DNA of 64,000 nt, from positions 1-64,000 of the forward strand of contig JAVJSI010000007.1 in the NCBI GenBank assembly GCA_040219515.1, written 5' to 3'. The translations under genes were made by a program, and so were the position numbers. Below, one piece after another: positions 1-64,000 of this stretch (positions within the stretch are counted from its first letter, which is position 1; every line of letters begins with the position of its first letter). Source of the DNA: Acidimicrobiales bacterium. GTDB lineage: Bacteria; Actinomycetota; Acidimicrobiia; Acidimicrobiales; Aldehydirespiratoraceae. The notes below the pieces were generated by a model. The model did no database searches and had not been told where the DNA came from. It worked only from the letters and a program-made list of their open reading frames with translations.

Positions 1-139
1 CCCCGGCTGCGAAATCCCCGCCCGCCACTGCGACATCGACCACACCCACGACTGGGACCACGGCGGCCACACCGTCCACCACAACGGCAAAGCCAAATGC
101 AGCTACCACCACCGCAACCACAAACACGGCGCCGGATAG
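1..139 (+). CDS. HNH endonuclease, C-terminal end (partial)
   Basis: Only the last 45 codons are in the window; the frame is open from base 2 to a TAG at 137-139. The translation begins PGCEIPARHCDIDHTHDWDH and continues with a Cys/His-rich tail (CSYHHRNHKHG). This is the usual C-terminal HNH nuclease module of the actinobacterial DUF222/13E12-type proteins: paired Cys for a structural metal, a DH catalytic pair and a final HH/NH metal site. These proteins are multicopy in actinobacteria and their substrate is mostly unknown. The N-terminal DUF222 region, if present, lies upstream of the window. Confidence 0.8.
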   Translation, partial: PGCEIPARHCDIDHTHDWDHGGHTVHHNGKAKCSYHHRNHKHGAG

Positions 140-184
140 ACGACCGCGCCGCTGGTACCGTCGCCCAAGGCACGGGGGTGACCA

Positions 185-1258
185 GTGAGTGATCTCGAGA
201 CAGTGGCGGTGTTGGGACTCGGCAAGGTCGGGCTCCTCGCCGCGCGCCTCCTGCACGACGCCGGGTTCACCGTGGTCGGCCACGACCTGCGGCAGCCGGC
301 CGACGACCAGCCGTTCGCGGTCGGGGTCACCGACGTCGCCGACACCGAGACGCTGGCCACCGCGCTGGGCGGGGCCGATGCGGTGCTGTCGTGTCTGCCG
401 TATCACCGCAACATCGACGTGGCCGACGTGGCCCACCGCCTCGGCATCCACTACTTCGACCTCACCGAGGACGTCCCCACCACCGAGCACATCCGCACGT
501 TGTCCGAGACCCACTCGGCGTTGATGGCGCCGCAGTGCGGGTTGGCCCCGGGGTTCGTCGGCATCGTTGCCGCATCACAGATCGAGCGCTACGAGACGTG
601 CCGTTCGATCCGGATGCGGGTCGGTGCGCTGCCGGCCCACCCGACCGGGTTGCTGGGCTACGCGTTCAACTGGTCGCCCGAAGGAGTGGTCAACGAATAT
701 CTGAACGACTGTGAGGTGATCGAGGAGGGTGTACGCAAGACGGTGTCGTCGATGGAATGGCGTGAGCCGATCTATGTGGCCGGCACCCGCCTCGCGGCGT
801 TCACCACGTCGGGCGGGCTCGGCACGATGTGCGAGACCTACCACGGACGGGTCGACAATCTCGACTACAAGACCATGCGCTACCCGGGCCACATGGACCT
901 CATGAACTTCTTCTTCCACGAGCTGCTCATGCGCGAGCGCAGGCAGTTGGCCGGCGAGATCCTGACGAATGCGAAACCGCCGGTCGACGAGGACGTGGTC
1001 TACATCCACGTGTCGTCGGAAGGTCTGCTCGACGGACAACTCAAGCGCATCGAGTACGTCCGCGACTTCCGGCCCCGTGACATCGCCGGACAACGGCGCA
1101 CGGCCATCGCATGGACCACCGCAGGGTCGGTCAGCGCCGTCATCGAGATGGCGCGCGACGGCATCGTCCCCGGGCAGGGGTTCCTGCGCCAGGAGGACAT
1201 CTCGTTGGAGGCGTTCAAGACCACCCGCACCGGGACGCTCTTCTCCGGGCCGCCATGA
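185..1258 (+). CDS. Saccharopine dehydrogenase-like NAD(P)-binding oxidoreductase
   Basis: A 357-residue protein starting at GTG 185. A Rossmann motif (VLGLGKVG) lies at about residues 9-16, and APQCGLAPGF at about residues 118-127 is characteristic of the saccharopine dehydrogenase/lysine 6-dehydrogenase family. Members interconvert amino acids and 2-oxo acids by NAD(P)-linked reductive condensation or oxidative deamination; the substrate cannot be read from sequence. The stop overlaps the ATG of the next gene (ATGA), so the two are translationally coupled. Pairing with a D-2-hydroxyacid dehydrogenase suggests a short pathway of amino-acid or keto-acid turnover (inference). Confidence 0.8.
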   Translation: MSDLETVAVLGLGKVGLLAARLLHDAGFTVVGHDLRQPADDQPFAVGVTDVADTETLATALGGADAVLSCLPYHRNIDVADVAHRLGIHYFDLTEDVPTTEHIRTLSETHSALMAPQCGLAPGFVGIVAASQIERYETCRSIRMRVGALPAHPTGLLGYAFNWSPEGVVNEYLNDCEVIEEGVRKTVSSMEWREPIYVAGTRLAAFTTSGGLGTMCETYHGRVDNLDYKTMRYPGHMDLMNFFFHELLMRERRQLAGEILTNAKPPVDEDVVYIHVSSEGLLDGQLKRIEYVRDFRPRDIAGQRRTAIAWTTAGSVSAVIEMARDGIVPGQGFLRQEDISLEAFKTTRTGTLFSGPP

Positions 1259-2241
1259 TCGACGACGCGGCCCCTGGAATGCCGGCAGGAAGCGGCGACG
1301 TGTTGTTCTGCACCGACACGTGTTGGCAGGAACACGGCGACGCCATCCGAGCCGTCGCGCCCGACATCGAGACCGTGCTGTTGTCCGGCGATGCACCGGT
1401 GAGTGAGGCCGACCGGGAGCGGATCACGGTGGCGTTCTTCTCGCACGATGCCTGGCCCGAGCGGGCCGCCGACTTCATGGGGGTCGCGCTGCGTGCGCCG
1501 AACCTGAAGTGGCTGCACTCGATGTCCGCCGGGGTCGACAGCCCGGTGTTCGCCATGTTTCGCGACAACGGGGTGCGCCTCACCAACTCCTCCGGTTCGA
1601 GTGCCGCCCCGATCGCCCGCACGGTGATGATGTATCTCCTCGCACTCGCTCGTGACCTGCCACGGATGATGCGTGCGCAGACGCGAGGCGAGTGGGAGTG
1701 GGCCCGGTGGACCGAACTCGACGGGCGACGCGTGGCGGTGCTCGGCTACGGGCCGATCGGCCAGGAGGTCGTGCGACTCGCCACGGAGTTCGGAATGGAA
1801 CCGGTGATCGTGCGCCGGGCCGCCCACGGCGACGAGCCGTGCGAGACCCGAGCGCTGTCGGACCTGACGGATGTGGTGGCCGGCGTCGACGCCGTCGTGG
1901 TGGCGCTGCCCCTCACCGACGACACCCGCGGACTGGTCTCCACCGACGTCATCGCCGCCATGGCGCCCCACGCCTTCTTCGTCAACGTCGGCCGGGGCGA
2001 ACTCGTCGACCAGACGGCCCTGACCGATGCACTGGCCAACGGGAGGTTGGGAGGGGCCGGTCTCGACGTCACCGATCCCGAGCCACTGCCGCCGGACGAT
2101 CCGCTCTGGTCACTCCCGAACGTCATCATCACGCCGCACAATTCGGGCAGCACCGATGGCACGAGTCGCCGGGCCGCCGAGCGCTTCCTCGTCAACCTCG
2201 CCGCCTGGACGACCGACGGGACCCTGGTGTCCGAGGTCTGA
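1255..2241 (+). CDS. D-2-hydroxyacid dehydrogenase (NAD-dependent)
   Basis: A 328-residue protein. The ATG at 1255 forms an ATGA overlap with the previous stop and is preferred to an open frame extending further upstream. Family hallmarks are visible: the nucleotide-binding VLGYGPIG at about 161-168, catalytic Arg247 in NVGRGELVD, Glu276 in DVTDPEPLP and His295 in TPHNSG. The fold is that of phosphoglycerate/glyoxylate reductases, reducing 2-oxo acids to D-2-hydroxy acids or the reverse; substrate unassigned. The gene ends 9 bp from the convergent P450 gene, leaving no room for a separate terminator. Confidence 0.88.
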   Translation: MIDDAAPGMPAGSGDVLFCTDTCWQEHGDAIRAVAPDIETVLLSGDAPVSEADRERITVAFFSHDAWPERAADFMGVALRAPNLKWLHSMSAGVDSPVFAMFRDNGVRLTNSSGSSAAPIARTVMMYLLALARDLPRMMRAQTRGEWEWARWTELDGRRVAVLGYGPIGQEVVRLATEFGMEPVIVRRAAHGDEPCETRALSDLTDVVAGVDAVVVALPLTDDTRGLVSTDVIAAMAPHAFFVNVGRGELVDQTALTDALANGRLGGAGLDVTDPEPLPPDDPLWSLPNVIITPHNSGSTDGTSRRAAERFLVNLAAWTTDGTLVSEV

Positions 2242-2250
2242 GCAGACGAG

Positions 2251-3486
2251 CTAGACGGGCCCCGGCGCCAGCGGCACCGAGCTGTAGCCGCGCACCGTGG
2301 AGGTGTGGACCCACTCGATGCCGGCAGCGTCGACCTCCCAGTCGCCGAGCCGGGTCACCATCGCCTCGAGACCCACCCGGCCCTCGAGTCGGGCCAACGC
2401 CGCCCCGATGCAGAAGTGGGCGCCGTAGCCGAAGGACAGGTGGCGGTCGATCCTGCGATGGATGTCGAAACGGTCCCCGTCGGGGAAGTGGCGCGAGTCG
2501 CGATTACCGCTGCCGTTGATCAGCAGCAGGTTGGCTCCCTCGGGCACGGTCCCGCCGTGGAACTCGACGTCACGCATGACCCGACGACCCTGCACCGGCG
2601 ATGGCGCCTCGTAGCGCAGGATCTCCTCGATGGCGTTGTCGATCAGCGACGGGTCGTCACGCAGCTCGCGGCGCTGATCGGGATGATCGGCCAGCAGCAC
2701 GCTGGCCCAGCCGAGCATGCGGGCCACCGTCTCACTACCGGCCCCTGCGATGAGCGCGACATAGCCCATGATCTCTTCGTTGGTCAGCAGGCGCGTCGAA
2801 CCGTCGAGCTCCTCGCGTTCGTGGGTGGCGAGCACCGTCAGGAGGTCGTCGGCCGGCTCCTTGCGACGTTGCTCGCAGATCTCGGGGATGAGATCGAACA
2901 CCGCGCCGCCCAGGTTCTCGCCCTCGACGAGTCGGCCGCTGCCTGCGGTGGTGTCCTCCGTGATCGCGAGCGTGTGGTCGACAGAATCGCGCATCGTGGT
3001 CTCGAGTCCCTCGGGGAACCCGAGCAGGGCGAGAATCACCGTGGGCGGCAGGAGGGACGAGAAGCGGGTCACGAAATCGAAGGTGGACAGCCCCTCGACC
3101 GGGTCGAGCAGTGCGTCACAAACCCGGCCGATGCGCGCTTCGAGGCCGTCGATGCGCCGGGGAGTGAAGGCCCGGCTCACGAGTTTGCGCAGCAGCGTGT
3201 GCTCGGGCGGGTCGCGAAAGATGAACATCGGCATGGGGAATTCGTCGTCGCTCATCAGATCGAGCGTGGTGCCGAACCGCGACGCGTAGGTCTCGGTGTC
3301 GAGCAAGCACGTCAGCACGTCGTCGTACCGGGTGAGGGCCCAGAAGCCGTGTCGCTCGTTGTGGAAGAGCGGCGCCTCGTCCCGCATGCGGCGCCAGACA
3401 TCGTGCGCCCGCTTGTCGATCTCGAAATCGAACGGGTCGTACGCGATCTCCCCCATGGCCGTGTCCCCCATTGGCGCGTCGCTCAT
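2251..3486 (-). CDS. Cytochrome P450
   Basis: A 411-residue soluble bacterial P450. Visible features are the I-helix oxygen-activation motif AGAGSET (Glu replaces the more usual Asp), the K-helix ExxR in EEILRYE, and the heme-ligand loop FGYGAHFCIG with the axial Cys near residue 359. Length is normal. It would monooxygenate a hydrophobic substrate using electrons from a ferredoxin/reductase pair, but neither gene is nearby. Sequence around the substrate-recognition sites does not allow naming a CYP family with confidence. It is the last gene of a minus-strand run. Confidence 0.93.
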   Translation of the reverse strand: MSDAPMGDTAMGEIAYDPFDFEIDKRAHDVWRRMRDEAPLFHNERHGFWALTRYDDVLTCLLDTETYASRFGTTLDLMSDDEFPMPMFIFRDPPEHTLLRKLVSRAFTPRRIDGLEARIGRVCDALLDPVEGLSTFDFVTRFSSLLPPTVILALLGFPEGLETTMRDSVDHTLAITEDTTAGSGRLVEGENLGGAVFDLIPEICEQRRKEPADDLLTVLATHEREELDGSTRLLTNEEIMGYVALIAGAGSETVARMLGWASVLLADHPDQRRELRDDPSLIDNAIEEILRYEAPSPVQGRRVMRDVEFHGGTVPEGANLLLINGSGNRDSRHFPDGDRFDIHRRIDRHLSFGYGAHFCIGAALARLEGRVGLEAMVTRLGDWEVDAAGIEWVHTSTVRGYSSVPLAPGPV

Positions 3487-3523
3487 GACGCGTTCGTAGC
3501 ACGGCCTCAGCCGTCAGGGAAGC

Positions 3524-4072
3524 TCAATCGGTCTCGGCTGGCTCGGTCAGATGCAGCGTCGGCGCCACGCCGGCGCCCTGAGCGAACGCATCTTGTGACA
3601 ACGGCTTGTCGAGCACCGATCGCACCGCGCTGGCCAACGACGAGTCGTCACCGAGCACCACATCGCTGGACGCCGATGACTGACCGTCGCTCGGCAACAC
3701 GATGTCGGTGATGTTCGCATGTTGGAGGACATCGAGGATCGCAGTGCCGATCGCCGGGGACGTCGACTGCCAGACCTGCAGGCCGCGTCCGCCGGAAGAT
3801 GCGCCGGCACGCGCGGCCTCCATGCCCGGCATGTCGTCGAACGCCGAGTCGTTCGCCTCGTGCAGTCCTCCTTCTTCGTCGGGACGCCACGACTCCAGGC
3901 TGCGGTCGAAGAGCACGATCGCCCCATCGGAGCCGGCCATCTCGAGGGCGTGGTCGAAGGCGATGCGCGCATCATCGTTCTCGGGCGGCAGCACCAGCAC
4001 ACGGCGGCCGTTGGCGGTCGCCGAAGTGTCGGTCGAGGAGGAACGGGCGTCGGGCGAGCGGGACTCGGTCAT
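3524..4072 (-). CDS. Hypothetical protein, Usp-like fold
   Basis: A 182-residue protein with a low-complexity Ser/Thr/Asp N-terminus (about 1-22) followed by RRVLVLPPENDDARIAFDHA. That pattern, a beta strand then the first helix of a nucleotide-binding fold, together with ILDVLQHANITDIVLPSDG later, resembles universal stress proteins. The usual C-terminal GxxG...GS ATP loop is not visible, so ATP binding is doubtful. It lies 50 bp downstream of the Ppx/GppA gene on the same strand and may be cotranscribed. Function unknown; the Usp relationship is an inference from pattern only. Confidence 0.6.
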   Translation of the reverse strand: MTESRSPDARSSSTDTSATANGRRVLVLPPENDDARIAFDHALEMAGSDGAIVLFDRSLESWRPDEEGGLHEANDSAFDDMPGMEAARAGASSGGRGLQVWQSTSPAIGTAILDVLQHANITDIVLPSDGQSSASSDVVLGDDSSLASAVRSVLDKPLSQDAFAQGAGVAPTLHLTEPAETD

Positions 4073-4122
4073 GGAGAGGAGCTACCCGGCCTGCCCCCGG
4101 TCGAAACCCGCAAGGGGAACGA

Positions 4123-5694
4123 TCAGGCCGCCGACGGCTCGAAGCGGATCTCGCGACCGAGGCTGCCGGCCAGCAGACCTGCTCGCTCCTCGGCAGTGAA
4201 GACCTCGAGATCAGCCGTCGTCCCGTCATCGAGTTGCAGCCCGATGTCGACACGCGTGTCGCCGATCTCGGTCGTGACACCCTGCACCACCCGCCGATAC
4301 GTGCGATCGAGACCGATACCGACACGCAGGAGCCCGGCCAACACACGCACGGTGTGCTGATCCGACTCGGGCAAGGCAGCGAACTCGGCGTGGCGAGGGC
4401 GGGGCTCGCTCTTGCGGTGGTAGCGGGCCACCAGGGCGATCAACTCGAGCTCCTGCTCGGTGAAACCCACCAGCTGCTCGGAGTGACGGATCAGGTAGTA
4501 CGAGTGCTTGTGGTGCGCGGAATGGGCGATGAACCGGCCCACGTTGTGCAGCACGCCGGCCGCCTCGAGGATGGCCCGCTCGGACTCGCCCAACTCGTGC
4601 ACCGACGCAGTCTGGTCGAACAGCGCCAACGCCAGGTCCGTGGCGTGTTGGGCATGGGCCACGTCCTCGTCGTAGCGATCGGCCACCGCGAACACGCTCT
4701 GGCGCCGCAGGTCGGACAGGTGGTGCAGCGCGTCGCCGCCGCCCGTGCGTCGGTTGAGCCGATCGAGCACGACCCCTTCGCGCAGCGCGTTGGGCGAGAC
4801 GACCATCTCCTGGATCTCGAAGGCCTTGAACAGCTGACGCAGCAGCAGTGCACCGGCGACGATCACATCCACACGGGCCTCGTCGAGACCGGACATTCCG
4901 ATGCGATCCTCGGGCCGGGGATGGGCGAGCAGCTCCGCCACCACGGCCTTGACGCCGGCGCGGGTCAACACCAGGTTGTCGACCGTTCGCACCGAACGAC
5001 CCTCGATCCGCGCCGCCATGGTCGCGATGGTCTCGATGGTGCCCGAGCAACCGATCGCCACCTCGTGACCGCGCGCCGTGACCTCCTTGGCCACGGGCAC
5101 GAGGAACGAGGTCACGTGGGCCCGCAGCCGCTTCACGCCGTCGTCGGTGACCACACCGTCGGGGACGTAGCCGTCGGTCAGGCGGATGTGCCCGAGCTTG
5201 AGCGAGCGCACCAGCAGCGGGGACTGACCTCGCCCCACGACGATCTCGGTCGAACCGCCGCCGATGTCGATCACGAGATGGTTCTCGGCGCCGACGGCGA
5301 CAGCGCTGATCGCGCCCAGGTGGATCAGCCGCGCCTCCTCGACCCCGGCGATGACCTGGAGGCGCACGCCGGTGCGCTGCCGGACCTGTTCGAGGAAGGC
5401 TCCCGGGTTGTCCGATTCGCGCACTGCGCTCGTGGCGAGCGCCACCACTTCGGCGTCGTGGCCTTCGGCGATGCGGGCGAATCGGTCGATGGCTTCGATG
5501 GCTCGCTCGACTGCGTCGGGGTCGAGCGTCTTCATGTCGCCCTTGCCCGAACCGAGCCGGACCTTCTCGCGATCGCGGGCGATCACGTCGAGTGGGCCGT
5601 GCACCGTGGGTCGGGCGATGACCATGTGAACGGAATTGGTCCCGACGTCGATCGCGGCAAGGGGCCGACCAGCAGCGGGAATCGAATCCGACAC
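4123..5694 (-). CDS. Exopolyphosphatase / pppGpp phosphohydrolase family (Ppx/GppA)
   Basis: A 523-residue protein from the GTG at 5694. The open frame continues upstream but that stretch is Arg-rich non-protein-like sequence overlapping the neighbouring gene. The actin-like ATPase fold is clear: phosphate loop AIDVGTNS at about 14-21, catalytic-base region GVEEARL at about 117-123, and second phosphate loop VIDIGGGSTE at 141-150. A C-terminal HD-like helical region (LHNVGRFIAHSAHHKHSYY) matches long Ppx enzymes. The family releases orthophosphate from polyphosphate ends or converts pppGpp to ppGpp; which one is active here cannot be decided from sequence. Confidence 0.9.
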   Translation of the reverse strand: MSDSIPAAGRPLAAIDVGTNSVHMVIARPTVHGPLDVIARDREKVRLGSGKGDMKTLDPDAVERAIEAIDRFARIAEGHDAEVVALATSAVRESDNPGAFLEQVRQRTGVRLQVIAGVEEARLIHLGAISAVAVGAENHLVIDIGGGSTEIVVGRGQSPLLVRSLKLGHIRLTDGYVPDGVVTDDGVKRLRAHVTSFLVPVAKEVTARGHEVAIGCSGTIETIATMAARIEGRSVRTVDNLVLTRAGVKAVVAELLAHPRPEDRIGMSGLDEARVDVIVAGALLLRQLFKAFEIQEMVVSPNALREGVVLDRLNRRTGGGDALHHLSDLRRQSVFAVADRYDEDVAHAQHATDLALALFDQTASVHELGESERAILEAAGVLHNVGRFIAHSAHHKHSYYLIRHSEQLVGFTEQELELIALVARYHRKSEPRPRHAEFAALPESDQHTVRVLAGLLRVGIGLDRTYRRVVQGVTTEIGDTRVDIGLQLDDGTTADLEVFTAEERAGLLAGSLGREIRFEPSAA

Positions 5695-5786
5695 AGGCTG
5701 GACCCTATGCGAATCAGCGGGGAAACAGCGCTGCCGTCCGGTCCTGGAGGTGAGCAGGCGGCGGTCCACGGGCGGCGAGCGGTCAC

Positions 5787-6764
5787 TCAGGTCGCCATCA
5801 CCTGTTTCCCGATCACCCTGCGGTCGGCGAGGGCCTGGACGGCGCGTGGGAGGTCGTCGAAGACCACGGTGGCGGATACGGGGTTGCGCAGTTGTCCGTT
5901 CGCCGCGAGGTCGGAGAGCGATGCATGGATGGCGTCGAGTTCTGTACGGGCGAGACCTCCGGCAAAGACGCCGAGCACACTGGCGTTGGCCACGACGAGC
6001 TCGTGCGTGTTCATGGTCGGCCACCGGCCGCTGGCGAACCCCACTGCGAGCAATCGTCCGTTGCGAGCAAGCGCCTTGGCCGCGTTCTCGGCCAGTTCAC
6101 CGCCGACAGGGTCATAGATCAGATCGATGCCTCGCCCATCGGCGGCCTTGCGTAGGCCCTCGGCGATCGGGCCGTCACGATGGATCACCGTCATGTCCGC
6201 GCCCAGGCCGCGGCAGAACGCAGCCCGCTCCTGGTCGCCCACGACTGCGATCACGCGAGTCCCGAGGGCCTTGCCGACTTGCACTGCAGCGATGCCGCTC
6301 CCGCCGGCGGCACCGAGAACGGCCAGGGTTTCTCCGGCGGCCGCCCGCCCCCGCTCGACGAGTCCGATCCAGGCAGTGTGATGCGGGATCCAGAACCCGG
6401 CCGCCTCGACCTCCGACAGCCCGACCGGCACCGTGAATGCCGTGTCGGCGCGCACGAGACACTCCTCGGCGAACGAGCCGTGACCGGCGTAGAACATCGA
6501 CACGGCCATTACCCGGGCACCGATGGCGAGGTCCGTCCCCTCGCCCACCGCGGTCACCTCGCCGACGACTTCCTGGCCCGGAGTGAATGGCAGCGCGGGA
6601 GTCATCGGATAGCTGCCACGGCACATGAACACGTCAGGGAGACCGATTCCGGCCGCGATCACGCGGACGCGCGCCTGGCCCTTGCCGGGGGTGGGCGGTT
6701 CGATCTCCACCCGCCGCAGGACCTCGACCGGCTCACCGATGCCCTCGACCTGCCACGCCTTCAT
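5787..6764 (-). CDS. NADPH:quinone oxidoreductase-like MDR protein
   Basis: A 325-residue medium-chain dehydrogenase/reductase without the zinc ligands of alcohol dehydrogenases. The N-terminal GroES-like domain contains PFTPGQEVVGEVTAVGEG at about 60-77; the Rossmann domain carries VLGAAGGSGIAAVQ at about 149-162 and IYDPVGG. Such proteins reduce quinones, enones or acryloyl-type thioesters with NADPH. It starts at ATG 6764, 21 bp after the stop of the amidohydrolase gene, so the two are probably cotranscribed. A truncated relative lies at 22906-23253 and a PIG3-type relative at 62286-63275. Confidence 0.87.
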   Translation of the reverse strand: MKAWQVEGIGEPVEVLRRVEIEPPTPGKGQARVRVIAAGIGLPDVFMCRGSYPMTPALPFTPGQEVVGEVTAVGEGTDLAIGARVMAVSMFYAGHGSFAEECLVRADTAFTVPVGLSEVEAAGFWIPHHTAWIGLVERGRAAAGETLAVLGAAGGSGIAAVQVGKALGTRVIAVVGDQERAAFCRGLGADMTVIHRDGPIAEGLRKAADGRGIDLIYDPVGGELAENAAKALARNGRLLAVGFASGRWPTMNTHELVVANASVLGVFAGGLARTELDAIHASLSDLAANGQLRNPVSATVVFDDLPRAVQALADRRVIGKQVMAT

Positions 6765-6785
6765 TGCATCAGCTTTTTCATCGCA

Positions 6786-8531
6786 TCAGCTTCCGCTCAT
6801 CGCGAGGAACCTGCCGTAGGAGCGACTCGTCCCGAGATCCTCGGCCGCCTCCGCTCCGTGCCACGCGAGGTTGCCGTTGACGAAGACGGCCCGCACGGTG
6901 TCGTCGTTGCGACGCACCAGCCGCTGGAGACCATCGAAGCCCGTCATCGCCTCCTCGTGTATCGCCTCGACCTCGTCGTCGAGTCGCTCCGGGTCGATGA
7001 CCACGATGTCGGCCCGATCGCCGACCCGTAGGCGACCGGCATCGATGCGGTGGAAGTCGGCGATGTCGGCGGTCAGCTTGTGGACGGCGGCCTCGATCGA
7101 CATGAACGGGCGACCGGCGAGCTGTGCGTCACGCACCCGCTTCAGCATGCGCAACGGGTAGTTGTAGAACGCCATGTTGCGGAGATGGGCGCCGGCGTCG
7201 GAGAAGCCGATCATCGCTGCCGGATGCGACATGATCCACTCGAGGTGTTCGGCGTCGCCGTTGGCGACCACGCTGTACCAGCGCAGGTCGTTGCCGAAAG
7301 CCACCTGGAGATCGAGGAACGTGTCGAGTGGATCCTGGCCGCGAGCGGCGGCAACCTCGGCAAAGGTCCGACCGTCGAGCGATGCGTCGGGGCACGAGAC
7401 GATACGGGCCTCGCTCAGGTCGCGGTGGTAGGCGCGAGGCGCCACCTTCGAGTTCCACTGCTTGGTGAACATCTTTCGGAACACGGGCGCGTTCATGAGC
7501 TGGCGACGAGCGTCGAGGTTCTCCAGATGAAGGGCCTGGGTGCCGGCGCCGAACTCCTCGAACACGGGGTTCTCGATGCCGTCGGTGTAGATGTCGAACG
7601 GCGTCGGCAGTGCCTGGAATCGGATGTGCGCGCCGAGGTGCCGGTTGTAGCGGTCGGCCAGGCCGCCCATGAGGCGATAGGCACCCATCGCCGGCGGCGC
7701 GTCCATCATGGTGAGCAAGGACGAGCGCAATGCCCGACCGGCCCGAGGCCGACTGAAGTCCAGCAGCGGGCCGATGGTCCAGCGGGTCTGGAGGTTCGGG
7801 ATCGCCTGGAATACCCCGTCGCGGGCGCGGACGACCTCGGCCAGGGCCCGGTACTCCTTGAACTTGGCGAAGACCGACGGCGTCGGTCGGCTCCGGAACC
7901 GCTCGCCGCCCATCTTGTCCCACGGCAACAGATTGACCGAGAGACCGAGCAGCCCGGCGTCCATCGCCTGATCGGTCAGCGCGCTCAACTCGGCCATCTC
8001 CTCGTCGTCGGGCCGAACGCTCGCGTCGAGGCTCCTCTCGATGCCCATGACCGACGAGCGGGCGGTGGAGTGGCCGAGCATGCCGATCAGGTTGGGGCCC
8101 AAGGCCAACGAGCCGAGATGCTCGACGTACTCCGCCGGATTCGTCCAGTCGACGATCTCCTCCAGCAGCGGGAGCACGGTGTCGCGAGGGATGCCCTCGA
8201 CCCGGCAGAACGTGTCGGCCATGTCCTCGGGCTCACCGACCACCAGCGACAGCCCGCACGAGCCGATCAACACGGTCGTGACGCCGTGGCGAAGCGACTC
8301 CGACAGCGACGGGTCGACCTCGACCTCGGCGTCGTAGTGCGTGTGCAGGTCGATGAACCCCGGCATCACCCAACAGGCTCCGGCGTCGAGCGATTCGGCA
8401 TCGCCCGGCGCGTCGAGGGCGGGGCCGATCTCGGCGATCGTGCCGTCGGACGACACCAGCACGTCGGCGATCGCCGGCGCCGCCTCGCTGCCGTCGAACA
8501 CCGTGCCGTTGCGAATGATCGTGGGCCTCAT
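6786..8531 (-). CDS. Amidohydrolase, D-aminoacylase (N-acyl-D-amino-acid deacylase) family
   Basis: A 581-residue protein from ATG 8531, where the first family-like residues (MRPTIIRNGTVFDG) appear. The N-terminal composite beta-sandwich leads to PGFIDLHTHYDAEVEVDPSL, which contains the HxH metal ligands, then GVTTVLIGSCGLSL, typical of the D-aminoacylase branch. A late FSDAGAHLRNM segment supplies the conserved metal/catalytic Asp. The C-terminus (GRLRVGDRADIVVIDPERL) closes the beta sandwich. It hydrolyses an amide such as an N-acyl amino acid or related compound; substrate uncertain. It forms a tight pair with the downstream quinone reductase. Confidence 0.87.
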   Translation of the reverse strand: MRPTIIRNGTVFDGSEAAPAIADVLVSSDGTIAEIGPALDAPGDAESLDAGACWVMPGFIDLHTHYDAEVEVDPSLSESLRHGVTTVLIGSCGLSLVVGEPEDMADTFCRVEGIPRDTVLPLLEEIVDWTNPAEYVEHLGSLALGPNLIGMLGHSTARSSVMGIERSLDASVRPDDEEMAELSALTDQAMDAGLLGLSVNLLPWDKMGGERFRSRPTPSVFAKFKEYRALAEVVRARDGVFQAIPNLQTRWTIGPLLDFSRPRAGRALRSSLLTMMDAPPAMGAYRLMGGLADRYNRHLGAHIRFQALPTPFDIYTDGIENPVFEEFGAGTQALHLENLDARRQLMNAPVFRKMFTKQWNSKVAPRAYHRDLSEARIVSCPDASLDGRTFAEVAAARGQDPLDTFLDLQVAFGNDLRWYSVVANGDAEHLEWIMSHPAAMIGFSDAGAHLRNMAFYNYPLRMLKRVRDAQLAGRPFMSIEAAVHKLTADIADFHRIDAGRLRVGDRADIVVIDPERLDDEVEAIHEEAMTGFDGLQRLVRRNDDTVRAVFVNGNLAWHGAEAAEDLGTSRSYGRFLAMSGS

Positions 8532-8574
8532 CGGCCGCAACACTAGGCCCGCAGTCGGATCCGTGTACCACGCG

Positions 8575-9609
8575 TCAAGGACCGGATCCCACCGCCCGGT
8601 CGACGAACTGCTCGAGTGAACGCTGGTTGCGGGTGTCACACTCGATGTTGTGACCGCATTCGGCCACGGAGTCGTACCACGATGACGATGCGTCGGAGTT
8701 TTCGGCCCAGGCCGAGGCGGCGGCGGCACCCTGGCTGACCGAGTCGACCAGGTCGTCGTCCTCGCCGTAGACCCAGTACGCGGGCGGGAGGTCGCCGTCC
8801 AGATAGCCGAACAGGCTGGCCTCGACGAGCTGCTCGGACTCGCACGGGTCACAGCCGAGCAGCGCTTCGGTGAGGCCCTTCGCCCACGGGTGGGGAGATT
8901 CGTAGAACGCCACGAGGTCCGTCGGACCCACGGCGGACACGACGCCGGAAACGGTCGACTCGAATTGCGCCTCCGATGCCGTGAGGTCCGTGGGCTCGAA
9001 CCGGCCAGGGGTCGCGGCGACGATCGACGCGAGGTGACCGCCGGCGGAGGTTCCGAACACGACGATTCGGTCGCCGTCGATCAACCCCTCCTCCTGCGAG
9101 TAGACCCGGAGCCATCGAAGTGCCCGCTTCACGTCTTCGACCGATGCAGGAAAGGGGTGCTCGGGAGCAAGGCGATACCCCACCGACACCACGGCGTAGC
9201 CGCGCTCGACGAATCGCAACGCCATCGACGGAACGGGCGCCCGCTCACCGCCGACCCAGCCACCCGAATGGAGGTACATCACCACGGGGGCTGACGGCTG
9301 CGCCGGGAGGTAGAGGTCGAGTTTCTGCGCGGGGGCGTCCCCGTAGGCCACGTCGCGCATCGTGGTGTGGGCGTCCGGCGCGACATAGTCGGCCGGCAGG
9401 ACATCGGCGTCCTCCGCCAGCCGCAGATCGCCGGGTCTCGGGTCGGGAACCACGACGACACACGCGTTCACCCCGGGCGCCGCGGTGTCCGAGCATCGGG
9501 GACTGTCGGCTCCCCCGAACACGGCGCAGGCACCGGACAGCAACACGACCGACGCAACCGACGCGACCGACAACCGACCACGACGGGACGGACGGCGCCG
9601 GTCGCTCAC
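8575..9609 (-). CDS. Secreted lipoprotein alpha/beta hydrolase (esterase)
   Basis: A 344-residue protein. The GTG at 9609 overlaps the stop of the upstream gene (GTGA), which fixes the start better than a further-upstream in-frame codon. A signal peptide ends in the lipobox-like LLSGAC, so it is probably a membrane-anchored lipoprotein. The hydrolase domain has the oxyanion motif LHSGGWVGGE, nucleophile elbow GTSAGG, an acidic EDDDLVD segment and a late His (CGHNIE), as in the HSL/carboxylesterase group. Two pairs of Cys near the C-terminus could form disulphides. Likely hydrolyses a short-chain ester outside the membrane. Confidence 0.85.
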   Translation of the reverse strand: MSDRRRPSRRGRLSVASVASVVLLSGACAVFGGADSPRCSDTAAPGVNACVVVVPDPRPGDLRLAEDADVLPADYVAPDAHTTMRDVAYGDAPAQKLDLYLPAQPSAPVVMYLHSGGWVGGERAPVPSMALRFVERGYAVVSVGYRLAPEHPFPASVEDVKRALRWLRVYSQEEGLIDGDRIVVFGTSAGGHLASIVAATPGRFEPTDLTASEAQFESTVSGVVSAVGPTDLVAFYESPHPWAKGLTEALLGCDPCESEQLVEASLFGYLDGDLPPAYWVYGEDDDLVDSVSQGAAAASAWAENSDASSSWYDSVAECGHNIECDTRNQRSLEQFVDRAVGSGP

Positions 9610-9995
9610 TTCTTCGGCTTCGTGACGGTCCAACCCCGCCGGCGAACCTCGAGGACCAGGGACTTCGTCGAGGCGGTGCGGATGACTCGTTCGGACTCGG
9701 TCATCGGTTCGGCCGTCGAGGCCGCGGGGGATGCTGCGGCGCTGGGCTCCTCGGCGACCGTGACCTCGGGGACGTCGCCGGCCGCGGCGGCGGCTTCGTA
9801 CTCGGCGGTCTGGAGCTGGTCGATGAACTCGGCTGCTTCCTCGGTCGTGAACTTCCCGCCGGCCTGGCGCTGGTTGAACCCCATCGGCCCTCGGGCATCG
9901 CGAAAACCGGCATGGCCGGCGTTCTCGAGCAGCTCGAGCAGATCCTTGATCTGTCGACCCGACGCCGGCGGTCCGGCGCTCTGCCCAAATCCCAT
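9606..9995 (-). CDS. Conserved small hypothetical protein
   Basis: A 129-residue protein with no recognised domain. Residues about 15-65 contain two amphipathic helix-like stretches (QIKDLLELLENAGHAGFRDARG and FTTEEAAEFIDQLQTAEYEA, each shortened here to the readable part). An Ala/Pro/Glu-rich linker follows, then a basic C-terminus (VRRRGWTVTKPKK). It overlaps the downstream lipoprotein esterase by four bases and is therefore likely cotranslated with it. No signal peptide or membrane segment. Function unknown. Confidence 0.6.
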   Translation of the reverse strand: MGFGQSAGPPASGRQIKDLLELLENAGHAGFRDARGPMGFNQRQAGGKFTTEEAAEFIDQLQTAEYEAAAAAGDVPEVTVAEEPSAAASPAASTAEPMTESERVIRTASTKSLVLEVRRRGWTVTKPKK

Positions 9996-10032
9996 GCTGC
10001 AGTCTGGCCCACCCGGCCCGAACTCGTGCCGC

Positions 10033-10887
10033 TCAGCCAGTCAGCGCGTCGCGACCCACTCCCACATACGTGTCGGCGGTGGCCAACGCGGCGATGCGAT
10101 GCACGACACGGCGTTCGCTCGCGTCATTGACCGCGTAGTGCTGGACCGCTTGCTGGTCCCACAGCAGCAGGTCGCCTTGGGTCCACCGATGCCGGAACGC
10201 GAACTCGGGCTTTTGCATGTGACGCAGGAGCATGTCGAGAAGCATCTGCGCCTCGAGTGGCTCGATGCCACGGATGAAGCGGGTGTAAACCGTGTTCACG
10301 GTCAACCACTTCCGGCCGGTCACCGAGTGCTCCTTCACAACCGGGTGGCTGTGGATCAATCCCTTGCCGAGAGCGTCGGCGACGAGCGGCCCGAGGTCGC
10401 GGCCCCGTTGCCAACCGAGCTCGTAGAGCGAGCCGTAGTCATGCACCGCCTCGAGCCCGTCGAGCAGCTCCTGGAACTTCGGTGAGAGTCCTTCATAGGC
10501 GAGCGCGGTGCTGACGAACGCGGTGTCGCCGCCCGTCACGGGGATCTGTTTCCCGTGGAGCAGGTTCACCAACGGCGGGTTCTCGAGGAAGGTCTCGTCA
10601 GCGTGCCACATGCTCGCCGTGTGACCGGCTTCGGAGTCGATGACCGTGATCTCGGGAACGGTCGGATGGTCGCCGAACTGGTCGGTCTTGTTCTCTTCGA
10701 GCGCGCCGAAACGACGGGCCAGCCGAAGGTGCTGTTCGGGCGTCATGTCGGCCGCCTCGACCGACACCACCTGATGAGCGAAGAGGGCGTCGGCGACCCC
10801 TTCGATCGTCGCGTCGTCGAGCCCGGCCCGAAAGTCGATCCCCTCGATCCGCGCGCCGATGTTCGTGCCCACCTTCTGGACCTGCAT
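10033..10887 (-). CDS. TauD/TfdA-family Fe(II)/2-oxoglutarate dioxygenase
   Basis: A 284-residue protein of normal family length. The iron-binding facial triad is visible: His95 and Asp97 in MWHADETF and the distal His250 in VQHYAVND, followed by Arg residues (259-264) that bind the 2-oxoglutarate carboxylate. The GGDTAF segment at about 119-124 is also conserved. Members hydroxylate taurine, alkyl sulphates, phenoxyacetates or related acids; no transporter or sulphonate gene accompanies this one, so the substrate is open. It stands alone between a small hypothetical gene and the large ATPase. Confidence 0.9.
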   Translation of the reverse strand: MQVQKVGTNIGARIEGIDFRAGLDDATIEGVADALFAHQVVSVEAADMTPEQHLRLARRFGALEENKTDQFGDHPTVPEITVIDSEAGHTASMWHADETFLENPPLVNLLHGKQIPVTGGDTAFVSTALAYEGLSPKFQELLDGLEAVHDYGSLYELGWQRGRDLGPLVADALGKGLIHSHPVVKEHSVTGRKWLTVNTVYTRFIRGIEPLEAQMLLDMLLRHMQKPEFAFRHRWTQGDLLLWDQQAVQHYAVNDASERRVVHRIAALATADTYVGVGRDALTG

Positions 10888-10954
10888 CGCCGACCCCTTC
10901 CCGTGTCAGTGCGCAGTCTGGCGGCTCCCACGCCTCTCGACCAGACGGGCGTCG

Positions 10955-13900
10955 TCAACCCAGCCGGAACGCCGCTGCGGCACCGGGCGAGTAACGGCAG
11001 AATCGGCCGGTCACGATCGAGTGGCGAAGATGCTCGGCCACCTCAGGTTCCTGCTCGGCGACACGGTCGATGGCCCGGGTGATGGCCCGCTGCACGTTGA
11101 TCCGCGCCTTCTCGGTCGGATCGCCCATGTTCCTCGCCCGCCCCCCGAGCCCGAATGCGGCGATCAGTTCCTGCTCGAGGAACTCGATCTCGTCACGAGC
11201 GCGTTCGGCGACGCCGGTGTCCGCGTTCTGGACCGCGTCCTCGAGGGTGGTGGTCAGTTCCTGGTAGCGCCGTTGATACGCCGCCCGGGCCCGGGCGTCG
11301 AGCTTGGCGCCACTGTGACCCTCGAGGACAACCGCGCGCCCGCCCGCGGTGGCGTAGAGATCGAGCACGTGCCAGTCGACATCGGGGCGTGTGATCAGCG
11401 CATCGAGATAGTGCATGCCCGAGGAGTGACGCACCAGACCTGCGCGGTCGCCACGTCCCACCCGCCACACGTCACCCTGACGGACGAAGACTCCGGCACC
11501 GTCATCGTCGGCGTTGGTATCGACGCCGTCGGAATCGACGCGGGAGACCTCGTAGTCGCCCACCAGGAGCACGTCAGCGCCCATCTTCAGCCGCGTCCGG
11601 ATCTCGTCGGCCACGGCCTGGTGCTGTTCGGCCCGTGCGCGGTCATCGAGACGAGCGTGGGCGACGGCGAGGGCGGCGTGGCTGCGCGCCGACCACGGCT
11701 CGGCATGCATGCGATCGTGGGTCACCAGGCTGCGCTCGAGTCGACCCACCGCCTCCGCGTTGCGGCCCATTCGCAGACACAGCAGGCCGAGCAGCCGGTC
11801 GACGGCGCCGACCCAGGGTGCTGCAGCCGCAGCGGCGCCGACGCACTTCCCGGAGAACGGCTCGAGTGCCGCATGGATTTCGGGAACGAGCGGATGGTCG
11901 ACGGCCGCCGCCGCCTCGGCCACCATCGCCATGGCGACGGTCCAGAGCAGGCTCGGCGTCTCGTCCGACAGAGAGACGAAGGATTCCTCGATCAGGGTGG
12001 ACGCGACCTCGCGCTGCCCGCTCATCGCCTTCGCCAACGCGACCGCTCCCCGCAGGGCAGGGTCGGCGATCGCCGGCAGCAACGGCTCGAACTCGGCGAG
12101 CGTCTCGGCCAGAAGCCCGGTGTCCCACCGGAACGCGATGCGGACGAAATCGAGCGACGGGGTGTCGACCCCCAGGTAGGCGAGCTCCTTGGCAACGTCG
12201 TCGAGGATCTGTTCGGCATCCACGTAGCGACCCTCGAGCGCCGCGACACACGACTGAGCGAGGGCGAGGTGCTCCCGGCCCGCAGCCGAGGTGGGCTCGC
12301 CGGCGAGGAGCGCCATGGCCCGCTCGCGATCCCCGGCCGCCAACGCGTCGCACAGCGCCAGGCGTTGCGCCCGGGTCGTGAGCTCGATGTCGGCCACCCG
12401 GTCCGCAGCTCGCAGGGCAGCTTCGGAATCGATCCGTCGTTCGGAGAAGCGGTCCGGGAACACCATCAGCGCCCGCCGCCGGGCCAGGTGCGCCTCGGCC
12501 AGCACGAGCGGGTCGCCGTAGACCTTCGCCGCGGCGACCGCGCGATCGGCCGACGCGAGGTCCGTCGGCTGCAGGCCCCTGATCTCGGCCGCAGCCACCC
12601 GCGCGGTGTCGAGGACGGCTTCGTCGTGGGGGTCGGCGGACTCGCCCAGCCAGGCCGTTGCCAGACGGGCCAGGGCATCGGCATCGAGCACCGAGGGATT
12701 CGGCTCTTCCCACCAGCGCAAGCGGCTGTAGCCACGCACCACCTGCCGCCGTATGTCCGGGTCGGGGTCGAACGATAGGTCGACGATGGCGGCGAGGCGC
12801 TGCTCGGCCTCGGAAATCCGACCCGCCCGACCGAGCACATCGGCCTCGTCGACCAGCACCCGCGCGAGCGTCGCGTCGTCACCGATGTCGGCGAGGATGG
12901 ATGCCGCGAGCGCGAAGTGTCCCGCCGCTTCTGGCAGGGCACCGATCGACCGTTCGATCCGACCGGCGTTCCATGCGGCGTCGGCGGCATCAGGCCCGCG
13001 GGTCTCCGACGCGGCGCGGCCGAGATGGTGGGCCAACACGATCGGTCCTGCCCCGGTTTCCTTCAGCACCGAGGCCGCACGGGCGTGCAGCTCGAGCCGC
13101 CGACCCGGCTCCAGGTCGCCGTAGAGCAGCTCGCGCAGCAGGGCGTGGCGAAACGAGACCTCCGAACCGTCGATCGCGATCACGGCGCCGGTCGGTGCTC
13201 CGCCGAGATCGGGATCGACGCCCGACGCGACCATCTGCCGCAGCACGGCGCGGTCGGTGGTGCCCAGTACGGCGAGCGCTTCGAGCCACGGCTGCATGTC
13301 GGCACCCATCGCGTCGATCTGCTCACGGAGCAGCGCGACCACATCCGACGGCAACGATGCGGAGCCCTCCGAGGCGAGGGCACCGTGTTCGAGCAGGCGT
13401 TGCACGAACATCGGGTTGCCGCCGGTTCGATGGACCATGGCGGCCGCGGTCGCCGAGTCGAGGCTCATCCCAAGCTCCTGGGCCAACTCGACGACGTCGT
13501 CGAGGGTGAACCCGTGCAGGACGATTCGCTGGCCGCGTAGGGCATCGGTCGCCTCGGACCCGGGCCGGCTCGATGCGACGATCCATGCCCCGCGTGATGC
13601 CGGGCGACGGCTGAGGTAGGCGAGCAACTCGAGCGCGGTCGGATCGGCGGCGTGCATGTCGTCGAGCACCAGCAGAACCGGTCGCTCGTTCGCCGCCTCC
13701 TGGAGCCAGAGGGCCACCGACCGGAACACCTCGAGCTTGTCGCGCATGGCCCGCTCGGCTTCGATGCCCGATGCCACCACCGACTGGCCGGGATCGATGC
13801 TGCTCAGCGCGTCGTACCAGGGCCACAGCGGCGAGGCCCCCTCCCACTCACCGGCGACGCCCCAGCCGACGCGGATACCGCGAGCGGCAGCCATGTCGGC

Positions 13901-14053
13901 GAGGGCGTGGAGAACGGTCGACTTCCCGATGCCGCCGGGTCCGGTCACGAGAACGACACCCGATCCACCCGGCGCGTCGAGGTACTTCGCCAGTCGCCGG
14001 AGCGGCCCCTCACGACCGATCAGGTGGGTCGCGTCGTGCCCGGTTTCCGCCAC
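10955..14053 (-). CDS. Large STAND-type ATPase with TPR-like repeats (AAA/LuxR-MalT-like)
   Basis: About 1032 residues from GTG 14053. An alternative GTG at 14140 would overlap the upstream gene by 32 bp and adds residues with no domain look. The N-terminus has the IGRE motif, Walker A GPGGIGKST at 38-46 and Walker B VLLVLDDMH at 126-134, followed by the winged-helix arm of AAA_16/STAND proteins. The middle (about 350-860) is Ala/Leu-rich helical repeat sequence like TPR. The C-terminus contains a short beta-rich segment (QGDVWRVGRGDRAGLVRHS) and a helical tail, but no recognisable LuxR HTH. Such proteins act as signal-responsive switches. Effector and ligand unknown. Confidence 0.8.
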   Translation of the reverse strand: MAETGHDATHLIGREGPLRRLAKYLDAPGGSGVVLVTGPGGIGKSTVLHALADMAAARGIRVGWGVAGEWEGASPLWPWYDALSSIDPGQSVVASGIEAERAMRDKLEVFRSVALWLQEAANERPVLLVLDDMHAADPTALELLAYLSRRPASRGAWIVASSRPGSEATDALRGQRIVLHGFTLDDVVELAQELGMSLDSATAAAMVHRTGGNPMFVQRLLEHGALASEGSASLPSDVVALLREQIDAMGADMQPWLEALAVLGTTDRAVLRQMVASGVDPDLGGAPTGAVIAIDGSEVSFRHALLRELLYGDLEPGRRLELHARAASVLKETGAGPIVLAHHLGRAASETRGPDAADAAWNAGRIERSIGALPEAAGHFALAASILADIGDDATLARVLVDEADVLGRAGRISEAEQRLAAIVDLSFDPDPDIRRQVVRGYSRLRWWEEPNPSVLDADALARLATAWLGESADPHDEAVLDTARVAAAEIRGLQPTDLASADRAVAAAKVYGDPLVLAEAHLARRRALMVFPDRFSERRIDSEAALRAADRVADIELTTRAQRLALCDALAAGDRERAMALLAGEPTSAAGREHLALAQSCVAALEGRYVDAEQILDDVAKELAYLGVDTPSLDFVRIAFRWDTGLLAETLAEFEPLLPAIADPALRGAVALAKAMSGQREVASTLIEESFVSLSDETPSLLWTVAMAMVAEAAAAVDHPLVPEIHAALEPFSGKCVGAAAAAAPWVGAVDRLLGLLCLRMGRNAEAVGRLERSLVTHDRMHAEPWSARSHAALAVAHARLDDRARAEQHQAVADEIRTRLKMGADVLLVGDYEVSRVDSDGVDTNADDDGAGVFVRQGDVWRVGRGDRAGLVRHSSGMHYLDALITRPDVDWHVLDLYATAGGRAVVLEGHSGAKLDARARAAYQRRYQELTTTLEDAVQNADTGVAERARDEIEFLEQELIAAFGLGGRARNMGDPTEKARINVQRAITRAIDRVAEQEPEVAEHLRHSIVTGRFCRYSPGAAAAFRLG

Positions 14054-14108
14054 GGCAGCGACAGTAGCCTGCCGCTCACTCCCGGTGAACTCGGGGAAGA
14101 ACGCTGTG

Positions 14109-15398
14109 TCAGCCCGGTGCGGGTGCCAGAGCCACCCCACCCTGTCCGCTGGTCAGCACGACCTCCCCGGAGCCGAGGTCGATGACGAACAGCCGGATCC
14201 CCGGCTCGTCGTACTCATCGAGCCCGCAACACCCGGAGACGACCGCAAAGCCGTCGCCGATGAGCACCGAGTCGATCAGCCAGACGTCGGCAAGTGCACC
14301 GACGATCAACTCGGCATGGTCGCCCTCGATCGCGAAGATCCGGTCGCCTCGACTGGCGCCGTCCTCCTGCTGGAACACGTCGTTGCCGAACACACGGACC
14401 GGCCCACGAGTGGGTAGGGCGATCCCCTCGTCGAGCAGATCGCCATCCGGCAACGAGTACCGATGCATCGTGTCACCACCCTCGACCACGAGCAGCTCGT
14501 CGTCGGTCAGCAGCGGCTCGCGGGTGTCCATCAGCGCCGATGGCGGGACCGAAAAGGCGATCTCGCCACTCGAGCGATCGATGACGTGCACGTCGGCCGC
14601 TCCGTCGCGGTAGCCAACGGCGACATTGGTGGCGTTCGCCGTCATGGTGAGAAGCGGCACGGCGTCGTTTGCGGGGAGCAACACACGCCCACGTTCCGAA
14701 CCACTGATCGGATCCAGCTCGACGACCTCGTCGTCTCCGGTGGGCCGGTCGATCCCGACGAACAGACCGTCGGCGTCGCCGGCGATGGCGAACACCACGC
14801 CGTCGGGGACGAGGTCGGCCACCGCAACGGAGTCGATGTCGCCGGTCGTGTAGTCGAAGCGGCTGACGCTGGCGCCGTCTCCGGAGATCGTCCACATCCA
14901 GTCGGTGTCGGCAACCAGGCGATTGCCGGCCATGGAGGACCCACCGTCGGCGAACTCGAACCGGGGACCCTCCATCGACGTCTCGTCCAGGGCGTTCGGC
15001 GCCAGGTTGTCAGGCACCCGGCCGGGGAGGAGTTCCTCGACGCCGCTCTCCCACCAGATCCGAATTCCGGCGTAGGGCGAATCGGGGTCCGGGTTGTCCG
15101 CCGCATCGAGCTCGCTGAGCACATCGCCGGCGATCTCCTCCAGCTCCGGATCGCCAAGATCCAGATCGAGGCCGCTCCCGTCCGTGCCGGTGTCGGAGTC
15201 GTTGCCGTCCGCCGCCGTGTCGCCCGCGTCCTGAGCGTCGCTGCCCGGCGCGGTCGCGGAGTCCGATTCCGAGCCGCCGCAGGCCGCCGCAGCCAGGCTC
15301 AGAACGAGGAGGACGACTCCCACCCGCCATGCGGGGATCGGCCGTCGGAGGTCGCGCTTGTCATGCATGACCAACGGGCGTTCCATCGAACGGAACAT
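14109..15398 (-). CDS. Secreted lipoprotein, beta-propeller-like
   Basis: Up to 429 residues; starts at 15398 or at the in-frame ATGs at 15386 and 15368 are possible, the last giving a classical signal peptide ending in LAAAACGG (lipobox Cys). An acidic Asp/Gly/Thr linker follows (about 45-75), then repeated beta-strand units alternating with Asp-rich turns (for example VVELDPISGSERGRVLLP and VIDLGSGEVVLTSG), resembling a PQQ/WD-type propeller. Function unknown, probably binding or sensing at the cell surface. It is divergent from the Asp-loop lipoprotein at 15410, and both share the start region MERP(L/V)VM. Confidence 0.7.
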   Translation of the reverse strand: MFRSMERPLVMHDKRDLRRPIPAWRVGVVLLVLSLAAAACGGSESDSATAPGSDAQDAGDTAADGNDSDTGTDGSGLDLDLGDPELEEIAGDVLSELDAADNPDPDSPYAGIRIWWESGVEELLPGRVPDNLAPNALDETSMEGPRFEFADGGSSMAGNRLVADTDWMWTISGDGASVSRFDYTTGDIDSVAVADLVPDGVVFAIAGDADGLFVGIDRPTGDDEVVELDPISGSERGRVLLPANDAVPLLTMTANATNVAVGYRDGAADVHVIDRSSGEIAFSVPPSALMDTREPLLTDDELLVVEGGDTMHRYSLPDGDLLDEGIALPTRGPVRVFGNDVFQQEDGASRGDRIFAIEGDHAELIVGALADVWLIDSVLIGDGFAVVSGCCGLDEYDEPGIRLFVIDLGSGEVVLTSGQGGVALAPAPG

Positions 15399-15430
15399 CG
15401 TTCACGCTCATGGAACGCCCCGTTGTCATG
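15366..15430. repeat. Inverted repeat spanning divergent lipoprotein starts
   Basis: Arms at 15366-15386 and 15410-15430 match at 18 of 21 positions as an inverted repeat around a 23-bp centre, which itself holds a shorter GTTCC...GGAAC inverted pair. Each arm encodes MERP(V/L)VM of its own gene, so the similarity exists both as DNA symmetry and as a shared N-terminal peptide. It may be an operator, or the trace of an inverted duplication of the start region. Confidence 0.75.
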
Positions 15431-18139
15431 CGCGCGAACCGAATCACCGGAACCGTCCCCGCGACCGCCCGAGCTCGAGGCCTGGTCACACCGAGGACAG
15501 GCCGACGAGCCGGCCACCGAACGCTCGTGGCAGTCGTGGCGCTGATCCTGCTCACCGCGGCAGGCTGCGGTGGGAGCGACAACGGGGCCGAAGAGTCTCC
15601 CACCAGCTCGTCGCCGGCCACCGCCGGGGAAGCGAATCCGCGCACCTCGCCGGCGGAGGTGAGCCTGTTCACCGTCGATCGGGTGAGCCCGCCCCGGATC
15701 GTCGAGTTCGTGGCCGAGGACGACGGCATCCTGACGACCCTGCTGGACGACGACCGGGACGGGCGCTACGAATCCATCACCACCACCGACGGCGACACGA
15801 CGCGGGAGGCGCGCGACACCGATGGTGACGGCGTGTTCGACGAGCTGGTGGTCGACAGCGACGGCGACGGGACGCCCGATCAGGTGGCGGACGATGAGGT
15901 GGCCGCCGAGATCGAGGCGCCGTTCTCGCGCGTTGCCGCCCTCCTCGAGCAGGTGCCGGGGCCCGACCCGGTTCGCGCGCTGACCGATGTCGACGGCGAC
16001 GGTCAACCCGACCGTTTCGACCTCGACGAGGACGGCGACGGCATCGTCGAACAGCGCCTGGAGGATCTCGACGGCGACGGGGTCTTCGAGAGCCTCCAGC
16101 GAGATGTCGACGGCGACGGGACGTTCGACACCGACGAGAGCACCGAACGCCCGGACGCACCCCAGCCGCAGCTGGTGTCGGTCTCGACGGCATCCGATCG
16201 ACCAGCGGGCACGGTACTGACGCTCGCTGCGGCGAGCCCGCACCGTCCGGGTCCGCTCGCCCAGACCCGGACGTCCACCCGTCAACGCGACACCGATGGT
16301 GACGGGTTCATCGACCAGTGGGAGTGGGACACGAACGGCGACGGACGGGCCGATCAGTTCGAGCGTGATAGCAACGGCGACGGCTTCGTGGATGTCTGGC
16401 TCCAGGACACCGACTACGACGGGCGCTTCGAAACCGTCCGGATCGACGAGAACTACGACGGCATCGTGGACACGACGACGACCGACGGCGACACCGAGAT
16501 CACGGTCATCCCGCCGGGCGGAGAGACCGCTGGGTCGGGCAACGGCACCGATCTCGGCGATTCGAGCGCAGGGACCGACATGTCGGCGACCAACGATTTC
16601 GACGACGACGGTGACGGCCTGGTGGACCGTCGAACCCGGGACACGGACGGCGACGGCATCGCCGACCAGACGTTCTACGACACCAATGGCGACGGCGATT
16701 TCGACCGACTCGACATCGATGCCGACAACGACGGCGTGCCCGAGCAACGCGTCTACGACACCGACGGCGACGGCATCGGCGACGAGGCCCAGTTCGACAC
16801 CGACGGCGACGGCAGGTACGAGGTCGTCGAGATCGATGCCGACGGCAACGGCGTCCCCGAGAAACGCGTGTACGACACCGACGGAAACGGCGTCGGCGAC
16901 ACGGCGCAGCTCGACACCGACGGCGACGGCATCTTCGACACCATCGAGATCGATGCCGACGGCAACGGTGTCCCGGAGGAACGGATCCGCGACACCGACG
17001 GCGACGGCGTCGGCGACGAACGGCACCTCGACACCGACGGCGACGGCCGAGCGGACACCGTCGAGGTCGACCGCGACGGCAACGGCATCATCGAGCAACG
17101 TGCCATCGACACGAACGGCGACGGCGTTGCCGACGAGGTCCTCATCGACGACGACGGCGACGGCATCTTCGACCGCCGGGAGTACGACGCCGACGGCGAC
17201 GGTCGACCCGAGCAACGCGATCGGGACCGCGACGGCGACGGCAGGTACGAGGAGCAGTACTTCGACGAGGACGGCGACGGGAACTTCGAGCGGCTCGACA
17301 TCGATGAGGACGGCGACGGTTTCTACGAGCGACGGGTCCGTGACACCGACGGCGACGGCTGGGGCGACACCATGCAGCTCGACACCGACGGCGACGGGCT
17401 GTACGACCTGATCGAGATCGACGCGAACCACGATGGTGTCGTTGAGCGGCGCATCTTCGACCGCGACGGCGACGGCAGGGGCGAAGAGGCCCACATCGAC
17501 ACCGACGGCGACGGCCGGTTCGACACGCGTGAGTACGACACGGACGAGGACGGCACCCCCGACCGCCGCGAGACCGATTTCGACGGTGACGGTGTGTGGG
17601 ACGACGCACCGATCGATGACGAGGACGGCTCCGGCGGGACCACAGGGGGATCCAGCGGCGGCAGCAGCGACGGTGACGAACCGCTCTGCGTCGCCGGCGC
17701 GTGGTCGCTCGATACCGAGAGCTACGCCCGTTCACTCGCCACGGCGCTCGAGAACGCCGGGCTCTCGGGTGCCACCCGGGCGCCGACCGGATTCGCCAGC
17801 CTTCGGATCGGTGAGCGGGGTGCCGCCACGGTCACCTACGACAACCTGAGGGTCACCCTCGACGCCGATCCCGTCTCCATCGAAGTCTGGTTCAGCTGGG
17901 AAGCAACGGGCAACTTCAGGGTCGAGGACGAGTCGACCACCGCTTCCTTCGTCGGCACCGAGGATCCCGAAATCGTGGCGCAGTTCACCCTCGGTGGTCA
18001 GCCGTTCGACATGAGCGACATCGACATCGTCGAGGACTACTTCGTCGCCCCGTTCGGCCCCTACACGGTGGAATGCAGCGACACAGAACTGGTCATGACG
18101 CCCGACGACCCCGCCTACGTCCAGGTCTGGACGCGCTGA
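15410..18139 (+). CDS. Giant Asp-loop (DxDGDG) calcium-binding lipoprotein
   Basis: A 909-residue protein with a signal peptide ending LLTAAGCGG (lipobox). From about residue 105 to 740 it is almost entirely DxDGDG-type loops, about 38 by my count, spaced 13 residues (39 bp) apart where regular, as in DTDGDGIGDEAQF then DTDGDGRYEVVEI. The loops match EF-hand/thrombospondin-type-3/dockerin calcium ligands, so the array should bind many Ca2+ and form a stiff rod. Two interruptions occur near residues 245-290 and 365-395. A Gly/Ser hinge precedes a C-terminal globular domain of about 140 residues with two Cys. Likely a surface stalk or adhesin; binding target unknown. Confidence 0.85.
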   Translation: MERPVVMRANRITGTVPATARARGLVTPRTGRRAGHRTLVAVVALILLTAAGCGGSDNGAEESPTSSSPATAGEANPRTSPAEVSLFTVDRVSPPRIVEFVAEDDGILTTLLDDDRDGRYESITTTDGDTTREARDTDGDGVFDELVVDSDGDGTPDQVADDEVAAEIEAPFSRVAALLEQVPGPDPVRALTDVDGDGQPDRFDLDEDGDGIVEQRLEDLDGDGVFESLQRDVDGDGTFDTDESTERPDAPQPQLVSVSTASDRPAGTVLTLAAASPHRPGPLAQTRTSTRQRDTDGDGFIDQWEWDTNGDGRADQFERDSNGDGFVDVWLQDTDYDGRFETVRIDENYDGIVDTTTTDGDTEITVIPPGGETAGSGNGTDLGDSSAGTDMSATNDFDDDGDGLVDRRTRDTDGDGIADQTFYDTNGDGDFDRLDIDADNDGVPEQRVYDTDGDGIGDEAQFDTDGDGRYEVVEIDADGNGVPEKRVYDTDGNGVGDTAQLDTDGDGIFDTIEIDADGNGVPEERIRDTDGDGVGDERHLDTDGDGRADTVEVDRDGNGIIEQRAIDTNGDGVADEVLIDDDGDGIFDRREYDADGDGRPEQRDRDRDGDGRYEEQYFDEDGDGNFERLDIDEDGDGFYERRVRDTDGDGWGDTMQLDTDGDGLYDLIEIDANHDGVVERRIFDRDGDGRGEEAHIDTDGDGRFDTREYDTDEDGTPDRRETDFDGDGVWDDAPIDDEDGSGGTTGGSSGGSSDGDEPLCVAGAWSLDTESYARSLATALENAGLSGATRAPTGFASLRIGERGAATVTYDNLRVTLDADPVSIEVWFSWEATGNFRVEDESTTASFVGTEDPEIVAQFTLGGQPFDMSDIDIVEDYFVAPFGPYTVECSDTELVMTPDDPAYVQVWTR

Positions 18140-18169
18140 TCACAGCCACGGGGCCGAACCGGTCTGTGC

Positions 18170-18205
18170 TCAGGCCGCCGAGACGTCGGTGCGGGGGAAG
18201 TCGGG
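18170..18205 (-). pseudogene. VapC-type toxin C-terminal remnant (very short)
   Basis: The minus strand reads DFPRTDVSAA then TGA (stop at 18170-18172). This is the end motif of VapC PIN-domain ribonucleases (D-D-F-x-R-T-D-V). Similarity stops abruptly at about 18205, where the M50 protease fragment begins on the other strand. About 30 bases here match 19421-19453 with few differences. Too short to function. Confidence 0.5.
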
Positions 18206-18547
18206 GTGGCCGTGGCGCTCGTTGCCGGCGACACCCTCGCCGGGGCCGGTCTGTTTTCGTTCGGTTCCCTGAGTCTGCCGCTGGCGGTGTTCAACCTCTT
18301 CCCCGCCTTCCCGCTCGACGGGGGTCGCATCTGCCAGGCCTGGATCTGGCGACGAACAGGTGGTCGCAGTGCCGCCACCCGGCGCGCCGCGGGCGCGGGC
18401 CGGATAATCGGCGCGGCCATGATCGGACTCGGACTCCTGGAGGCGTCTGCCGGCGGCTTGCTCGGTGGCCTCTCGTTGCTGATGCTCGGCTGGTTCCTCC
18501 GCGAGGCGGGGCAGGTGGGAAGCCGGAGGGGCGCGCCCTCGTCGTGA
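18206..18547 (+). pseudogene. Truncated M50 (site-2 protease-like) metalloprotease
   Basis: An open frame of 113 codons from GTG 18206 that matches only the second half of M50 intramembrane proteases: hydrophobic segments around FNLFPAFPLDGGRI, the conserved NxxPxxPLDGGR motif that supplies the third zinc ligand, and AGRIIGAAMIGLGLL. The first half with the HExxH motif is missing and no upstream sequence supplies it, so it cannot be an active protease. The left boundary coincides with the VapC remnant. It is best read as a gene fragment left by a rearrangement. Confidence 0.7.
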
Positions 18548-18581
18548 TCGTGGCCGGTCGATCCCGACCAGCGCACCGAGA

Positions 18582-19364
18582 TCAGACGCTGATCGTGGCG
18601 CCGACGAATTCGACGGTGAAGGCCTCGCACCACACCAGGGCGGTGTACGCGCCGTCGAGCTCGGTGCCGGCCGGCAGGTCGTAGCTCTGATCGCCGACGT
18701 TGCCCTTGAGCGCACCGAGATGGACCGAACCGGCGGCCAGCGAGGTCTGGCCGACACCCGGCACGAGGTAGACCTCGAGATCGGGTCCGTTCTGGATGTC
18801 GAAGTTTTCGAACCGCAATACGAACGAACCGTCGGGGTTCTCGAAGATCCCGGCGTCGCCCGACCCGGAGTGGCCGGCGAGGCCCACGAACTGGCCGGCG
18901 CCGAGCAGCACGGGTCCCGCCGGCGGTTCGGCGGTGGGTGACGGCTCCTCGGTGGCGGTCGGATCCGTGACGGTCGGTTCTGTCGCAGTCGGTGCACTCA
19001 CGTCGGACTCCGCAGGCGTTGCTGTGGGTGCGGATTCGACAGGATCGGCGAGCTGATCGGCGATCGACGTGGAGAACTCCTCGTCGACGACATCGTCGAT
19101 GAAGTAGGGCGAGATGAGCCACCAGTTGACGGCCAGGAACGGCACGAGCAGCAGCACGACGCGGGCGAACGGCGGTACCCGCAGCCGCAGCATGACCACG
19201 AAGGCGATCGCCGCGAGGACGGTTCCGCCGACCGTGAACAGGACGGCCCGAGCGTTCTCGAACGGGGCCTCGATGATCTCCGGTTCGAGGATCACCAATA
19301 CGAGCATGAGTGCGGCGATGATCGCAGCGACCGCGATCTCGAGACGAGTGATTCGTTGGACCAT
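18582..19364 (-). CDS. Membrane-anchored DM13-domain protein
   Basis: A 260-residue protein from ATG 19364. The N-terminus has three hydrophobic segments (IAVAAIIAALMLVLVIL, VLFTVGGTVLAAIAFVVML and ARVVLLLVPFLAVNWWL), then a Thr/Pro/Glu-rich extracellular linker (about 110-155). The C-terminal 110 residues match the DM13 domain: GSGDAGIFENPDGSFVLRFE, NGPDLEVYLVPG, and a final CEAFTVEFVGATI with the conserved Cys. DM13 domains are proposed to take part in extracytoplasmic redox or electron transfer. The gene is flanked by toxin and protease remnants. Confidence 0.83.
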   Translation of the reverse strand: MVQRITRLEIAVAAIIAALMLVLVILEPEIIEAPFENARAVLFTVGGTVLAAIAFVVMLRLRVPPFARVVLLLVPFLAVNWWLISPYFIDDVVDEEFSTSIADQLADPVESAPTATPAESDVSAPTATEPTVTDPTATEEPSPTAEPPAGPVLLGAGQFVGLAGHSGSGDAGIFENPDGSFVLRFENFDIQNGPDLEVYLVPGVGQTSLAAGSVHLGALKGNVGDQSYDLPAGTELDGAYTALVWCEAFTVEFVGATISV

Positions 19365-19419
19365 GATGCACAAGGGAACGCCGCGGACTCGGCGATCGTT
19401 CCCGAGTCCCGGAAAACCG

Positions 19420-19510
19420 TCAGGCTGCGGTGACGTCGGTGCGGGCGAAGTCGTCACCCAAGAAGAGCAGCGGCTGTCCGAGCTCGCGAGCGAGGGCGTA
19501 GGAGAACGTG
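19420..19510 (-). pseudogene. VapC-type PIN toxin C-terminal remnant
   Basis: The minus strand encodes FSYALARELGQPLLFLGDDF followed by ARTDVTAA and TGA (19420-19422). This is the characteristic last 28 residues of VapC ribonuclease toxins. Upstream of about 19510 similarity is lost, no start or PIN active-site Asp cluster is present, and no VapB antitoxin gene accompanies it. It is a decayed toxin remnant; its last 30 bp repeat at 18171-18203. Confidence 0.7.
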
Positions 19511-19584
19511 CGCTTGTCCCGTTCCCTGCCCGGTCCTACATTTCGCACTGCCCGGCAGGACGCACGGCCTCACAGGAGACGCGC

Positions 19585-21036
19585 ATGAGTTCCAGACCCA
19601 ACGTCGTGATCTTCATGCCCGATCAGCAGCGGGCCGACGCCGTCGGGGCGTTCGGCAACACCGTCGTGCAGACGCCGAACATCGACGCACTGGCCGCCCG
19701 CGGCATGCGTTTCGACAACGCGTGGGGGCAGCATTCGGTGTGCGGACCCAGCCGGGTGTCGCTGATGACCGGCTGGTATCCGCACGTGGCCGGTCACCGC
19801 ACGCTCGACAACCTCCTGACCGAGAACGAACCGAACATGCTCCGTCTCCTGCGCGACGGCGGGTATCAGGTGTGTCTGGCCGGCAACCGCGGCGACGTGT
19901 TCGCCGCCGGTGTCACCGAGGCGAGCACCGACGTGTGCGGCTACATCGTCGAACCCGCCGCCAATCTGTTCGAGTCGCTCTCGATGGCCCATCCCGAGGG
20001 CCATCGCATGTTCCAGGCCTTCTACTTCGGGCGTCAGGGCGACAAACCTCGGCTCGACGGCGACGAGGCAGCCGTGCAGACCGCCATCGCCTGGATCGAC
20101 GAGGTCTCGAGCAGGGATCAACCCTTCGCCCTGTGGGTGCCACTCGTGAATCCGCACCCGCCCTTCATGGTGGAGGACCCCTGGTTCTCGCTGCACGACC
20201 GGGCCGACGTGCCGCTGCCCATCCCCCGCGACGCAGGTGTGGGCAAACCCGGTTTCATGGCCGAGTACCGCCGTCGCTACGGCTGGGACGAGCTCGACGA
20301 AGCCGACTTCCGCGAGATCACGGCCACCTACTACGGCATGGTCAGTCGCACCGACGATCAGCTCGGCCGTGTCGTGCAAGCCGTCGACCGGGCCGGCGAG
20401 CTCGACAACACGATCTTCGTCTATCTCACCGATCACGGTGAGTACCTCGGCGACTTCGGCCTGGTCGAGAAGTGGCCGTCGGGCCTCGACCCCTCGCTGG
20501 TCAGGAATCCGCTGATCGTCGCCGGCCCCGGCGTGACCGAGGGAAGTGTGTGCTCGGCCGGAGTCGAGCTCATCGACGTGCTGCCCACGCTGCTCGAGGT
20601 CGGGGATATCGAGTCGAGCCACACCCACTTCGGTCGCAGCCTCACCCCCCTGTTCGCGAACCCCGGCGCCGAGCATCGGGCCCACGTGTTCAGCGAGGGC
20701 GGCTTCAGTCCCCAGGACGTCGACCTCTTCGAGGCGGCCGGGTGGATCTACCAGCACAAGGCCGACATCCAACGGGAGCTGCCGGAGCTGGTCGGCAAGG
20801 CCCAGGCCATCCGCAGCCCGCAGTTCACCTACGTCTACCGCCAGTGCGAGTCCGACGAGCTGTATCTGCGCGACACCGATCCGCACGAGATCGTGAACGT
20901 CGTCGACGATCCCCGCCACGGCGACATCCTCGCCGAGCTGAAAGGACACCTTCTCGACTGGCTGGTCGCGACGTCCGACGTGATCCCCTGGAACGCCGAC
21001 CCGCGATTCCCGGAGATCCCCCACGGCTGGCGCTAG
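19585..21036 (+). CDS. Sulfatase (type I, formylglycine-dependent)
   Basis: A 483-residue protein. The start at ATG 19585 is fixed by an AGGAGAC ribosome site and by the family N-terminus RPNVVIFMPDQQRADAVGAFG, where the Asp pair binds calcium. The sulfatase signature CGPSR carries Cys53, which the formylglycine-generating enzyme would convert; LMTGWYPHVAGH follows. Later DHGEYLGD gives another metal-binding Asp/His pair. No signal peptide, so it acts in the cytoplasm, as choline-sulfatase-like enzymes do. It would hydrolyse a small organic sulphate or phosphonate ester; substrate unknown. No FGE gene is in the window. Confidence 0.92.
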   Translation: MSSRPNVVIFMPDQQRADAVGAFGNTVVQTPNIDALAARGMRFDNAWGQHSVCGPSRVSLMTGWYPHVAGHRTLDNLLTENEPNMLRLLRDGGYQVCLAGNRGDVFAAGVTEASTDVCGYIVEPAANLFESLSMAHPEGHRMFQAFYFGRQGDKPRLDGDEAAVQTAIAWIDEVSSRDQPFALWVPLVNPHPPFMVEDPWFSLHDRADVPLPIPRDAGVGKPGFMAEYRRRYGWDELDEADFREITATYYGMVSRTDDQLGRVVQAVDRAGELDNTIFVYLTDHGEYLGDFGLVEKWPSGLDPSLVRNPLIVAGPGVTEGSVCSAGVELIDVLPTLLEVGDIESSHTHFGRSLTPLFANPGAEHRAHVFSEGGFSPQDVDLFEAAGWIYQHKADIQRELPELVGKAQAIRSPQFTYVYRQCESDELYLRDTDPHEIVNVVDDPRHGDILAELKGHLLDWLVATSDVIPWNADPRFPEIPHGWR

Positions 21037-21164
21037 CTGTACTCGGACACCGATGGCGAGGACCGAAACACCTTCCGTCGCGAAAGGTGGCAACCTCGGG
21101 AACCGCCCGCCCGTGCGATACGTCGTATCGGCGGGCTGAGCGCCCGGCCGAGAGAGGATTCCTG

Positions 21165-21710
21165 ATGACCCGATTCGCCCACACTTCGTTGCTCTGTCTG
21201 TCTCTGTTGCTGGTTGCGTCGCTGGCATCGTCCTGTGGCGACGACGGCAACCCCGTCGACGCCGGCGACGACCCGTCGGGAACCGGTGATGTCCCTTCGG
21301 ACGACGGCGATGATCCGCCGACCGACGAGGGACCGCTCGGCGCCGGCCCCTACCCGATCGCCGACCTGACGATCGAGTACGAGCACGCGTCCGCCGGTGT
21401 GACCAGCACCTACCGGATCACCTGCCTCGGCGACACCGCAACGGTCGACGGCGACGATGTCGGCGTCACCGATCAGGCCGCCTGCACGGCGCTGGCCGAA
21501 TCAGCCGTCCAGGCACGACTCATTGACGGCGTTCCCACCGATCGGCTCTGCACCGAGAACTACGGCGGCGACGACACCGCGACCATCACCGGCCGTATCG
21601 ACGACGTGGCCGTCGACACCACCGTCGACCGCGCCAACGGTTGCGGCATCGACGAATGGGACAACCTGCTCTCCGACCTCCTCCCGGCTCCGATCGGCGT
21701 CCAGGAGTAG
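21165..21710 (+). CDS. Secreted lipoprotein with SSI-like domain
   Basis: A 181-residue protein. ATG 21165 follows an AGAGAGG ribosome site. The signal peptide ends LASSCGDDG (lipobox Cys), followed by an Asp/Pro/Gly linker (about 25-65). The domain from about residue 68 has the layout of Streptomyces subtilisin inhibitors: a beta strand with ITCLGD, a helix with AACTALAE, then LCTENYGG and a final ANGCGIDEW, giving four Cys in two probable disulphides. It could inhibit an extracellular subtilisin-like protease, but the reactive-site loop is not clear, so inhibition is inferred. Confidence 0.65.
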   Translation: MTRFAHTSLLCLSLLLVASLASSCGDDGNPVDAGDDPSGTGDVPSDDGDDPPTDEGPLGAGPYPIADLTIEYEHASAGVTSTYRITCLGDTATVDGDDVGVTDQAACTALAESAVQARLIDGVPTDRLCTENYGGDDTATITGRIDDVAVDTTVDRANGCGIDEWDNLLSDLLPAPIGVQE

Positions 21711-21821
21711 TGCCGGCCACAGGTCGTGGCGGCGTACATGGAGGCGAACGCCTCGTTGGTCTCCCACGGGTCGTCGTCGATGAGGTCAAGTTCCGCGCCT
21801 CTCGGCCGATACGCGAACCAG

Positions 21822-23009
21822 ATGACCACGATGCCCGCAGCACATGCGGCCGAGAGACGGTCGCGACTCTCGTCGATGAGACGCGTCTCCATCGCGATGT
21901 TCGTCGGAGGCGGGATCACGAGCGGCATCGCCGTGTGGACGACGCAACAGACCCCGCAGGCACAGATGGCTCAGAGTTGCTTCGCCGGGATCCTCTTGGT
22001 CTGCGGCGTCGGGATCGCGCTCATGCCGGGGGTGACACGCCCTGCCCTGGAGGCGGCGGCGCTCGCCAGCATGACCCTGGTAGGCGTGCTCATCGCGCTG
22101 TCCGAACCCCTCGGTACGGCACCGATGTTCTTTCTGTGGCCCGTCGCGCTCCTTGCCAACTTCTCCTCGCCGCGCCTCACGGCTGCGGGATACGGCGTCT
22201 CGGTCGCCGCTCTCGCGGCCGGGCTCCTCGTCAATGATGGCGCCACGCTTCGAGTCGACACCTTCATCGGCACCACGACCTCGCTCGGTCTGATGGCATG
22301 GCTGATTTCGTCGATGACGACGAAGGAGCGGCAACTTCGGGCTGAACTGGCGTTCGCCGCCGAGACCGACCCGTTGACCGGACTGCTCAACCGCCGAGCC
22401 TTCTACCCGCAACTGGGACGACTCATCGACGACGCCGCCTCCGGCGATGGGCGACTCGCGCTGGTGATGTTCGACCTCGACCACTTCAAGGCGATCAACG
22501 ATCGGTTCGGCCACGCAGTCGGCGATGACGCGCTCCGGCACGCAGCCGAAGCGCTACGGGGCGCAACACGACAGTGTGACCTGATCGCCCGTCTCGGTGG
22601 CGAGGAGTTCGCCGTTGCACTCCCGGGCGCCCAAGTCGGCGATGCGTTGCGCTATGCGACACGCGTCGCCGAGGCCATGAACCAGGTACCGAATCCCGTG
22701 GAGTGCCTTGCCACCAGCGCCGGCGTCAGTCTGCTCGACGACTCGATCGACTCGACCGATGTCTTCCTCGCCCGCGCCGACGAAGCCCTGTACTCCGCCA
22801 AGGTCGCCGGACGTGGCCGACCGGGAACCTGGGGTCCTGCCGGCATCACGATCGGCGAGCCGTTCGTTCCGACGACCCCGCCCGAGCCGTCGACGGAAGG
22901 GCACGCTACGGCCGCGGCCGCGCTTCGACGACCGTTCGCCCCATCGTCTCTCGCCGTTCCTGACGTTCCATCGCCTCGGGAAGGTCATCGAAGCCGATCG
23001 TCGACGTGA
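21822..23009 (+). CDS. Membrane diguanylate cyclase (GGDEF)
   Basis: A 395-residue protein if started at ATG 21822; ATG 21858 or 21876 are alternatives and no start has a strong ribosome site. About six hydrophobic segments fill residues 20-165. The GGDEF domain begins TDPLTGLLNRRAF, with FDLDHFKAINDRFGH and the active-site GGEEF at 259-263. RQCD five residues before GGEEF is a complete inhibitory I-site, so it should make c-di-GMP with product feedback. The last 55 or so residues are atypical and run into the antisense quinone-reductase remnant, suggesting the natural 3' end was replaced. Confidence 0.88.
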   Translation: MTTMPAAHAAERRSRLSSMRRVSIAMFVGGGITSGIAVWTTQQTPQAQMAQSCFAGILLVCGVGIALMPGVTRPALEAAALASMTLVGVLIALSEPLGTAPMFFLWPVALLANFSSPRLTAAGYGVSVAALAAGLLVNDGATLRVDTFIGTTTSLGLMAWLISSMTTKERQLRAELAFAAETDPLTGLLNRRAFYPQLGRLIDDAASGDGRLALVMFDLDHFKAINDRFGHAVGDDALRHAAEALRGATRQCDLIARLGGEEFAVALPGAQVGDALRYATRVAEAMNQVPNPVECLATSAGVSLLDDSIDSTDVFLARADEALYSAKVAGRGRPGTWGPAGITIGEPFVPTTPPEPSTEGHATAAAALRRPFAPSSLAVPDVPSPREGHRSRSST

Positions 23010-23253
23010 CCACCGTGCGCACCGCGCCGGTCCGGATGAGCTCGAGGATCTGCTCGTGGGCCGCGATGCCCTCGGTTCGAGAGGGCCAGTTGAGCCCGGT
23101 GGTCAGCTTCGCGACGAGCGGATCGGGGCTGTAGGCCAGGCAGACGCCGCACAGGGAGAAGTTGCCGTAGATCGCCGGTTGAACCGACATGGCGGCGCCG
23201 TCGGTGGCGACATCGCCGCCGACCGAGTCGAGCGCCACGTCGACGCCGCGACG
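22906..23253 (-). pseudogene. Quinone oxidoreductase (MDR) C-terminal remnant
   Basis: The minus strand is open from an in-frame TGA at 23254-23256 down to TAG at 22906-22908. The reading RRGVDVALDSVGGD, then IRTGAVRTVVTSTIGFDDLPEAM, is the C-terminal third of an MDR quinone reductase; compare the intact copy at 5787-6764. The GroES-like half and the nucleotide-binding GxGGxG loop are absent. It overlaps the tail of the GGDEF gene by about 100 bp on the other strand. A deletion remnant rather than a gene. Confidence 0.7.
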
Positions 23254-23321
23254 TCAGCGACGGATCCGCTGAAACGAGGACTTCGCTCGTGCCGAGAAAC
23301 CGGGGACCGAGTGCCCGTTCG

Positions 23322-23663
23322 TCACCAACCGTACGGGTGGTAGTACTCCTGGTACGGAGCCCGGTTCCATTCGGCGAAGCTGCGGTCGAGGGACTCGTCG
23401 AGGTCGGGCGCGTCCTTCACCTGGTCCTTCGTGAGGTTGACATAGACCTTCTCGTCGTCGTAGTCGATGCGGTCGACGACTCCTGCCGGCAGGAGTCGTC
23501 GCTTGCCGAAGATCCAGAATCCGGTGTCGACCACGAGATGGTCGCGGTCGGTGGTGTTCTCGTCGACCGAGCCGATCGAGCCGTCAGTTGCTTCGACGTC
23601 GAAGCCGGTGAGGTCGCGTTGAGGCTGCCCGATCGTCGCTCGGTAGAACCAGAGATTCGTCAC
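23322..23663 (-). CDS. PRC-barrel domain protein
   Basis: A 113-residue protein from GTG 23663, with GGAAGG about seven bases upstream. It contains the PRC-barrel pattern DVEATDGSIGSVDE followed by DHLVVDTGFWIFGKRRLLP and the closing strand KVYVNLTKDQVKDAPDLDE. Single-domain PRC-barrel proteins in actinobacteria are mostly uncharacterised and often stress-linked; others act in RNA processing or photosynthetic reaction centres. No partner domain is present. Three copies of a 13-bp unit lie immediately upstream. Confidence 0.85.
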   Translation of the reverse strand: MTNLWFYRATIGQPQRDLTGFDVEATDGSIGSVDENTTDRDHLVVDTGFWIFGKRRLLPAGVVDRIDYDDEKVYVNLTKDQVKDAPDLDESLDRSFAEWNRAPYQEYYHPYGW

Positions 23664-23675
23664 TGTCGTACCTTC

Positions 23676-23714
23676 CTTCCGTGATGTGCTTCCGTGATGT
23701 GCTTCCGTGATGTG
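23676..23714. repeat. 13-bp tandem repeat, three copies
   Basis: The unit CTTCCGTGATGTG occurs three times without interruption in the short gap between the PRC-barrel and SLH-like genes. It may modulate spacing in the promoter or leader of the PRC-barrel gene. Slippage could change the copy number. Confidence 0.9.
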
Positions 23715-23732
23715 GTCGGATCGTGTTGCGCT

Positions 23733-24458
23733 TCAGGACCTGAGCTTGACGTCGGCGGTGAGCACCATGTCATCGAGGCGGAACGTCGACGATCCGTCCT
23801 CCGATCGAGCGACCACACTCACCGTGTAGGTGCCGGCCGGCAGCTCCTCGGAGATACGAGTGGCTGAGCGTGCCTCCCAGGACTCGAGCGTCTCCGACCC
23901 CATGTCGGTGCTGTCGAAGGCGAAGACCGGAACGCCCAGCGGCGTCAATCCGTCGCGCAGGATGTTGACCTCGCACCAGTCAAACGAGCCGTCGCCGCCG
24001 TAGCACGCCGACTCCGCGGAGAAGGTCGCGACGATCACCCCGGTGTGGCCGGCCGGTACGGTGACGGTCGCATCGAGGCCGAGATCGACACTGCTGGTAC
24101 TGGTGATGTCGACGTCGTCGGTTATCTCGTCGCTGGCGAACATCCCGACGAGGTCGTCGACACTCAGGGCGCCGACGCCGGCTTCCACCCCGGCCAGACC
24201 GGGCTCCACGATGTTGTCGTTGTAGCGCTTGAGGAACGTGACAGCTTCGCCACGCGTCACTTCATCGTCCGGTGCGAACAGGTTCGGCGACACGCCAGTG
24301 GTGATGTCGTTGGCGGCTGCCCACTCGACGGGTTCAGAGAAGAATCGATCGTCGGCGACGTCGTCGAAAATGTGAGTCGCCACTGCCGTGGCCGGCGCCA
24401 GGAGCGCCAACGCGGCGACAACGAGGGCGAGTCGCCACTTGGTGATGGTGATGGTCAT
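23733..24458 (-). CDS. Secreted protein with S-layer-homology-type repeat
   Basis: A 241-residue protein. ATG 24458 follows a strong GGAGG site. The signal peptide (WRLALVVAALALLAPATAVA) is followed by a single SLH-like unit at about residues 30-75: FDDVADDRFFSEPVEWAAAN, then GVSPNLFAPDDEVTRGEAV. One unit is fewer than the three needed for cell-wall anchoring in classic S-layer proteins. The remaining 140 residues are beta-rich with two Cys (CYGG and WCEVN) and an ending LPAGTYTVSVVAR. Probably a secreted surface protein; ligand unknown. Confidence 0.8.
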   Translation of the reverse strand: MTITITKWRLALVVAALALLAPATAVATHIFDDVADDRFFSEPVEWAAANDITTGVSPNLFAPDDEVTRGEAVTFLKRYNDNIVEPGLAGVEAGVGALSVDDLVGMFASDEITDDVDITSTSSVDLGLDATVTVPAGHTGVIVATFSAESACYGGDGSFDWCEVNILRDGLTPLGVPVFAFDSTDMGSETLESWEARSATRISEELPAGTYTVSVVARSEDGSSTFRLDDMVLTADVKLRS

Positions 24459-24584
24459 GGAGCCTCCTTCGTCGTGCCTGCCCATCTGGCCGCACTCCGC
24501 GCCCATACCCGACCCGGCGACACCGTAAACATGGGTGTTCCCCAAACCCCGACCTGATGGCGATCGCTGTTGTCTGCGGCGCGA

Positions 24585-24704
24585 TCACGGGTCGGTCGGC
24601 AGCGGCGTGCAGTCGGTCGGTGCGGCGATCCGGCCGGCGAGCGACATGGCTGCAGCCATCCTCCGGACCGTCCCGGCCACCACGATGATGTTGCTCACGT
24701 CCAT
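24585..24704 (-). CDS. Possible 39-residue small protein
   Basis: A short frame MDVSNIIVVAGTVRRM...CTPLPTDP with GGAGG six bases before the ATG, a near-ideal ribosome site. It has a short hydrophobic N-terminal segment (IIVVAG), a basic pair and an Ala/Met-rich helix-like part. It is the only candidate gene in the 327-bp gap between the SLH-like and PCMT genes, where I see nothing else. No similarity recognised; it could be chance. Confidence 0.35.
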   Translation of the reverse strand: MDVSNIIVVAGTVRRMAAAMSLAGRIAAPTDCTPLPTDP

Positions 24705-24784
24705 GTCTGCCTCCGGTCGTCCATGGCGAGGGTGCGACCCCCACCGCCGGTGCATCATGCGGAGACTCCTCGTTACGTCCGACC

Positions 24785-25453
24785 TCACCTCCCACCGGGG
24801 TGACCCTCGGCGCCCTCGACCCAGCCATGCTCGCCGATGAGGGGCACGAAGCGCACCGCTCCGAGCTCCTCGTCGATCAGATCGTCGCCTTGCCGTCGAA
24901 GGCGAACCAGCCGCTGTTCGCGGTCCTGGCCACCGACGGGGATGACGAGGCGACCACCGTCGACGAGCTGGTCGGTCAGATGTCGGGGAACGTTCGGGCC
25001 GCCGGCCGTCACCGAGATCGCGTCGAAGGGCGCCGCGTCGGGCCACCCCAGGGTGCCGTCCCCGACCACGACGTGTACGTTGTCGTAGCCGAGGTCCTCC
25101 AGTCTGGCGCGCGCCTTCTCCGCCAGTGGCCGATGCCGCTCTATCGACCAGACCTCGTGGGCGACCCGACCGAGAATTGCCGCGCCGTACCCCGATCCCG
25201 TGCCGATCTCGAGCACCCGGTCGCCGTCGCCGATCTCGAGCGCCTCGGTCATGACCGCAACCACATACGGTTGGCTGATGGTCTGACCCTCCTCGATCGG
25301 CAACGCCGAGTCGTCGTAGGCGAACTCCACCATCTCGGATGACACGAACTTCTCCCGAGGCACGAAACGAAAGGCGTCGAGGACCGCCTCCCCCGTGATC
25401 CCTCTGGCGGCGATGGTGCGTTCGACCATCGTCGAGCGAGCTTCGTCAGTCAT
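24785..25453 (-). CDS. pcm: Protein-L-isoaspartate O-methyltransferase
   Basis: A 222-residue protein from ATG 25453 (a TTG nine bases upstream is in frame). It carries FVPREKFV and DSALPIEEGQTISQPYVVAVM at about 33-70, the PCMT substrate loop, then the AdoMet site VLEIGTGSGYGAAILG at about 80-95. DAISVTAGGPNVP is the family's third motif. It methylates isoaspartyl residues in aged proteins to start their repair. The length and motif order are normal for a bacterial Pcm. It stands alone. Confidence 0.92.
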   Translation of the reverse strand: MTDEARSTMVERTIAARGITGEAVLDAFRFVPREKFVSSEMVEFAYDDSALPIEEGQTISQPYVVAVMTEALEIGDGDRVLEIGTGSGYGAAILGRVAHEVWSIERHRPLAEKARARLEDLGYDNVHVVVGDGTLGWPDAAPFDAISVTAGGPNVPRHLTDQLVDGGRLVIPVGGQDREQRLVRLRRQGDDLIDEELGAVRFVPLIGEHGWVEGAEGHPGGR

Positions 25454-25520
25454 GGCTCCCAACTACCCGAGTCGCACCGGATCCAACCGTCGACGCCACG
25501 CGTCGTGTCGGAGCGTGGCA

Positions 25521-25661
25521 TCAGCCGCCACCGGCCGTGACGTGATCGACGACCACAGCGTCGCCGCCACCGACGGTAGCGGCCGCGGCCGGGTCGTCCT
25601 CGAACAGGTCGGTCGCACGGGTGAGGACCAGACCCTCGGGGAGGTGCGGGGTCTCGTTCAT
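25521..25661 (-). CDS. Possible 46-residue small protein
   Basis: A short frame starting MNETPHLPEGLVLTRATDLF and ending in an Ala/Gly/Val-rich stretch, located 40 bp downstream of the acyl-CoA dehydrogenase stop on the same strand. The Pro/Leu-rich beginning and DLFEDDP look like protein rather than random frame, but there is no clear ribosome site and no recognised family. It could be a small cotranscribed accessory peptide. Confidence 0.35.
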   Translation of the reverse strand: MNETPHLPEGLVLTRATDLFEDDPAAAATVGGGDAVVVDHVTAGGG

Positions 25662-25701
25662 GTCGGTTTGCCTGTTGTGTCGGGGCGAAACGGACGTCGC
25701 C

Positions 25702-27852
25702 TCACTTGATGAGCGGGTCTCGGGGAAGCCCGAGAATTCGCTCACCGATCTGATTTCGCTTGATCTCGGAGGTCCCTCCCGCGATCGACATGCCTCGATG
25801 CATGAGGACCATCATGTTGCTCATCTCGCCGGCTCCGTCCATGAAGAGGGAGTCGGCGCCGTTGAGTTCGGTCAGGATCGCGGCGGCCTCGTGGCCGATC
25901 TCCGACAGCACCAGCTTGGTCATCGCGCCCTCCGGTCCCGGACCGGCTCCCGACACGGCACGGTTCGCTGCGCGCAGGTTGAGCAGGCCCATGGCCTGAT
26001 GCTCGGCGATGTAGCGACCCACGCGTGCTGCGCCACCGGCGAGGCGCTCCGGATGGGCGTCGAAGGCGCTGACGAGCGCCTCACCGGGCATCGACATCCC
26101 GCCGCCACCACCACCGATGCTGACACTCTCGTTGCCCAACGTGGCGCGTGCGACGGTCCAGCCACCGTCGACGGGACCGACCACGTCGTCGTCGGCGACG
26201 AAGACATCGGAGAAGAACACCTCGTTGAACTCCGAGTTGCCGGTGGTCATCTTCAGAGGCCGCACCTCGACCCCCTCGGCGTGCATGTCGATGACCATCG
26301 TGGTGATGCCGTCGTGCTTGGGCACGTCGGGATCGGTGCGCACCGTGGCGAACCCCATCCCCGCGACATGCGCGCCCGAAGTCCAGACCTTCTGACCGTT
26401 CACCAGCCACCCGCCGTCGACCCGCGTCGCCTTGGTCTTCACGCCGGCGGCATCCGAACCCGCGTCGGGCTCACTGAACAGCTGGCACCAGATGACCTCC
26501 TGGCGCAGCGCGGGGAGGACCCAACGGTCGAGCTGGTCCTGCGTGGCGTACTGGATGATCGTGAGGATGTTCCACGCGGTGATGCCGTAGCCGGGTCGTT
26601 GGACTCCGGCCTTCTCGAACTCCTGCTCGACCACGAGCTGCTCGACGGCACCCGCTTCGCGACCGTAGGGCTTGGGCCAGTGCGGCATCACGTAGCCGGT
26701 CTCGATGAGGCGGTCCCGCTGCTCCTCGGCGCTGAGACCGGCGATGCTCTCGGCGAACGCCCGCACCTCGGCCCGGATCGGCTCGGACTCCGGCGGGAGC
26801 TCCACCTGCTTGCCCCGACGCACGCCCCGCCGGGTGAGATCGGTGAGATCGGCGGCGGCGACGTCGGCTTCGAGAAGGGCAAGCAAGGTCGTGGCCCGCC
26901 GCATGTAGAGATGGGCGTCGTGTTCCCACGTGATGGCGATGCCGCCGTGCACCTGGGTGTTGAGGTTGGCGCAGAGGTCGGCCGCCGGCGCGGCCAGCGT
27001 GGCTGCGACCGCGGCGGTGTACGACAGCTGATCGCCGCCGGTGGCTGCGGCCTTCGCCGCGTCCCACACCGCCGACGTGGCCATCTCGGTGGCCACCACC
27101 ATGTTGGCGCAATGGTGCTTCACGGCCTGATAGGTGCCGATCACTCGGCCGAACTGCAGCCTTTCCTTCGCGTAGGCCGCCGCGAGTTCGGTGCACTCGC
27201 GGGCCATGCCCACGGCCTCGGCCGACAGGATGAGGCGCGACACGTCGATCAGCAGTCGCCCCGCCCCGGCGATGAGCGTCACCGGCGCGCCATCGAGCGT
27301 CACCCGGGCCGACCGACGCGACGGATCGAGATTGGCGGGCACATCGACCACGACCCCGGGTCCCGGTTCGACCAGGGCCACGTCGTCACCGGCGACGAAG
27401 GCGAACAGCTGACCGAGACCGCCGCCGAGGACGACGGCGGAGCCCGTTGCGGTGCCCCCGTCGACCACGACCGAGCCTCGCGGGGCGACGCCTGCGACCA
27501 TCGAACCGTCGACGAGGCCAGGGAGCAGCCGTTGCTTGGTGGCGTCGTCGCCGGCCATGTCGATCAGCGCGCTCACGATCACGGTCGGCACGAAGGGGCC
27601 GGGCGCGACGGCGCGGCCCATCTCCTCGACCACGACGACCAGCTCCTCCATGCCGAACCCGGACCCGCCGCGTTCCTCGGCGACGTGGAGCCCAAGCCAG
27701 CCCAGCCCGGCGAGTTCGTCCCACCAGGCCGGCCGTACCTCCTCCGCTGCGTCCAGCAGCGCCCGGGCCGCGCCGCGGGCGTCTCGGGCCCGCAGGAAAT
27801 CCGACGCAGTGTCGGCCAGGGCGCGGTGGTCCTCGGTGATCGCGATCGACAT
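25702..27852 (-). CDS. Acyl-CoA dehydrogenase, two-unit (fused) type
   Basis: A 716-residue protein from ATG 27852; the frame extends upstream but loses family character. It contains two acyl-CoA dehydrogenase units. The first (about 1-350) includes RLILSAEAVGMARE and YAKERLQFGRVIGTYQAVKH. The second (about 370-716) includes WCQLFSEPDAGSDAAGVKTK, the FAD/substrate loop, and a C-terminal GGTSEIKRNQIGERILGLPR. Fused FadE proteins of this size occur in mycobacteria and relatives and act on acyl-CoA or sterol side-chain thioesters. No thiolase or CoA ligase is adjacent, so the pathway is open. Confidence 0.9.
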   Translation of the reverse strand: MSIAITEDHRALADTASDFLRARDARGAARALLDAAEEVRPAWWDELAGLGWLGLHVAEERGGSGFGMEELVVVVEEMGRAVAPGPFVPTVIVSALIDMAGDDATKQRLLPGLVDGSMVAGVAPRGSVVVDGGTATGSAVVLGGGLGQLFAFVAGDDVALVEPGPGVVVDVPANLDPSRRSARVTLDGAPVTLIAGAGRLLIDVSRLILSAEAVGMARECTELAAAYAKERLQFGRVIGTYQAVKHHCANMVVATEMATSAVWDAAKAAATGGDQLSYTAAVAATLAAPAADLCANLNTQVHGGIAITWEHDAHLYMRRATTLLALLEADVAAADLTDLTRRGVRRGKQVELPPESEPIRAEVRAFAESIAGLSAEEQRDRLIETGYVMPHWPKPYGREAGAVEQLVVEQEFEKAGVQRPGYGITAWNILTIIQYATQDQLDRWVLPALRQEVIWCQLFSEPDAGSDAAGVKTKATRVDGGWLVNGQKVWTSGAHVAGMGFATVRTDPDVPKHDGITTMVIDMHAEGVEVRPLKMTTGNSEFNEVFFSDVFVADDDVVGPVDGGWTVARATLGNESVSIGGGGGGMSMPGEALVSAFDAHPERLAGGAARVGRYIAEHQAMGLLNLRAANRAVSGAGPGPEGAMTKLVLSEIGHEAAAILTELNGADSLFMDGAGEMSNMMVLMHRGMSIAGGTSEIKRNQIGERILGLPRDPLIK

Positions 27853-28073
27853 GGGTCCTCGGCTTTCTGGGCCCGCGGCGGGCCGGCGGTGACCACGATG
27901 CGTCGGGCGAACCTCCTCCGGCAATTCGCCGTTCGCCGCCGAAGCGGACGCAGCGATCCGAGCCCGAGGTTGCAGACCCGAGAGTCGAACCGACGAGTCA
28001 GGACCTTGTGCTCTGTTTCGTTCGCAGTCGACGAACGAGTGTGGGTTCACCCGACGAACAAGGGACGTTGCCG

Positions 28074-28508
28074 ATGATGGAGCCGAAGAAGATCCTCGTG
28101 CCCTCCGACCTGTCGGAGCGATCCGAGGTCGGCATCGCCTACGCGGGGATGTTGGCCCGACACCTCGGCAGCGAACTCGTGGTCATGGTCAACATCAACC
28201 TTCCGGAGCGTGCCATCCTCGAGGAGTCCGCCGGGTCAGAGCCCCTGTCACTCGAAGAAGCCGCTCGGGCCGCACTCCGTCGCGCCGCGGAGAAGAATGC
28301 ACCGTCGGTCACCTCCTCGTTTGCCGTCGGGTTCCGCGACTTTCCGGCCGAGGGGATCCTCGACGTCGCAACCCACGAGAACGTCGACATGATCGTCATC
28401 CCCAGTCACGGGCGGTCGGGCATGACCCGATGGATGCTCGGCAGTGTTGCCGAGAAGATCGTCCGAGGCGCCGACGTGCCCGTCGTCATCGTCCCTGCCC
28501 GCGATTGA
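28074..28508 (+). CDS. Universal stress protein (UspA family)
   Basis: A 144-residue single Usp domain. It begins at ATG 28074 (a second ATG follows directly) behind AAGGGA. It shows KKILVPSDLSERSEVGIAYAG at the N-terminus and the ATP-binding loop IPSHGRSGMTRWMLGSVAEK at about 107-126, so it should bind ATP. Such proteins bind nucleotide and modulate survival under stress or hypoxia. It lies 80 bp upstream of a CBS-domain gene on the same strand, a common pairing. Confidence 0.92.
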   Translation: MMEPKKILVPSDLSERSEVGIAYAGMLARHLGSELVVMVNINLPERAILEESAGSEPLSLEEAARAALRRAAEKNAPSVTSSFAVGFRDFPAEGILDVATHENVDMIVIPSHGRSGMTRWMLGSVAEKIVRGADVPVVIVPARD

Positions 28509-28587
28509 GCCGGACGCCGGCCGGACGAGTTGGCCCGAAGGACCTTCGACCCTGTCTCCCACCGCAGACCGACGTCAGGCTGGGGCC

Positions 28588-29007
28588 ATGAAACACAAGC
28601 CCCAGTTGTCCGACGTCATGACCCGCGAGCCCGAGACCGTCCACCTCGGCCAGCCTCTGTCGGACGCCTACGCCCTGCTCCAGCGCCGCGAGTACCACCA
28701 CGTCCCGGTGGTCAACGGCGACAAGCCCGTCGGCATGATCTCCTCGACGGACATTCTCAAGCTGGTCTACGACGTGGAGAACAACGACGAGCGCATGCTC
28801 CGCACCATGCTCGACCACCAGTTCACCCTCGAGGAGACGATGTCGACCGATCTCGTCACCGTGCGCAACGGCGAGTCGGTTCGCACGGTCGCCAACCACC
28901 TCTCGACCGGTGACAACCACTCGGTGCTCGTGCTGAACGACGATGGCGGCCTCGAGGGCATCGTCACCAGCAGCGACCTGATCCGCAACCTGGCCGAACT
29001 GCTCTGA
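28588..29007 (+). CDS. CBS-domain pair protein
   Basis: A 139-residue protein made of two CBS motifs. The first contains LSDVMTREPETVHLGQPLSD and YHHVPVVNGDKPVGMISSTD; the second TMSTDLVTVRNGESVRTVAN and HSVLVLNDDGGLEGIVTSSD. A Bateman module of this kind binds adenosine nucleotides and acts as an energy sensor, usually by association with other proteins. No effector domain is attached. It is in the same orientation as the Usp gene and probably shares its transcript. Confidence 0.92.
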   Translation: MKHKPQLSDVMTREPETVHLGQPLSDAYALLQRREYHHVPVVNGDKPVGMISSTDILKLVYDVENNDERMLRTMLDHQFTLEETMSTDLVTVRNGESVRTVANHLSTGDNHSVLVLNDDGGLEGIVTSSDLIRNLAELL

Positions 29008-29039
29008 CGTCGACGACTCGCGGCCCTGAGTTTTTTCGG

Positions 29040-29113
29040 TGGGCGATGGGGGACTTGAACCCTCGACCTCTGCCGTGTGAAGGCAGCGCTCTAGCCAGCT
29101 GAGCTAATCGCCC
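29040..29113 (-). tRNA. tRNA-Val (anticodon CAC)
   Basis: The minus strand folds as a full cloverleaf of 74 nt: acceptor GGGCGAT/ATCGCCC, D arm with AGCTCAGCTGG, anticodon stem CTGCC/GGCAG with loop TTCACAC (anticodon CAC, reading GUG) and T arm GAGGGTTCAAGTCCCCC. The 3' CCA is not encoded (ACCG follows). No integrase or attachment-site duplication is seen beside it. Confidence 0.97.
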
Positions 29114-29157
29114 GGAGCCGACGACGATACCGCCTTTCCATCACCCCTACACCAGGT

Positions 29158-29613
29158 TCAGCTCATCGGTGGGCCGACGAACTCGGCATCGTACGGCGCG
29201 ACCGCGGCCACGAGCTTGGGCACGTCGACCTCCTTGGGATCGGGGATGCGGGTCTCGAGCGCCGGGTCGCCGGCTTCCACATGGAACCGCTCGAAACCAC
29301 CGGGAGTGTTGATCTCGAGGACCTTCGCTCCCTCCGCGCCCGACAGGAACGTGTGGGGCACGTCCCGGGGCAGGAACACGGACTCACCCGCCTTCAGAAG
29401 CCGCCCAGGCCCGTCGGCCGAACCGCAGCGGATCTCTCCCTCGAGCACGTGGAGTACCTGGTCCTCGCGGTGATGAACGTGCAGCGGCGGCGACCAATCA
29501 GCCGGATACCAGTGCTCCATCATCGACATCGCGCCACCCGTCTCCTCCGCGTCCACGAGCACTCGCATGAATGCCCCTTCGAACCAGACGTCCTTCGTTC
29601 CCGTCGTTGCCAC
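29158..29613 (-). CDS. Cupin-domain protein
   Basis: A 151-residue protein from GTG 29613, preceded by GGGAAGGG. Cupin motif 1 is PLHVHHREDQVLHVLEGEI (metal-binding HxH and Glu), and motif 2 is FLPRDVPHTFLS (final His). A conserved single-domain cupin of this form may be a dioxygenase, isomerase or simple ligand binder; the metal and substrate are unknown. It is divergently transcribed from a TetR regulator across 88 bp, a typical regulator/target arrangement. Confidence 0.88.
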   Translation of the reverse strand: MATTGTKDVWFEGAFMRVLVDAEETGGAMSMMEHWYPADWSPPLHVHHREDQVLHVLEGEIRCGSADGPGRLLKAGESVFLPRDVPHTFLSGAEGAKVLEINTPGGFERFHVEAGDPALETRIPDPKEVDVPKLVAAVAPYDAEFVGPPMS

Positions 29614-29701
29614 GCTTCGGCCCTTCCCTTCAGTTCGTTGTGAGACAAAGGTATACTCATGAGACAGCCGTCGCAAGACACGAATCTCACGGAGGTTGCG
29701 C
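29614..29701. promoter_or_regulatory. Divergent promoter/operator of cupin and TetR genes
   Basis: The intergenic region has two copies of TGAGACA (29641 and 29660, 19 bp apart), a CTCATGAG palindrome at 29657-29664 and a TATACT -10-like hexamer at 29652-29657. The symmetry suggests TetR autoregulation and control of the cupin gene. Inferred from position and sequence only. Confidence 0.5.
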
Positions 29702-30298
29702 ATGGCCCCTCGCACGAACCAGAAGGCCCGCACTCGCCAGGCGATCACCGACGGCTGCGCGGAGCTCCTCGACGAACAGTCACCGACGACGATCGATGAC
29801 ATCGCGGCCCACACCGGCATCTCTCGGGCGACCATCTACCGCTACTTCGCCAGCAGCAGTGACATCGTCTGGCACGTGATGTCCGACCGGGAGATCGAGT
29901 CGTCCGAGTCGGTCGCGACCGCGGCAGGACCCGACCCACTCGACCGCATCGTCGCCGCCGAGAAGGCCGTGAACGACTACATCTTCGCCAACCCGACGAG
30001 CGTGCGGCAGTTCGAGGCCAGCGTCGTGCAACGCGTGCTCGACGGCACCGCTGATGCCGACGATCGTCCCGCCCGACGGTTGCGCTACATCGACGCCGCA
30101 CTCGAACCGCTCGTCGGGGAACTCGACGACACCGCCCTGCGCCGCCTCCGCCACGGTCTGGCGCTCGCCCTCGGCACCGAGGCGTTCATCGCGCTCGTCG
30201 ACACCTGCCGACTCGACGACGACGACGCACGCGCCACCGCCGCCTGGGTCTGCCGCGCCCTCGTCACCCAGGCAATGGCCGACGCTCCGACCCCCTGA
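29702..30298 (+). CDS. TetR-family transcriptional regulator
   Basis: A 198-residue protein; ATG 29702 has GGAGG six bases upstream. The N-terminal HTH is clear: ARTRQAITDGCAELLDEQSP, TTIDDIAAHTGISRATIYRYF at about 31-51. The remaining helical ligand domain is unrecognised. Divergent from the cupin gene, which is its probable target. It is followed by a REP-like palindrome in the gap before the hydrolase-ACT gene. Confidence 0.92.
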   Translation: MAPRTNQKARTRQAITDGCAELLDEQSPTTIDDIAAHTGISRATIYRYFASSSDIVWHVMSDREIESSESVATAAGPDPLDRIVAAEKAVNDYIFANPTSVRQFEASVVQRVLDGTADADDRPARRLRYIDAALEPLVGELDDTALRRLRHGLALALGTEAFIALVDTCRLDDDDARATAAWVCRALVTQAMADAPTP

Positions 30299-30309
30299 CC
30301 AGCGTTGTC

Positions 30310-30341
30310 GGGGTCAGACCCCCGTTGCAGTTCCCGTTGCA
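30310..30341. repeat. REP-like palindrome, GGGGTC type
   Basis: GGGGTCAGACCCC at 30310-30322 followed by two copies of CCGTTGCAGTT-like sequence. Same family as the copies at 33814-33845 and 35303-35370. It sits between the TetR stop and the next start and may also act as a hairpin at the mRNA end. Confidence 0.8.
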
Positions 30342-30403
30342 GTTCTCACGCCGTTCACATTGCCGATGCGCGGGCGAGACACACGGTTCCTACGTTGCGA
30401 TCC

Positions 30404-31963
30404 ATGATCTCGGCGACGACGTTGGTCAACGGCCAGCTTGCGCACTACGCCACCGGTGGGCGCGGCCTGCCGGTGCTGTTCCTCCACGGCTGGGGGCTCG
30501 ACCATCGCGCCTACCAGCGCTCGCTGCGAAGGCTGACGGCGCGCAACTGCCGCGTGATCGCCCCGTCGCTGCCCGGTTTCGGCGGCACCGCCGGGCTCCC
30601 CCTGCACGACCAGTCACTGCCCGCGTTCGCCCGCTGGGTCGACTCCTTCCTCGACTCGATCGACATCGACGAACCCGTCGTCGTCATGGGCCACAGCTTC
30701 GGCGGCGGCATCGCCACGATGTTCGCCCACGACCATCGTCGCCGGGTGCGCCATCTCGTCATCTTGAATTCGGTGGGTGACCCCGATGCGTTCTGGTCGA
30801 GTGCCAAACGCCAGGGGCTCGGCGACCTGTGTCGATCGGTGATCGACCCGGTGCTCGGCACCCTCTCCCCCTCCGGCCGAGGGGCCCGTGCTCGCCACGC
30901 CCAGCGGCTGTTTCTGAAGAATGCCACCCGCGACCCACTTCGGGTCGCGTCCACCGCCCTCGTCGCCGTCTCGGCCGACCTGCGCGGTGAGATGGCGAAC
31001 CTCGCGGCGGACGGCCTTCCCGTGACCGTGTTGTGGAGTGACCGTGACGGCGTGATCCCCATGTCTGCGTTCGACACGTTCTGTTCCACTTTCGGCGCTG
31101 AGGGACAGGTCGTCCGCGGCGGCCACTCGTGGCTGCTCGCCAGCCCGGACGCGTTGGGCGACGTGCTCGAGAACATGATCCACGTGCGAGCCACCGAGCA
31201 TCGAGAAGAGACGACGGTCGCCTCGACCGCCGAACTGCGGGCGTTGCTGGCCGGAACGTCCCTGACCGGGCCGGCGGTCTCCCTCCTGATGAGGGGGGTC
31301 TCGCCGCTGTGGCTGCTCAGCGCGCCGGCCAGCGTGCTCGCTGCGGACCTGACGCTGTGTCATCCGCGACTGAAACCGGGCGAGGTACGGGCGGCGGTCC
31401 AGGCAGGCGGCTCGAGCGAGCATCACCGACTCACGGTGGTTGCAACCGATCGAGCCGGCCTCCTGGCCGACACGCTGGCCGTGCTCACCAACGAAGGCCT
31501 CTCGATCGAGTCGGCCTCCGCGATGACCTGGCCGGCATTGAGTCTGGCGCTGCATTCGGTGACCGTTCACGCGAAGGCGCCGGTGGTCCAGGAACGGTGG
31601 GATGCCATCGGGGCGCGCCTCCAGGCCGCCGCGGCCGGCCACCCGTCCCGAGCGTCGCTCGAGCCCGACAACTTCCGGCCCACCGGCGACACCGAGGCGG
31701 TCATTCTCGGCGAGAGCGGCGACAGCTCCTTCGTGCGGGTGACGGCACCGGACCAGCCCGGGCTGCTGCTCGCCATCTGCCGCTGGTTCGCCGACCACGG
31801 CCTGTCGATCGAGGCGGCCGACGTCTCGACCGCCGACGACATGGCCCGCGACACCTTCCTCGTCACCGGCGACTTCGACGTCGACGAGCTCGCCATCCAC
31901 CTCGGCCGCCCCCACCCGAGCACCTTCGCCCGCCTCACCGCCCGCCTCCCCATCCCCGCCTGA
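30404..31963 (+). CDS. Alpha/beta hydrolase fused to GlnD-like tandem ACT domains
   Basis: A 519-residue fusion from ATG 30404. Residues about 10-255 are an alpha/beta hydrolase: oxyanion strand LFLHGWGLDH, nucleophile Ser98 in GHSFGG, acid in WSDRDGVIP (213/215) and His241 in GGHSWLL. Residues 295-340 (MRGVSPLWLLSAPASVL) and the following ACT domains (about 341-410 and 442-505, the second SFVRVTAPDQPGLLLAICRW, then DTFLVTGDFD) resemble the C-terminal sensory half of GlnD uridylyltransferases. ACT domains bind small metabolites, usually amino acids. The combination suggests a hydrolase regulated by an amino acid. I know of no characterised protein with this architecture. Confidence 0.85.
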   Translation: MISATTLVNGQLAHYATGGRGLPVLFLHGWGLDHRAYQRSLRRLTARNCRVIAPSLPGFGGTAGLPLHDQSLPAFARWVDSFLDSIDIDEPVVVMGHSFGGGIATMFAHDHRRRVRHLVILNSVGDPDAFWSSAKRQGLGDLCRSVIDPVLGTLSPSGRGARARHAQRLFLKNATRDPLRVASTALVAVSADLRGEMANLAADGLPVTVLWSDRDGVIPMSAFDTFCSTFGAEGQVVRGGHSWLLASPDALGDVLENMIHVRATEHREETTVASTAELRALLAGTSLTGPAVSLLMRGVSPLWLLSAPASVLAADLTLCHPRLKPGEVRAAVQAGGSSEHHRLTVVATDRAGLLADTLAVLTNEGLSIESASAMTWPALSLALHSVTVHAKAPVVQERWDAIGARLQAAAAGHPSRASLEPDNFRPTGDTEAVILGESGDSSFVRVTAPDQPGLLLAICRWFADHGLSIEAADVSTADDMARDTFLVTGDFDVDELAIHLGRPHPSTFARLTARLPIPA

Positions 31964-32038
31964 CCCGGTTGTGCTCGGCGGAACCGAACGGCGAACGGGA
32001 CTTCCTGACCAGAAGTCCGCTCCTCGCTAGAGTGCGGG

Positions 32039-32551
32039 ATGGCGCTCCTCGATCCCGGACCGGTTCAGAAATGGCTCGACGAGCAACACGGTGGCGACGA
32101 GCTGGTTGCGTTCACCCGCGTCATGACGCCGACCAACCATGAGATCGCCGATGTCGGCCCCGGCGGGGGCAGCGCCGGCGGGGGCAGCGTCGGTAGCACC
32201 GAGGCGACGAGGCAGTCGCTCGGTCTCGACCCGCAGAACAAGTCGTGGTTGCTTCATGGGCGAGCGGGGTTGTTGGTGGTCACGGCGACCCACTTCTATC
32301 TGCTGCGGCTCGGGGGGCTGAAGGAGAAAATCAAGGAGACGCTCTTCGATACGCCCCGGACCCAGATTCGTGTCACTGCGCTCGACCACACGATCGACCG
32401 GATCGATTGGCGGCATTGGCTGATCGAAGGGTTGCCCGATGGCGCGTACCTGCTGGAACCGCAGGTCCTCGGCAAGGGGGGCAAGCCGTCGAAGATCGCA
32501 CCGGGATCCAACGCATTCCTCGCCCAGCTCGGCGACCAAGCGCAGCCGTAG
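32039..32551 (+). CDS. Hypothetical protein
   Basis: A 170-residue protein beginning MALLDPGPVQKWLDEQHGGD. A Gly/Ser-rich break at about 40-52 (GPGGGSAGGGS) separates an N-terminal helix-like part from a mixed region containing GLLVVTATHFYLLRLGGLKE, reminiscent of PH-like or bacterial-PH (bPH) strands that begin with a readout such as ...VTxxxFYLL. No enzyme motif, signal peptide or strong membrane segment. It precedes the sigma-factor gene by about 66 bp on the same strand. Function unknown. Confidence 0.55.
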   Translation: MALLDPGPVQKWLDEQHGGDELVAFTRVMTPTNHEIADVGPGGGSAGGGSVGSTEATRQSLGLDPQNKSWLLHGRAGLLVVTATHFYLLRLGGLKEKIKETLFDTPRTQIRVTALDHTIDRIDWRHWLIEGLPDGAYLLEPQVLGKGGKPSKIAPGSNAFLAQLGDQAQP

Positions 32552-32617
32552 CAACCCCAGGGGCCGCCCAGGAGTCGGCTCGGGAACCGAACCGGCTCGA
32601 TGATCGTCGGAGAGTCG

Positions 32618-33178
32618 ATGGACAGTCCGGGACACACCGATGTGGCACGCCGCGCCGCGTTCGAACGCGCCCTCGAGGAGATCTACGAACCGGTGCAGCG
32701 ATACCTCCGTCGCCGTTGCGAGCCGCACGACGCCGACGAAGTCCTGAACGACACGTTGCTCACCATCTGGCGTCGACTCGACGACGTGCCCGCCGACCGT
32801 CGCCTGCCGTGGACGTACGCCGTCGCCCGACGGTGCCTCGCCAATCATCGCCGTGGCAACGTCCGTCGCCTCCGGCTCTCGGAGAAGGCGACGGCCGGCA
32901 CGTCGGCCCTCCCCGCCGACGAGTGGACGACGGAGGCCGATGCCCTCCTCCACGACGCGATGGGTCGGCTTCGCGAGGACGATCGAGAGGTCATCCGGCT
33001 GTGGGCATGGGAGCGGTTGGGGCCCCGCGAGATCGCAGAAGTGCTCGAGACCACGCCCAATGCAGTCAGCGTGCGGCTGACGAAGATCCGCCGCACGCTC
33101 GAATCCGAGATTTCCGGAAAGGATCGAGCCCCGGCCGGACATGAACGAGTTGACGGCAACACGGAGGAGGAACGGTGA
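32618..33178 (+). CDS. ECF-type RNA polymerase sigma factor
   Basis: A 186-residue sigma factor. The ATG at 32618 has GGAGAG five bases upstream; ATG 32600 is an alternative. Region 2 is YEPVQRYLRRRCEPHDADEV followed by LLTIWRRLDDVP and WTYAVARRCLANHRRG; region 4 is LREDDREVIRLWAWERLGPR plus EIAEVLETTPNAVSVRLTKI, the promoter -35-binding HTH. The stop overlaps the start of the next gene, which encodes a membrane protein likely to be its anti-sigma partner. The pair would respond to an extracytoplasmic signal. Confidence 0.93.
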   Translation: MDSPGHTDVARRAAFERALEEIYEPVQRYLRRRCEPHDADEVLNDTLLTIWRRLDDVPADRRLPWTYAVARRCLANHRRGNVRRLRLSEKATAGTSALPADEWTTEADALLHDAMGRLREDDREVIRLWAWERLGPREIAEVLETTPNAVSVRLTKIRRTLESEISGKDRAPAGHERVDGNTEEER

Positions 33179-33813
33179 ACGAAGACGACCTTCGCAACCG
33201 GCTCGGGCGACTCGACCCGGCATCCGACGACGTGGCCGTCGAATCCCTGACGACGCCGTCGTCTCGTGCCCGATTGGAGCAGATCATGAACACCCCCACG
33301 TCCCCTGAAACCGACCGCCCCGACGTCCCGCCGGACGCACTGGCCATACCCGCGTCCAGCGGCCGTTGGCTCGTCGCTGCCGCCGCCGCACTCGTGTTGC
33401 TGGTGGTCGCAGGCTTTGCCATCGCCAACCTCGGCGATGACGATGGCAGCGAGGTCGCCGCCGAGCCACCGCTCGAGCTCGACCTCGGCGCAGATGACCC
33501 CATGGCGTCGTGCCTGCGGGCCGAGCCGGAGATTCTTGCTGAGATGTCGCCGGCCTTCGCCGGCACCGCGACGGCGATCGAGGGCGAGACGGTCACGCTC
33601 ACCGTCGACCGCTGGTACGCCGGTGGCGATGACGCCACCACCGTCGAGCTCCAGGCTCAGCCAGGAATGGAAGCGTTGATCGCCGGCTTCTCGTTCGAAG
33701 TCGGCGAGCAGTACCTGATCACGGCCACCGACGGCACGGTCAACTTCTGCGGCTACAGCGGCCCCGCCACGCCTGAGTTCCTCGCCTTCTTCGACGAGGC
33801 CTTTCCCGCCTGA
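33175..33813 (+). CDS. Probable membrane anti-sigma factor
   Basis: A 212-residue protein from GTG 33175, overlapping the sigma-factor stop (GTGA). The cytoplasmic N-terminus (about 1-60, ending in a Pro-rich stretch) is followed by one membrane segment, RWLVAAAAALVLLVVAGFAI (about 62-82). The extracellular part contains two Cys, a beta-rich ATAIEGETVTLTVDRWYAGG and FCGYSGPATPEF, resembling a secreted folding or ligand domain. A zinc-binding ZAS motif is not present in the N-terminus, so the class of anti-sigma is unclear. Its job is inferred from the gene coupling. Confidence 0.8.
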   Translation: MNEDDLRNRLGRLDPASDDVAVESLTTPSSRARLEQIMNTPTSPETDRPDVPPDALAIPASSGRWLVAAAAALVLLVVAGFAIANLGDDDGSEVAAEPPLELDLGADDPMASCLRAEPEILAEMSPAFAGTATAIEGETVTLTVDRWYAGGDDATTVELQAQPGMEALIAGFSFEVGEQYLITATDGTVNFCGYSGPATPEFLAFFDEAFPA

Positions 33814-33845
33814 TGCAACGGGGGTCTGACCCCGAATGCAACGGT
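33814..33845. repeat. REP-like palindrome, GGGGTC type
   Basis: TGCAACGGGGGTCTGACCCC then GAATGCAACGGTCAG, located between the convergent anti-sigma and amidase genes. The palindrome core is 33821-33833 with direct TGCAACGG copies on each side. It reaches the amidase stop codon (33845-33847). Confidence 0.8.
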
Positions 33846-35251
33846 CAGATCGGGGCGATGGGGTCGAAACCGAGGAGGTCCTCGATCCAGGCGGTGGTCG
33901 TGAGCGTGCCGAGGTCGTCGTTCTGATGGCCGACGATCTGCAGGCCGACCGGCATGCCATCGGCGGTGAAACCGGCGTTGGTGGTGCCGGCTGGCCGCCG
34001 GGTCACGTTGAAGGCATACGTGTAGCTCACCCACGACTGCGTCTCCTCACCACCGATGGTCCCCTGGCGCTGCGACACCGGGGTGTGGCCGGCGACCGTC
34101 GGCGACACCAGTGCATCGAAGCCGGCCATCTTGGCGGCGAGGCCGAGCGACAGCGCCTGGGCCTGCTTGCGGGCGTCCTCCACTGCGTCGGACGTCAACA
34201 TCTCGTTGGCGAGGGTCAGCACTTCCCGGAGCCCCGGTGTGACCAGATCGAAACGATCGGGATCGCTCATCACCTCACGGAAGACGGGCACCATTCCGCC
34301 GTAGAAGAGCAGCGCGAACGGACCGATGACGTTCTCGATGACCGGGCCGATCTCGACCACCTCGACGCCCGCGTCCTCCACGCGGTCGACGGCGGCGCGG
34401 CACACTGCGTGGATCTCTTCGTCGGGCGCCTGGCCCTCGATCGAAGGCGCCCACAGCACCCGCTTCGGTGCCTGCGGTGCGGCCAGCGCTTCGCGATAGC
34501 ACCGGGCCGGAGCATCGAGCGAACGCAAGTCGCCCGGCGTGGGACCGCAGACCACGTCGAGAGCCAGCGCAACATCGCGAATGCGACGAGCCATCGGCCC
34601 GACCGTGGTGAGGTCGGCGGCTCCCATCGGGGCCGGCCCGCTCGGCACCCGCCCCTGGGTCGGCTTGTGACCCGACAGGCCGGTGAGCGCCGAGGGAATC
34701 CGGATCGAGCCGCCGCCGTCGGACCCCGTGGCCAGCGGCACCATACCCGAGGCGATCGCCGCCGACGTGCCACCCGACGAGCCGCCGGGCGAACGTGCCG
34801 TGTTCCACGGATTCACCGTGGCCCCGAAGACCGGGTTGTAGGTGTCGCCGGTCCATCCCGTCTCCGGCGTGTTCGTCTTCCCGATCACGACGCATCCCGC
34901 GGCGCGCAGCCGGGCGACCTCCGTCGCGTCCTCGGTCGCCGGTTCCGTCTCACCGACGACCAGCGAACCCCTCGAGGTGACGAAGCCCTTCGCGTCGGCG
35001 AGATCCTTCACGCCGATCGGGATCCCGGCGAGGTGCCCGACGTCCTCGCCGGCGGCCAGTCTCTCGTCGATGCGAGCGGCCTGGGCGCGCGCGTCGGCGG
35101 CATCGACCGCCACGAAGGCGTTGAGTACCGGGTTGACCTCGTCGATGCGGCGCAGGGCGGCCTCGGTCACATCGCCGGCCGACAACTCACGGTCACGCAC
35201 CCGTCGAGCCAGCTCTTGCACGGTCAGGGAACGGAAATCAGGAACAGTCAT
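33845..35251 (-). CDS. Amidase (amidase-signature family)
   Basis: A 468-residue protein from ATG 35251. The amidase signature is present: catalytic Lys82 in IPIGVKDLAD and the Ser region SPGGSSGGTSAAIASGM leading to Ser182 in GSDGGGSIR. Length is normal. It is related to acylamidase and GatA-like enzymes, but GatB/GatC are not nearby and the enzyme is probably a stand-alone amide hydrolase with unknown substrate. A REP-like element lies immediately upstream of its start region and another beyond its stop. Confidence 0.92.
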   Translation of the reverse strand: MTVPDFRSLTVQELARRVRDRELSAGDVTEAALRRIDEVNPVLNAFVAVDAADARAQAARIDERLAAGEDVGHLAGIPIGVKDLADAKGFVTSRGSLVVGETEPATEDATEVARLRAAGCVVIGKTNTPETGWTGDTYNPVFGATVNPWNTARSPGGSSGGTSAAIASGMVPLATGSDGGGSIRIPSALTGLSGHKPTQGRVPSGPAPMGAADLTTVGPMARRIRDVALALDVVCGPTPGDLRSLDAPARCYREALAAPQAPKRVLWAPSIEGQAPDEEIHAVCRAAVDRVEDAGVEVVEIGPVIENVIGPFALLFYGGMVPVFREVMSDPDRFDLVTPGLREVLTLANEMLTSDAVEDARKQAQALSLGLAAKMAGFDALVSPTVAGHTPVSQRQGTIGGEETQSWVSYTYAFNVTRRPAGTTNAGFTADGMPVGLQIVGHQNDDLGTLTTTAWIEDLLGFDPIAPI

Positions 35252-35302
35252 CTCGGGCCACTCTTCGCTCGCACGGTCAACGGCGACGTTACGCGACCCG
35301 CA

Positions 35303-35370
35303 CCCCCGTTGCATTCGGGGTCAGACCCCCGTTGCAGTTGGGGTCTGACCCCGGCAACGCTGAGCGTTGC
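35303..35370. repeat. REP-like compound palindrome, GGGGTC type
   Basis: Two palindromes, GGGGTCAGACCCC at 35317-35329 and GGGGTCTGACCCC at 35340-35352, each attached to CCGTTGCA-type sequence, then a perfect GCAACGCTGAGCGTTGC hairpin at 35354-35370. It lies in the 158-bp gap between the amidase start and the VOC stop. Confidence 0.85.
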
Positions 35371-35409
35371 TTGGAGTTCGGCTGGCGCCGAACTCCGCGG
35401 ATACAACGG

Positions 35410-35814
35410 TCAGGGATTGTGGCGGTCGGGGCCGTAGTGCTTGAGTTCGACGGTGTTGCCGTCGGGATCCTTCACATAGATACCGGTGCCGTAGCCGGCC
35501 GATCCCCAGATCCGCATGGGGCCGCCGACCACGTCGAATTCGCCCGACGCCGCCACTGCCTCGAGGTCCACGTCGTCGGCCACTCGCATCGAGAAGTGGT
35601 CGACGTTGGTGCCCGTGCGCTCGGCGACGAAGAGGTCGATCACCGTGTCGGCGTTGAGCCGCATGGACAGGAACGGCACGTCACCGGCCCGCCACTCGGC
35701 CTCGCGCTCCGGCGCGAGGCCGAGCTTGTCGCGATACCAGGCGAGCGAGCGCTCGGGGTCAGCGACGTTGAGCACGACATGGTCGTGACCGAGAATCCGC
35801 ACCGGTGCAGTCAT
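35410..35814 (-). CDS. Glyoxalase/VOC-family protein
   Basis: A 134-residue single VOC (vicinal oxygen chelate) protein. It starts ILGHDHVVLNVADPERSLAWY, contains the internal DPDGNTVELKHYG ending where a metal-binding Glu sits, and YGTGIYVKDPDGN. VOC proteins include glyoxalases, ring-cleaving dioxygenases and resistance proteins; the substrate cannot be deduced. The gene is separated from the plus-strand zinc ribbon by 22 bp at its 5' side, so the promoters must overlap. Confidence 0.9.
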   Translation of the reverse strand: MTAPVRILGHDHVVLNVADPERSLAWYRDKLGLAPEREAEWRAGDVPFLSMRLNADTVIDLFVAERTGTNVDHFSMRVADDVDLEAVAASGEFDVVGGPMRIWGSAGYGTGIYVKDPDGNTVELKHYGPDRHNP

Positions 35815-35836
35815 GGTCCGACGCTACCCTCGCGCC

Positions 35837-36157
35837 ATGCCGCTGGTCAGCTGTCCGCACTGCGACGAGGACGAGAACCTCGAGGGCGCCAGCGTCGACG
35901 GCACGATCACCATCACCTGCGGCGAGTGCGGTGCCACGTGGGATCGCGACATGACACCCCGGTGCACCACCTGCGACAGCCCCGACGTCCGAGAGGCGCT
36001 CCAGGCGATCCTCGACAAGTCACGCGGCACGCAACTCTCGATCCAGTCCATGAAGGTCGTCTGGCTCTGCCCCGACTGCGACGCCGACACACTGCGCCGC
36101 TATCTCGACTCGAACACGCCGCTGCCGCCCGACCAGATGCCCGTCGACCCGAAGTAA
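35837..36157 (+). CDS. Small zinc-ribbon protein
   Basis: A 106-residue protein with four Cys pairs: CPHC near the start, CGEC (about 34), CTTC (about 48) and CPDC (about 79), enough for two zinc ribbons. The rest is charged and without further motifs. Such proteins bind nucleic acid or other proteins; none can be named. It ends five bases before the HAD gene and is probably cotranscribed with it. Confidence 0.7.
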   Translation: MPLVSCPHCDEDENLEGASVDGTITITCGECGATWDRDMTPRCTTCDSPDVREALQAILDKSRGTQLSIQSMKVVWLCPDCDADTLRRYLDSNTPLPPDQMPVDPK

Positions 36158-36162
36158 CGATC

Positions 36163-36834
36163 GTGGCGTACCGGGCGGTGTTGTTCGATTGGATGCTCAC
36201 GCTGGCCGACTACCCGCAGCGAGAGGTACTGCTGCGCCGCGCTGCGGCGATCATCGGACGCTCGATCAGCGACGCCGCCGTCGAAGAACTTCTTGTCGGC
36301 ATGGCTCGGGCCGACGCCGATTCCGAGGTCGTGGAGGCGATGTCTCGGTGCGACTGTTCGGCGGCCGAGCACGAACACGCGGAAATGCTGCATTTTCGGC
36401 GGTCCGGGCTGGACGAGGAACTCGCCAGGGCGTGGTACTCCCTGCTCGGCAGGCCCGGAACGCACCCGATCTATGCCGAAGTGCCAGCCCTTCTTCACAC
36501 CCTCGCCTCGCACGACGTCCGCGTGGTCGTGATCAGCGACATCCACGTCGACCTGCGGATGCACGCACGAGCAGCCGGCATCGAAGCGCTGGTCGACGGC
36601 TGGGTGCTGTCGTACGAACACGGCGTGCAGAAACCGGATCTACAGATCTACGAGCTCGGACTCGACGTCGCGGGGGTCGATGCCAGCGATGCCCTCATGG
36701 TCGGCGACCGTCATGTCGCCGACGGCACCGCCTCGCTGCTCGGCGTCGACTCGCTCATCCTGCCTGCTCGGCTGGAGCGCGACCCACTGGTCATCGACTC
36801 ACGCCTCGACGGCGTTGCCCGCCTTTCCCTCTGA
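36163..36834 (+). CDS. HAD-superfamily hydrolase
   Basis: A 223-residue protein from GTG 36163. Motif I is VLFDWMLTLAD: the nucleophile Asp is present but the Asp two residues later is replaced by Met, as in haloacid-dehalogenase-type members (FDAYGTL). Motif II is VVISDIHVD, motif III the Lys of GVQKPD, motif IV LMVGDRHVADG. A helical cap of about 90 residues sits between motifs I and II. It could be a dehalogenase or a non-canonical phosphatase; substrate unknown. It follows the zinc-ribbon gene with no space. Confidence 0.85.
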   Translation: MAYRAVLFDWMLTLADYPQREVLLRRAAAIIGRSISDAAVEELLVGMARADADSEVVEAMSRCDCSAAEHEHAEMLHFRRSGLDEELARAWYSLLGRPGTHPIYAEVPALLHTLASHDVRVVVISDIHVDLRMHARAAGIEALVDGWVLSYEHGVQKPDLQIYELGLDVAGVDASDALMVGDRHVADGTASLLGVDSLILPARLERDPLVIDSRLDGVARLSL

Positions 36835-36847
36835 GGAAATCGAGGCA

Positions 36848-38281
36848 TCAGGCCGACAGGAGTTCGACGAGCCGCTCGAGACCCGCAACGCGCGAACCCT
36901 TCACCAGGACGGCGTCATCGGGTCCGATCGGCTCGCCCAGCGGCGGATCGGCCAGAAGCTTCATCGCCTCCGGAACGTCACCGGCCAGGTCCGCCCCCGG
37001 GTCGGTCGAAGGGGCCGGATCGAGTCCGGCCAGATAGTCCGGCGCGTCCACCGCGATGACATGGATGCCGAGCTCGGCTGCGAGTCGACCCATGCGTGCG
37101 TGCTCGGCCGCGGCGATGTCGCCGAGCTCGGCCATCTGTCCCAGGACGGCGAAGCGGCGGCCGCGGGCAGGGACGGGGAGGGCCGCCAACGACCGCAGCG
37201 CGGCCTCGACCGACATCGGGTTCGCGTTGTAGGTGTCGTCGATGATCCGCGTCCCCAGGGCCGAACGAACGAGGGCCATCCGCATCGGCGACAGCACCGG
37301 TCGGGCGAGCCCCGCCGCCACCGTGTCGAGTGACACGCCGACCGCCAGCGCCGCCGCTGCGGCGGCGAGTGCGTTGTCGACCAGGTGTGTTCCCCGGGCA
37401 CCGAGCACCACCTCGACGCGGCCCTGGGGCGCGACGAGCGTGAACGTCGGCACCAGCTCGTCGTCGAGCACCACGCCATCGGCATGTACGTCCCCGCCGG
37501 GGCCGAAGGTGACCACCGCGGCCGAGGTGCGAGACGTCATCGCCGCCACGAGGGGCTGACTCGCGTTGAGCACCGCCACGCCCCCGTCGCCGGCGGCCGG
37601 CAGAGCCTCGATCAGTTCGCCCTTCGCCTCCGCCACTGCCTCGACCGAGCCGAACTCGCTCGTGTGGGCCGCGCCGACCGTCGTCACGATGCCGACCGTG
37701 GGCCGACCGACGGAGCACAGCCGCGCGATGTGGCCGATCCCGCGGGCGCCCATCTCGAGCACGAGCGCCTCGGTGTCATCGGGCGCATTGAGGATGGTGA
37801 GCGGTACGCCGATCTCGTTGTTGAACGACCGATGGCTCGCATACGTCGGCCGGTCGAGCGAGAGAATCGCCGCCAGGAAGTCCTTCGTCGTCGTCTTCCC
37901 CACCGACCCGGTGATCCCCACGACGACCCGTCCGTCGAGCCGAGCCCGCCCAGCGGACCCGAGCGCGGCCAGCGCCGCAGCCGTGTCGTCGACCTGCACG
38001 ATCACCATCGTCGCGTTCACCCCGACGAGATCGGTGGCCGGCCGCGACGACAGCGACACCGCCGCGCCCGAGGCACCCACGAAGTCGTGGCCGTCGCGTT
38101 CGGCCAGCAGCGGCACGAACAGAGCCGGCTTCGAGATTGCCGGCTTCGGGAGTGCCGACACGTCGCCGGCCGCCTCGATCTCCCGGCTGTCCTGGGTGAC
38201 CACGTCGATCACCGTGGACGGATCACCGGCCACGACCTCACCATCGACGGCCTCAGCGATCTCCGCGGCGATCCAACGCAT
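36848..38281 (-). CDS. murF: UDP-N-acetylmuramoyl-tripeptide--D-alanyl-D-alanine ligase
   Basis: A 477-residue Mur ligase. The ATP loop GITGSVGKTTTKDFL is at 123-137, the central domain includes SFNNEIGVPLTIL and LVLEMGARGIGHI, and the C-terminal domain has IIDDTYNANPMSVEAAL and RRFAVLGQMAELG, as in MurF. The enzyme adds D-Ala-D-Ala to UDP-MurNAc-tripeptide in peptidoglycan synthesis. It lies outside a dcw cluster and starts 33 bp from the divergent ddl gene, whose product it consumes. Confidence 0.95.
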   Translation of the reverse strand: MRWIAAEIAEAVDGEVVAGDPSTVIDVVTQDSREIEAAGDVSALPKPAISKPALFVPLLAERDGHDFVGASGAAVSLSSRPATDLVGVNATMVIVQVDDTAAALAALGSAGRARLDGRVVVGITGSVGKTTTKDFLAAILSLDRPTYASHRSFNNEIGVPLTILNAPDDTEALVLEMGARGIGHIARLCSVGRPTVGIVTTVGAAHTSEFGSVEAVAEAKGELIEALPAAGDGGVAVLNASQPLVAAMTSRTSAAVVTFGPGGDVHADGVVLDDELVPTFTLVAPQGRVEVVLGARGTHLVDNALAAAAAALAVGVSLDTVAAGLARPVLSPMRMALVRSALGTRIIDDTYNANPMSVEAALRSLAALPVPARGRRFAVLGQMAELGDIAAAEHARMGRLAAELGIHVIAVDAPDYLAGLDPAPSTDPGADLAGDVPEAMKLLADPPLGEPIGPDDAVLVKGSRVAGLERLVELLSA

Positions 38282-38314
38282 GTGGGAAGTGTGGCACGAC
38301 TACCGTCGGGGCCA

Positions 38315-39469
38315 GTGCCTACCCCGAAGCCAGACAAGATCCGCCTCGTCGTGCTCTTCGGCGGCCGCTCCGCCGAGCACGACGTCTCCTGCGTGTCCGC
38401 CCGTCACGTGCTGGCCGCCGTCGACCCCCGCCGCTACGACGTCGAGCCCATCGGCATCACCCGCGACGGCGAATGGGTGCTCGCCGAAGACGCGATGAAG
38501 GCCCTTGCCGAGGGTGCCGCGAGTCTGCCCGAACGCCTCACCGCCCGGGGTCCGGAGGTCGACGCGTTGCCGCTGTTGGCCAACCCCGGCGCGTCGGCCA
38601 CCTCCTCGCCGACCGTGGTGCTCCCGGTGCTCCACGGCCCCATGGGCGAGGACGGCACCATGCAGGGCCTGCTCGAACTCGCCGGCGTGCCCTATATCGG
38701 CGCCGGCGTGCTCGCCTCGGCGCTCTGCATGGACAAGGTGAAGGCCAAAATCCATCTCGCCGCCCACGGCATTCCGCAAGGCCGATTCCGCTGGCTGACC
38801 GTCGACGCCGACGAGTTCGGCGGCGTCCGCGGAGCCGACGGCAGCCCGTCGACGGTCGCCGACGAGGTCGCGGCGGCGATCGCCGAGCTCGGACTGCCGC
38901 TGTTCATCAAGCCGGCCAACATGGGCTCGAGCGTCGGCGTCTCCCGTGCCACCACGGCCGCCGAGGCCGCCGCCGCCGTGGAACTCGCGGCCAGCTACGA
39001 CCGCGAGGTCGTGATCGAGGAGGAGATCATCGGCCGCGAGCTCGAGATCTCGGTGATGGGCAACGAAGACCCCGTCGCCAGCACGGCGGGCGAGATCATT
39101 CCCGGCGCCGCGTTCTACGACTACGCCGACAAGTACGAGGACGGCGCCCGCCGACTCATCCCGGCGCCGCTCGAAGCCGACGAACTCGCCGAGATGCAAC
39201 GACTGGCGATCGCGACGTATCGCGCCCTCGGCGTCGAGGGCCTCGGCCGCGTCGACTTCTTCCACGAGACCGACGGCAAGGGTGGCGGAGCGGGGCGGGG
39301 CTGGCTCGTCAACGAGCTCAACACCATGCCCGGCTTCACGCCAATCTCGATGTACCCCGAGATGTGGGCCGCCGTCGGCGTCGACTACCCCACGCTCATC
39401 GACCGCTTGGTCGACCTCGCCCTCGCCCGTCACCGCCGCCAGCAATCCCACACCCGCACCGACCACTAG
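38315..39469 (+). CDS. ddl: D-alanine--D-alanine ligase
   Basis: A 384-residue protein from GTG 38315; the much longer open frame upstream overlaps murF antisense and is not protein-like. It shows the Ddl N-terminus LVVLFGGRSAEHDVS, the HGPMGEDGTMQGLLEL region, GAGVLASALCMDKVKAK, the ATP-grasp FIKPANMGSSVGVSRA, and the ending ELNTMPGFTPISMYP. It joins two D-alanines using ATP for peptidoglycan. Divergent pairing with murF allows coordinated control from one 33-bp promoter region. Confidence 0.96.
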   Translation: MPTPKPDKIRLVVLFGGRSAEHDVSCVSARHVLAAVDPRRYDVEPIGITRDGEWVLAEDAMKALAEGAASLPERLTARGPEVDALPLLANPGASATSSPTVVLPVLHGPMGEDGTMQGLLELAGVPYIGAGVLASALCMDKVKAKIHLAAHGIPQGRFRWLTVDADEFGGVRGADGSPSTVADEVAAAIAELGLPLFIKPANMGSSVGVSRATTAAEAAAAVELAASYDREVVIEEEIIGRELEISVMGNEDPVASTAGEIIPGAAFYDYADKYEDGARRLIPAPLEADELAEMQRLAIATYRALGVEGLGRVDFFHETDGKGGGAGRGWLVNELNTMPGFTPISMYPEMWAAVGVDYPTLIDRLVDLALARHRRQQSHTRTDH

Positions 39470-39492
39470 ATCCCGCCGGCCAACAGGCGAGC

Positions 39493-39529
39493 GGGACAGG
39501 TGTCTGACACCAACAGGACAGGTGTCAGG
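39493..39529. repeat. REP-like palindrome, GGTGTC type
   Basis: GGTGTCTGACACC at 39499-39511 then ACAGGACAGGTGTCAGG. The TetR stop codon (39525-39527) lies inside the second GGTGTCA copy. Related to the triple copy at 62238-62294. Confidence 0.85.
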
Positions 39530-40136
39530 TGGGGGTGAGGGCGGCGTGGAGGAAGCGGATGAGTTCCTGGCGGCGGGCCACTGTCGAGCGCAACGATGCG
39601 GGGAGGCCCATTGCCCGCTGCACCTCGAGCTCCGTCGCCACCCCGACGACCGTGGAGTACAGCGACAGCAGCAGCATCGAGGCGTCCGACGAGCGGAGGC
39701 GGCCGGCGTCCATCTCGCGCCGGAGGAAGTCACGGGCCCGATCGACGCTCGGCGCCACGTGGCCGGCGAGTCGCTCCGCCGTGATCGACCCGGGCCGCGT
39801 CACCTCACGAACCAGACCGAGTAGTTCGGGACGTCGCACGGCCAGGCGGAAGACGTGGCGCACGATGGCTTCGACCTGTTCGATGCCCCGCAGACCCCGA
39901 GACGCTTCCGCCTCGAACACGCCGACGAGGTCCGCAGCCGCGTCGTCGATGACCGCGTCGAACAGCGCCTGCTTGGACGGGAAGTAGTAGAGGATCGTCT
40001 GCTTGCGCACGCCGAGCTGTTCGGCCAGCGCATCGAGCGAGGTCGCCGCGTAGCCATCGGTGCCGTAGGCGGCGAGGGCCACGGCGAGGATGCGCTCACG
40101 CGTGGGGGTCTCGACGGGGGTGTCAGAGACAGCCAT
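39525..40136 (-). CDS. TetR-family regulator of the reductase/lipid locus
   Basis: A 203-residue TetR protein: ERILAVALAAYGTDGYAATS, then the HTH LDALAEQLGVRKQTILYYFP at about 34-53. The C-terminal helices form the usual ligand domain. Twenty-two bases upstream of its start is the 16-bp palindrome TCTACCAATTGGTAGA, repeated upstream of the reductase gene at 42690-42705. It is therefore the probable repressor of both itself and the reductase operon. The ligand, perhaps a fatty acyl-CoA, is inferred only from the target genes. Confidence 0.93.
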   Translation of the reverse strand: MAVSDTPVETPTRERILAVALAAYGTDGYAATSLDALAEQLGVRKQTILYYFPSKQALFDAVIDDAAADLVGVFEAEASRGLRGIEQVEAIVRHVFRLAVRRPELLGLVREVTRPGSITAERLAGHVAPSVDRARDFLRREMDAGRLRSSDASMLLLSLYSTVVGVATELEVQRAMGLPASLRSTVARRQELIRFLHAALTPT

Positions 40137-40157
40137 GACCCGTGTCTACACCGGTTC

Positions 40158-40173
40158 TCTACCAATTGGTAGA
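40158..40173. promoter_or_regulatory. TetR operator, copy 1
   Basis: Perfect palindrome TCTACCAATTGGTAGA in the gap between the tetR start (40136, minus) and the reductase-like fragment. An identical copy is at 42690-42705. Size and symmetry suit a TetR dimer. It is 185 bp upstream of the MFS transporter, so that gene may also be repressed from here. Confidence 0.8.
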
Positions 40174-40194
40174 CATCGCTGCCGGATCAGAGCC

Positions 40195-40335
40195 GTGATT
40201 CGGGAGGAGCCCGACCAGACGCGTATCGCCGTCACCGGCTCGACCGGGTTCCTCGGCACGGCGCTGGTCGAAAGACTGTCGCGCGGCCGACGAAGGGGAC
40301 CAGTCGTCAGGCACCTCCCCGATAGGTTGTCCTGA
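40195..40335 (+). pseudogene. 5' fragment of the reductase gene
   Basis: From GTG 40195 the frame reads VIREEPDQTRIAVTGSTGFL and continues GTALVERLSRG, matching the start of the intact gene at 42728 (VIREELNQTRIAVTGSTGFL...). The DNA from about 40155 to 40287 aligns without gaps to 42687-42819, about 86% identical by hand count, and includes the operator. After the TGSTGFLG Rossmann loop similarity ends and the frame stops. It is a duplicated or residual 5' end, not a functional gene. Confidence 0.85.
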
Positions 40336-40357
40336 TGGTCAGCGGTTGCGGAGCATT

Positions 40358-41854
40358 GTGACACCGCAGGCGGGATCGGTGGCGCTCGACAGCACCGACG
40401 GTCGCCTGGTGGTCGGCACGACAGTGGCCGGTTCGGCGGTGGCGATGCTGACCGCCACCGTGGTCAACGTGGCGCTCCCCGCCCTGGCCGATGACCTCGG
40501 CGCCACTTCGGGACAGCAGCAGTGGGTCGTCAACGGCTACCTCCTGACCATCGCGTCGCTCATCCTCATCGGTGGCAACCTCGGCGACCGCTACGGCCGG
40601 CTGCGGCTCTACCGGATCGGCACCATCTGGTTCGCCGCCGCGTCGTTGCTGTGCGCGGCCGCTCCGTCGGTCGAGGTGCTCATCGCCGCCCGTCTCCTCC
40701 AGGGCATCGGCGGGGCCCTGCTGACGCCCGGGTCGCTCGCCATCATCGAGGCCACCCTGCGGCCCGACGACCGTGGGCGCGGCGTCGGTCAGTGGTCCGG
40801 ACTGAGCGGAGTGGCCGGCGCCGTCGGCCCGTTGGTGGGTGGACTGCTCGTCGACATCTCGTGGCGCTGGGTGTTCCTTCTGAACCTGCCGGTGGCCGCC
40901 GTGGTGCTGGTCCTGAGCCGGCGGGTGCCCGAGTCCATCGACCGCACCGCCCGCGACCAGCCCCTCGACATCGTCGGCGCGGGACTTGCCGCGTTGTTCC
41001 TCGGTGGCGCCTCGTTCGCCATGATCCAGGGTCCGACCGGCGGCTTCGGCACCCTCGACTGGATTGCCGTCACCGCGGCCGTCGGGAGCAGCGTGATCCT
41101 CGTCGTCCACGAACGACGCCAGTCCCACCCCATGGTCCCCGTCGACCTCTTCACCATCCGGCCCTTCGTCGCCGCCAACGTGGTGACGCTCCTCGTCTAC
41201 GGCGGAATGGGCGTGGTGTTCTTCCTGCTGTCGATCCAGCTCCAGGTCGCCCTGGGCTGGAGTCCGATCGCCGCGGGCGCCGCCCTCCTGCCGGTCACCG
41301 CGTTGATGATGATCCTGTCCTCGCGCTTCGGCGACCTGGCGCAACGGATCGGTCCCCGGTGGCCGCTCACCTTCGGTCCCGTCCTGATCGCGGGCGGGAT
41401 GCTGCTGCTGGCCGGGGTCGGCCCCGGGGACACGTACGCGACGAGCGTGCTCCCCGGCGTTCTCGTCTTCGGTCTCGGCCTGGCCGCGTCGGTCGCCCCG
41501 GTCACCGCCACGGCCCTCGGCAGCATCCCCGACGAGCGCGCCGGGGCCGCGTCCGGACTCAACAACGCCATCAGCCGATCGGGCCAGCTGCTGACCATCG
41601 CCGCGGTGCCGCCACTCGTCGGCCTGACCGGCGATGCCCTCGGTGACGCCGGCGAACTCGCCGCCGGATTCCAGAACGCGATGTTCGTCGGCGCGGGATT
41701 CGTCGTCTCCGGTGCGGTCGCCGCGGCACTCCTGTTCCACTCCGACGACCTCGATGCCGAGGCCGGCACGGGGGACGACGGCGCCACCGACGTCCACGAC
41801 TGTGGGGTCCGCTACCACTGCGGAGTGGAGTCACCGCAGCTCGTACGGCACTAG
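40358..41854 (+). CDS. MFS drug/proton antiporter (DHA2, 14-TM type)
   Basis: A 498-residue transporter from GTG 40358 (TTG 40346 is an alternative). It begins with a membrane helix and the family motifs QQQWVVNGYLLTIASLILIG and the loop motif A GNLGDRYGRLRLYRIG. The pattern LLQGIGGALLTPGSLAIIEA in helix 5 and about 14 hydrophobic segments overall match EmrB/QacA-type exporters. Substrate unknown; it may export a lipid-like or toxic compound. It sits between the two copies of the reductase 5' region and precedes the diiron oxidase. Confidence 0.9.
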   Translation: MTPQAGSVALDSTDGRLVVGTTVAGSAVAMLTATVVNVALPALADDLGATSGQQQWVVNGYLLTIASLILIGGNLGDRYGRLRLYRIGTIWFAAASLLCAAAPSVEVLIAARLLQGIGGALLTPGSLAIIEATLRPDDRGRGVGQWSGLSGVAGAVGPLVGGLLVDISWRWVFLLNLPVAAVVLVLSRRVPESIDRTARDQPLDIVGAGLAALFLGGASFAMIQGPTGGFGTLDWIAVTAAVGSSVILVVHERRQSHPMVPVDLFTIRPFVAANVVTLLVYGGMGVVFFLLSIQLQVALGWSPIAAGAALLPVTALMMILSSRFGDLAQRIGPRWPLTFGPVLIAGGMLLLAGVGPGDTYATSVLPGVLVFGLGLAASVAPVTATALGSIPDERAGAASGLNNAISRSGQLLTIAAVPPLVGLTGDALGDAGELAAGFQNAMFVGAGFVVSGAVAAALLFHSDDLDAEAGTGDDGATDVHDCGVRYHCGVESPQLVRH

Positions 41855-41941
41855 CCGGAGTCGGCGTCGTACTCGTCGGGGAGCTCGTCCGCGTAGGCTC
41901 CGACACCGAGCACCCATCCGCGATCGCGAGAGGCCGGCTCC

Positions 41942-42676
41942 ATGACCGACACCCCCACCCCCGAACCGCACGCCCCGGGCGGACCGGTCGCCCAGATGCT
42001 GCGCGACCGCCCCCCGGTGGGGCCGATGGCGCGACTCGAACACGACGAACTCGCCGCCGTCCAACGAGACGTGCTCGCCTCCCCACGGCGCGACTACTCG
42101 GTCGCGTCCAGGGCGCTCTTCCGGGTGATGGACGAGGTGTACGGGCCCGAGCGCACGCTCGAGAAGTTCCGCGTCCTCGAGCTGGTGGCCCGGGTGCCGT
42201 ACCAGGCGTGGGAGAGCGTCGCGTACGTCGCCATGACCCACACCTCGAAGCGTCCGGGGTTCGCCCGACGGGTCTACGACCGCGCCAGGGTCGCGCGCAT
42301 CGAACAGGACAACGAGCAGTGGCACCTCCTGATCCTCGAGGAACTCACGAAGGACGAGCCTCGCCACTGGCTGCGGGGGCGGGTGATCCCCCAGATACTC
42401 GCCGTCGTCTACTACCAGCTCTCGTGGATCCTCTTCGTGGTCCACCCCCGGTCGAGTTATCGCCTCAACGCCGACTTCGAAGACCACGCAGCCCACGAGT
42501 ACGCGGCGCTGGTGGAGGAGACGCCTCGCTTCGAGCACGAGCCGTTCCGAAGCGACTTCGAAGCCGACTACGGCGCCTTCGACAATGTCGCCGATCTGTT
42601 CCGGCAGATCTGCCACGACGAAGTGCTGCACCGCGAGGAGAGCGAGACGATGATGAGCAGGGCCCGCTACGGCTGA
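41942..42676 (+). CDS. PTOX/alternative-oxidase-like diiron quinol oxidase
   Basis: A 244-residue protein with the complete diiron set of alternative oxidases: Glu80 in VLELVARVPYQ, Glu125 and His128 in DNEQWHLLIL, Glu180 in NADFEDHAAHEY, and Glu227 and His230 in CHDEVLHRE. RVPY after the first Glu, the VYY of VIPQILAVVYYQLSWILF and HPRSSYRLN are closer to the plastid terminal oxidase branch than to mitochondrial AOX. It would pass electrons from membrane quinol to O2 without pumping protons. Two hydrophobic helices suit monotopic binding. It is 88 bp after the MFS gene and both lie inside the duplicated-operator interval. Confidence 0.85.
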   Translation: MTDTPTPEPHAPGGPVAQMLRDRPPVGPMARLEHDELAAVQRDVLASPRRDYSVASRALFRVMDEVYGPERTLEKFRVLELVARVPYQAWESVAYVAMTHTSKRPGFARRVYDRARVARIEQDNEQWHLLILEELTKDEPRHWLRGRVIPQILAVVYYQLSWILFVVHPRSSYRLNADFEDHAAHEYAALVEETPRFEHEPFRSDFEADYGAFDNVADLFRQICHDEVLHREESETMMSRARYG

Positions 42677-42689
42677 TCCGGGCCCGTTC

Positions 42690-42705
42690 TCTACCAATTG
42701 GTAGA
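42690..42705. promoter_or_regulatory. TetR operator, copy 2
   Basis: TCTACCAATTGGTAGA, within a 20-bp perfect palindrome TCTCTACCAATTGGTAGAGA (42688-42707). It lies 23 bp before the GTG of the reductase gene. Same sequence as copy 1 near the tetR gene. Confidence 0.85.
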
Positions 42706-42727
42706 GATGGCTGCTAGAACTGGACCC

Positions 42728-45160
42728 GTGATTCGGGAGGAGCTGAACCAGACGCGTATCGCCGTCACCGGCTCGACCGGTTTCCTCGGCACCGCGCTGG
42801 TCGAGCGACTCCTGCGGGGCGCGCCCGGCTGCGAACTCGTCCTTCTCGTGCGACCCGGTCGCCGGGGTGCGCAGCATCGCGTCGACCGCGACATCCTTCG
42901 CAACGACGCGTTCGACCGCCTCCGGGCCGAGCTCGACGAGGCCCGGGAGCGCGACCCCGAAGCCGAGACGTTCGACGACATGTGCGCCCGGCGGGTCTTC
43001 GCGGTGGCCGGCGACGTCGGCACCGACGGGCTCGGCCTCGACGACGACGGAATGGCCCTTCTCTCCACCTGTGATCTCGCGATCCACTCGGCCGCCACCG
43101 TCAGCTTCGACTCCGCGCTCGACGACGCGGTCGAGGTCAACCTGATGGGCCCCAGCCGCGTCGCTCGGGCGCTCCAGGCCGCCGCCGCAATCCGCACCGA
43201 GCCGACGCGCACCGGCCGCCCGCCCGGCGAACCCGCCCACCTCGTGGCCGTGTCGACCTGCTACGTCGCCGGCAGCCGTCGCGGCAAGGCACCCGAGGAA
43301 CTGGTCGACGAGTCGCCGTTCTTCGTCGACGTCGACTGGCAGGCCGAGGTCGACAACGCCCGCCGCGCCCGCATCGAGAGCGAACGGGCCAGCCGCACCC
43401 CTGCCCGCCTGGCCGAGCTCGCCAAGGACGCCCGCCGCCAGCTGGGCGCGGCCGGCACACCCGCGCTCTCCGAGAAGGTCGAGCAGCTCCGCCAGCGTTG
43501 GGTCGGCCAGCAGATGACCGACGCGGGCCGAGCCCGGGCCAGCTCACTCGGGTTCCCCGACGCCTACGCCTTCACCAAGGCGCTCGGCGAGCGGGCGCTC
43601 GGCGAGACCCGCGGCGACGTGCCGGTGAGCATCGTCCGGCCCTCGATCATCGAGTCGGCGCTGGCCGAGCCGGAGCCCGGATGGATCCGCGGCTTTCGCA
43701 TGGCCGAACCCGTGATCGCGGCCTACGCCCGTGGCCTGCTCGTCGAGTTCCCCGGCGTTCCCGAGGGAACGGTCGACGTCATCCCCGTCGACCTCGTGGT
43801 CGCCACGATCCTCGCCGTCGCGGCGCGGGGACCCGAGTTCGATGACAAGGGTCGACACACCCCCGACGTCGTCCAGATCGCCTCGGGTGGCGCCAACCCG
43901 CTCAAGTACGGCCAGCTCGTCGACCTCGTGCAGGCCTGGTTCACCGAACGCCCGGTCTACGACGAGTACAACCAGCCGATCTCGATCCCCGACTGGCGAT
44001 TCCCCGGCCGCGGTCGGGTGTCGAAGCAGCTCAAGCGAGCCCGCCGCGCCCTCGATGCCGGCGAGCGGGTCCTCGAGGTGTTGCCGCTCCGGGGAAAGCA
44101 CGCCGAGCTCGGCGCCGAGCTCGAAGAGCGCAAGGAACAGCTCGAACGGGCCAGCGGCTACGTCGAGCTCTACGGCGCCTACGCCGAGTGCGAGGCGATC
44201 TACCAACTCGAGCGTCTCTACCGCCTCTGGGGGTCGCTCGACGCCGACGACCAGCGTGACTTCCTGATGGACCCGGTGGCCGTCGACTGGCCCACCTACA
44301 TCAACGAGATCCAGCTGCCGTCGACCGTGAAGCAGGCCCGCCTCAAGATGGCCCCGGGCCGCAAGGTCAGCATCAGCCGCGCCGACCGCATCCGCAAGAA
44401 CGTGCTGTCGACGGACCGCCAGCTCGCCGTCTTCGATCTCGAGAACACCCTGATCGCGAGCAATGTCGTCGCCAGCTACGCGTGGCTCGCCACCCGTCAT
44501 CTCGACACGCCGGACCGGCTCCGGTTCGCCGCGAAGACGATCCGGGAAGCACCGACCCTGCTGTCGCTCGACCGGGCCGACCGTTCGGATTTCCTGCGCT
44601 ACTTCTACAAGCGCTTCGACAAGGCCACCGTGGCCCGACTCGACCGCGACGCCATGGAGATGATGAGCGACCTGCTCATCACCAAGTCGTTCCCCGATGG
44701 CATCCGCCGGGTGCGCGAACACCGCCGCCTCGGCCATCGCACGCTGCTCATCACCGGTGCCCTCGAATTCGTGGTCGAACCACTGCGTCCGCTGTTCGAC
44801 GACATCGTGGCCGCCGAGATGACCGCCGTCGACGGCGTCTACACCGGCCGCCTCCGCGGCGTCCCGCCCACCGGCGAGGCGCGCTACCAGGTGCTCGTCG
44901 ACTACGCCGACGAACACGGTCTCGACCTGCGCGAGTCCGTCGCCTACGCCGACTCGTCGTCGGATCTGCCCATGCTCGAGGCCGTCGGCTTCCCCGTGGC
45001 CGTCAACGCCGAAACCAAGCTCGCCTCGATCGCCCGCAAACGAGGCTGGCTGATCGAGCACTGGTCCAAGTCCGCGGGCGCCCCCAACCGGGTCGTCCCC
45101 ATCGGTCCCCGCACCCATCGCGGCCCGATCCGCAACCGAAGAGAGAACAATGCCGTCTGA
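42728..45160 (+). CDS. Fatty acyl-CoA reductase-like SDR fused to HAD phosphatase-like domain
   Basis: An 810-residue two-domain protein from GTG 42728. Residues about 8-420 form an extended SDR/male-sterility-type reductase: TGSTGFLG at 14-21, VSTCYVAGSRRG, catalytic Tyr280 and Lys284 in YAFTK, and SIVRPSIIESALAEPEPGWI. This part would reduce a fatty thioester to an aldehyde or alcohol with NAD(P)H. Residues about 565-790 are a HAD-IB (SerB-like) domain: FDLENTLI (Asp570), LLITGALEFV and VAYADSSSDLPML. It begins the run reductase-HAD, LarA-like, PlsC, all overlapping. The operator is directly upstream. Confidence 0.87.
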   Translation: MIREELNQTRIAVTGSTGFLGTALVERLLRGAPGCELVLLVRPGRRGAQHRVDRDILRNDAFDRLRAELDEARERDPEAETFDDMCARRVFAVAGDVGTDGLGLDDDGMALLSTCDLAIHSAATVSFDSALDDAVEVNLMGPSRVARALQAAAAIRTEPTRTGRPPGEPAHLVAVSTCYVAGSRRGKAPEELVDESPFFVDVDWQAEVDNARRARIESERASRTPARLAELAKDARRQLGAAGTPALSEKVEQLRQRWVGQQMTDAGRARASSLGFPDAYAFTKALGERALGETRGDVPVSIVRPSIIESALAEPEPGWIRGFRMAEPVIAAYARGLLVEFPGVPEGTVDVIPVDLVVATILAVAARGPEFDDKGRHTPDVVQIASGGANPLKYGQLVDLVQAWFTERPVYDEYNQPISIPDWRFPGRGRVSKQLKRARRALDAGERVLEVLPLRGKHAELGAELEERKEQLERASGYVELYGAYAECEAIYQLERLYRLWGSLDADDQRDFLMDPVAVDWPTYINEIQLPSTVKQARLKMAPGRKVSISRADRIRKNVLSTDRQLAVFDLENTLIASNVVASYAWLATRHLDTPDRLRFAAKTIREAPTLLSLDRADRSDFLRYFYKRFDKATVARLDRDAMEMMSDLLITKSFPDGIRRVREHRRLGHRTLLITGALEFVVEPLRPLFDDIVAAEMTAVDGVYTGRLRGVPPTGEARYQVLVDYADEHGLDLRESVAYADSSSDLPMLEAVGFPVAVNAETKLASIARKRGWLIEHWSKSAGAPNRVVPIGPRTHRGPIRNRRENNAV

Positions 45161-46766
45161 CCCGAGGAACCGTGCGCCCCGTCCGGGCTTCGTGCTCGAT
45201 GTCGACCGGTCGACGCCGCCGATCCTGTTCCACCACGGCGAACAGTTCCGGCTCGAGAAGCTCCCCGCCGATCGCAGCCGCGTGATCTACCCGGCCGAGC
45301 CCCTGCCCGGGCTGCCCGACCCCGACGAGTCGATCCGCCAGGCGCTGCTCAACCCGATCGACGACGACCCGTTGCCCACCCTGCTCACCCCGGGCATGAA
45401 GCTCACGATCGCGTTCGACGACATCTCCCTGCCGCTGCCGTCGATGCGCAAGCCCGACATCCGCCAGCGCATCATCGAGCAGGTGCTCGACATGGCTGCG
45501 GCGGCCGGGGTCGACGACGTCCACCTCATCGCCGCGCTGGCCCTGCACCGGCGCATGACCGAGGCCGAACTTCGCCACGCCCTCGGTGATCGGGTCTACG
45601 ACGCGTTCGCACCCCAGGGCGCGCTCTACAACCACGACGCCGAAGACCCCGACGGCATGGTCGAACTGGGCCTCACCCGCCACGACGAACAGGTGACGAT
45701 GAACAAGCGGGCAGCCGAATCCGACCTGCTCATCTACGTCAACCTCAACATCGTGTCGATGGACGGCGGCTGGAAGTCGACCGCCACCGGCCTGTCCGGC
45801 TACTCGGGCATCCGCCATCACCACAACGTGAAGACGATGCGCGAGTCCAAGAGCTTCATGGACCGTCACGCGTCCGAGCTGCACCACTCGAACTGGCGGC
45901 AGGGAGAGGTCATCAAGGCCCACGGGCCGCGCATCTTCCAGGTCGAGACCACGATCAACAACAACACCTTCGGCTACGACGGCCCCCTCCACGTGCTCCA
46001 GAAGCGCGAGTGGGAGTGGACGGCGCGCGACCGGGCCACGTTCATCGGCATGCAGAAGGGCCTCGACGCCATGCCCGCGTCGGCCCGCCGCAGGATCTTC
46101 CAGGGGTGGAAGGCTCCCTACGAACTCACCTCGGTGCAGGCCGGCGACGTCGAGAAGGTCCACGAGACCACCCTCGAGCACTGCTTCGCGCAGCACCTCG
46201 TGCCCGTCGAAGGGCAGACCGACGTGCTCACGTTCGGCCTCCCCTACATCTGTCCCTACAACGTCAACTCGGTGATGAACCCGATCCTGGTGATGTGTCT
46301 GGGGCTCGGCTACTTCTTCAACATGTACCGGGGCAAGCCCCTCGTTCGCGAGGGCGGCGTGCTCATCATGAGTCACCCCACCCCGTGGGAATTCCATCCC
46401 GTGCACCACCCGAGCTACATCGACTTCTTCGAGCAGGTGCTGTCCGACACGACCGACCCGATCGAGATCGAGAAGAAGTACGAGAAGCAGTGGGCCGAGG
46501 ACGAGTGGTACATCCATCTCTACCGCAACAGCTACGCGTACCACGGCGTGCACCCGTTCTACATGTGGTACTGGGGTGCGCATGCGCTGCAGTACCTGGG
46601 TCGGGTGATCATCGTCGGCGGTGACCCGCGCTCGGTGCGCCGTCTCGGTTTCACTCCCGCATCCACGATGCAGGACGCACTGGAGATCGCCGCCGACGTC
46701 GTCGGTCCTGCGCCCACCATCACCCACCTGCACAACCCGCCGATTCTCATGGCCGACGTCACGTGA
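45150..46766 (+). CDS. LarA-like (DUF2088) protein
   Basis: A 538-residue protein whose ATG overlaps the end of the reductase-HAD gene by 11 bp. The N-terminal half matches the LarA/DUF2088 fold: LTIAFDDISLPLPSMRKPDI, VDDVHLIAALALHRRMTEAE and LRHALGDRVYDAF. LarA racemases use a nickel-pincer cofactor made by LarB, LarC and LarE; none of those genes is in the window. Aromatic and His-rich segments (HPTPWEFHPVHHPSY, HPFYMWYWGAH) lie late in the chain. A racemase or epimerase role in a lipid operon would be new and is inferred. Confidence 0.75.
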   Translation: MPSDPRNRAPRPGFVLDVDRSTPPILFHHGEQFRLEKLPADRSRVIYPAEPLPGLPDPDESIRQALLNPIDDDPLPTLLTPGMKLTIAFDDISLPLPSMRKPDIRQRIIEQVLDMAAAAGVDDVHLIAALALHRRMTEAELRHALGDRVYDAFAPQGALYNHDAEDPDGMVELGLTRHDEQVTMNKRAAESDLLIYVNLNIVSMDGGWKSTATGLSGYSGIRHHHNVKTMRESKSFMDRHASELHHSNWRQGEVIKAHGPRIFQVETTINNNTFGYDGPLHVLQKREWEWTARDRATFIGMQKGLDAMPASARRRIFQGWKAPYELTSVQAGDVEKVHETTLEHCFAQHLVPVEGQTDVLTFGLPYICPYNVNSVMNPILVMCLGLGYFFNMYRGKPLVREGGVLIMSHPTPWEFHPVHHPSYIDFFEQVLSDTTDPIEIEKKYEKQWAEDEWYIHLYRNSYAYHGVHPFYMWYWGAHALQYLGRVIIVGGDPRSVRRLGFTPASTMQDALEIAADVVGPAPTITHLHNPPILMADVT

Positions 46767-47686
46767 AGCTGCCGGCCGCGCTGTCGCCGCTGACGCGGTA
46801 CCGGTCGCTCGGGTTCCCCTACCGCGCGCCGTCCACGCCTCGCGGCGTGGAGCCGGCCCCGACGGAGAAGTCGACCGGCGCGCACTACGACACCTCGTGG
46901 GCGCGGCGCATGCCGGCGCGGATGACGCGGGCCGCGATCGTCGACGGACCGATGCGGCTGATCGTCTCGGGCCTGGCCGCGCCCGACCGCCGCGGACTGG
47001 ACCGCCTCGACACGCTCGAGGGTCCGGCGATCTTCGCGGCCAACCATCACAGCCACATGGACACGCCGCTGCTGCTCACCTCGATCCCGGAGCCGTGGCG
47101 TCACAAGCTCGTGGTCGGCGCGGCGGCCGACTACTTCTTCGGGACGCGGCTCACCTCGGCGCTGTCGTCGCTCGTGATCGGCGCAGTGCCGATCGAACGC
47201 AGCAAGGTGAACCGGCGCTCGGCCGATCAGGCCGCCGAGCTCGTCGACGGCGGCTGGAGCCTCCTGCTGTTCCCCGAGGGCGGCCGCTCCCCCGACGGGT
47301 GGGGCCAGCCTTTCCGTGGCGGCGCTGCGTACCTCGCTCAGAAGACCGGTCGCCCCGTCGTGCCCATCCACCTCGAGGGCACCGCCCGCATCCTGCGCAA
47401 GGGACGGTCGCTCCCGAGCCCGTCGACCACATCGGTCACCTTCGGCCGCCCGCTCGTGCCGCGCGACGACGAGAACGCCACACGCTTCGCGGCCAGACTC
47501 GAGGCCGAGGTCGGCGCGCTGGCCGACGAAGCGTCGACCGACTGGTACCGGGCCCGTCTGCGGGCCCACGCCGGCACCAGCCCGGATCTGACCGGACCCG
47601 ACTCGGGCCGTTGGCGCCGCGCGTGGGCCCTCGGCGACCGTTCACGGGGCGCCGCGCGCCGCACCAAGCGCTGGCCGGAGATCTGA
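46763..47686 (+). CDS. 1-acyl-sn-glycerol-3-phosphate acyltransferase (PlsC family)
   Basis: A 307-residue protein, GTG 46763 overlapping the previous stop (GTGA). The acyltransferase block has NHHSHMD, the catalytic HX4D at His95-Asp100, and FPEGGRSPDG at about 171-180. Between them are the substrate-binding AAADYFFGTRLTSALSSLV. Such enzymes acylate lysophosphatidic acid or related acceptors with acyl-CoA. Its place after a fatty-acyl reductase with a HAD domain suggests the locus makes an unusual ether or wax-type lipid (inference). Confidence 0.88.
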   Translation: MKLPAALSPLTRYRSLGFPYRAPSTPRGVEPAPTEKSTGAHYDTSWARRMPARMTRAAIVDGPMRLIVSGLAAPDRRGLDRLDTLEGPAIFAANHHSHMDTPLLLTSIPEPWRHKLVVGAAADYFFGTRLTSALSSLVIGAVPIERSKVNRRSADQAAELVDGGWSLLLFPEGGRSPDGWGQPFRGGAAYLAQKTGRPVVPIHLEGTARILRKGRSLPSPSTTSVTFGRPLVPRDDENATRFAARLEAEVGALADEASTDWYRARLRAHAGTSPDLTGPDSGRWRRAWALGDRSRGAARRTKRWPEI

Positions 47687-47754
47687 CGCATTCGGCGTGA
47701 GCGCCCACTGTTCCTCCGAGTAGATGTACGCTGCGCGCAAAGAAGGAGCCTTGC

Positions 47755-49464
47755 GTGGTGGCAGAGCGTTGGGACCCGCAGCGGTGGCTGTCGACGATCG
47801 CGTTCGACCCCGGCTCGACGGCCGACGTCCGTGCCATGGCCGCAGCCAGCCTCACGAACAGCGCCGGCCGTACCCGACCATCGCCGATCTCGACCCGTAC
47901 GGACCTGCTGGGCGAGGTGCTCGCAAACCGCCGGGTCTTCGGCGCCGTTGCGGCCGCTGCGGCCGGAGGTGAGCTCTGGCGGCGACTCGCAGCCGACGGC
48001 CCCGAGCGCGAGGACGCCGAACGTGCGCTCCGCGTTGCGGGAATCAACCGACGCAGCGTCCTGCGCGGTATCGCCGGCGCGGCGATGATCACGGGCACCT
48101 CGTCGTTGCTGGCGGCCTGCGACATGGTGCTCGTGCCGAGCCCCATCGTCACGAACGGCGTCACCCCCTCCACGAACCTGCTTCAGATCGTCATCGACGA
48201 CCTGAACGACTACGTCGGGTTCCTCGGCGGGTGCCCCGGCGCGATCCACACGCCCAACCTCGACGCGCTCGCCGCCCAGTCGCTCAGCTTCGAGCAGTTC
48301 CACATCTCGGTCCCGATCTGCGCGCCGTCAAGAGCGACGCTGATGTGGGGTGTCGATGCGCCGACGCACGGCGTCTACGGCCTGTTCGAGAACATCAACC
48401 CGATCTACAACGCCTACGCCGCCTCCAACCCTGATCACCTGTTGAAGGTGCTGGGATCCAACGGCTTCAGGCAGGTCGGCGGCGGCAAGATCTTCCACGA
48501 CAGGTTGGGCATGTACCTTCCGAAGTGGGACGCCTACTTCAAGAACAAGCATGTGGCGAACGTCGGGCCGATCGGTCCCGACTCGATCTGGTTCGACTAC
48601 GGCACGCTGCCGTCCGGCGCGGCCCACCCCGACAACCAGCTCACCGATTTCCTGCTCGGCGAGATGCAAACCATCGCGTCCTCTCGTCCGTTCCACATGG
48701 CCGCCGGGTATCGCCTGCCCCACCTCGGCTGGATTGTTCCCCAGGAGTACCTCGATCTCTATCCGCTGGAGGAGGTGGTCGTCGAGGAGGTCGTGGACGA
48801 CTGGGACGACATCGGGCCCATCGGTCGAGACCTCCTGGGCGACAACATCGCGCTCTACGACCCGGCGGTGACGCATTCGTGGCTGGAATGGGTGGAGCTG
48901 TACGGGAATCGGCAGGTCTACCTGCAGCACTATCTGGCATCGATCTCCTACGTCGACTACCAGGTCGGACGCCTTCTCGACGGCCTCGCCTCCCAGCCCT
49001 ATGCCGACGAGACCGCCGTGACACTCGTGAGCGACAACGGCTATCACCACGGCGAGAACGCGATGATGCGCAAGGGCGCGCTCCGCGACCAGTCGACGCG
49101 TGTGCCGTTCCTCATCCGTCATCCCGACATCCCACCCCAAACGTTCACCACCCCGGTGAGCTCGTTGAACTATGCCCCGACCCTGCTCGGCTTGCTCGGA
49201 GTCGACGCGCCGAGCCAGATGGAGGGCGTCGACCTGCTCGAGCAGCTGCCGACCGGGTTCATCTCGTCCTACTTCGGCGGTCGAGACGGTCTCTCCATCT
49301 CCCAGAGCATCATCTCCACCGACAACCCCCGCTATCGGTGGGTGTTCCACACGGTCGAGCACGGCCATCCCCGCTACAACGACGGGGCGATCCCCGGCAT
49401 CCCCGAGATCGAGGTCTACGACCGCCTCAACGACCCCGGCGAAACGATCAACCTGGTGGCCTGA
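47755..49464 (+). CDS. Tat-exported sulfatase-family lipoprotein
   Basis: A 569-residue protein from GTG 47755 behind AAGGAG. A 98-residue N-terminal extension precedes the twin-Arg signal NRRSVLRGIAG (Arg99-100) and a lipobox SSLLAAC (Cys122), so folded export and lipidation are likely. The sulfatase domain begins NLLQIVIDDLNDYVGFLGG; CAPSRATLMWG carries Cys189 for formylglycine, and SDNGYHHGE provides the late metal ligands. Relatives include iduronate-2-sulfatase and choline sulfatase. Substrate unknown. The long pre-signal extension is unusual; a Met start nearer the RR motif is not obvious. Confidence 0.85.
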   Translation: MVAERWDPQRWLSTIAFDPGSTADVRAMAAASLTNSAGRTRPSPISTRTDLLGEVLANRRVFGAVAAAAAGGELWRRLAADGPEREDAERALRVAGINRRSVLRGIAGAAMITGTSSLLAACDMVLVPSPIVTNGVTPSTNLLQIVIDDLNDYVGFLGGCPGAIHTPNLDALAAQSLSFEQFHISVPICAPSRATLMWGVDAPTHGVYGLFENINPIYNAYAASNPDHLLKVLGSNGFRQVGGGKIFHDRLGMYLPKWDAYFKNKHVANVGPIGPDSIWFDYGTLPSGAAHPDNQLTDFLLGEMQTIASSRPFHMAAGYRLPHLGWIVPQEYLDLYPLEEVVVEEVVDDWDDIGPIGRDLLGDNIALYDPAVTHSWLEWVELYGNRQVYLQHYLASISYVDYQVGRLLDGLASQPYADETAVTLVSDNGYHHGENAMMRKGALRDQSTRVPFLIRHPDIPPQTFTTPVSSLNYAPTLLGLLGVDAPSQMEGVDLLEQLPTGFISSYFGGRDGLSISQSIISTDNPRYRWVFHTVEHGHPRYNDGAIPGIPEIEVYDRLNDPGETINLVA

Positions 49465-49526
49465 GTGCGAATCGTCGACGCGGGCAGGTGAGGCCGGCCC
49501 ACCTCGACCTGGCTACAGTCCGCCCC

Positions 49527-50402
49527 ATGCGCTTCTCCCTCGCCGAGTCGATGATCGAACCCACCATGTACGCCCCGCTCGTACAGGCGGCCGAGGCGGC
49601 CGGCTACGACTCGTTCGTCGTCCCCGACTCGATCTGCTATCCCGAGGACGCCGAGAGCAAGTACCCCTACAACGCCGACGGCAACCGTGAGTTCCTCGAG
49701 GGCAAGCCCTTCATCGAACCGTTCTCGCTCATCCCCGCCCTGGCCGCGGTCACCGAGAAGATGCGGTTCACGACGTTCGTGGTGAAGCTCCCGATCCGCA
49801 ACCCGGTGCTCGTCGCCAAGCAGGTCACCTCGGTCGGCGTGATCACCGGCGGCCGGTTCGGCTTCGGTGTGGGCACCAGCCCGTGGCGCGAGGACTACGA
49901 CATCACCGAGGTCCCGTGGGAACGTCGCGGGGCCCGCATGGACGAGTGCATCGAGATCATCAACGGGCTCGCGTCGGGCGACTACTTCGGCTACTCCGGC
50001 GAGTTCTACGACATCCCCGCATCGAAGATGTGCCCGGTGCCCGACCAGCGGGTGCCGATCCTCGTCGGCGGCCATTCGAAGATGGCGCTCGCCCGCGCCG
50101 GGCGCCTCGGCGACGGCTGGATGCACGCCGGCGGCGACGCCGACGAGCTCACGAGGATGATGACGGTCGTCGACGAGCACCGGGCTGCGGCGGGCCGCGC
50201 CGACGAGCCGTTCGAGGTCCACGCGATCAGCATCGATGCGTATTCGCCGGAGGGCGTCGAACGGCTGGAGTCCGCCGGCGTCACCGACTGCATCGTGGGG
50301 TTCCGCGACGCCTACCAGCCCGGTCCCGATCCGCAGACGCTCGACGAGAAGCTGATGGCCATGCAGTGGTACGCCGACGAGGTCATCGCCAAGTTCCGCT
50401 AG
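49527..50402 (+). CDS. LLM-class (F420-type) oxidoreductase
   Basis: A 291-residue luciferase-like monooxygenase fold from ATG 49527. It begins MRFSLAESMIEPTMYAPLVQ, includes TFVVKLPIRNPVLVAKQVTS and GGRFGFGVGTSPWREDYD, the typical strand-4 motif, and RVPILVGGHSKMALARAGRL. The group often uses coenzyme F420 in actinobacteria, oxidising alcohols or reducing enones; cofactor and substrate cannot be seen directly. It is separate from the sulfatase upstream by 62 bp. Confidence 0.9.
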   Translation: MRFSLAESMIEPTMYAPLVQAAEAAGYDSFVVPDSICYPEDAESKYPYNADGNREFLEGKPFIEPFSLIPALAAVTEKMRFTTFVVKLPIRNPVLVAKQVTSVGVITGGRFGFGVGTSPWREDYDITEVPWERRGARMDECIEIINGLASGDYFGYSGEFYDIPASKMCPVPDQRVPILVGGHSKMALARAGRLGDGWMHAGGDADELTRMMTVVDEHRAAAGRADEPFEVHAISIDAYSPEGVERLESAGVTDCIVGFRDAYQPGPDPQTLDEKLMAMQWYADEVIAKFR

Positions 50403-50935
50403 GAAGCCCGACGACAATCGACGACGAGTTCGCTGAACCGCACGTCGTCGTCGAGCACGATCCGAGGGTCGGGCAGGGCCGCGAGGCGCACGACGAGACA
50501 GTCGGCGACCGCCGGATCCAGGCCGTCGGCAACCCGCCGCGCGATCTCGTCCTCCACGTCGTCGAGCGTGACGATCGGCGGCGCGTCGGCCACGGAGAGG
50601 GGGTCCTCGGGCAGTTCGCCGTCGACCTCACTGGGTGCGACCGCGGGTGCACAGTCCGCCGAGGTCGCGGAGAGCAGCAGGAGGTCGTTCTCGTCGAGCT
50701 CGGGGTCGAGCCCGGTCACCTTCCGCAGATCGAGTCGGCCGTCGAGCGCCGTCACGATGCAGGTCGCTCGCGTGCGGTCGACCCCATCGAGCACCATGAC
50801 CTCGACCGCCTCGTCCAGTCCGAGCGTTACCGAACGGGCACACGACGTCATCATCGCGACACTCAGGGCCAGCATCATCAGAAACAGCAAGAACGACCCT
50901 GCGCGACGGCTCATGGCCGAGCCGTCGGCAGTCAC
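50399..50935 (-). CDS. Small secreted lipoprotein cotranscribed with GntR
   Basis: A 178-residue protein. GTG 50935 overlaps the GntR stop (GTGA), so the longer coding start is preferred over ATG 50914. The signal peptide SFLLFLMMLALSVAMMTSC ends in a lipobox Cys. The mature part has four more Cys (TCIVTA, SADCAPA, ADCLVV and DCRRAS) and a repeated DxLDLR/VADGLDPAVA style, suggesting two related Asp/Leu-rich halves. No known family. It overlaps the end of the convergent LLM gene by 4 bp. Confidence 0.65.
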   Translation of the reverse strand: MTADGSAMSRRAGSFLLFLMMLALSVAMMTSCARSVTLGLDEAVEVMVLDGVDRTRATCIVTALDGRLDLRKVTGLDPELDENDLLLLSATSADCAPAVAPSEVDGELPEDPLSVADAPPIVTLDDVEDEIARRVADGLDPAVADCLVVRLAALPDPRIVLDDDVRFSELVVDCRRAS

Positions 50936-51663
50936 TCGACCAATCTCAAGCCCGCGGGGCCATCTCCGGTGCCGACCGCCGGCAGTTCGGCGCTGAAAAC
51001 GGTGAGGTGGCCGGGATAGACGTGCTCGCTGAGCAACACCGCGGCGCCGTCGTCGGACCGGGTGATGCGCTCGCAGACCAGCACCGGGGAGCCGGTCGGC
51101 ACGTTGAGCAGGGCCGCATCGGTGGCCGATGCAGCCGAGGCCGCGATGGTCTGCTCGGCCCCGCGCACCCGCACGTCGAGCAGCTCGTAGAACGGTCGTG
51201 CCTCGACGTCGTGGCGGGAGAATCGGGTCGCCAGTCCCTCCGGGCACCACACGGTGACCCGCGCGAACGGTTCGCCATCGGCGAGGTTGAGCCGTCGCAC
51301 CTCGAGCACGCGAGTCTCACCCAGCGCCTCCGCCACTCGGGCCGGCGCATCGATGAAGGCGAAATCGAGGACCTTGCGGGTGGACTCCGCGCCCGACGCC
51401 GCCAGCTGTTGTTCGACGGTGTCGAGCTCGCCGAGCGGCTGACGTACCGGATCGCCTTCGACGAACCAGCCGAGGCCCTGTTGCGAGTCGATCAAGCCGA
51501 TCTCGCGGAGCTGTTCGAGGGCCCTCCGCACGGTCACCCTCGACACCGAGAACTCCTCGGACAGGGTCGCCTCCGACGGCAGCAGTCGACCCGCGGTGAA
51601 GCCGCCGGTGCGGATGCGGTCTCGAAGATCGTCGGCGATCAGCTGGTATCGGGGGGTACGCAC
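50932..51663 (-). CDS. GntR-family regulator with UTRA domain
   Basis: A 243-residue regulator. The winged HTH is [20 protein letters not shown], then [24 protein letters not shown] at about 28-51. The C-terminal UTRA/HutC ligand domain (about 90-240) contains [16 protein letters not shown] and [15 protein letters not shown]. It is divergent from aconitase across 44 bp, so it probably controls that gene and itself. The ligand could be a TCA intermediate or related sugar acid; not deducible. Confidence 0.92.
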
Positions 51664-51707
51664 ACTTGTCTCTTACTTGTCTTGTCTTTTCCGCTAAGGT
51701 AGCAGTC
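51664..51707. promoter_or_regulatory. Divergent gntR/acn control region with TTGTC repeats
   Basis: Three TTGTC units (51666, 51677, 51682), two of them in an 11-bp ACTTGTC repeat, lie between the two starts, followed by CGCTAAGGTAGC near a -10-like position for aconitase. Probable GntR operator; the exact footprint is not known. Confidence 0.5.
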
Positions 51708-53993
51708 ATGGCAGCCGCAGCAAGTACACCCATCGAACTCATCAACGGCGTCTACGCCACATTGGACGAGCGCATCGGCGCCGCCCGTGCGCGATTCGGA
51801 CGCTCCCTCACCCTCGCCGAGAAGATTCTGATCAATCATCTCGACTCGCCCGACCAGGAACTCGAGCGCGGTGACTCCTATGTCGATCTGCGCCCCGACC
51901 GTGTCGCCATGCAGGACGCCACCGCCCAGATGGCGTGGCTCCAGTTCATGACCGCCGGGCTCGACGAGGTGCAGGTGCCCACCACCACCCACTGCGATCA
52001 CCTCATCCAGGCCCGCGTCGACGGCAAACGGGACCTGATGGCCGCAGTCGACAACAACGAAGAGGTCTACGACTTCCTCGAGACAGTGTCCGCTCGCTAC
52101 GGCGGCGGCTTCTGGAAGCCCGGTTCGGGCATCATCCACCAGGTCGTGCTCGAGCAATACGCCTTCCCCGGCGGAATGATGATCGGCACCGACAGCCACA
52201 CCCCCAACGCCGGTGGCATCGGCATGATCGCGGTGGGCGTCGGCGGCGCCGACGCGGTCGACGTGATGACCGGCTTCCCGTGGAACGTGAAGTGGCCCAA
52301 GCTCATCGGCGTGAAGCTCACCGGTTCGCTCAACGGTTGGAGCGCCCCGAAGGACGTCATCTTGAAGGTCGCCGAGATCCTCACCGTGAAGGGCGGCACC
52401 GGCGCGATCGTCGAGTACTTCGGTGAGGGTGCCAACAGCATCAGCTGCACCGGCAAGGCCACGATCTGCAACATGGGCGCCGAGATCGGCGCCACCACGT
52501 CCCTGTTCGCCTACGACGACGCCGTCGCCCGCTATCTGAAGAGCACCGGCCGCGAGCACGTGGCCGACGCAGCCGACGCCGTTGCGCATCATCTGCGGGC
52601 CGACGACGAGGTGCTGGCCGACCCCGCCGCCCACTACGACCAGGTCATCGAGATCGATCTCGACACGCTGACCCCCCACATCAACGGCCCCCACACCCCC
52701 GACCTCGCCCGCGAGGTCGGGGCGCTCGGCGCCGAGGCGAAAGCCGAGGGCTGGCCGCTCGAGATCAGCGCCGCCCTCATCGGCAGCTGCACCAACTCGA
52801 GCTACGAGGACATCACCCGGGCGGCCTCGATCGCCCGGGAAGCAGCGGCCAAGGGCCTCAAGTCCAAGACCCGCCTACTCATCACCCCCGGGTCCGAGCA
52901 GGTCCGCGCCACCATCGTGCGCGACGGTCTGCTCCAGGACTTCGAGGCGCTCGGCGCCACCGTGCTCGCCAACGCCTGCGGTCCGTGCATCGGCCAGTGG
53001 GACCGCTCCGAGGAGGAGGGCCACGTCGCCGGCGAGGCGAACGTGATCGTCACCTCCTACAACCGCAACTTCCCGAAGCGAAACGACGGCGACGCGGCCA
53101 CCCTCGCGTTCGTCACGTCGCCCGAGACGGTGCTCGCGCTCGCCCTCGCCGGCACGCTCGACTTCGACCCGATCAACGGCACCATCACCAACGATGCCGG
53201 CGAAGAGGTCTCGCTCTCCACGCCGATCGGCATCGAACTGCCGGCCGCCGGGTTCGACCCGGGCGAGGACACCTTCGTCCCGGCCCCCGCCGACGGCTCC
53301 TCGGTCGTGGTGCAGGTCTCGCCCACCAGCGACCGTCTCCAGCTGCTCGAGCCGTTCACGGCGTGGGACGGCAACGACTACGAGGATCTGCCCGTGCTCG
53401 TCAAGGCGCAGGGCAAGTTCACCACCGACCACATCTCGATGGCCGGTCCCTGGCTCAAGTACCGCGGCCACCTCGAGAACATCTCGGGCAACCTCTACCT
53501 GGGCGCGGTCAACGCCTACCCGGGCTACGAGGTCGGCTACGGCAAGAGCCAGCTCGACGGATCGGTGAAGACCTTCCCCGATCTGGCCAAGGACTACCAC
53601 GAGGCCGGCGTGCAGTGGGTCGTCATCGGCGACGAGAACATGGGCGAGGGCTCGAGCCGCGAACACGCCGCCATGGAGCCCCGGTTCCGCAACGGTGTCG
53701 TGGCGATCGCCCGCTCCTTCGCCCGCATCCACGAGACCAACCTGAAGAAGCAGGGCATGGTGCCGCTGACCTTCGCCGACCCGGCCGACTACGACCGCAT
53801 CGACGAGGACGACCGCATCGCCGTACGTGGCCTCGCTGATCTGGCGCCCGATCAGCCCGTCACCGTCGAGGTGACCAAGCCGACGGGCGAGACGATCTCG
53901 TTCCTCACGAACCACACCTTCTCCCCCGAGCAGATCGAGTGGTTCAAGGCCGGGAGCGCGCTCAACATCATCAAGGCCCGCTCGGCGTCGTAG
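51708..53993 (+). CDS. acn: Aconitate hydratase
   Basis: A 761-residue aconitase of the mitochondrial-type length. The [4Fe-4S] cluster ligands are Cys361 in [12 protein letters not shown] and Cys424/Cys427 in [30 protein letters not shown] and the swivelling-domain [20 protein letters not shown] complete the signature. It isomerises citrate to isocitrate. Its divergent GntR neighbour suggests regulation by carbon supply; citrate synthase lies 4.3 kb downstream on the same strand. Confidence 0.97.
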
Positions 53994-54020
53994 CGATCTG
54001 GGACGACCCGGCGACGGCGA

Positions 54021-55598
54021 CTACGTGAAGATTCGCGTGCAGCTGTCGCCCGCCCAGAGGCCGGTGACGACGCCATCGGGATCGCGCGTGGTGGTCGTGC
54101 CGTTGAGCAGGCCACCCGATCCCGGGTTCGTCGCCGCGAAGAGGCCGACGGGATCGTCGGGAATCGCCGCAACCAGCTGCAGCGAACCGCCGAGGGTCAC
54201 TTCGAGGAACCCGACCGTCGCGCCCACGCCGACGCCGCTGAAGGTGACGAGACCGTCAGGGTCGTCGTGGCCACTGGCGTACCACTGGGTGAAGCGGGCT
54301 TCGCCACTGTCGAGTTCGTCCTCGGTGAACACCACCTCGAGGTCGCCCCACTGCACGAAGCGGCTGCGGGCGCCATAGCAGAAGGCCGACTCCTCGAGCC
54401 CGGAATCGCGGTCCGGGTCACCGAGCAGGTCGGACAGCGCGGCGAACACCGTCGCCTCGTTCTGCCCGAACAGGACCAGGTCACCGCCCACGAGCTGGAG
54501 GCCGGTCTCGGCCAGCGTGACGTCGCCCGGCTCCCCGACCGGCACCGGGGTGGTGGTGGTCGAAGGCGGCTCGGTCGTGGTCGTGGTGGTCGTCGACGTG
54601 GTCGTGGCGGCGTCGGGATCGACCGTGGACGTCGTCGCGTCGGGGTCGAGTGTCGTCGACGACGGCGTCTCGGACGTCGTGGTGGCAACGGTCGTCGTAG
54701 TGACGAGCGTGGTGGTCTGGTCGGTGTCGGTGGCCGACGAGTCGCCCCCGCGGAACGCGACCAGCGCGATGATGATCGCGCCGACCAGTCCGAGCAGCAC
54801 CACCGCAGCGATCACACCGCCCGAGATCCGTCGGTTCGGCGGCTCGTACCGGAGCGGTTCGGGCGACGGCGCCGACGACACCGCCGGAACCACCTGCGTC
54901 GGTGGCGTCGATGAGGAGATCGGCGCCGCCGGGACGGCGGTGGGCGCCGAGCGGGCCGGGGCCGGGTCGACGTTCTCGTCGGCGTCGCTCTCGTCCTCGT
55001 CCTCGTCGAACACCGAGATCGGACCCGTCGGCGGGTCGAGGGGTGGCAGCACGACCGGCGCTCGTGGCGTCACGGCCTCGCCGAGGTCCTCGCGGGTGAC
55101 GAGCGGTGCCGCGGCCAGCGAGGCCACGCGTGCGGCGCCTGCAGCCACCGCGATCACCGAGTCGGCATCGCCGACCTGGGTCATGGCGGCCGAGCGCGGG
55201 ACCGTCACCGTGTCGGTGATGCCGGCGGCCGCGGCGGCCGCGACCACCCGTTCGCGCTCGGGGCGGGCCCAGTCGTCGGGCACGACGATCGCCAGCCGAC
55301 GCGGCGCCGCGCCCCCCGCCGCCGCGGCGCGGCCCACGACATGGTTGATCACTGCGCCCAGCGCACCGATCTTGCCGGCGGCGGCCCGCTCGAGTGGGTC
55401 GGTGACCGCAGGTCCGGGCGCGGTGAGCGCGGCCGCGCCGACCAGCACGGCGCCGCCGTCGTCCTGCGCGACGGCACAGACCGCTGCCGGTCCGTCGGCC
55501 CCGAGCTGGACGACGGTCGCCGGGTTTCCCGCCACTGCGTCGAGTCGGACCGCGGTGATGCCCTCGGGCGTGATGTGAATGCCGAGCGTGTCAGCCAT
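54021..55598 (-). CDS. Membrane protein with actin-fold-like N-terminal domain
   Basis: A 525-residue protein from ATG 55598. The first 180 residues begin TLGIHITPEGITAVRLDAVA and contain VVGRAAAAGGAAPRRLAIVV and AAAAAGITDTVTVPRSAAM, like lobe I of Hsp70/actin-fold proteins, but the phosphate-2 loop DxGGGT is not visible, so nucleotide binding is doubtful. An acidic, Pro-rich linker leads to a membrane segment (VIAAVVLLGLVGAIIIALVA, about 290), a Thr-rich linker and an extracellular domain with two Cys (AFCYGA and DSCTRI). Similar layouts occur in actinobacterial Hsp70-like membrane proteins. Function unknown. Confidence 0.7.
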   Translation of the reverse strand: MADTLGIHITPEGITAVRLDAVAGNPATVVQLGADGPAAVCAVAQDDGGAVLVGAAALTAPGPAVTDPLERAAAGKIGALGAVINHVVGRAAAAGGAAPRRLAIVVPDDWARPERERVVAAAAAAGITDTVTVPRSAAMTQVGDADSVIAVAAGAARVASLAAAPLVTREDLGEAVTPRAPVVLPPLDPPTGPISVFDEDEDESDADENVDPAPARSAPTAVPAAPISSSTPPTQVVPAVSSAPSPEPLRYEPPNRRISGGVIAAVVLLGLVGAIIIALVAFRGGDSSATDTDQTTTLVTTTTVATTTSETPSSTTLDPDATTSTVDPDAATTTSTTTTTTTEPPSTTTTPVPVGEPGDVTLAETGLQLVGGDLVLFGQNEATVFAALSDLLGDPDRDSGLEESAFCYGARSRFVQWGDLEVVFTEDELDSGEARFTQWYASGHDDPDGLVTFSGVGVGATVGFLEVTLGGSLQLVAAIPDDPVGLFAATNPGSGGLLNGTTTTRDPDGVVTGLWAGDSCTRIFT

Positions 55599-55664
55599 TC
55601 GTGTCAGCCATCGTTTCGGCCATACGGAACAACCTCGGGGCGACGCACGGGGTGAGCGTAGTGG

Positions 55665-55793
55665 CTTCCAAAACGAAGAGAAGCGACTGGTTTGTTCTTG
55701 GGGGACAACCAGCCGCTTCTCGAAGCCTCGGATCATCAGGGGGACGAGATCCGGGCTGACTGACGTTGCGTTAGGGGGTAACGCTTCCGTCGT
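55665..55793 (-). ncRNA. Structured RNA with C-rich hairpin loops (6C-like sRNA or leader)
   Basis: On the minus strand three stem-loops display CCCCC in the loop: GCGTTA-CCCCC-TAACGC (55784-55768), GGATC...GTCCCCCTG...GATCC (55752-55730) and a 15-bp stem GAGAAGCGGCTGGTT paired to 55678-55692 with a GTCCCCCAAGAACA loop, followed by TTCGTTTT. The last is a good intrinsic terminator. A possible promoter, TTGGAA and TTAGAT 18 bp apart, lies just upstream (55800-55833). C-run loops are the hallmark of the actinobacterial 6C RNA family. It could be a free sRNA or an attenuator of the 55598 gene. Confidence 0.5.
55678..55721 (-). terminator. Intrinsic terminator of the C-loop RNA
   Basis: Fifteen-base-pair stem with one G-U pair and 14-nt loop, followed on the minus strand by TTCGTTTT. 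It lies about 80 bases before the start of the actin-fold-like gene. Confidence 0.65.
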
Positions 55794-55867
55794 CGATAGA
55801 GCTATCTAACCATGTCCACCCCCATCTTTCCAACAGTTCTCGTGGATATGTGCCATCATTCACAGCG

Positions 55868-56791
55868 ATGGATCTACGTCAGCTTCACGCCCTGCTGGCC
55901 GTGGCCGAACACCAGTCGTTCTCCGCGGCGGCCCGAGCCCTGCACACCGTGCAGAGCAACGTGTCCACCCACGTGGCCCGCCTCGAGCAGGAGGTGGGTT
56001 CGGTCCTGATCGACCGGGCCCAGGGCGAGCTGACCGTCGAAGGCGAGATCGTCGCCGACCGGGCGCGACGGATCCTCGCCGAACTCCGCGCCATCGAGGA
56101 CGACCTCATCGCGATGCGCGATGACGTCTCGGGGCGGGTGCGCGCCGGCGTGATCGGCACCACCGCCCGCTGGCTGGTGCCGTCGCTGCTCACCGCGGTG
56201 TCGGCCGAGTACCCCCGGGTCCAGCTCCAGATCATCGAAGCCACGACGACCTCGCTGATTCCACAGCTGCTCAGTGACCGACTCGACCTCGCCGTCGTGA
56301 ACCTGCCCGTCGACAATCCCGACGTCGACGCCCACGTGCTGTTCACCGAGGAGCGCATCATCATCGCGCCCACCGGACACCCGTTGGCGGAGAGCGAGCA
56401 AGTCGACCTGGCCGAACTCAGCCGCCACGAGATCCTGCTGCCACCGCAGGGCACGGCCTTTCGCGACGAAATCGACGCGGACGCGCGCCGTCAGCGGGTC
56501 GAGCTCACCACGCAGGCCGAGGTCGACGGGCTCCGTCTGCTGACCTCGCTCGCCTTCCAGGGATTCGGCCCCGCGCTCGTGCCGGCCAGCGCCGCGCCCT
56601 CGTGGCTCAGCGGCGAGTGGACCCGTGTCGCCGTCGAGGGCCTGTCGCCGCGCATCGTCGGTCTCGCGACACCACGCCGGTCCGCTCCGTCGGCTCCCAC
56701 CCGCACTCTCGCCGAGGTGATCCGTCGCATCGTGCAGGTCGACGGTCCCGAACAGGGCCGCGTCACCCCCGCGCCGGTCGACTCGGCGTGA
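55868..56791 (+). CDS. LysR-family transcriptional regulator
   Basis: A 307-residue LysR protein. MDLRQLHALLAVAEHQSFSA starts the winged HTH, with SNVSTHVARLEQEVGSVLID and the family's long helix after it. The effector domain from about 90 on (GVIGTTARWLVPSLLTAVSA, LAVVNLPVDNPDVDA) is the usual substrate-binding fold. It precedes the carboxyltransferase gene on the same strand by 60 bp, or divergently faces the 55598 gene; either could be a target. Ligand unknown. Confidence 0.93.
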   Translation: MDLRQLHALLAVAEHQSFSAAARALHTVQSNVSTHVARLEQEVGSVLIDRAQGELTVEGEIVADRARRILAELRAIEDDLIAMRDDVSGRVRAGVIGTTARWLVPSLLTAVSAEYPRVQLQIIEATTTSLIPQLLSDRLDLAVVNLPVDNPDVDAHVLFTEERIIIAPTGHPLAESEQVDLAELSRHEILLPPQGTAFRDEIDADARRQRVELTTQAEVDGLRLLTSLAFQGFGPALVPASAAPSWLSGEWTRVAVEGLSPRIVGLATPRRSAPSAPTRTLAEVIRRIVQVDGPEQGRVTPAPVDSA

Positions 56792-56851
56792 GATGGTAAC
56801 CATCACCCGATGATCGATGTCGAAAGTCAGTATGAGCACCAGGCAGGACGG

Positions 56852-58204
56852 ATGACCGATATCTCGACCGTCGACATCCGCGCCCGGGCCGAGGGGTTCG
56901 TGCGGGCCTCGGCCTCGGACTTCCACGGGCGCCGAGTCATGGTCGTCGATGCACAGGGTGACGACCTGGCGGGCGCACTGTCACCGAGCGACGGCCACAC
57001 CATCGCCGCGGGAGCGCGCTACGCGCTGGACCAACGCCTGCCGCTCATCGTGCGACTCGCCTCCAGTGGCGCAAACCTCGAGATGGGCGTCAGCGCGCTC
57101 GACGGTTGGGGTGGTGCCGCCCGGGAGATGACCCGGTGTTCGGGCATCGTGCCGATGATCGTCATCGTCACCGGCCCGACCGTCTCGGGGCCGGCCCTCA
57201 TGCTCGGTCTCGCCGACATCGTGATCATGGTCCGCGACGCCTATGCCTTCGTCTCGGGACCCACGATGGTCGAGCAGTTCACCGGCGTGCCGATCGACTC
57301 CGACGAGCTCGGCGGCGCCGCGGTCCACGGCCGCACGTCCGGCGTGGCCACCATGGTCGCCGAGGACCTGGTCGAGGCCGAGGAACTGGCTCGCGACCTC
57401 CTGTCGTTCCTGCCCGACCACACCGATGACCCGGCGCCACCCCATGTCTGCACCGATCCGGTCGGTCGTCTCACCCCCGAGGCCTACGACGTGCTGCCCG
57501 AGTCGGCCAACGGCTCCTACGACTGCCGCGACATCCTCGCCGCCGTCGTCGACGACGGCTACCTGCTCGAGCTGCACGCCGACTGGGCCGGCAACCTCGT
57601 CACCTGCTTCGCCTCGATCGGCGGCCGGTCGATCGGCATCGTGGCCAATCAGCCCCAGACCATCGCCGGCACCCTCGACATCACCGCATCCCGCAAGGGC
57701 GCGCGGTTCGTCGCGATGTGCGACGCGTTCAACCTCCCACTGCTCACCCTGGTCGACACGTCGGGCTTCTACCCGGGCAAGGACCTCGAGTGGCGGGGAA
57801 TGATCCGCTACGGCGCCCAGATGGCGTTCGCCTACGCCCGGGCGTCGGTCCCCCGGGTCAACGTCACCACCCGCAAGTCCTACGGCGGCGCCTACATCGT
57901 CATGGACTCGAAGAAGATCGGCAACGACCTGGCCCTCGCCTGGCCGTCCGCCGAGATCGCAGTCATGGGAGCGAAGGGGGCGGTGGAGATCCTCCATCGC
58001 CGAAACACGCCCGAAGAACGAGCCGAGCTCGAGGCGAACTACGAAGAACGTCTGCTCAACCCCTACATCGCCGCCGAGCGCGGCACGATCGACGCCGTGA
58101 TCGACCCGGAAGCCACCCGATCCCAGGTGGCCGCAGCGTTCGACATGCTCGCCGGGAAGCGCGAACGGCTGCCCCGTCGCCGCCACGACAACACACCGCT
58201 CTGA
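56852..58204 (+). CDS. Acyl-CoA carboxylase beta (carboxyltransferase) domain protein
   Basis: A 450-residue protein if started at ATG 56852, behind GGCAGGACGG; ATG 56810 is an alternative and has no ribosome site. It is a carboxyltransferase fold: LPLIVRLASSGANLEMGVSA (N half), IVIVTGPTVSGPALMLGLAD, and the C half SIGIVANQPQTIAGTLDITA, LPLLTLVDTSGFYPGKDLEW and KSYGGAYIVMDSKKIGNDLA. It is shorter than AccD5/PccB (about 520), with a reduced N-terminus. No biotin-carrier gene is adjacent. Substrate, such as acetyl- or propionyl-CoA, not assigned. Confidence 0.87.
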   Translation: MTDISTVDIRARAEGFVRASASDFHGRRVMVVDAQGDDLAGALSPSDGHTIAAGARYALDQRLPLIVRLASSGANLEMGVSALDGWGGAAREMTRCSGIVPMIVIVTGPTVSGPALMLGLADIVIMVRDAYAFVSGPTMVEQFTGVPIDSDELGGAAVHGRTSGVATMVAEDLVEAEELARDLLSFLPDHTDDPAPPHVCTDPVGRLTPEAYDVLPESANGSYDCRDILAAVVDDGYLLELHADWAGNLVTCFASIGGRSIGIVANQPQTIAGTLDITASRKGARFVAMCDAFNLPLLTLVDTSGFYPGKDLEWRGMIRYGAQMAFAYARASVPRVNVTTRKSYGGAYIVMDSKKIGNDLALAWPSAEIAVMGAKGAVEILHRRNTPEERAELEANYEERLLNPYIAAERGTIDAVIDPEATRSQVAAAFDMLAGKRERLPRRRHDNTPL

Positions 58205-58262
58205 ACAGTGCCCGAGAACAAGGCCTGACCGCTCCGAGGTGTGAGGCACGAGCATTGCGGTC

Positions 58263-58278
58263 TAGATTCAACGCCGTG
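58263..58278 (+). promoter_or_regulatory. Possible leaderless promoter of citrate synthase
   Basis: TAGATT at 58263-58268 ends seven bases before GTG 58276, which would put the transcript start at or next to the start codon. No ribosome site is visible upstream of the GTG. Leaderless mRNAs are frequent in actinobacteria. No convincing -35 box. Confidence 0.4.
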
Positions 58279-59541
58279 TCTGAGAGCGTAACCATCACCG
58301 ACAACCGCACCGGCGAGTCGATCGAGATCCCCATCGTCGACGGGGGTGTCGATGCCGCCGATTGGCGCAAGCTCCTCCCCGGCATCTGGTTCTCCGACCC
58401 CGGCCTGGCCACCACCGCCGCCACTCCGAGCGCCATCACGGAGCTCGACGGCGAGAACGGCATCCTGCGCTACCGCGGGTATCCGATCGAGCAGTTGGCC
58501 GAACACAGCACCTTCCTCGAGGTCGCGTATCTCCTCGTCCACGGCGAGCTTCCCAACGCCACCGAGCACGATGCGTGGATCGAGGAGATCACCCACCACA
58601 CCTACATCCACGAGAACTTCCGCAAGCGGATCAACGACGCCTACCACTACGACGCGCACCCCATGGGTCTGCTCACGTCGGCGGTCGCAGGCCTGTCGAC
58701 CTTCTACCCCGAGGCGAAGGAGATCGAGGACCCCGAGATCCGTCGGGCGCAGATCGTCCGTCTCATCGCGAAGATGCCGACGCTGGCGGCCAACGCGTAC
58801 CGCCATTCGGTCGGCCAGCCGTTCGTCTTCCCCGACAACAACACCGACTACCCCACCAACTTCCTGCGCATGATGTGGCAGATCGGTGGTCCCTACGAAC
58901 TCGACCCCGCGTTGCAGAAGGCGATGGAGATCCTGCTGATCCTCCACGCCGATCACGAGCAGAACTGCTCGACCACCGCCGCTCGTGTGGTCGGCTCGGC
59001 CCACGCCGATCCCTACTCCTCGGTTGCTGCGGCCTGCGCTGCCCTCTACGGCCCCCGCCACGGTGGCGCCAACGAGGCCGTGCTCAACATGCTCGACGAC
59101 ATCGGCAGCTACGACAATGTCGATGCGTTCATCGAGAGCGTGAAATCCGGCGACGGCCGTCTGATGGGCTTCGGTCACCGCGTCTACAAGAACTACGACC
59201 CGCGGGCCACGATCATCAAGGAAGCGGCCTACGACGTCTTCGAGGTCACCGGCAAGAACCCCCGCCTCGACATCGCCTTGAAGCTCGAGGAAGCGGCGCT
59301 CAACGACGACTACTTCGTGAGCCGCAAGCTCTACCCCAACGTCGACTTCTACTCGGGGCTCATCTACCAGTCGATGGGATTCCCCACCGAGATGTTCACG
59401 GTGCTGTTCGCCATCGGCCGTACGCCTGGCTGGCTGGCGCACTGGAACGAGATGCTCGAGCAGAACTCGCGCATCGCTCGTCCCCGCCAGCTCTACACGG
59501 GCCCCGGCGTGCGCGACTACACGCCGATCGCGAGCCGCTGA
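58276..59541 (+). CDS. gltA: Citrate synthase
   Basis: A 421-residue protein from GTG 58276; the longer upstream frame lies in the carboxyltransferase gene. The signature is intact: ELDGENGILRYRGYPIEQLA, LILHADHEQNCSTTAARVVG, the catalytic His of GPRHGGANEAVLNM and of MGFGHRVYKNYDPRA, and the catalytic Asp in NVDFYSGLIYQ. It condenses oxaloacetate and acetyl-CoA. Together with aconitase it places the first two TCA steps in this segment. It overlaps the sulfotransferase start. Confidence 0.96.
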   Translation: MSESVTITDNRTGESIEIPIVDGGVDAADWRKLLPGIWFSDPGLATTAATPSAITELDGENGILRYRGYPIEQLAEHSTFLEVAYLLVHGELPNATEHDAWIEEITHHTYIHENFRKRINDAYHYDAHPMGLLTSAVAGLSTFYPEAKEIEDPEIRRAQIVRLIAKMPTLAANAYRHSVGQPFVFPDNNTDYPTNFLRMMWQIGGPYELDPALQKAMEILLILHADHEQNCSTTAARVVGSAHADPYSSVAAACAALYGPRHGGANEAVLNMLDDIGSYDNVDAFIESVKSGDGRLMGFGHRVYKNYDPRATIIKEAAYDVFEVTGKNPRLDIALKLEEAALNDDYFVSRKLYPNVDFYSGLIYQSMGFPTEMFTVLFAIGRTPGWLAHWNEMLEQNSRIARPRQLYTGPGVRDYTPIASR

Positions 59542-60194
59542 ACCACGCGCTGCGCGCCCGTGTCGGTCGGCTGCGGCCGAGCCGGCTCGAGCTGATCAGC
59601 GTCCACATCCCGAAGACCGCGGGCACGTCGTTTCGCGAAGCCCTCGTGCGCGAGTACGGCGCCGATCTCGCACCCGTCTACGACGGCGCTCGTCCGAACG
59701 GGCGAGAGTTCCGCGCCGTCCACGGCCACTTCTCCCCCGCCCAGTTCTGGAGCGCGGGGCGTAACGCGAAGCTGATCATGTGGCTGCGGGACCCGGTAGA
59801 GCGAATCGCGTCCTACTACGACTTCTGGCGCACCACCGAGCCGCACGGCAATCCGCACCACGACGAGTTCCTGCGCCGCGACATGTCACTCGTGGAGTTC
59901 GCACGGTGGGAGCCCATCCGCAGCGAATTCGAGTCGCAGTACGTGGGTGGTCTCGCCCCCCGCGACTTCGCCTTCATCGGCATCACCGAGCGCTACGAGA
60001 CCGACCTGGCCCGCCTCGCCGATCTGCTCGGCTGGTCGACCACTGGCGCAGTGGCCCAGACCAACGTGACCCCGGGTGCCCGCTCCGTCATCGACGACGA
60101 CACCCGCGAGGCAATCCTCGACGCGCACGCCCTCGAACACGAGTGGTATCAGGCCGCACTCACGCCGAGGCGCCCACCTTCGCGGTGGGAGTGA
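59538..60194 (+). CDS. Sulfotransferase-family protein, probable CTG start
   Basis: A 218-residue protein. PAPS motifs are clear: the 5'-phosphosulphate loop VHIPKTAGTSFREAL at about 23-37 and the 3'-phosphate motif LIMWLRDPVERIASYYDFWR. There is no ATG, GTG or TTG in frame between the upstream region and this motif; CTG 59538, which overlaps the citrate synthase stop as CTGA, is the best start. Such enzymes sulphate a carbohydrate, lipid or other acceptor. The 3' end overlaps the convergent P450 gene by 35 bp. Confidence 0.78.
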   Translation: MNHALRARVGRLRPSRLELISVHIPKTAGTSFREALVREYGADLAPVYDGARPNGREFRAVHGHFSPAQFWSAGRNAKLIMWLRDPVERIASYYDFWRTTEPHGNPHHDEFLRRDMSLVEFARWEPIRSEFESQYVGGLAPRDFAFIGITERYETDLARLADLLGWSTTGAVAQTNVTPGARSVIDDDTREAILDAHALEHEWYQAALTPRRPPSRWE

Positions 60195-61407
60195 ACTTCA
60201 CCGGCATCGCCTCGACGCCGGTGATGAAGTTCGAGTTACGCCACGGAAGCTCCGACTGCGGCACGGCCATCTCGATGTCGGGCAGCCGGGAGAGCACCTT
60301 GGTGAACATCTCCTTCAGCTCGAGTCGGGCGAGCGAGGCACCGAGGCAGAAGTGGGTGCCGAACCCGAAGGCCATGTGGTTGTTGGGGTCCCGGGCGATG
60401 TCGAAGCGGAACGGATCGACGAAGTGCTCCTCGTCGCGGTTGCCCGACGGGTAGAGCATGATGATGTCGCTGCCCGACGGGATCGTCTGATCGCGGATCT
60501 GCACCTCGGTCATGGTGGTGCGGGCCATGTTCTTGATCGGGGTGACCCAGCGGAGCATCTCCTCGACGGCGGGCTCGATCCGGCCCGCGACATCGGCCTG
60601 GAGCTTCTCTCGCTCGTCGGGGAACTCCATCAACGCCTGCATCCCGCCGGTGATGACGTGGCGCGAGGTCTCGTCGCCGCCGATGAGGATGAGGAGCGAC
60701 TCCTGCACGATCGACTCGTCGTCGAGGCGATCGCCGTCGACCTCGGCATCGCACAGGATGCTGACGAGGTCGTCGCCACCGGGATTGGCCCGGCGGTCGG
60801 CGATGATCCCGAGCTGGAACTCGCGGAACGCGATGCCGGCCATCATCGCCTTCTCCGCCGCCTCGGGCGACTGGGTCGTGGTCGTCCCCCTGATGAGGTC
60901 GTCGGACCACTCGAGGAGATCGTCGAACGACTCGCGGGGAAAGCCGAGCATGTCGCCGATGAGCAGCAGCGGCAGCGGCGCGGCGATGTCCCACACGAAA
61001 TCGCATTCGCCCTTCTCACAGATCCGGTCGAGGATCATGTCGCACAGCGAGTCGATCTGGTCGAGCTTGTCGCGCACCCGCTTCGGGGTGAATCCCTTGT
61101 TGACGAGCTTGCGACGGTTGAGATGCTCGGGGTCGTCCATCGAGATCATCATCGGCAGCGGATCGCCCTTGGGTCGAGGCGCCTTGTACGACGAGTAGGT
61201 GCGCGGGTCGCGAGAGACCGTGAGGATGTCGTCGTACTTCGCCACCGCCCACACGTCGCAATTGGGGTCGTAGTAGACGGGGGCATTCGCCCGCATCCAC
61301 GTCCAGTCGTCGTGTGGCTGCGAGGCATACCAGTTGCCGTCCATGAGGTCGATGTTCTCGCGGAGGGGGTGGGTGGGGGCGGGCTGCGGGGTGGGATGAT
61401 TCGCCAT
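60160..61407 (-). CDS. Cytochrome P450, CYP142-like
   Basis: A 415-residue P450. Many stretches match mycobacterial CYP142 as I recall it: LMDGNWYAS, PMMISMDDPEHLNRRKLVNK, CDMILDRICEKGECDFV, LLILIGGDETSRHVI (I-helix), EEMLRWVTPIKNMAR (ExxR) and FGFGTHFCLGASLA (heme Cys). CYP142 oxidises the C26/27 methyl of cholesterol side chains. Other sterol genes are not adjacent, so this is a family-level assignment. It is divergent from PhzF by 27 bp and converges with the sulfotransferase. Confidence 0.88.
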   Translation of the reverse strand: MANHPTPQPAPTHPLRENIDLMDGNWYASQPHDDWTWMRANAPVYYDPNCDVWAVAKYDDILTVSRDPRTYSSYKAPRPKGDPLPMMISMDDPEHLNRRKLVNKGFTPKRVRDKLDQIDSLCDMILDRICEKGECDFVWDIAAPLPLLLIGDMLGFPRESFDDLLEWSDDLIRGTTTTQSPEAAEKAMMAGIAFREFQLGIIADRRANPGGDDLVSILCDAEVDGDRLDDESIVQESLLILIGGDETSRHVITGGMQALMEFPDEREKLQADVAGRIEPAVEEMLRWVTPIKNMARTTMTEVQIRDQTIPSGSDIIMLYPSGNRDEEHFVDPFRFDIARDPNNHMAFGFGTHFCLGASLARLELKEMFTKVLSRLPDIEMAVPQSELPWRNSNFITGVEAMPVKFTPTAKVGASA

Positions 61408-61434
61408 GGGGCAAAAATAGGCGATCATGCGCCC

Positions 61435-62226
61435 ATGGGCATTTTCGTCACGGTCGTCGATGCGTTCACCGACCGTGCCTTTTCGGGCAACCCCGCCGCG
61501 GTCTGCATCCTCGACAGCCCGGCCGACGAGCAGTGGATGCGCCGTGTCGCCATCGAGATGAACCTCTCCGAGACGGCGTTCTGTGTGCCCGAGGACGGAC
61601 TCTGGAACCTGCGCTGGTTCACGCCTGTGGTCGAGGTCGACCTGTGTGGACATGCCACGCTCGCCACCACCCACGTCCTCGCCACCGACCTCGGCGTCAC
61701 CGGCACGATCCGCTACACGACCCGCAGCGGTCTGCTCGCCGCGCAGGCGCTCCCCGATGGCATCGTGCTGGACTTTCCGGCCGACAGCAGCCGCAGGGCC
61801 GAGGCGCCGACCGGTCTGCTCGCCGCGCTCGGCGTGCCCGACGCGAGTCCGGTCCGACGCGGGCGCACCGACTATCTCGTCGCCGTCGACACCGAAGCGG
61901 AGGTCCGGGCGCTGCGCCCCAACTTCAACCTCCTGCGCCGGGTCGACTGCCGCGCGGTGGTCGTCACCGCACCCGCCGACGAGGCGAGCGACCACGACGT
62001 CGTGTCACGCGTCTTCGCCCCGGCCGTCGGGATCGACGAGGACCCCGTCACCGGATCGGCCCACACCACCCTCGCGCCCTACTGGTCGGCCCGGTTGATG
62101 AGGGATCGCATTCGCTACCACCAGGCCTCGGCCCGGGGCGGCGACCTCGAGGTGACCGTGGTCGGCGATCGTGTCGAGATCTTCGGCCAGGCCGTCACGA
62201 CGATGCGCGGCGAACTCCTGGTCTGA
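61435..62226 (+). CDS. PhzF-family isomerase-like protein
   Basis: A 263-residue protein from ATG 61435. It has the family N-terminus VTVVDAFTDRAFSGNPAAVC, the catalytic Glu46 in MNLSETAFC, the mid-domain WFTPVVEVDLCGHATLA and the C-terminal GIDEDPVTGSAHT. PhzF isomerises a 2,3-dihydro-3-hydroxyanthranilate; most homologues, including this stand-alone gene, have unknown substrates. It is 27 bp from the P450 start, so the two genes may share control elements. A triple REP-like repeat follows it. Confidence 0.92.
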   Translation: MGIFVTVVDAFTDRAFSGNPAAVCILDSPADEQWMRRVAIEMNLSETAFCVPEDGLWNLRWFTPVVEVDLCGHATLATTHVLATDLGVTGTIRYTTRSGLLAAQALPDGIVLDFPADSSRRAEAPTGLLAALGVPDASPVRRGRTDYLVAVDTEAEVRALRPNFNLLRRVDCRAVVVTAPADEASDHDVVSRVFAPAVGIDEDPVTGSAHTTLAPYWSARLMRDRIRYHQASARGGDLEVTVVGDRVEIFGQAVTTMRGELLV

Positions 62227-62231
62227 CCCGT

Positions 62232-62301
62232 CCCCCCGGTGTCAGACACCTGTCCCGCCGGTGTCAGACACCCGTCCCGCCGGTGTCAGACACCTGTCCC
62301 G
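62232..62301. repeat. Triple 22-bp REP-like tandem repeat, GGTGTC type
   Basis: Three perfect GGTGTCAGACACC palindromes at 62238, 62260 and 62282, exactly 22 bp apart, separated by TGTCCCGCC or CGTCCCGCC. It fills the gap between the convergent PhzF and quinone reductase genes. The stop codon of the quinone reductase (62286-62288) lies inside the third copy. Confidence 0.92.
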
Positions 62302-63275
62302 ATGCCGAGCACGATCTTGCCGGCGTTGGCATTGGCGGCCATGTGCTCATGAGCCGCGCCCACCTGGTCCAACGGGTACCGGCTGTCGATCACGGGCGCC
62401 AGGTCCCCGTCGGCAACTCGGGGCAGGATCTGGGCGGCGAACTCGCGGGTGATGGCGATCTTCTCCTCGAGCGGACGGGCCCGCAGCGTCGTACCCGTGA
62501 TCGTCGCCCGCTTCGCGAGGAGACTCCCTGCGTCGAACGGGACCGGACCTCCGGCCATCACCCCGACCTGGATGATGCGTCCGCCGAGGCACAGCGATTG
62601 CACGTTGCGGGGTAGATAGTCGCCACCGATCACATCGAGCACGACCTCGACGCCACGACCGTTCGTGGCCTCGCGGACCCGTTCGACGAAGTCCTCGGTT
62701 CGGTAGTCGATCACCACGTCGGCACCGAGACGCTCGCACACGTCGTGTTTGCCGGCCGATGCGGTGACCGCGATGCGGGCCCCGAGCACCTTGGCGATCT
62801 GGATCGCGGCGGTACCCACGCCCGACGCCCCGGCGTGCACGAGCGCCCAACGGCCCGAGGTGAGGCCGCCCTGGCGAACGAGTGCATCCCAGGCGGTGAT
62901 GAAGACCTCGGGAAACGCACCGGCGTCGGCCAGCGGGAGAGCATCCGGCACGAGCATGGTCTGGCGCTCGTGCACGGCGATCTGCTCGGCGTGGCAACCG
63001 CCGTTGCTGATGCCCATGACGGCATCCCCCACGGCGCGATCGACGACCCGCTCCCCCACGGCGATCACCCGTCCTGCGTACTCGAGCCCGGGGATCTCGT
63101 GAACCATCGGCGGGCCAGGGTAGAGACCCATCCGCTGGAGCAGGTCGGCTCGGTTGAGCGCCGACGACTCGATCGTCACCAGCACCTCCTCGGGTCCGGG
63201 CACAGGGTCGGGAATGTCGCCACGAACCCGGAGAACCTCGGGTCCACCCTTCTCCTCGAGTACGACGGCACGCAT
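62286..63275 (-). CDS. NAD(P)H:quinone oxidoreductase, PIG3-type
   Basis: A 329-residue MDR protein. SSALNRADLLQRMGLYPGPP at about 38-57 is the PIG3/TP53I3-type substrate loop; VHAGASGVGTAAIQIAKVLG is the NADPH loop at about 145-164. It reduces quinones, and in PIG3 relatives generates reactive species. The C-terminus GIGTGV is coded by a REP-like repeat, so the last residues may have been acquired from it. It starts 14 bp after the stop of the following SDR gene. Confidence 0.9.
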   Translation of the reverse strand: MRAVVLEEKGGPEVLRVRGDIPDPVPGPEEVLVTIESSALNRADLLQRMGLYPGPPMVHEIPGLEYAGRVIAVGERVVDRAVGDAVMGISNGGCHAEQIAVHERQTMLVPDALPLADAGAFPEVFITAWDALVRQGGLTSGRWALVHAGASGVGTAAIQIAKVLGARIAVTASAGKHDVCERLGADVVIDYRTEDFVERVREATNGRGVEVVLDVIGGDYLPRNVQSLCLGGRIIQVGVMAGGPVPFDAGSLLAKRATITGTTLRARPLEEKIAITREFAAQILPRVADGDLAPVIDSRYPLDQVGAAHEHMAANANAGKIVLGIGTGV

Positions 63276-63289
63276 GTGGTTCCTCCGGT

Positions 63290-64000
63290 TCAGTCGACCG
63301 TCGGGGTCGGCGGCAGGCGCCGCTCGAGCAACGCGTCGAATCGGGTCTGGATCTGGTCGCGGTACGACGGCTTGGTGGCGATCAGAAAATCGCCGGCATC
63401 GATGCCGGCGAGCACGATAGGTGGCACTTCGGCCGGGTCGATGCCGGTCTCGGTGATCTGGAAGAGCGACTCGCGTACGAACGCCGCGTCGTCGCCCTCG
63501 TCGGCGGGGCCGCCGGGCCGCACCTTGTCGGTGTGGGCGATGCCGGTACGGATCGAACTGGGGCAGAGGACCGACGCGCCGATCTTCGCGCCGGAGGCCT
63601 GGAGATCATGGGCCAGCGTCTCGCTCATCGAGAAGGCCGCCACCTTCGACACGTTGTAGGGCCCCGAGAACGGCGCAGCGACGAAGCCGGCCACCGATGA
63701 CGTGTTGACCACATGGCCGTCGTCGCCGCCCGCGATCATGCGGGGCACGAAGGACTTCACGCCGTGGATGATCCCCCACAGGTTCACACCGAGCGCCCAC
63801 TCCCAGTCCTCGATCGACCGCTGCCACGACAAGCCGGCCTGGAACACGCCGGCGTTGTTGCACAGCAGGTGGACCGCGCCCCACTCACCGAAGACGGCAT
63901 CGGCCAGGGCATCGACCGCCCCGGCGTCGGCGACGTCGACGCCCATCGAGATCGTGTCACCGCCGGCCAGGGTGGCGGACTCGGCCGCCGCCGCGGCGTC
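63290..64000 (-). CDS. Short-chain dehydrogenase/reductase (partial, 5' end outside)
   Basis: The frame is open to the window edge, so the start is missing. The visible 237 residues include LLCNNAGVF (the NNAG motif), NTSSVAGFVAAPFSGPYNVS with the catalytic Ser, Tyr and Lys (YNVSK), and LCPSSIRTGI. This is a classical SDR oxidoreductase with unknown substrate. The N-terminal TGxxxGxG loop lies beyond the window. It precedes the PIG3-type quinone reductase on the same strand by 14 bp and the two are likely cotranscribed. Confidence 0.9.
   Translation of the reverse strand, partial: DAAAAAESATLAGGDTISMGVDVADAGAVDALADAVFGEWGAVHLLCNNAGVFQAGLSWQRSIEDWEWALGVNLWGIIHGVKSFVPRMIAGGDDGHVVNTSSVAGFVAAPFSGPYNVSKVAAFSMSETLAHDLQASGAKIGASVLCPSSIRTGIAHTDKVRPGGPADEGDDAAFVRESLFQITETGIDPAEVPPIVLAGIDAGDFLIATKPSYRDQIQTRFDALLERRLPPTPTVD

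What the first reader, a model, noticed from the sequence alone, without database searches (positions are those of the whole stretch)
39525..42819. Operator and 5' end of the reductase gene are duplicated around an MFS/oxidase cassette
The segments 40155-40287 and 42687-42819 align without gaps, about 86% identical by hand count, including a perfect TCTACCAATTGGTAGA palindrome and the first 30 codons of the reductase. They bracket an MFS exporter and a PTOX/AOX-like oxidase. The ancestral layout was probably tetR divergent from the reductase; the cassette arrived later with duplication, or a second reductase paralogue was deleted down to its start. In either case both transporter and oxidase now lie downstream of a copy of the TetR operator and may be controlled by it.
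Basis: partly seen in the sequence, partly recalled or inferred. Interest (0 to 1): 0.75.

Follow-up and report, generated by a model that had tools for sequence, protein, structure and literature searches.

The report
Insertion that split a shared repressor switch
In one bacterial lineage two acquired genes, an exporter and an alternative-oxidase-like enzyme, sit between a repressor gene and its target, and the repressor's presumed DNA landing site is now present twice so that each old promoter still has one; the duplication is real, but the acquired genes are probably not run from the old promoter.

Summary
The duplication is real: 40151-40287 and 42683-42820 agree at 117 of 137 letter pairs with one 1-base gap, far beyond chance. 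The palindrome is in 23 of 23 relative loci with tetR beside the reductase and 0 of 5 without; in all 44 carrier genomes of one search it lies at the reductase's 5' end. Both copies share changes absent from four congeners, so the duplication arose in this lineage. All 12 polarised differences lie in copy 1: its operator core is intact, but its reductase -10 element TAGAAC reads CGGATC, which weakens the claim that copy 1 controls transporter and oxidase. Best reading: a two-gene insertion with a 137-bp duplication unzipped one shared operator into two one-sided units, tetR with copy 1, reductase with copy 2. The exporter has no close relative in the genus and the oxidase one at 50%; they were not found adjacent in the loci examined, probably came by horizontal transfer, and seem kept by selection. 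A genome of another family (G180) has a different gene in the same gap, again with an operator on each side. Binding, promoter use and insertion mechanism are untested.

The parts
39525..40136 (-). tetR, probable local repressor gene (203 aa), divergent from the reductase in relatives
   Evidence: Pfam TetR_N 9.3e-14; homologue beside the reductase in 23 of 29 relative loci
40143..40148 (-). probable tetR -10 element (TAGACA on the minus strand), 6 nt from the ATG
   Evidence: read from sequence; TGTCTA shared with G003 and G006; role inferred
40151..40287 (+). duplicated block, copy 1: operator, decayed reductase promoter, first 31 reductase codons
   Evidence: alignment; 12 of 12 polarised changes lie in this copy
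40156..40175 (.). operator 1: 16-bp core 40158-40173 perfect, outer arm changed (copy 2 and most congeners: TCTCTACCAATTGGTAGAGA)
40183..40188 (+). decayed reductase -10 element in copy 1 (CGGATC; copy 2 has TAGAAC)
40195..40335 (+). remnant reading frame: 31 reductase codons, then unrelated sequence to a stop
   Evidence: no detectable homology to the reductase after 40287
40323..40328 (+). TAGGTT, the only TANNNT between operator 1 and the MFS start; candidate own promoter of MFS-AOX
   Evidence: function untested
40358..41854 (+). MFS exporter, DHA2/EmrB type, 498 aa from GTG (TTG 40346 also possible)
   Evidence: Pfam MFS_1 3.9e-54; TIGR00711 239.2 against cut-off 230.2; N-termini of homologues
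41942..42676 (+). alternative-oxidase-like protein, 244 aa
   Evidence: Pfam AOX 45.6 bits against cut-off 22.7; E80, E125, H128, E180, E227, H230 invariant in 10 aligned proteins
42683..42820 (+). duplicated block, copy 2: intact operator, -10 element and 5' end of the reductase
42688..42707 (.). operator 2, perfect 20-bp palindrome TCTCTACCAATTGGTAGAGA
42715..42720 (+). probable reductase -10 element TAGAAC, 7 nt before GTG 42728 (leaderless start)
   Evidence: conserved in relatives; leaderless pattern after PMC3160421; role inferred
42728..45160 (+). fatty acyl-CoA reductase-like / HAD-IB fusion, 810 aa
   Evidence: Pfam NAD_binding_4 and HAD; best solved-structure match named fatty acyl-CoA reductase, 7eoz
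45150..46766 (+). LarA-type NPN-dependent hydroxyacid isomerase, probable same operon
   Evidence: NF052592 888.5 bits; overlap read
46763..47686 (+). acyltransferase, probable same operon
   Evidence: Pfam Acyltransferase; overlap read

Best explanation
In the ancestor a TetR repressor gene and a fatty acyl-CoA reductase operon were transcribed outward from one short gap holding a single operator. In the lineage of this genome, after it split from the four congeners that can be compared, about 2.4 kb with an MFS exporter and an alternative-oxidase-like gene entered that gap together with a 137-bp duplication of operator plus reductase 5' end (shown by comparison). The result is two one-sided units: tetR keeps its promoter with operator 1, the reductase keeps its promoter with operator 2 (promoters inferred). 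Copy 1 has lost the reductase -10 element and its 31 codons decay. MFS-AOX is most likely transcribed from a promoter of its own between 40188 and 40358, and can read into the reductase operon unless TetR on operator 2 blocks it (inferred). Both new genes came by horizontal transfer, probably from other Acidimicrobiia, and are kept by selection (inferred). The duplication is what made the insertion tolerable, since an insertion beside a single shared operator would part one promoter from it (inferred). How the DNA joined is not settled.
For: Empty site: of 28 relative loci with a readable reductase start, 23 have tetR beside it and all 23 carry CTACCANNTGGTAG in the gap; the 5 without tetR in the fetched stretch (L026, L031-L034) lack it; none of the 29 loci holds the MFS or AOX within the fetched flanks of up to 1.5 kb. 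Target: 44 of 119 genomes carry TCTACCANNTGGTAGA; comparing coordinates by hand, every site lies at the reductase 5' end (farthest 125 bp), copy 1 here lying at its remnant; the reversed control pattern hit 5 of 119. Of 88 carriers in the order sample I tested 51 with the reductase: 49 adjacent, G292 at contig ends, G122 on another contig (5 are also). Lineage-internal origin: 4 sites shared by both copies and by none of 4 congeners, two of them (40176, 40224) also absent from 2 outer relatives; the copies group with 78% of 200 bootstraps. Decay of copy 1: 12 changes against 0 where 4 congeners agree, p = 5e-4; -10 box 3 of 6 changed. Foreign cassette: 9 of 99 relatives have an AOX match, one in the genus at 50% on another contig; the best MFS match among the 36 family relatives is 36% identical, while 65 of 396 other order genomes match at E <= 1e-90, up to 68%. 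Retention: at 5% and 10% random substitution 4.6% and 0.8% of simulations leave both frames free of stops. No terminator-like site between AOX and operator 2.
Against: No binding or transcription data. Bootstrap for the two copies is modest (78%) on 137 bp. Intactness of the operator 1 core (0 of 16 changed against 20 of 122) is not significant alone (p = 0.13), and the -10 loss only p = 0.04. The sigma-70 scan found no promoter in 39400-43000; it also misses the presumed tetR and reductase promoters, so it neither helps nor harms. G001 and G005, two of the six congeners, have contig ends inside the reductase, so their state is unknown. Exporter and oxidase might have come in two steps, and not with the duplication.
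Confidence: 0.68

Rival explanations
1. Operator capture: the duplication put MFS-AOX under direct TetR control, so that the repressor's ligand induces exporter, oxidase and reductase together.
For: Operator 1 core is perfect and lies 185 bp upstream of the MFS start, both genes pointing away from it. The plus strand of operator 1 reads TAGACA at 40170-40175, like the presumed tetR -10 (read).
Against: The reductase -10 in copy 1 is lost; the only other candidate box is at 40323, too far from the operator for simple steric repression by a TetR-type protein (recalled general knowledge).
Confidence: 0.24
2. Tandem duplication of a longer stretch (tetR to reductase, or operator plus whole reductase) came first; the middle was then deleted or replaced by MFS-AOX, leaving the stub. 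This concerns the route and is compatible with the unzipping reading.
For: Product is the same in form; copies share lineage-specific states. In G180 a truncated relative of the inserted gene also lies between ddl and tetR, as a duplication history could leave. Large tandem duplications by transformation are documented (PMC3784515, abstract and section list seen).
Against: No reductase homology detectable after codon 31 (40288-40334 no better than shuffles); only 6 bp between the AOX stop and copy 2, so no room for a tetR remnant; no cassette remnant seen in the short ddl-tetR gap.
Confidence: 0.25
3. Single-crossover integration of a circular or concatemeric foreign DNA that already carried a relative's operator-reductase 5' end joined to MFS-AOX.
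For: Would give long direct repeats flanking an insert (general knowledge).
Against: Both copies share states absent from 4 congeners, so a donor other than a close sister is unlikely. No MFS orthologue, tetR, reductase or palindrome beside any of 80 AOX loci. No plasmid record matches the MFS at E <= 1e-80, and only three Nostoc plasmids an AOX at 30-35%.
Confidence: 0.12
4. Assembly artefact or contamination.
For: Genome contamination estimate is 4.96%.
Against: The region lies inside one 374-kb contig between native neighbours ddl and the reductase operon, and the two copies differ at 20 of 137 sites, which a misassembled repeat would not.
Confidence: 0.03

Closest known systems
Divergent autoregulated TetR / target gene pairs (general knowledge)
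   Same: tetR and target face away from a short gap with a palindromic operator; palindrome present only where tetR is adjacent in the 28 loci compared
   Different: here the pair is split by about 2.5 kb and each presumed promoter has its own operator copy
Homology-facilitated illegitimate recombination leaving orphan pieces, as proposed for T6SS immunity arrays in Vibrio cholerae (PMC5361080, passages seen)
   Same: foreign genes enter beside a conserved 5' region and old gene pieces remain as scars
   Different: here both flanks carry the same 137-bp native segment and no gene was displaced; the mechanism here is not shown
C.Kpn2I roadblock regulation (PMC6237814, passages seen)
   Same: a repressor bound downstream of a promoter can stall polymerase, as TetR on operator 2 might do to MFS-AOX read-through
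   Different: only a prediction here; no data
   Same: tetR and reductase separated by an inserted gene with one operator beside each (sites 2207 bp apart)
   Different: inserted frame is a 690-aa protein with a GATase_7 match below Pfam's cut-off; repeat is only 28 bp; a truncated relative of the inserted gene lies before tetR; its tetR is only 39% identical to this one

Membership tests
TetR-family repressor with a divergent target | TetR_N DNA-binding domain | tested here: met
   Pfam PF00440 9.3e-14
TetR-family repressor with a divergent target | conserved palindrome between regulator and target that co-occurs with the regulator | tested here: met
   23 of 23 with tetR, 0 of 5 without
TetR-family repressor with a divergent target | binding of the protein to the palindrome | not testable with these tools
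   needs EMSA or DAP-seq
Alternative oxidase (PF01786) | profile score above the curated cut-off | tested here: met
   45.6 against 22.7 bits
Alternative oxidase (PF01786) | six di-iron ligands (4 Glu, 2 His; motif recalled) | tested here: inconclusive
   E80, E125, H128, E180, E227, H230 are invariant in 10 aligned proteins, but their assignment as ligands is from recall, without an alignment to a solved AOX
Alternative oxidase (PF01786) | sequence match to a solved AOX structure (not itself defining) | tested here: not met
   profile of 10 sequences finds no PDB chain at E <= 0.001; hence 'AOX-like'
Alternative oxidase (PF01786) | quinol oxidase activity | not testable with these tools
   needs an assay
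DHA2/EmrB-type MFS exporter | TIGR00711 above cut-off | tested here: met
   239.2 against 230.2 bits
Transposon or insertion-sequence insertion | short target-site duplication | tested here: not met
   the flanking repeat is 137 bp
Transposon or insertion-sequence insertion | transposase and terminal inverted repeats | tested here: inconclusive
   none at the cassette ends among the 25 longest of 49 inverted-repeat pairs; the two genes fill most of the cassette, and no other ORF was tested against transposase models

The most novel reading that the evidence does not exclude
A general rule: at autoregulated divergent gene pairs, genes can be gained in the middle only when the shared operator ends up on both sides, by duplication (this genome, perhaps G180) or by landing between tandem operators (as G009, G059, G252 and G272 offer). 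Bracketing operators would then mark gene-gain events, and a bidirectional switch would be converted stepwise into two independent units without ever losing repression of either gene.
Probability: 0.35. Interest if true: 0.6.

Novelty: new variant of a known kind. Interest (0 to 1): 0.42.

Why it matters
It is a polarised example, with a rough relative age, of how a shared repressor switch can be pulled apart by gene gain while both controls seem to be kept, with a second likely case in another family. It also supplies a clean operator sequence for a regulator that, by the exact pattern in the sampled genomes, has a single target across much of an order of poorly studied actinobacteria, which makes the TetR ligand and the role of the acyl-CoA reductase operon directly testable.

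Tried and rejected
Considered and rejected: chance similarity (blastn E 1e-40); a classical transposon with a short target duplication (repeat is 137 bp); an old separate reductase paralogue (none found in the genome; shared lineage-specific sites); a known plasmid source; MFS-AOX moving as a ready-made unit: beside 80 AOX loci (the best 80 of 144, flanks up to 5 kb, many shorter at contig ends) the only MFS match is a 33% paralogue in L120, and no AOX match appeared in 12 MFS loci with about 1.5 kb flanks or in the longer stretches of G419 and G056. Longer homology after 40287: none. Constraint on the remnant peptide: 4 amino-acid-changing and 3 silent changes among the polarised coding ones (my reading), no sign of constraint. 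Upstream sequence of MFS homologues shows no likeness to this cassette by eye, so its promoter could not be found by comparison. Solved TetR structures give only distant matches, best RutR at 1.5e-8, so no ligand is inferred. A first reductase tree used a wrong frame for G004 and was replaced. Paper searches, listings only unless said: operator letters (18 papers, none by title about such a regulator), operator duplication (15 of 1,868 listed; 10 of 17 listed), AOX in actinobacteria, reductase in Acidimicrobiia (10 of 1,656 listed); none of the titles listed describes this locus. This covers only the held open-access library.
Full report
OBSERVATION. Searches show 40151-40287 and 42683-42820 in the same orientation; 20 of 137 letter pairs differ, with one 1-nt gap after 40189. 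The blastn E-value inside the window is 1e-40. Both copies hold TCTACCAATTGGTAGA, its only two sites in the 4.02-Mb genome at up to 2 mismatches. Between them lie an MFS exporter (40358-41854) and an alternative-oxidase-like gene (41942-42676).

ANCESTRAL STATE. The reductase is a fatty acyl-CoA reductase-like / HAD-IB fusion. In one search, 95 of 100 genomes (own included) had a match at E <= 1e-50; G051, G053, G072, G085 and G086 had only weak matches. Thirty loci came from that call, one of them the window's own. Of the other 29, 23 have tetR in the fetched upstream stretch of up to 1.5 kb, L029 lacks the reductase start, and L026 and L031-L034 show no tetR there. CTACCANNTGGTAG is in the gap of all 23 and in none of the 5. 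None of the 29 holds the MFS or the oxidase in the fetched flanks. The wider order ddl / tetR / operator / reductase is also seen in 9 of the 10 extra loci; in L208 no ddl match was found. In several of them other sequence lies between ddl and tetR.

THE OPERATOR'S TARGET. In one search, 44 of 119 genomes carry TCTACCANNTGGTAGA. Compared by hand with the coordinates, every site in the 43 other genomes lies at the reductase 5' end (farthest 125 bp, G106); G009 and G059 have two sites 23-24 bp apart there. The reversed control pattern is found in 5 of 119. In the family search 28 of 51 carry it, in the order sample 88 of 397. Of these 88 I tested 51 for adjacency (5 of them also): 49 adjacent, G292 at contig ends, G122 on a different contig; 22 were covered and 15 were not tested. 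By the exact pattern, only this genome and G180 have two operators more than 1 kb apart. This points to a local repressor whose regulon is itself and the reductase operon. Degenerate sites would be missed, and binding is not shown.

POLARITY AND AGE. Where four congeners agree, copy 1 alone differs at 12 sites and copy 2 alone at none (p = 5e-4). Four sites are shared by both copies and by none of the four congeners; two of them, 40176 and 40224, are absent from the two outer relatives as well. The copies group with 78% of 200 bootstraps; the branch to copy 1 is 0.21, that to copy 2 about zero. The branch to this genome at four-fold sites of the reductase is 0.27. So the duplication happened within this lineage, apparently not very recently, and copy 1 is the decaying one. 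These lengths rest on 137 bp and are rough.

WHAT DECAYED. Copy 2 and most relatives carry TAGAAC or a near variant about 7 nt before the reductase start codon. A TANNNT box about 12 bp before the start marks leaderless genes in high-GC bacteria (PMC3160421, passages seen). In copy 1 it reads CGGATC. The 16-bp operator core is unchanged, though its outer arm is not; that the core is unchanged is not significant alone (p = 0.13). The presumed tetR box TAGACA (40143-40148, minus strand) lies outside the duplicated block, beside copy 1 only. So copy 1 retains what tetR needs and copy 2 what the reductase needs: the unzipping of a bidirectional switch. That copy 1 is kept for tetR autoregulation is inferred.

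THE CASSETTE. The oxidase has a match in 9 of 99 relatives, only one of them in the genus (G005, 50%, another contig). Its closest named relatives are Ilumatobacter at 67-71%. The MFS has no close relative among the 36 family members (best 36% identical), which include all six congeners held, but 65 of 396 other genomes of the order match at E <= 1e-90, best 68%. Beside the best 80 oxidase loci, with flanks up to 5 kb, no MFS orthologue, tetR, reductase or palindrome was found. GC and third-position GC are like the host's. Both frames are intact; at 5% and 10% random substitution only 4.6% and 0.8% of simulations would leave them free of stops, so selection probably keeps them, assuming that they arrived with the duplication.

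IS THE CASSETTE CONTROLLED BY TetR? Probably not through the old reductase promoter, whose -10 is gone in copy 1; the only TANNNT or TAGAAC-like box before the MFS is at 40323. Against this, the plus strand of operator 1 reads TAGACA at 40170-40175, like the box I assign to tetR, so a TetR-covered promoter is not excluded. The sigma-70 scan found no promoter at all, not even the presumed tetR and reductase ones, so it is uninformative. There is no terminator-like site between the oxidase and operator 2. Read-through into the reductase is therefore possible, and TetR on operator 2 could act as a roadblock, a mode known for C.Kpn2I (PMC6237814, passages seen). That is a prediction.

A PARALLEL. 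G180, in another family, has two operators 2207 bp apart with a 690-aa frame between tetR and the reductase. Pfam gives only a GATase_7 match below cut-off. The repeat there is 28 bp at 86%. A fragment matching the first 55 residues of that frame at 51% lies between ddl and tetR. So a gene in this gap with one operator beside each old partner is seen in two families, by routes that may differ. G252, G272, G009 and G059 have two or more operators in an undivided gap, which would offer another route.

MECHANISM OF JOINING. The data do not decide between insertion with self-templated duplication, tandem duplication followed by replacement, and single-crossover integration. The shared lineage-specific sites argue against a distant donor for the operator segment. 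Homology-facilitated illegitimate recombination (PMC5361080, passages seen) and transformation-induced tandem duplication (PMC3784515, abstract and section list seen) are precedents for the kinds of event, not evidence here.

VERDICT. The event is not new in its parts, but the polarised case and its parallel are of moderate interest.

Noticed in passing
39496-39511, 62238-62297: A 16-bp motif ACAGGTGTCTGACACC occurs 23 times exactly in this genome (in several places in tandem at 22 bp), 1 time in G003, 3 times in G005 and not in the 10 other relatives searched: a lineage-specific palindrome-like repeat, no element assigned.
   Followed up: partly
L196 (G180:C40:9000-19199), 4845 and 7052: Second genome with a different gene between tetR and reductase and one operator on each side, plus a truncated relative of that gene before tetR.
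   Followed up: partly
L197, L198, L199, L200: Two or three operators within the tetR-reductase gap of G252, G272, G059 and G009.
   Followed up: partly
L209 (G004) 3131-4940, L204 (G230) 5933-6879: Other frames sit between ddl and tetR in relatives (aminotransferase-like in G004, metallo-hydrolase-like in G230; names are from recall on reading, not searched), so the neighbourhood seems to gain genes repeatedly.
   Followed up: no
42728-47686: Reductase-HAD fusion, LarA-type isomerase (LarAH14/15/16 model) and acyltransferase overlap by a few bases and look like one operon; function unassigned.
   Followed up: no
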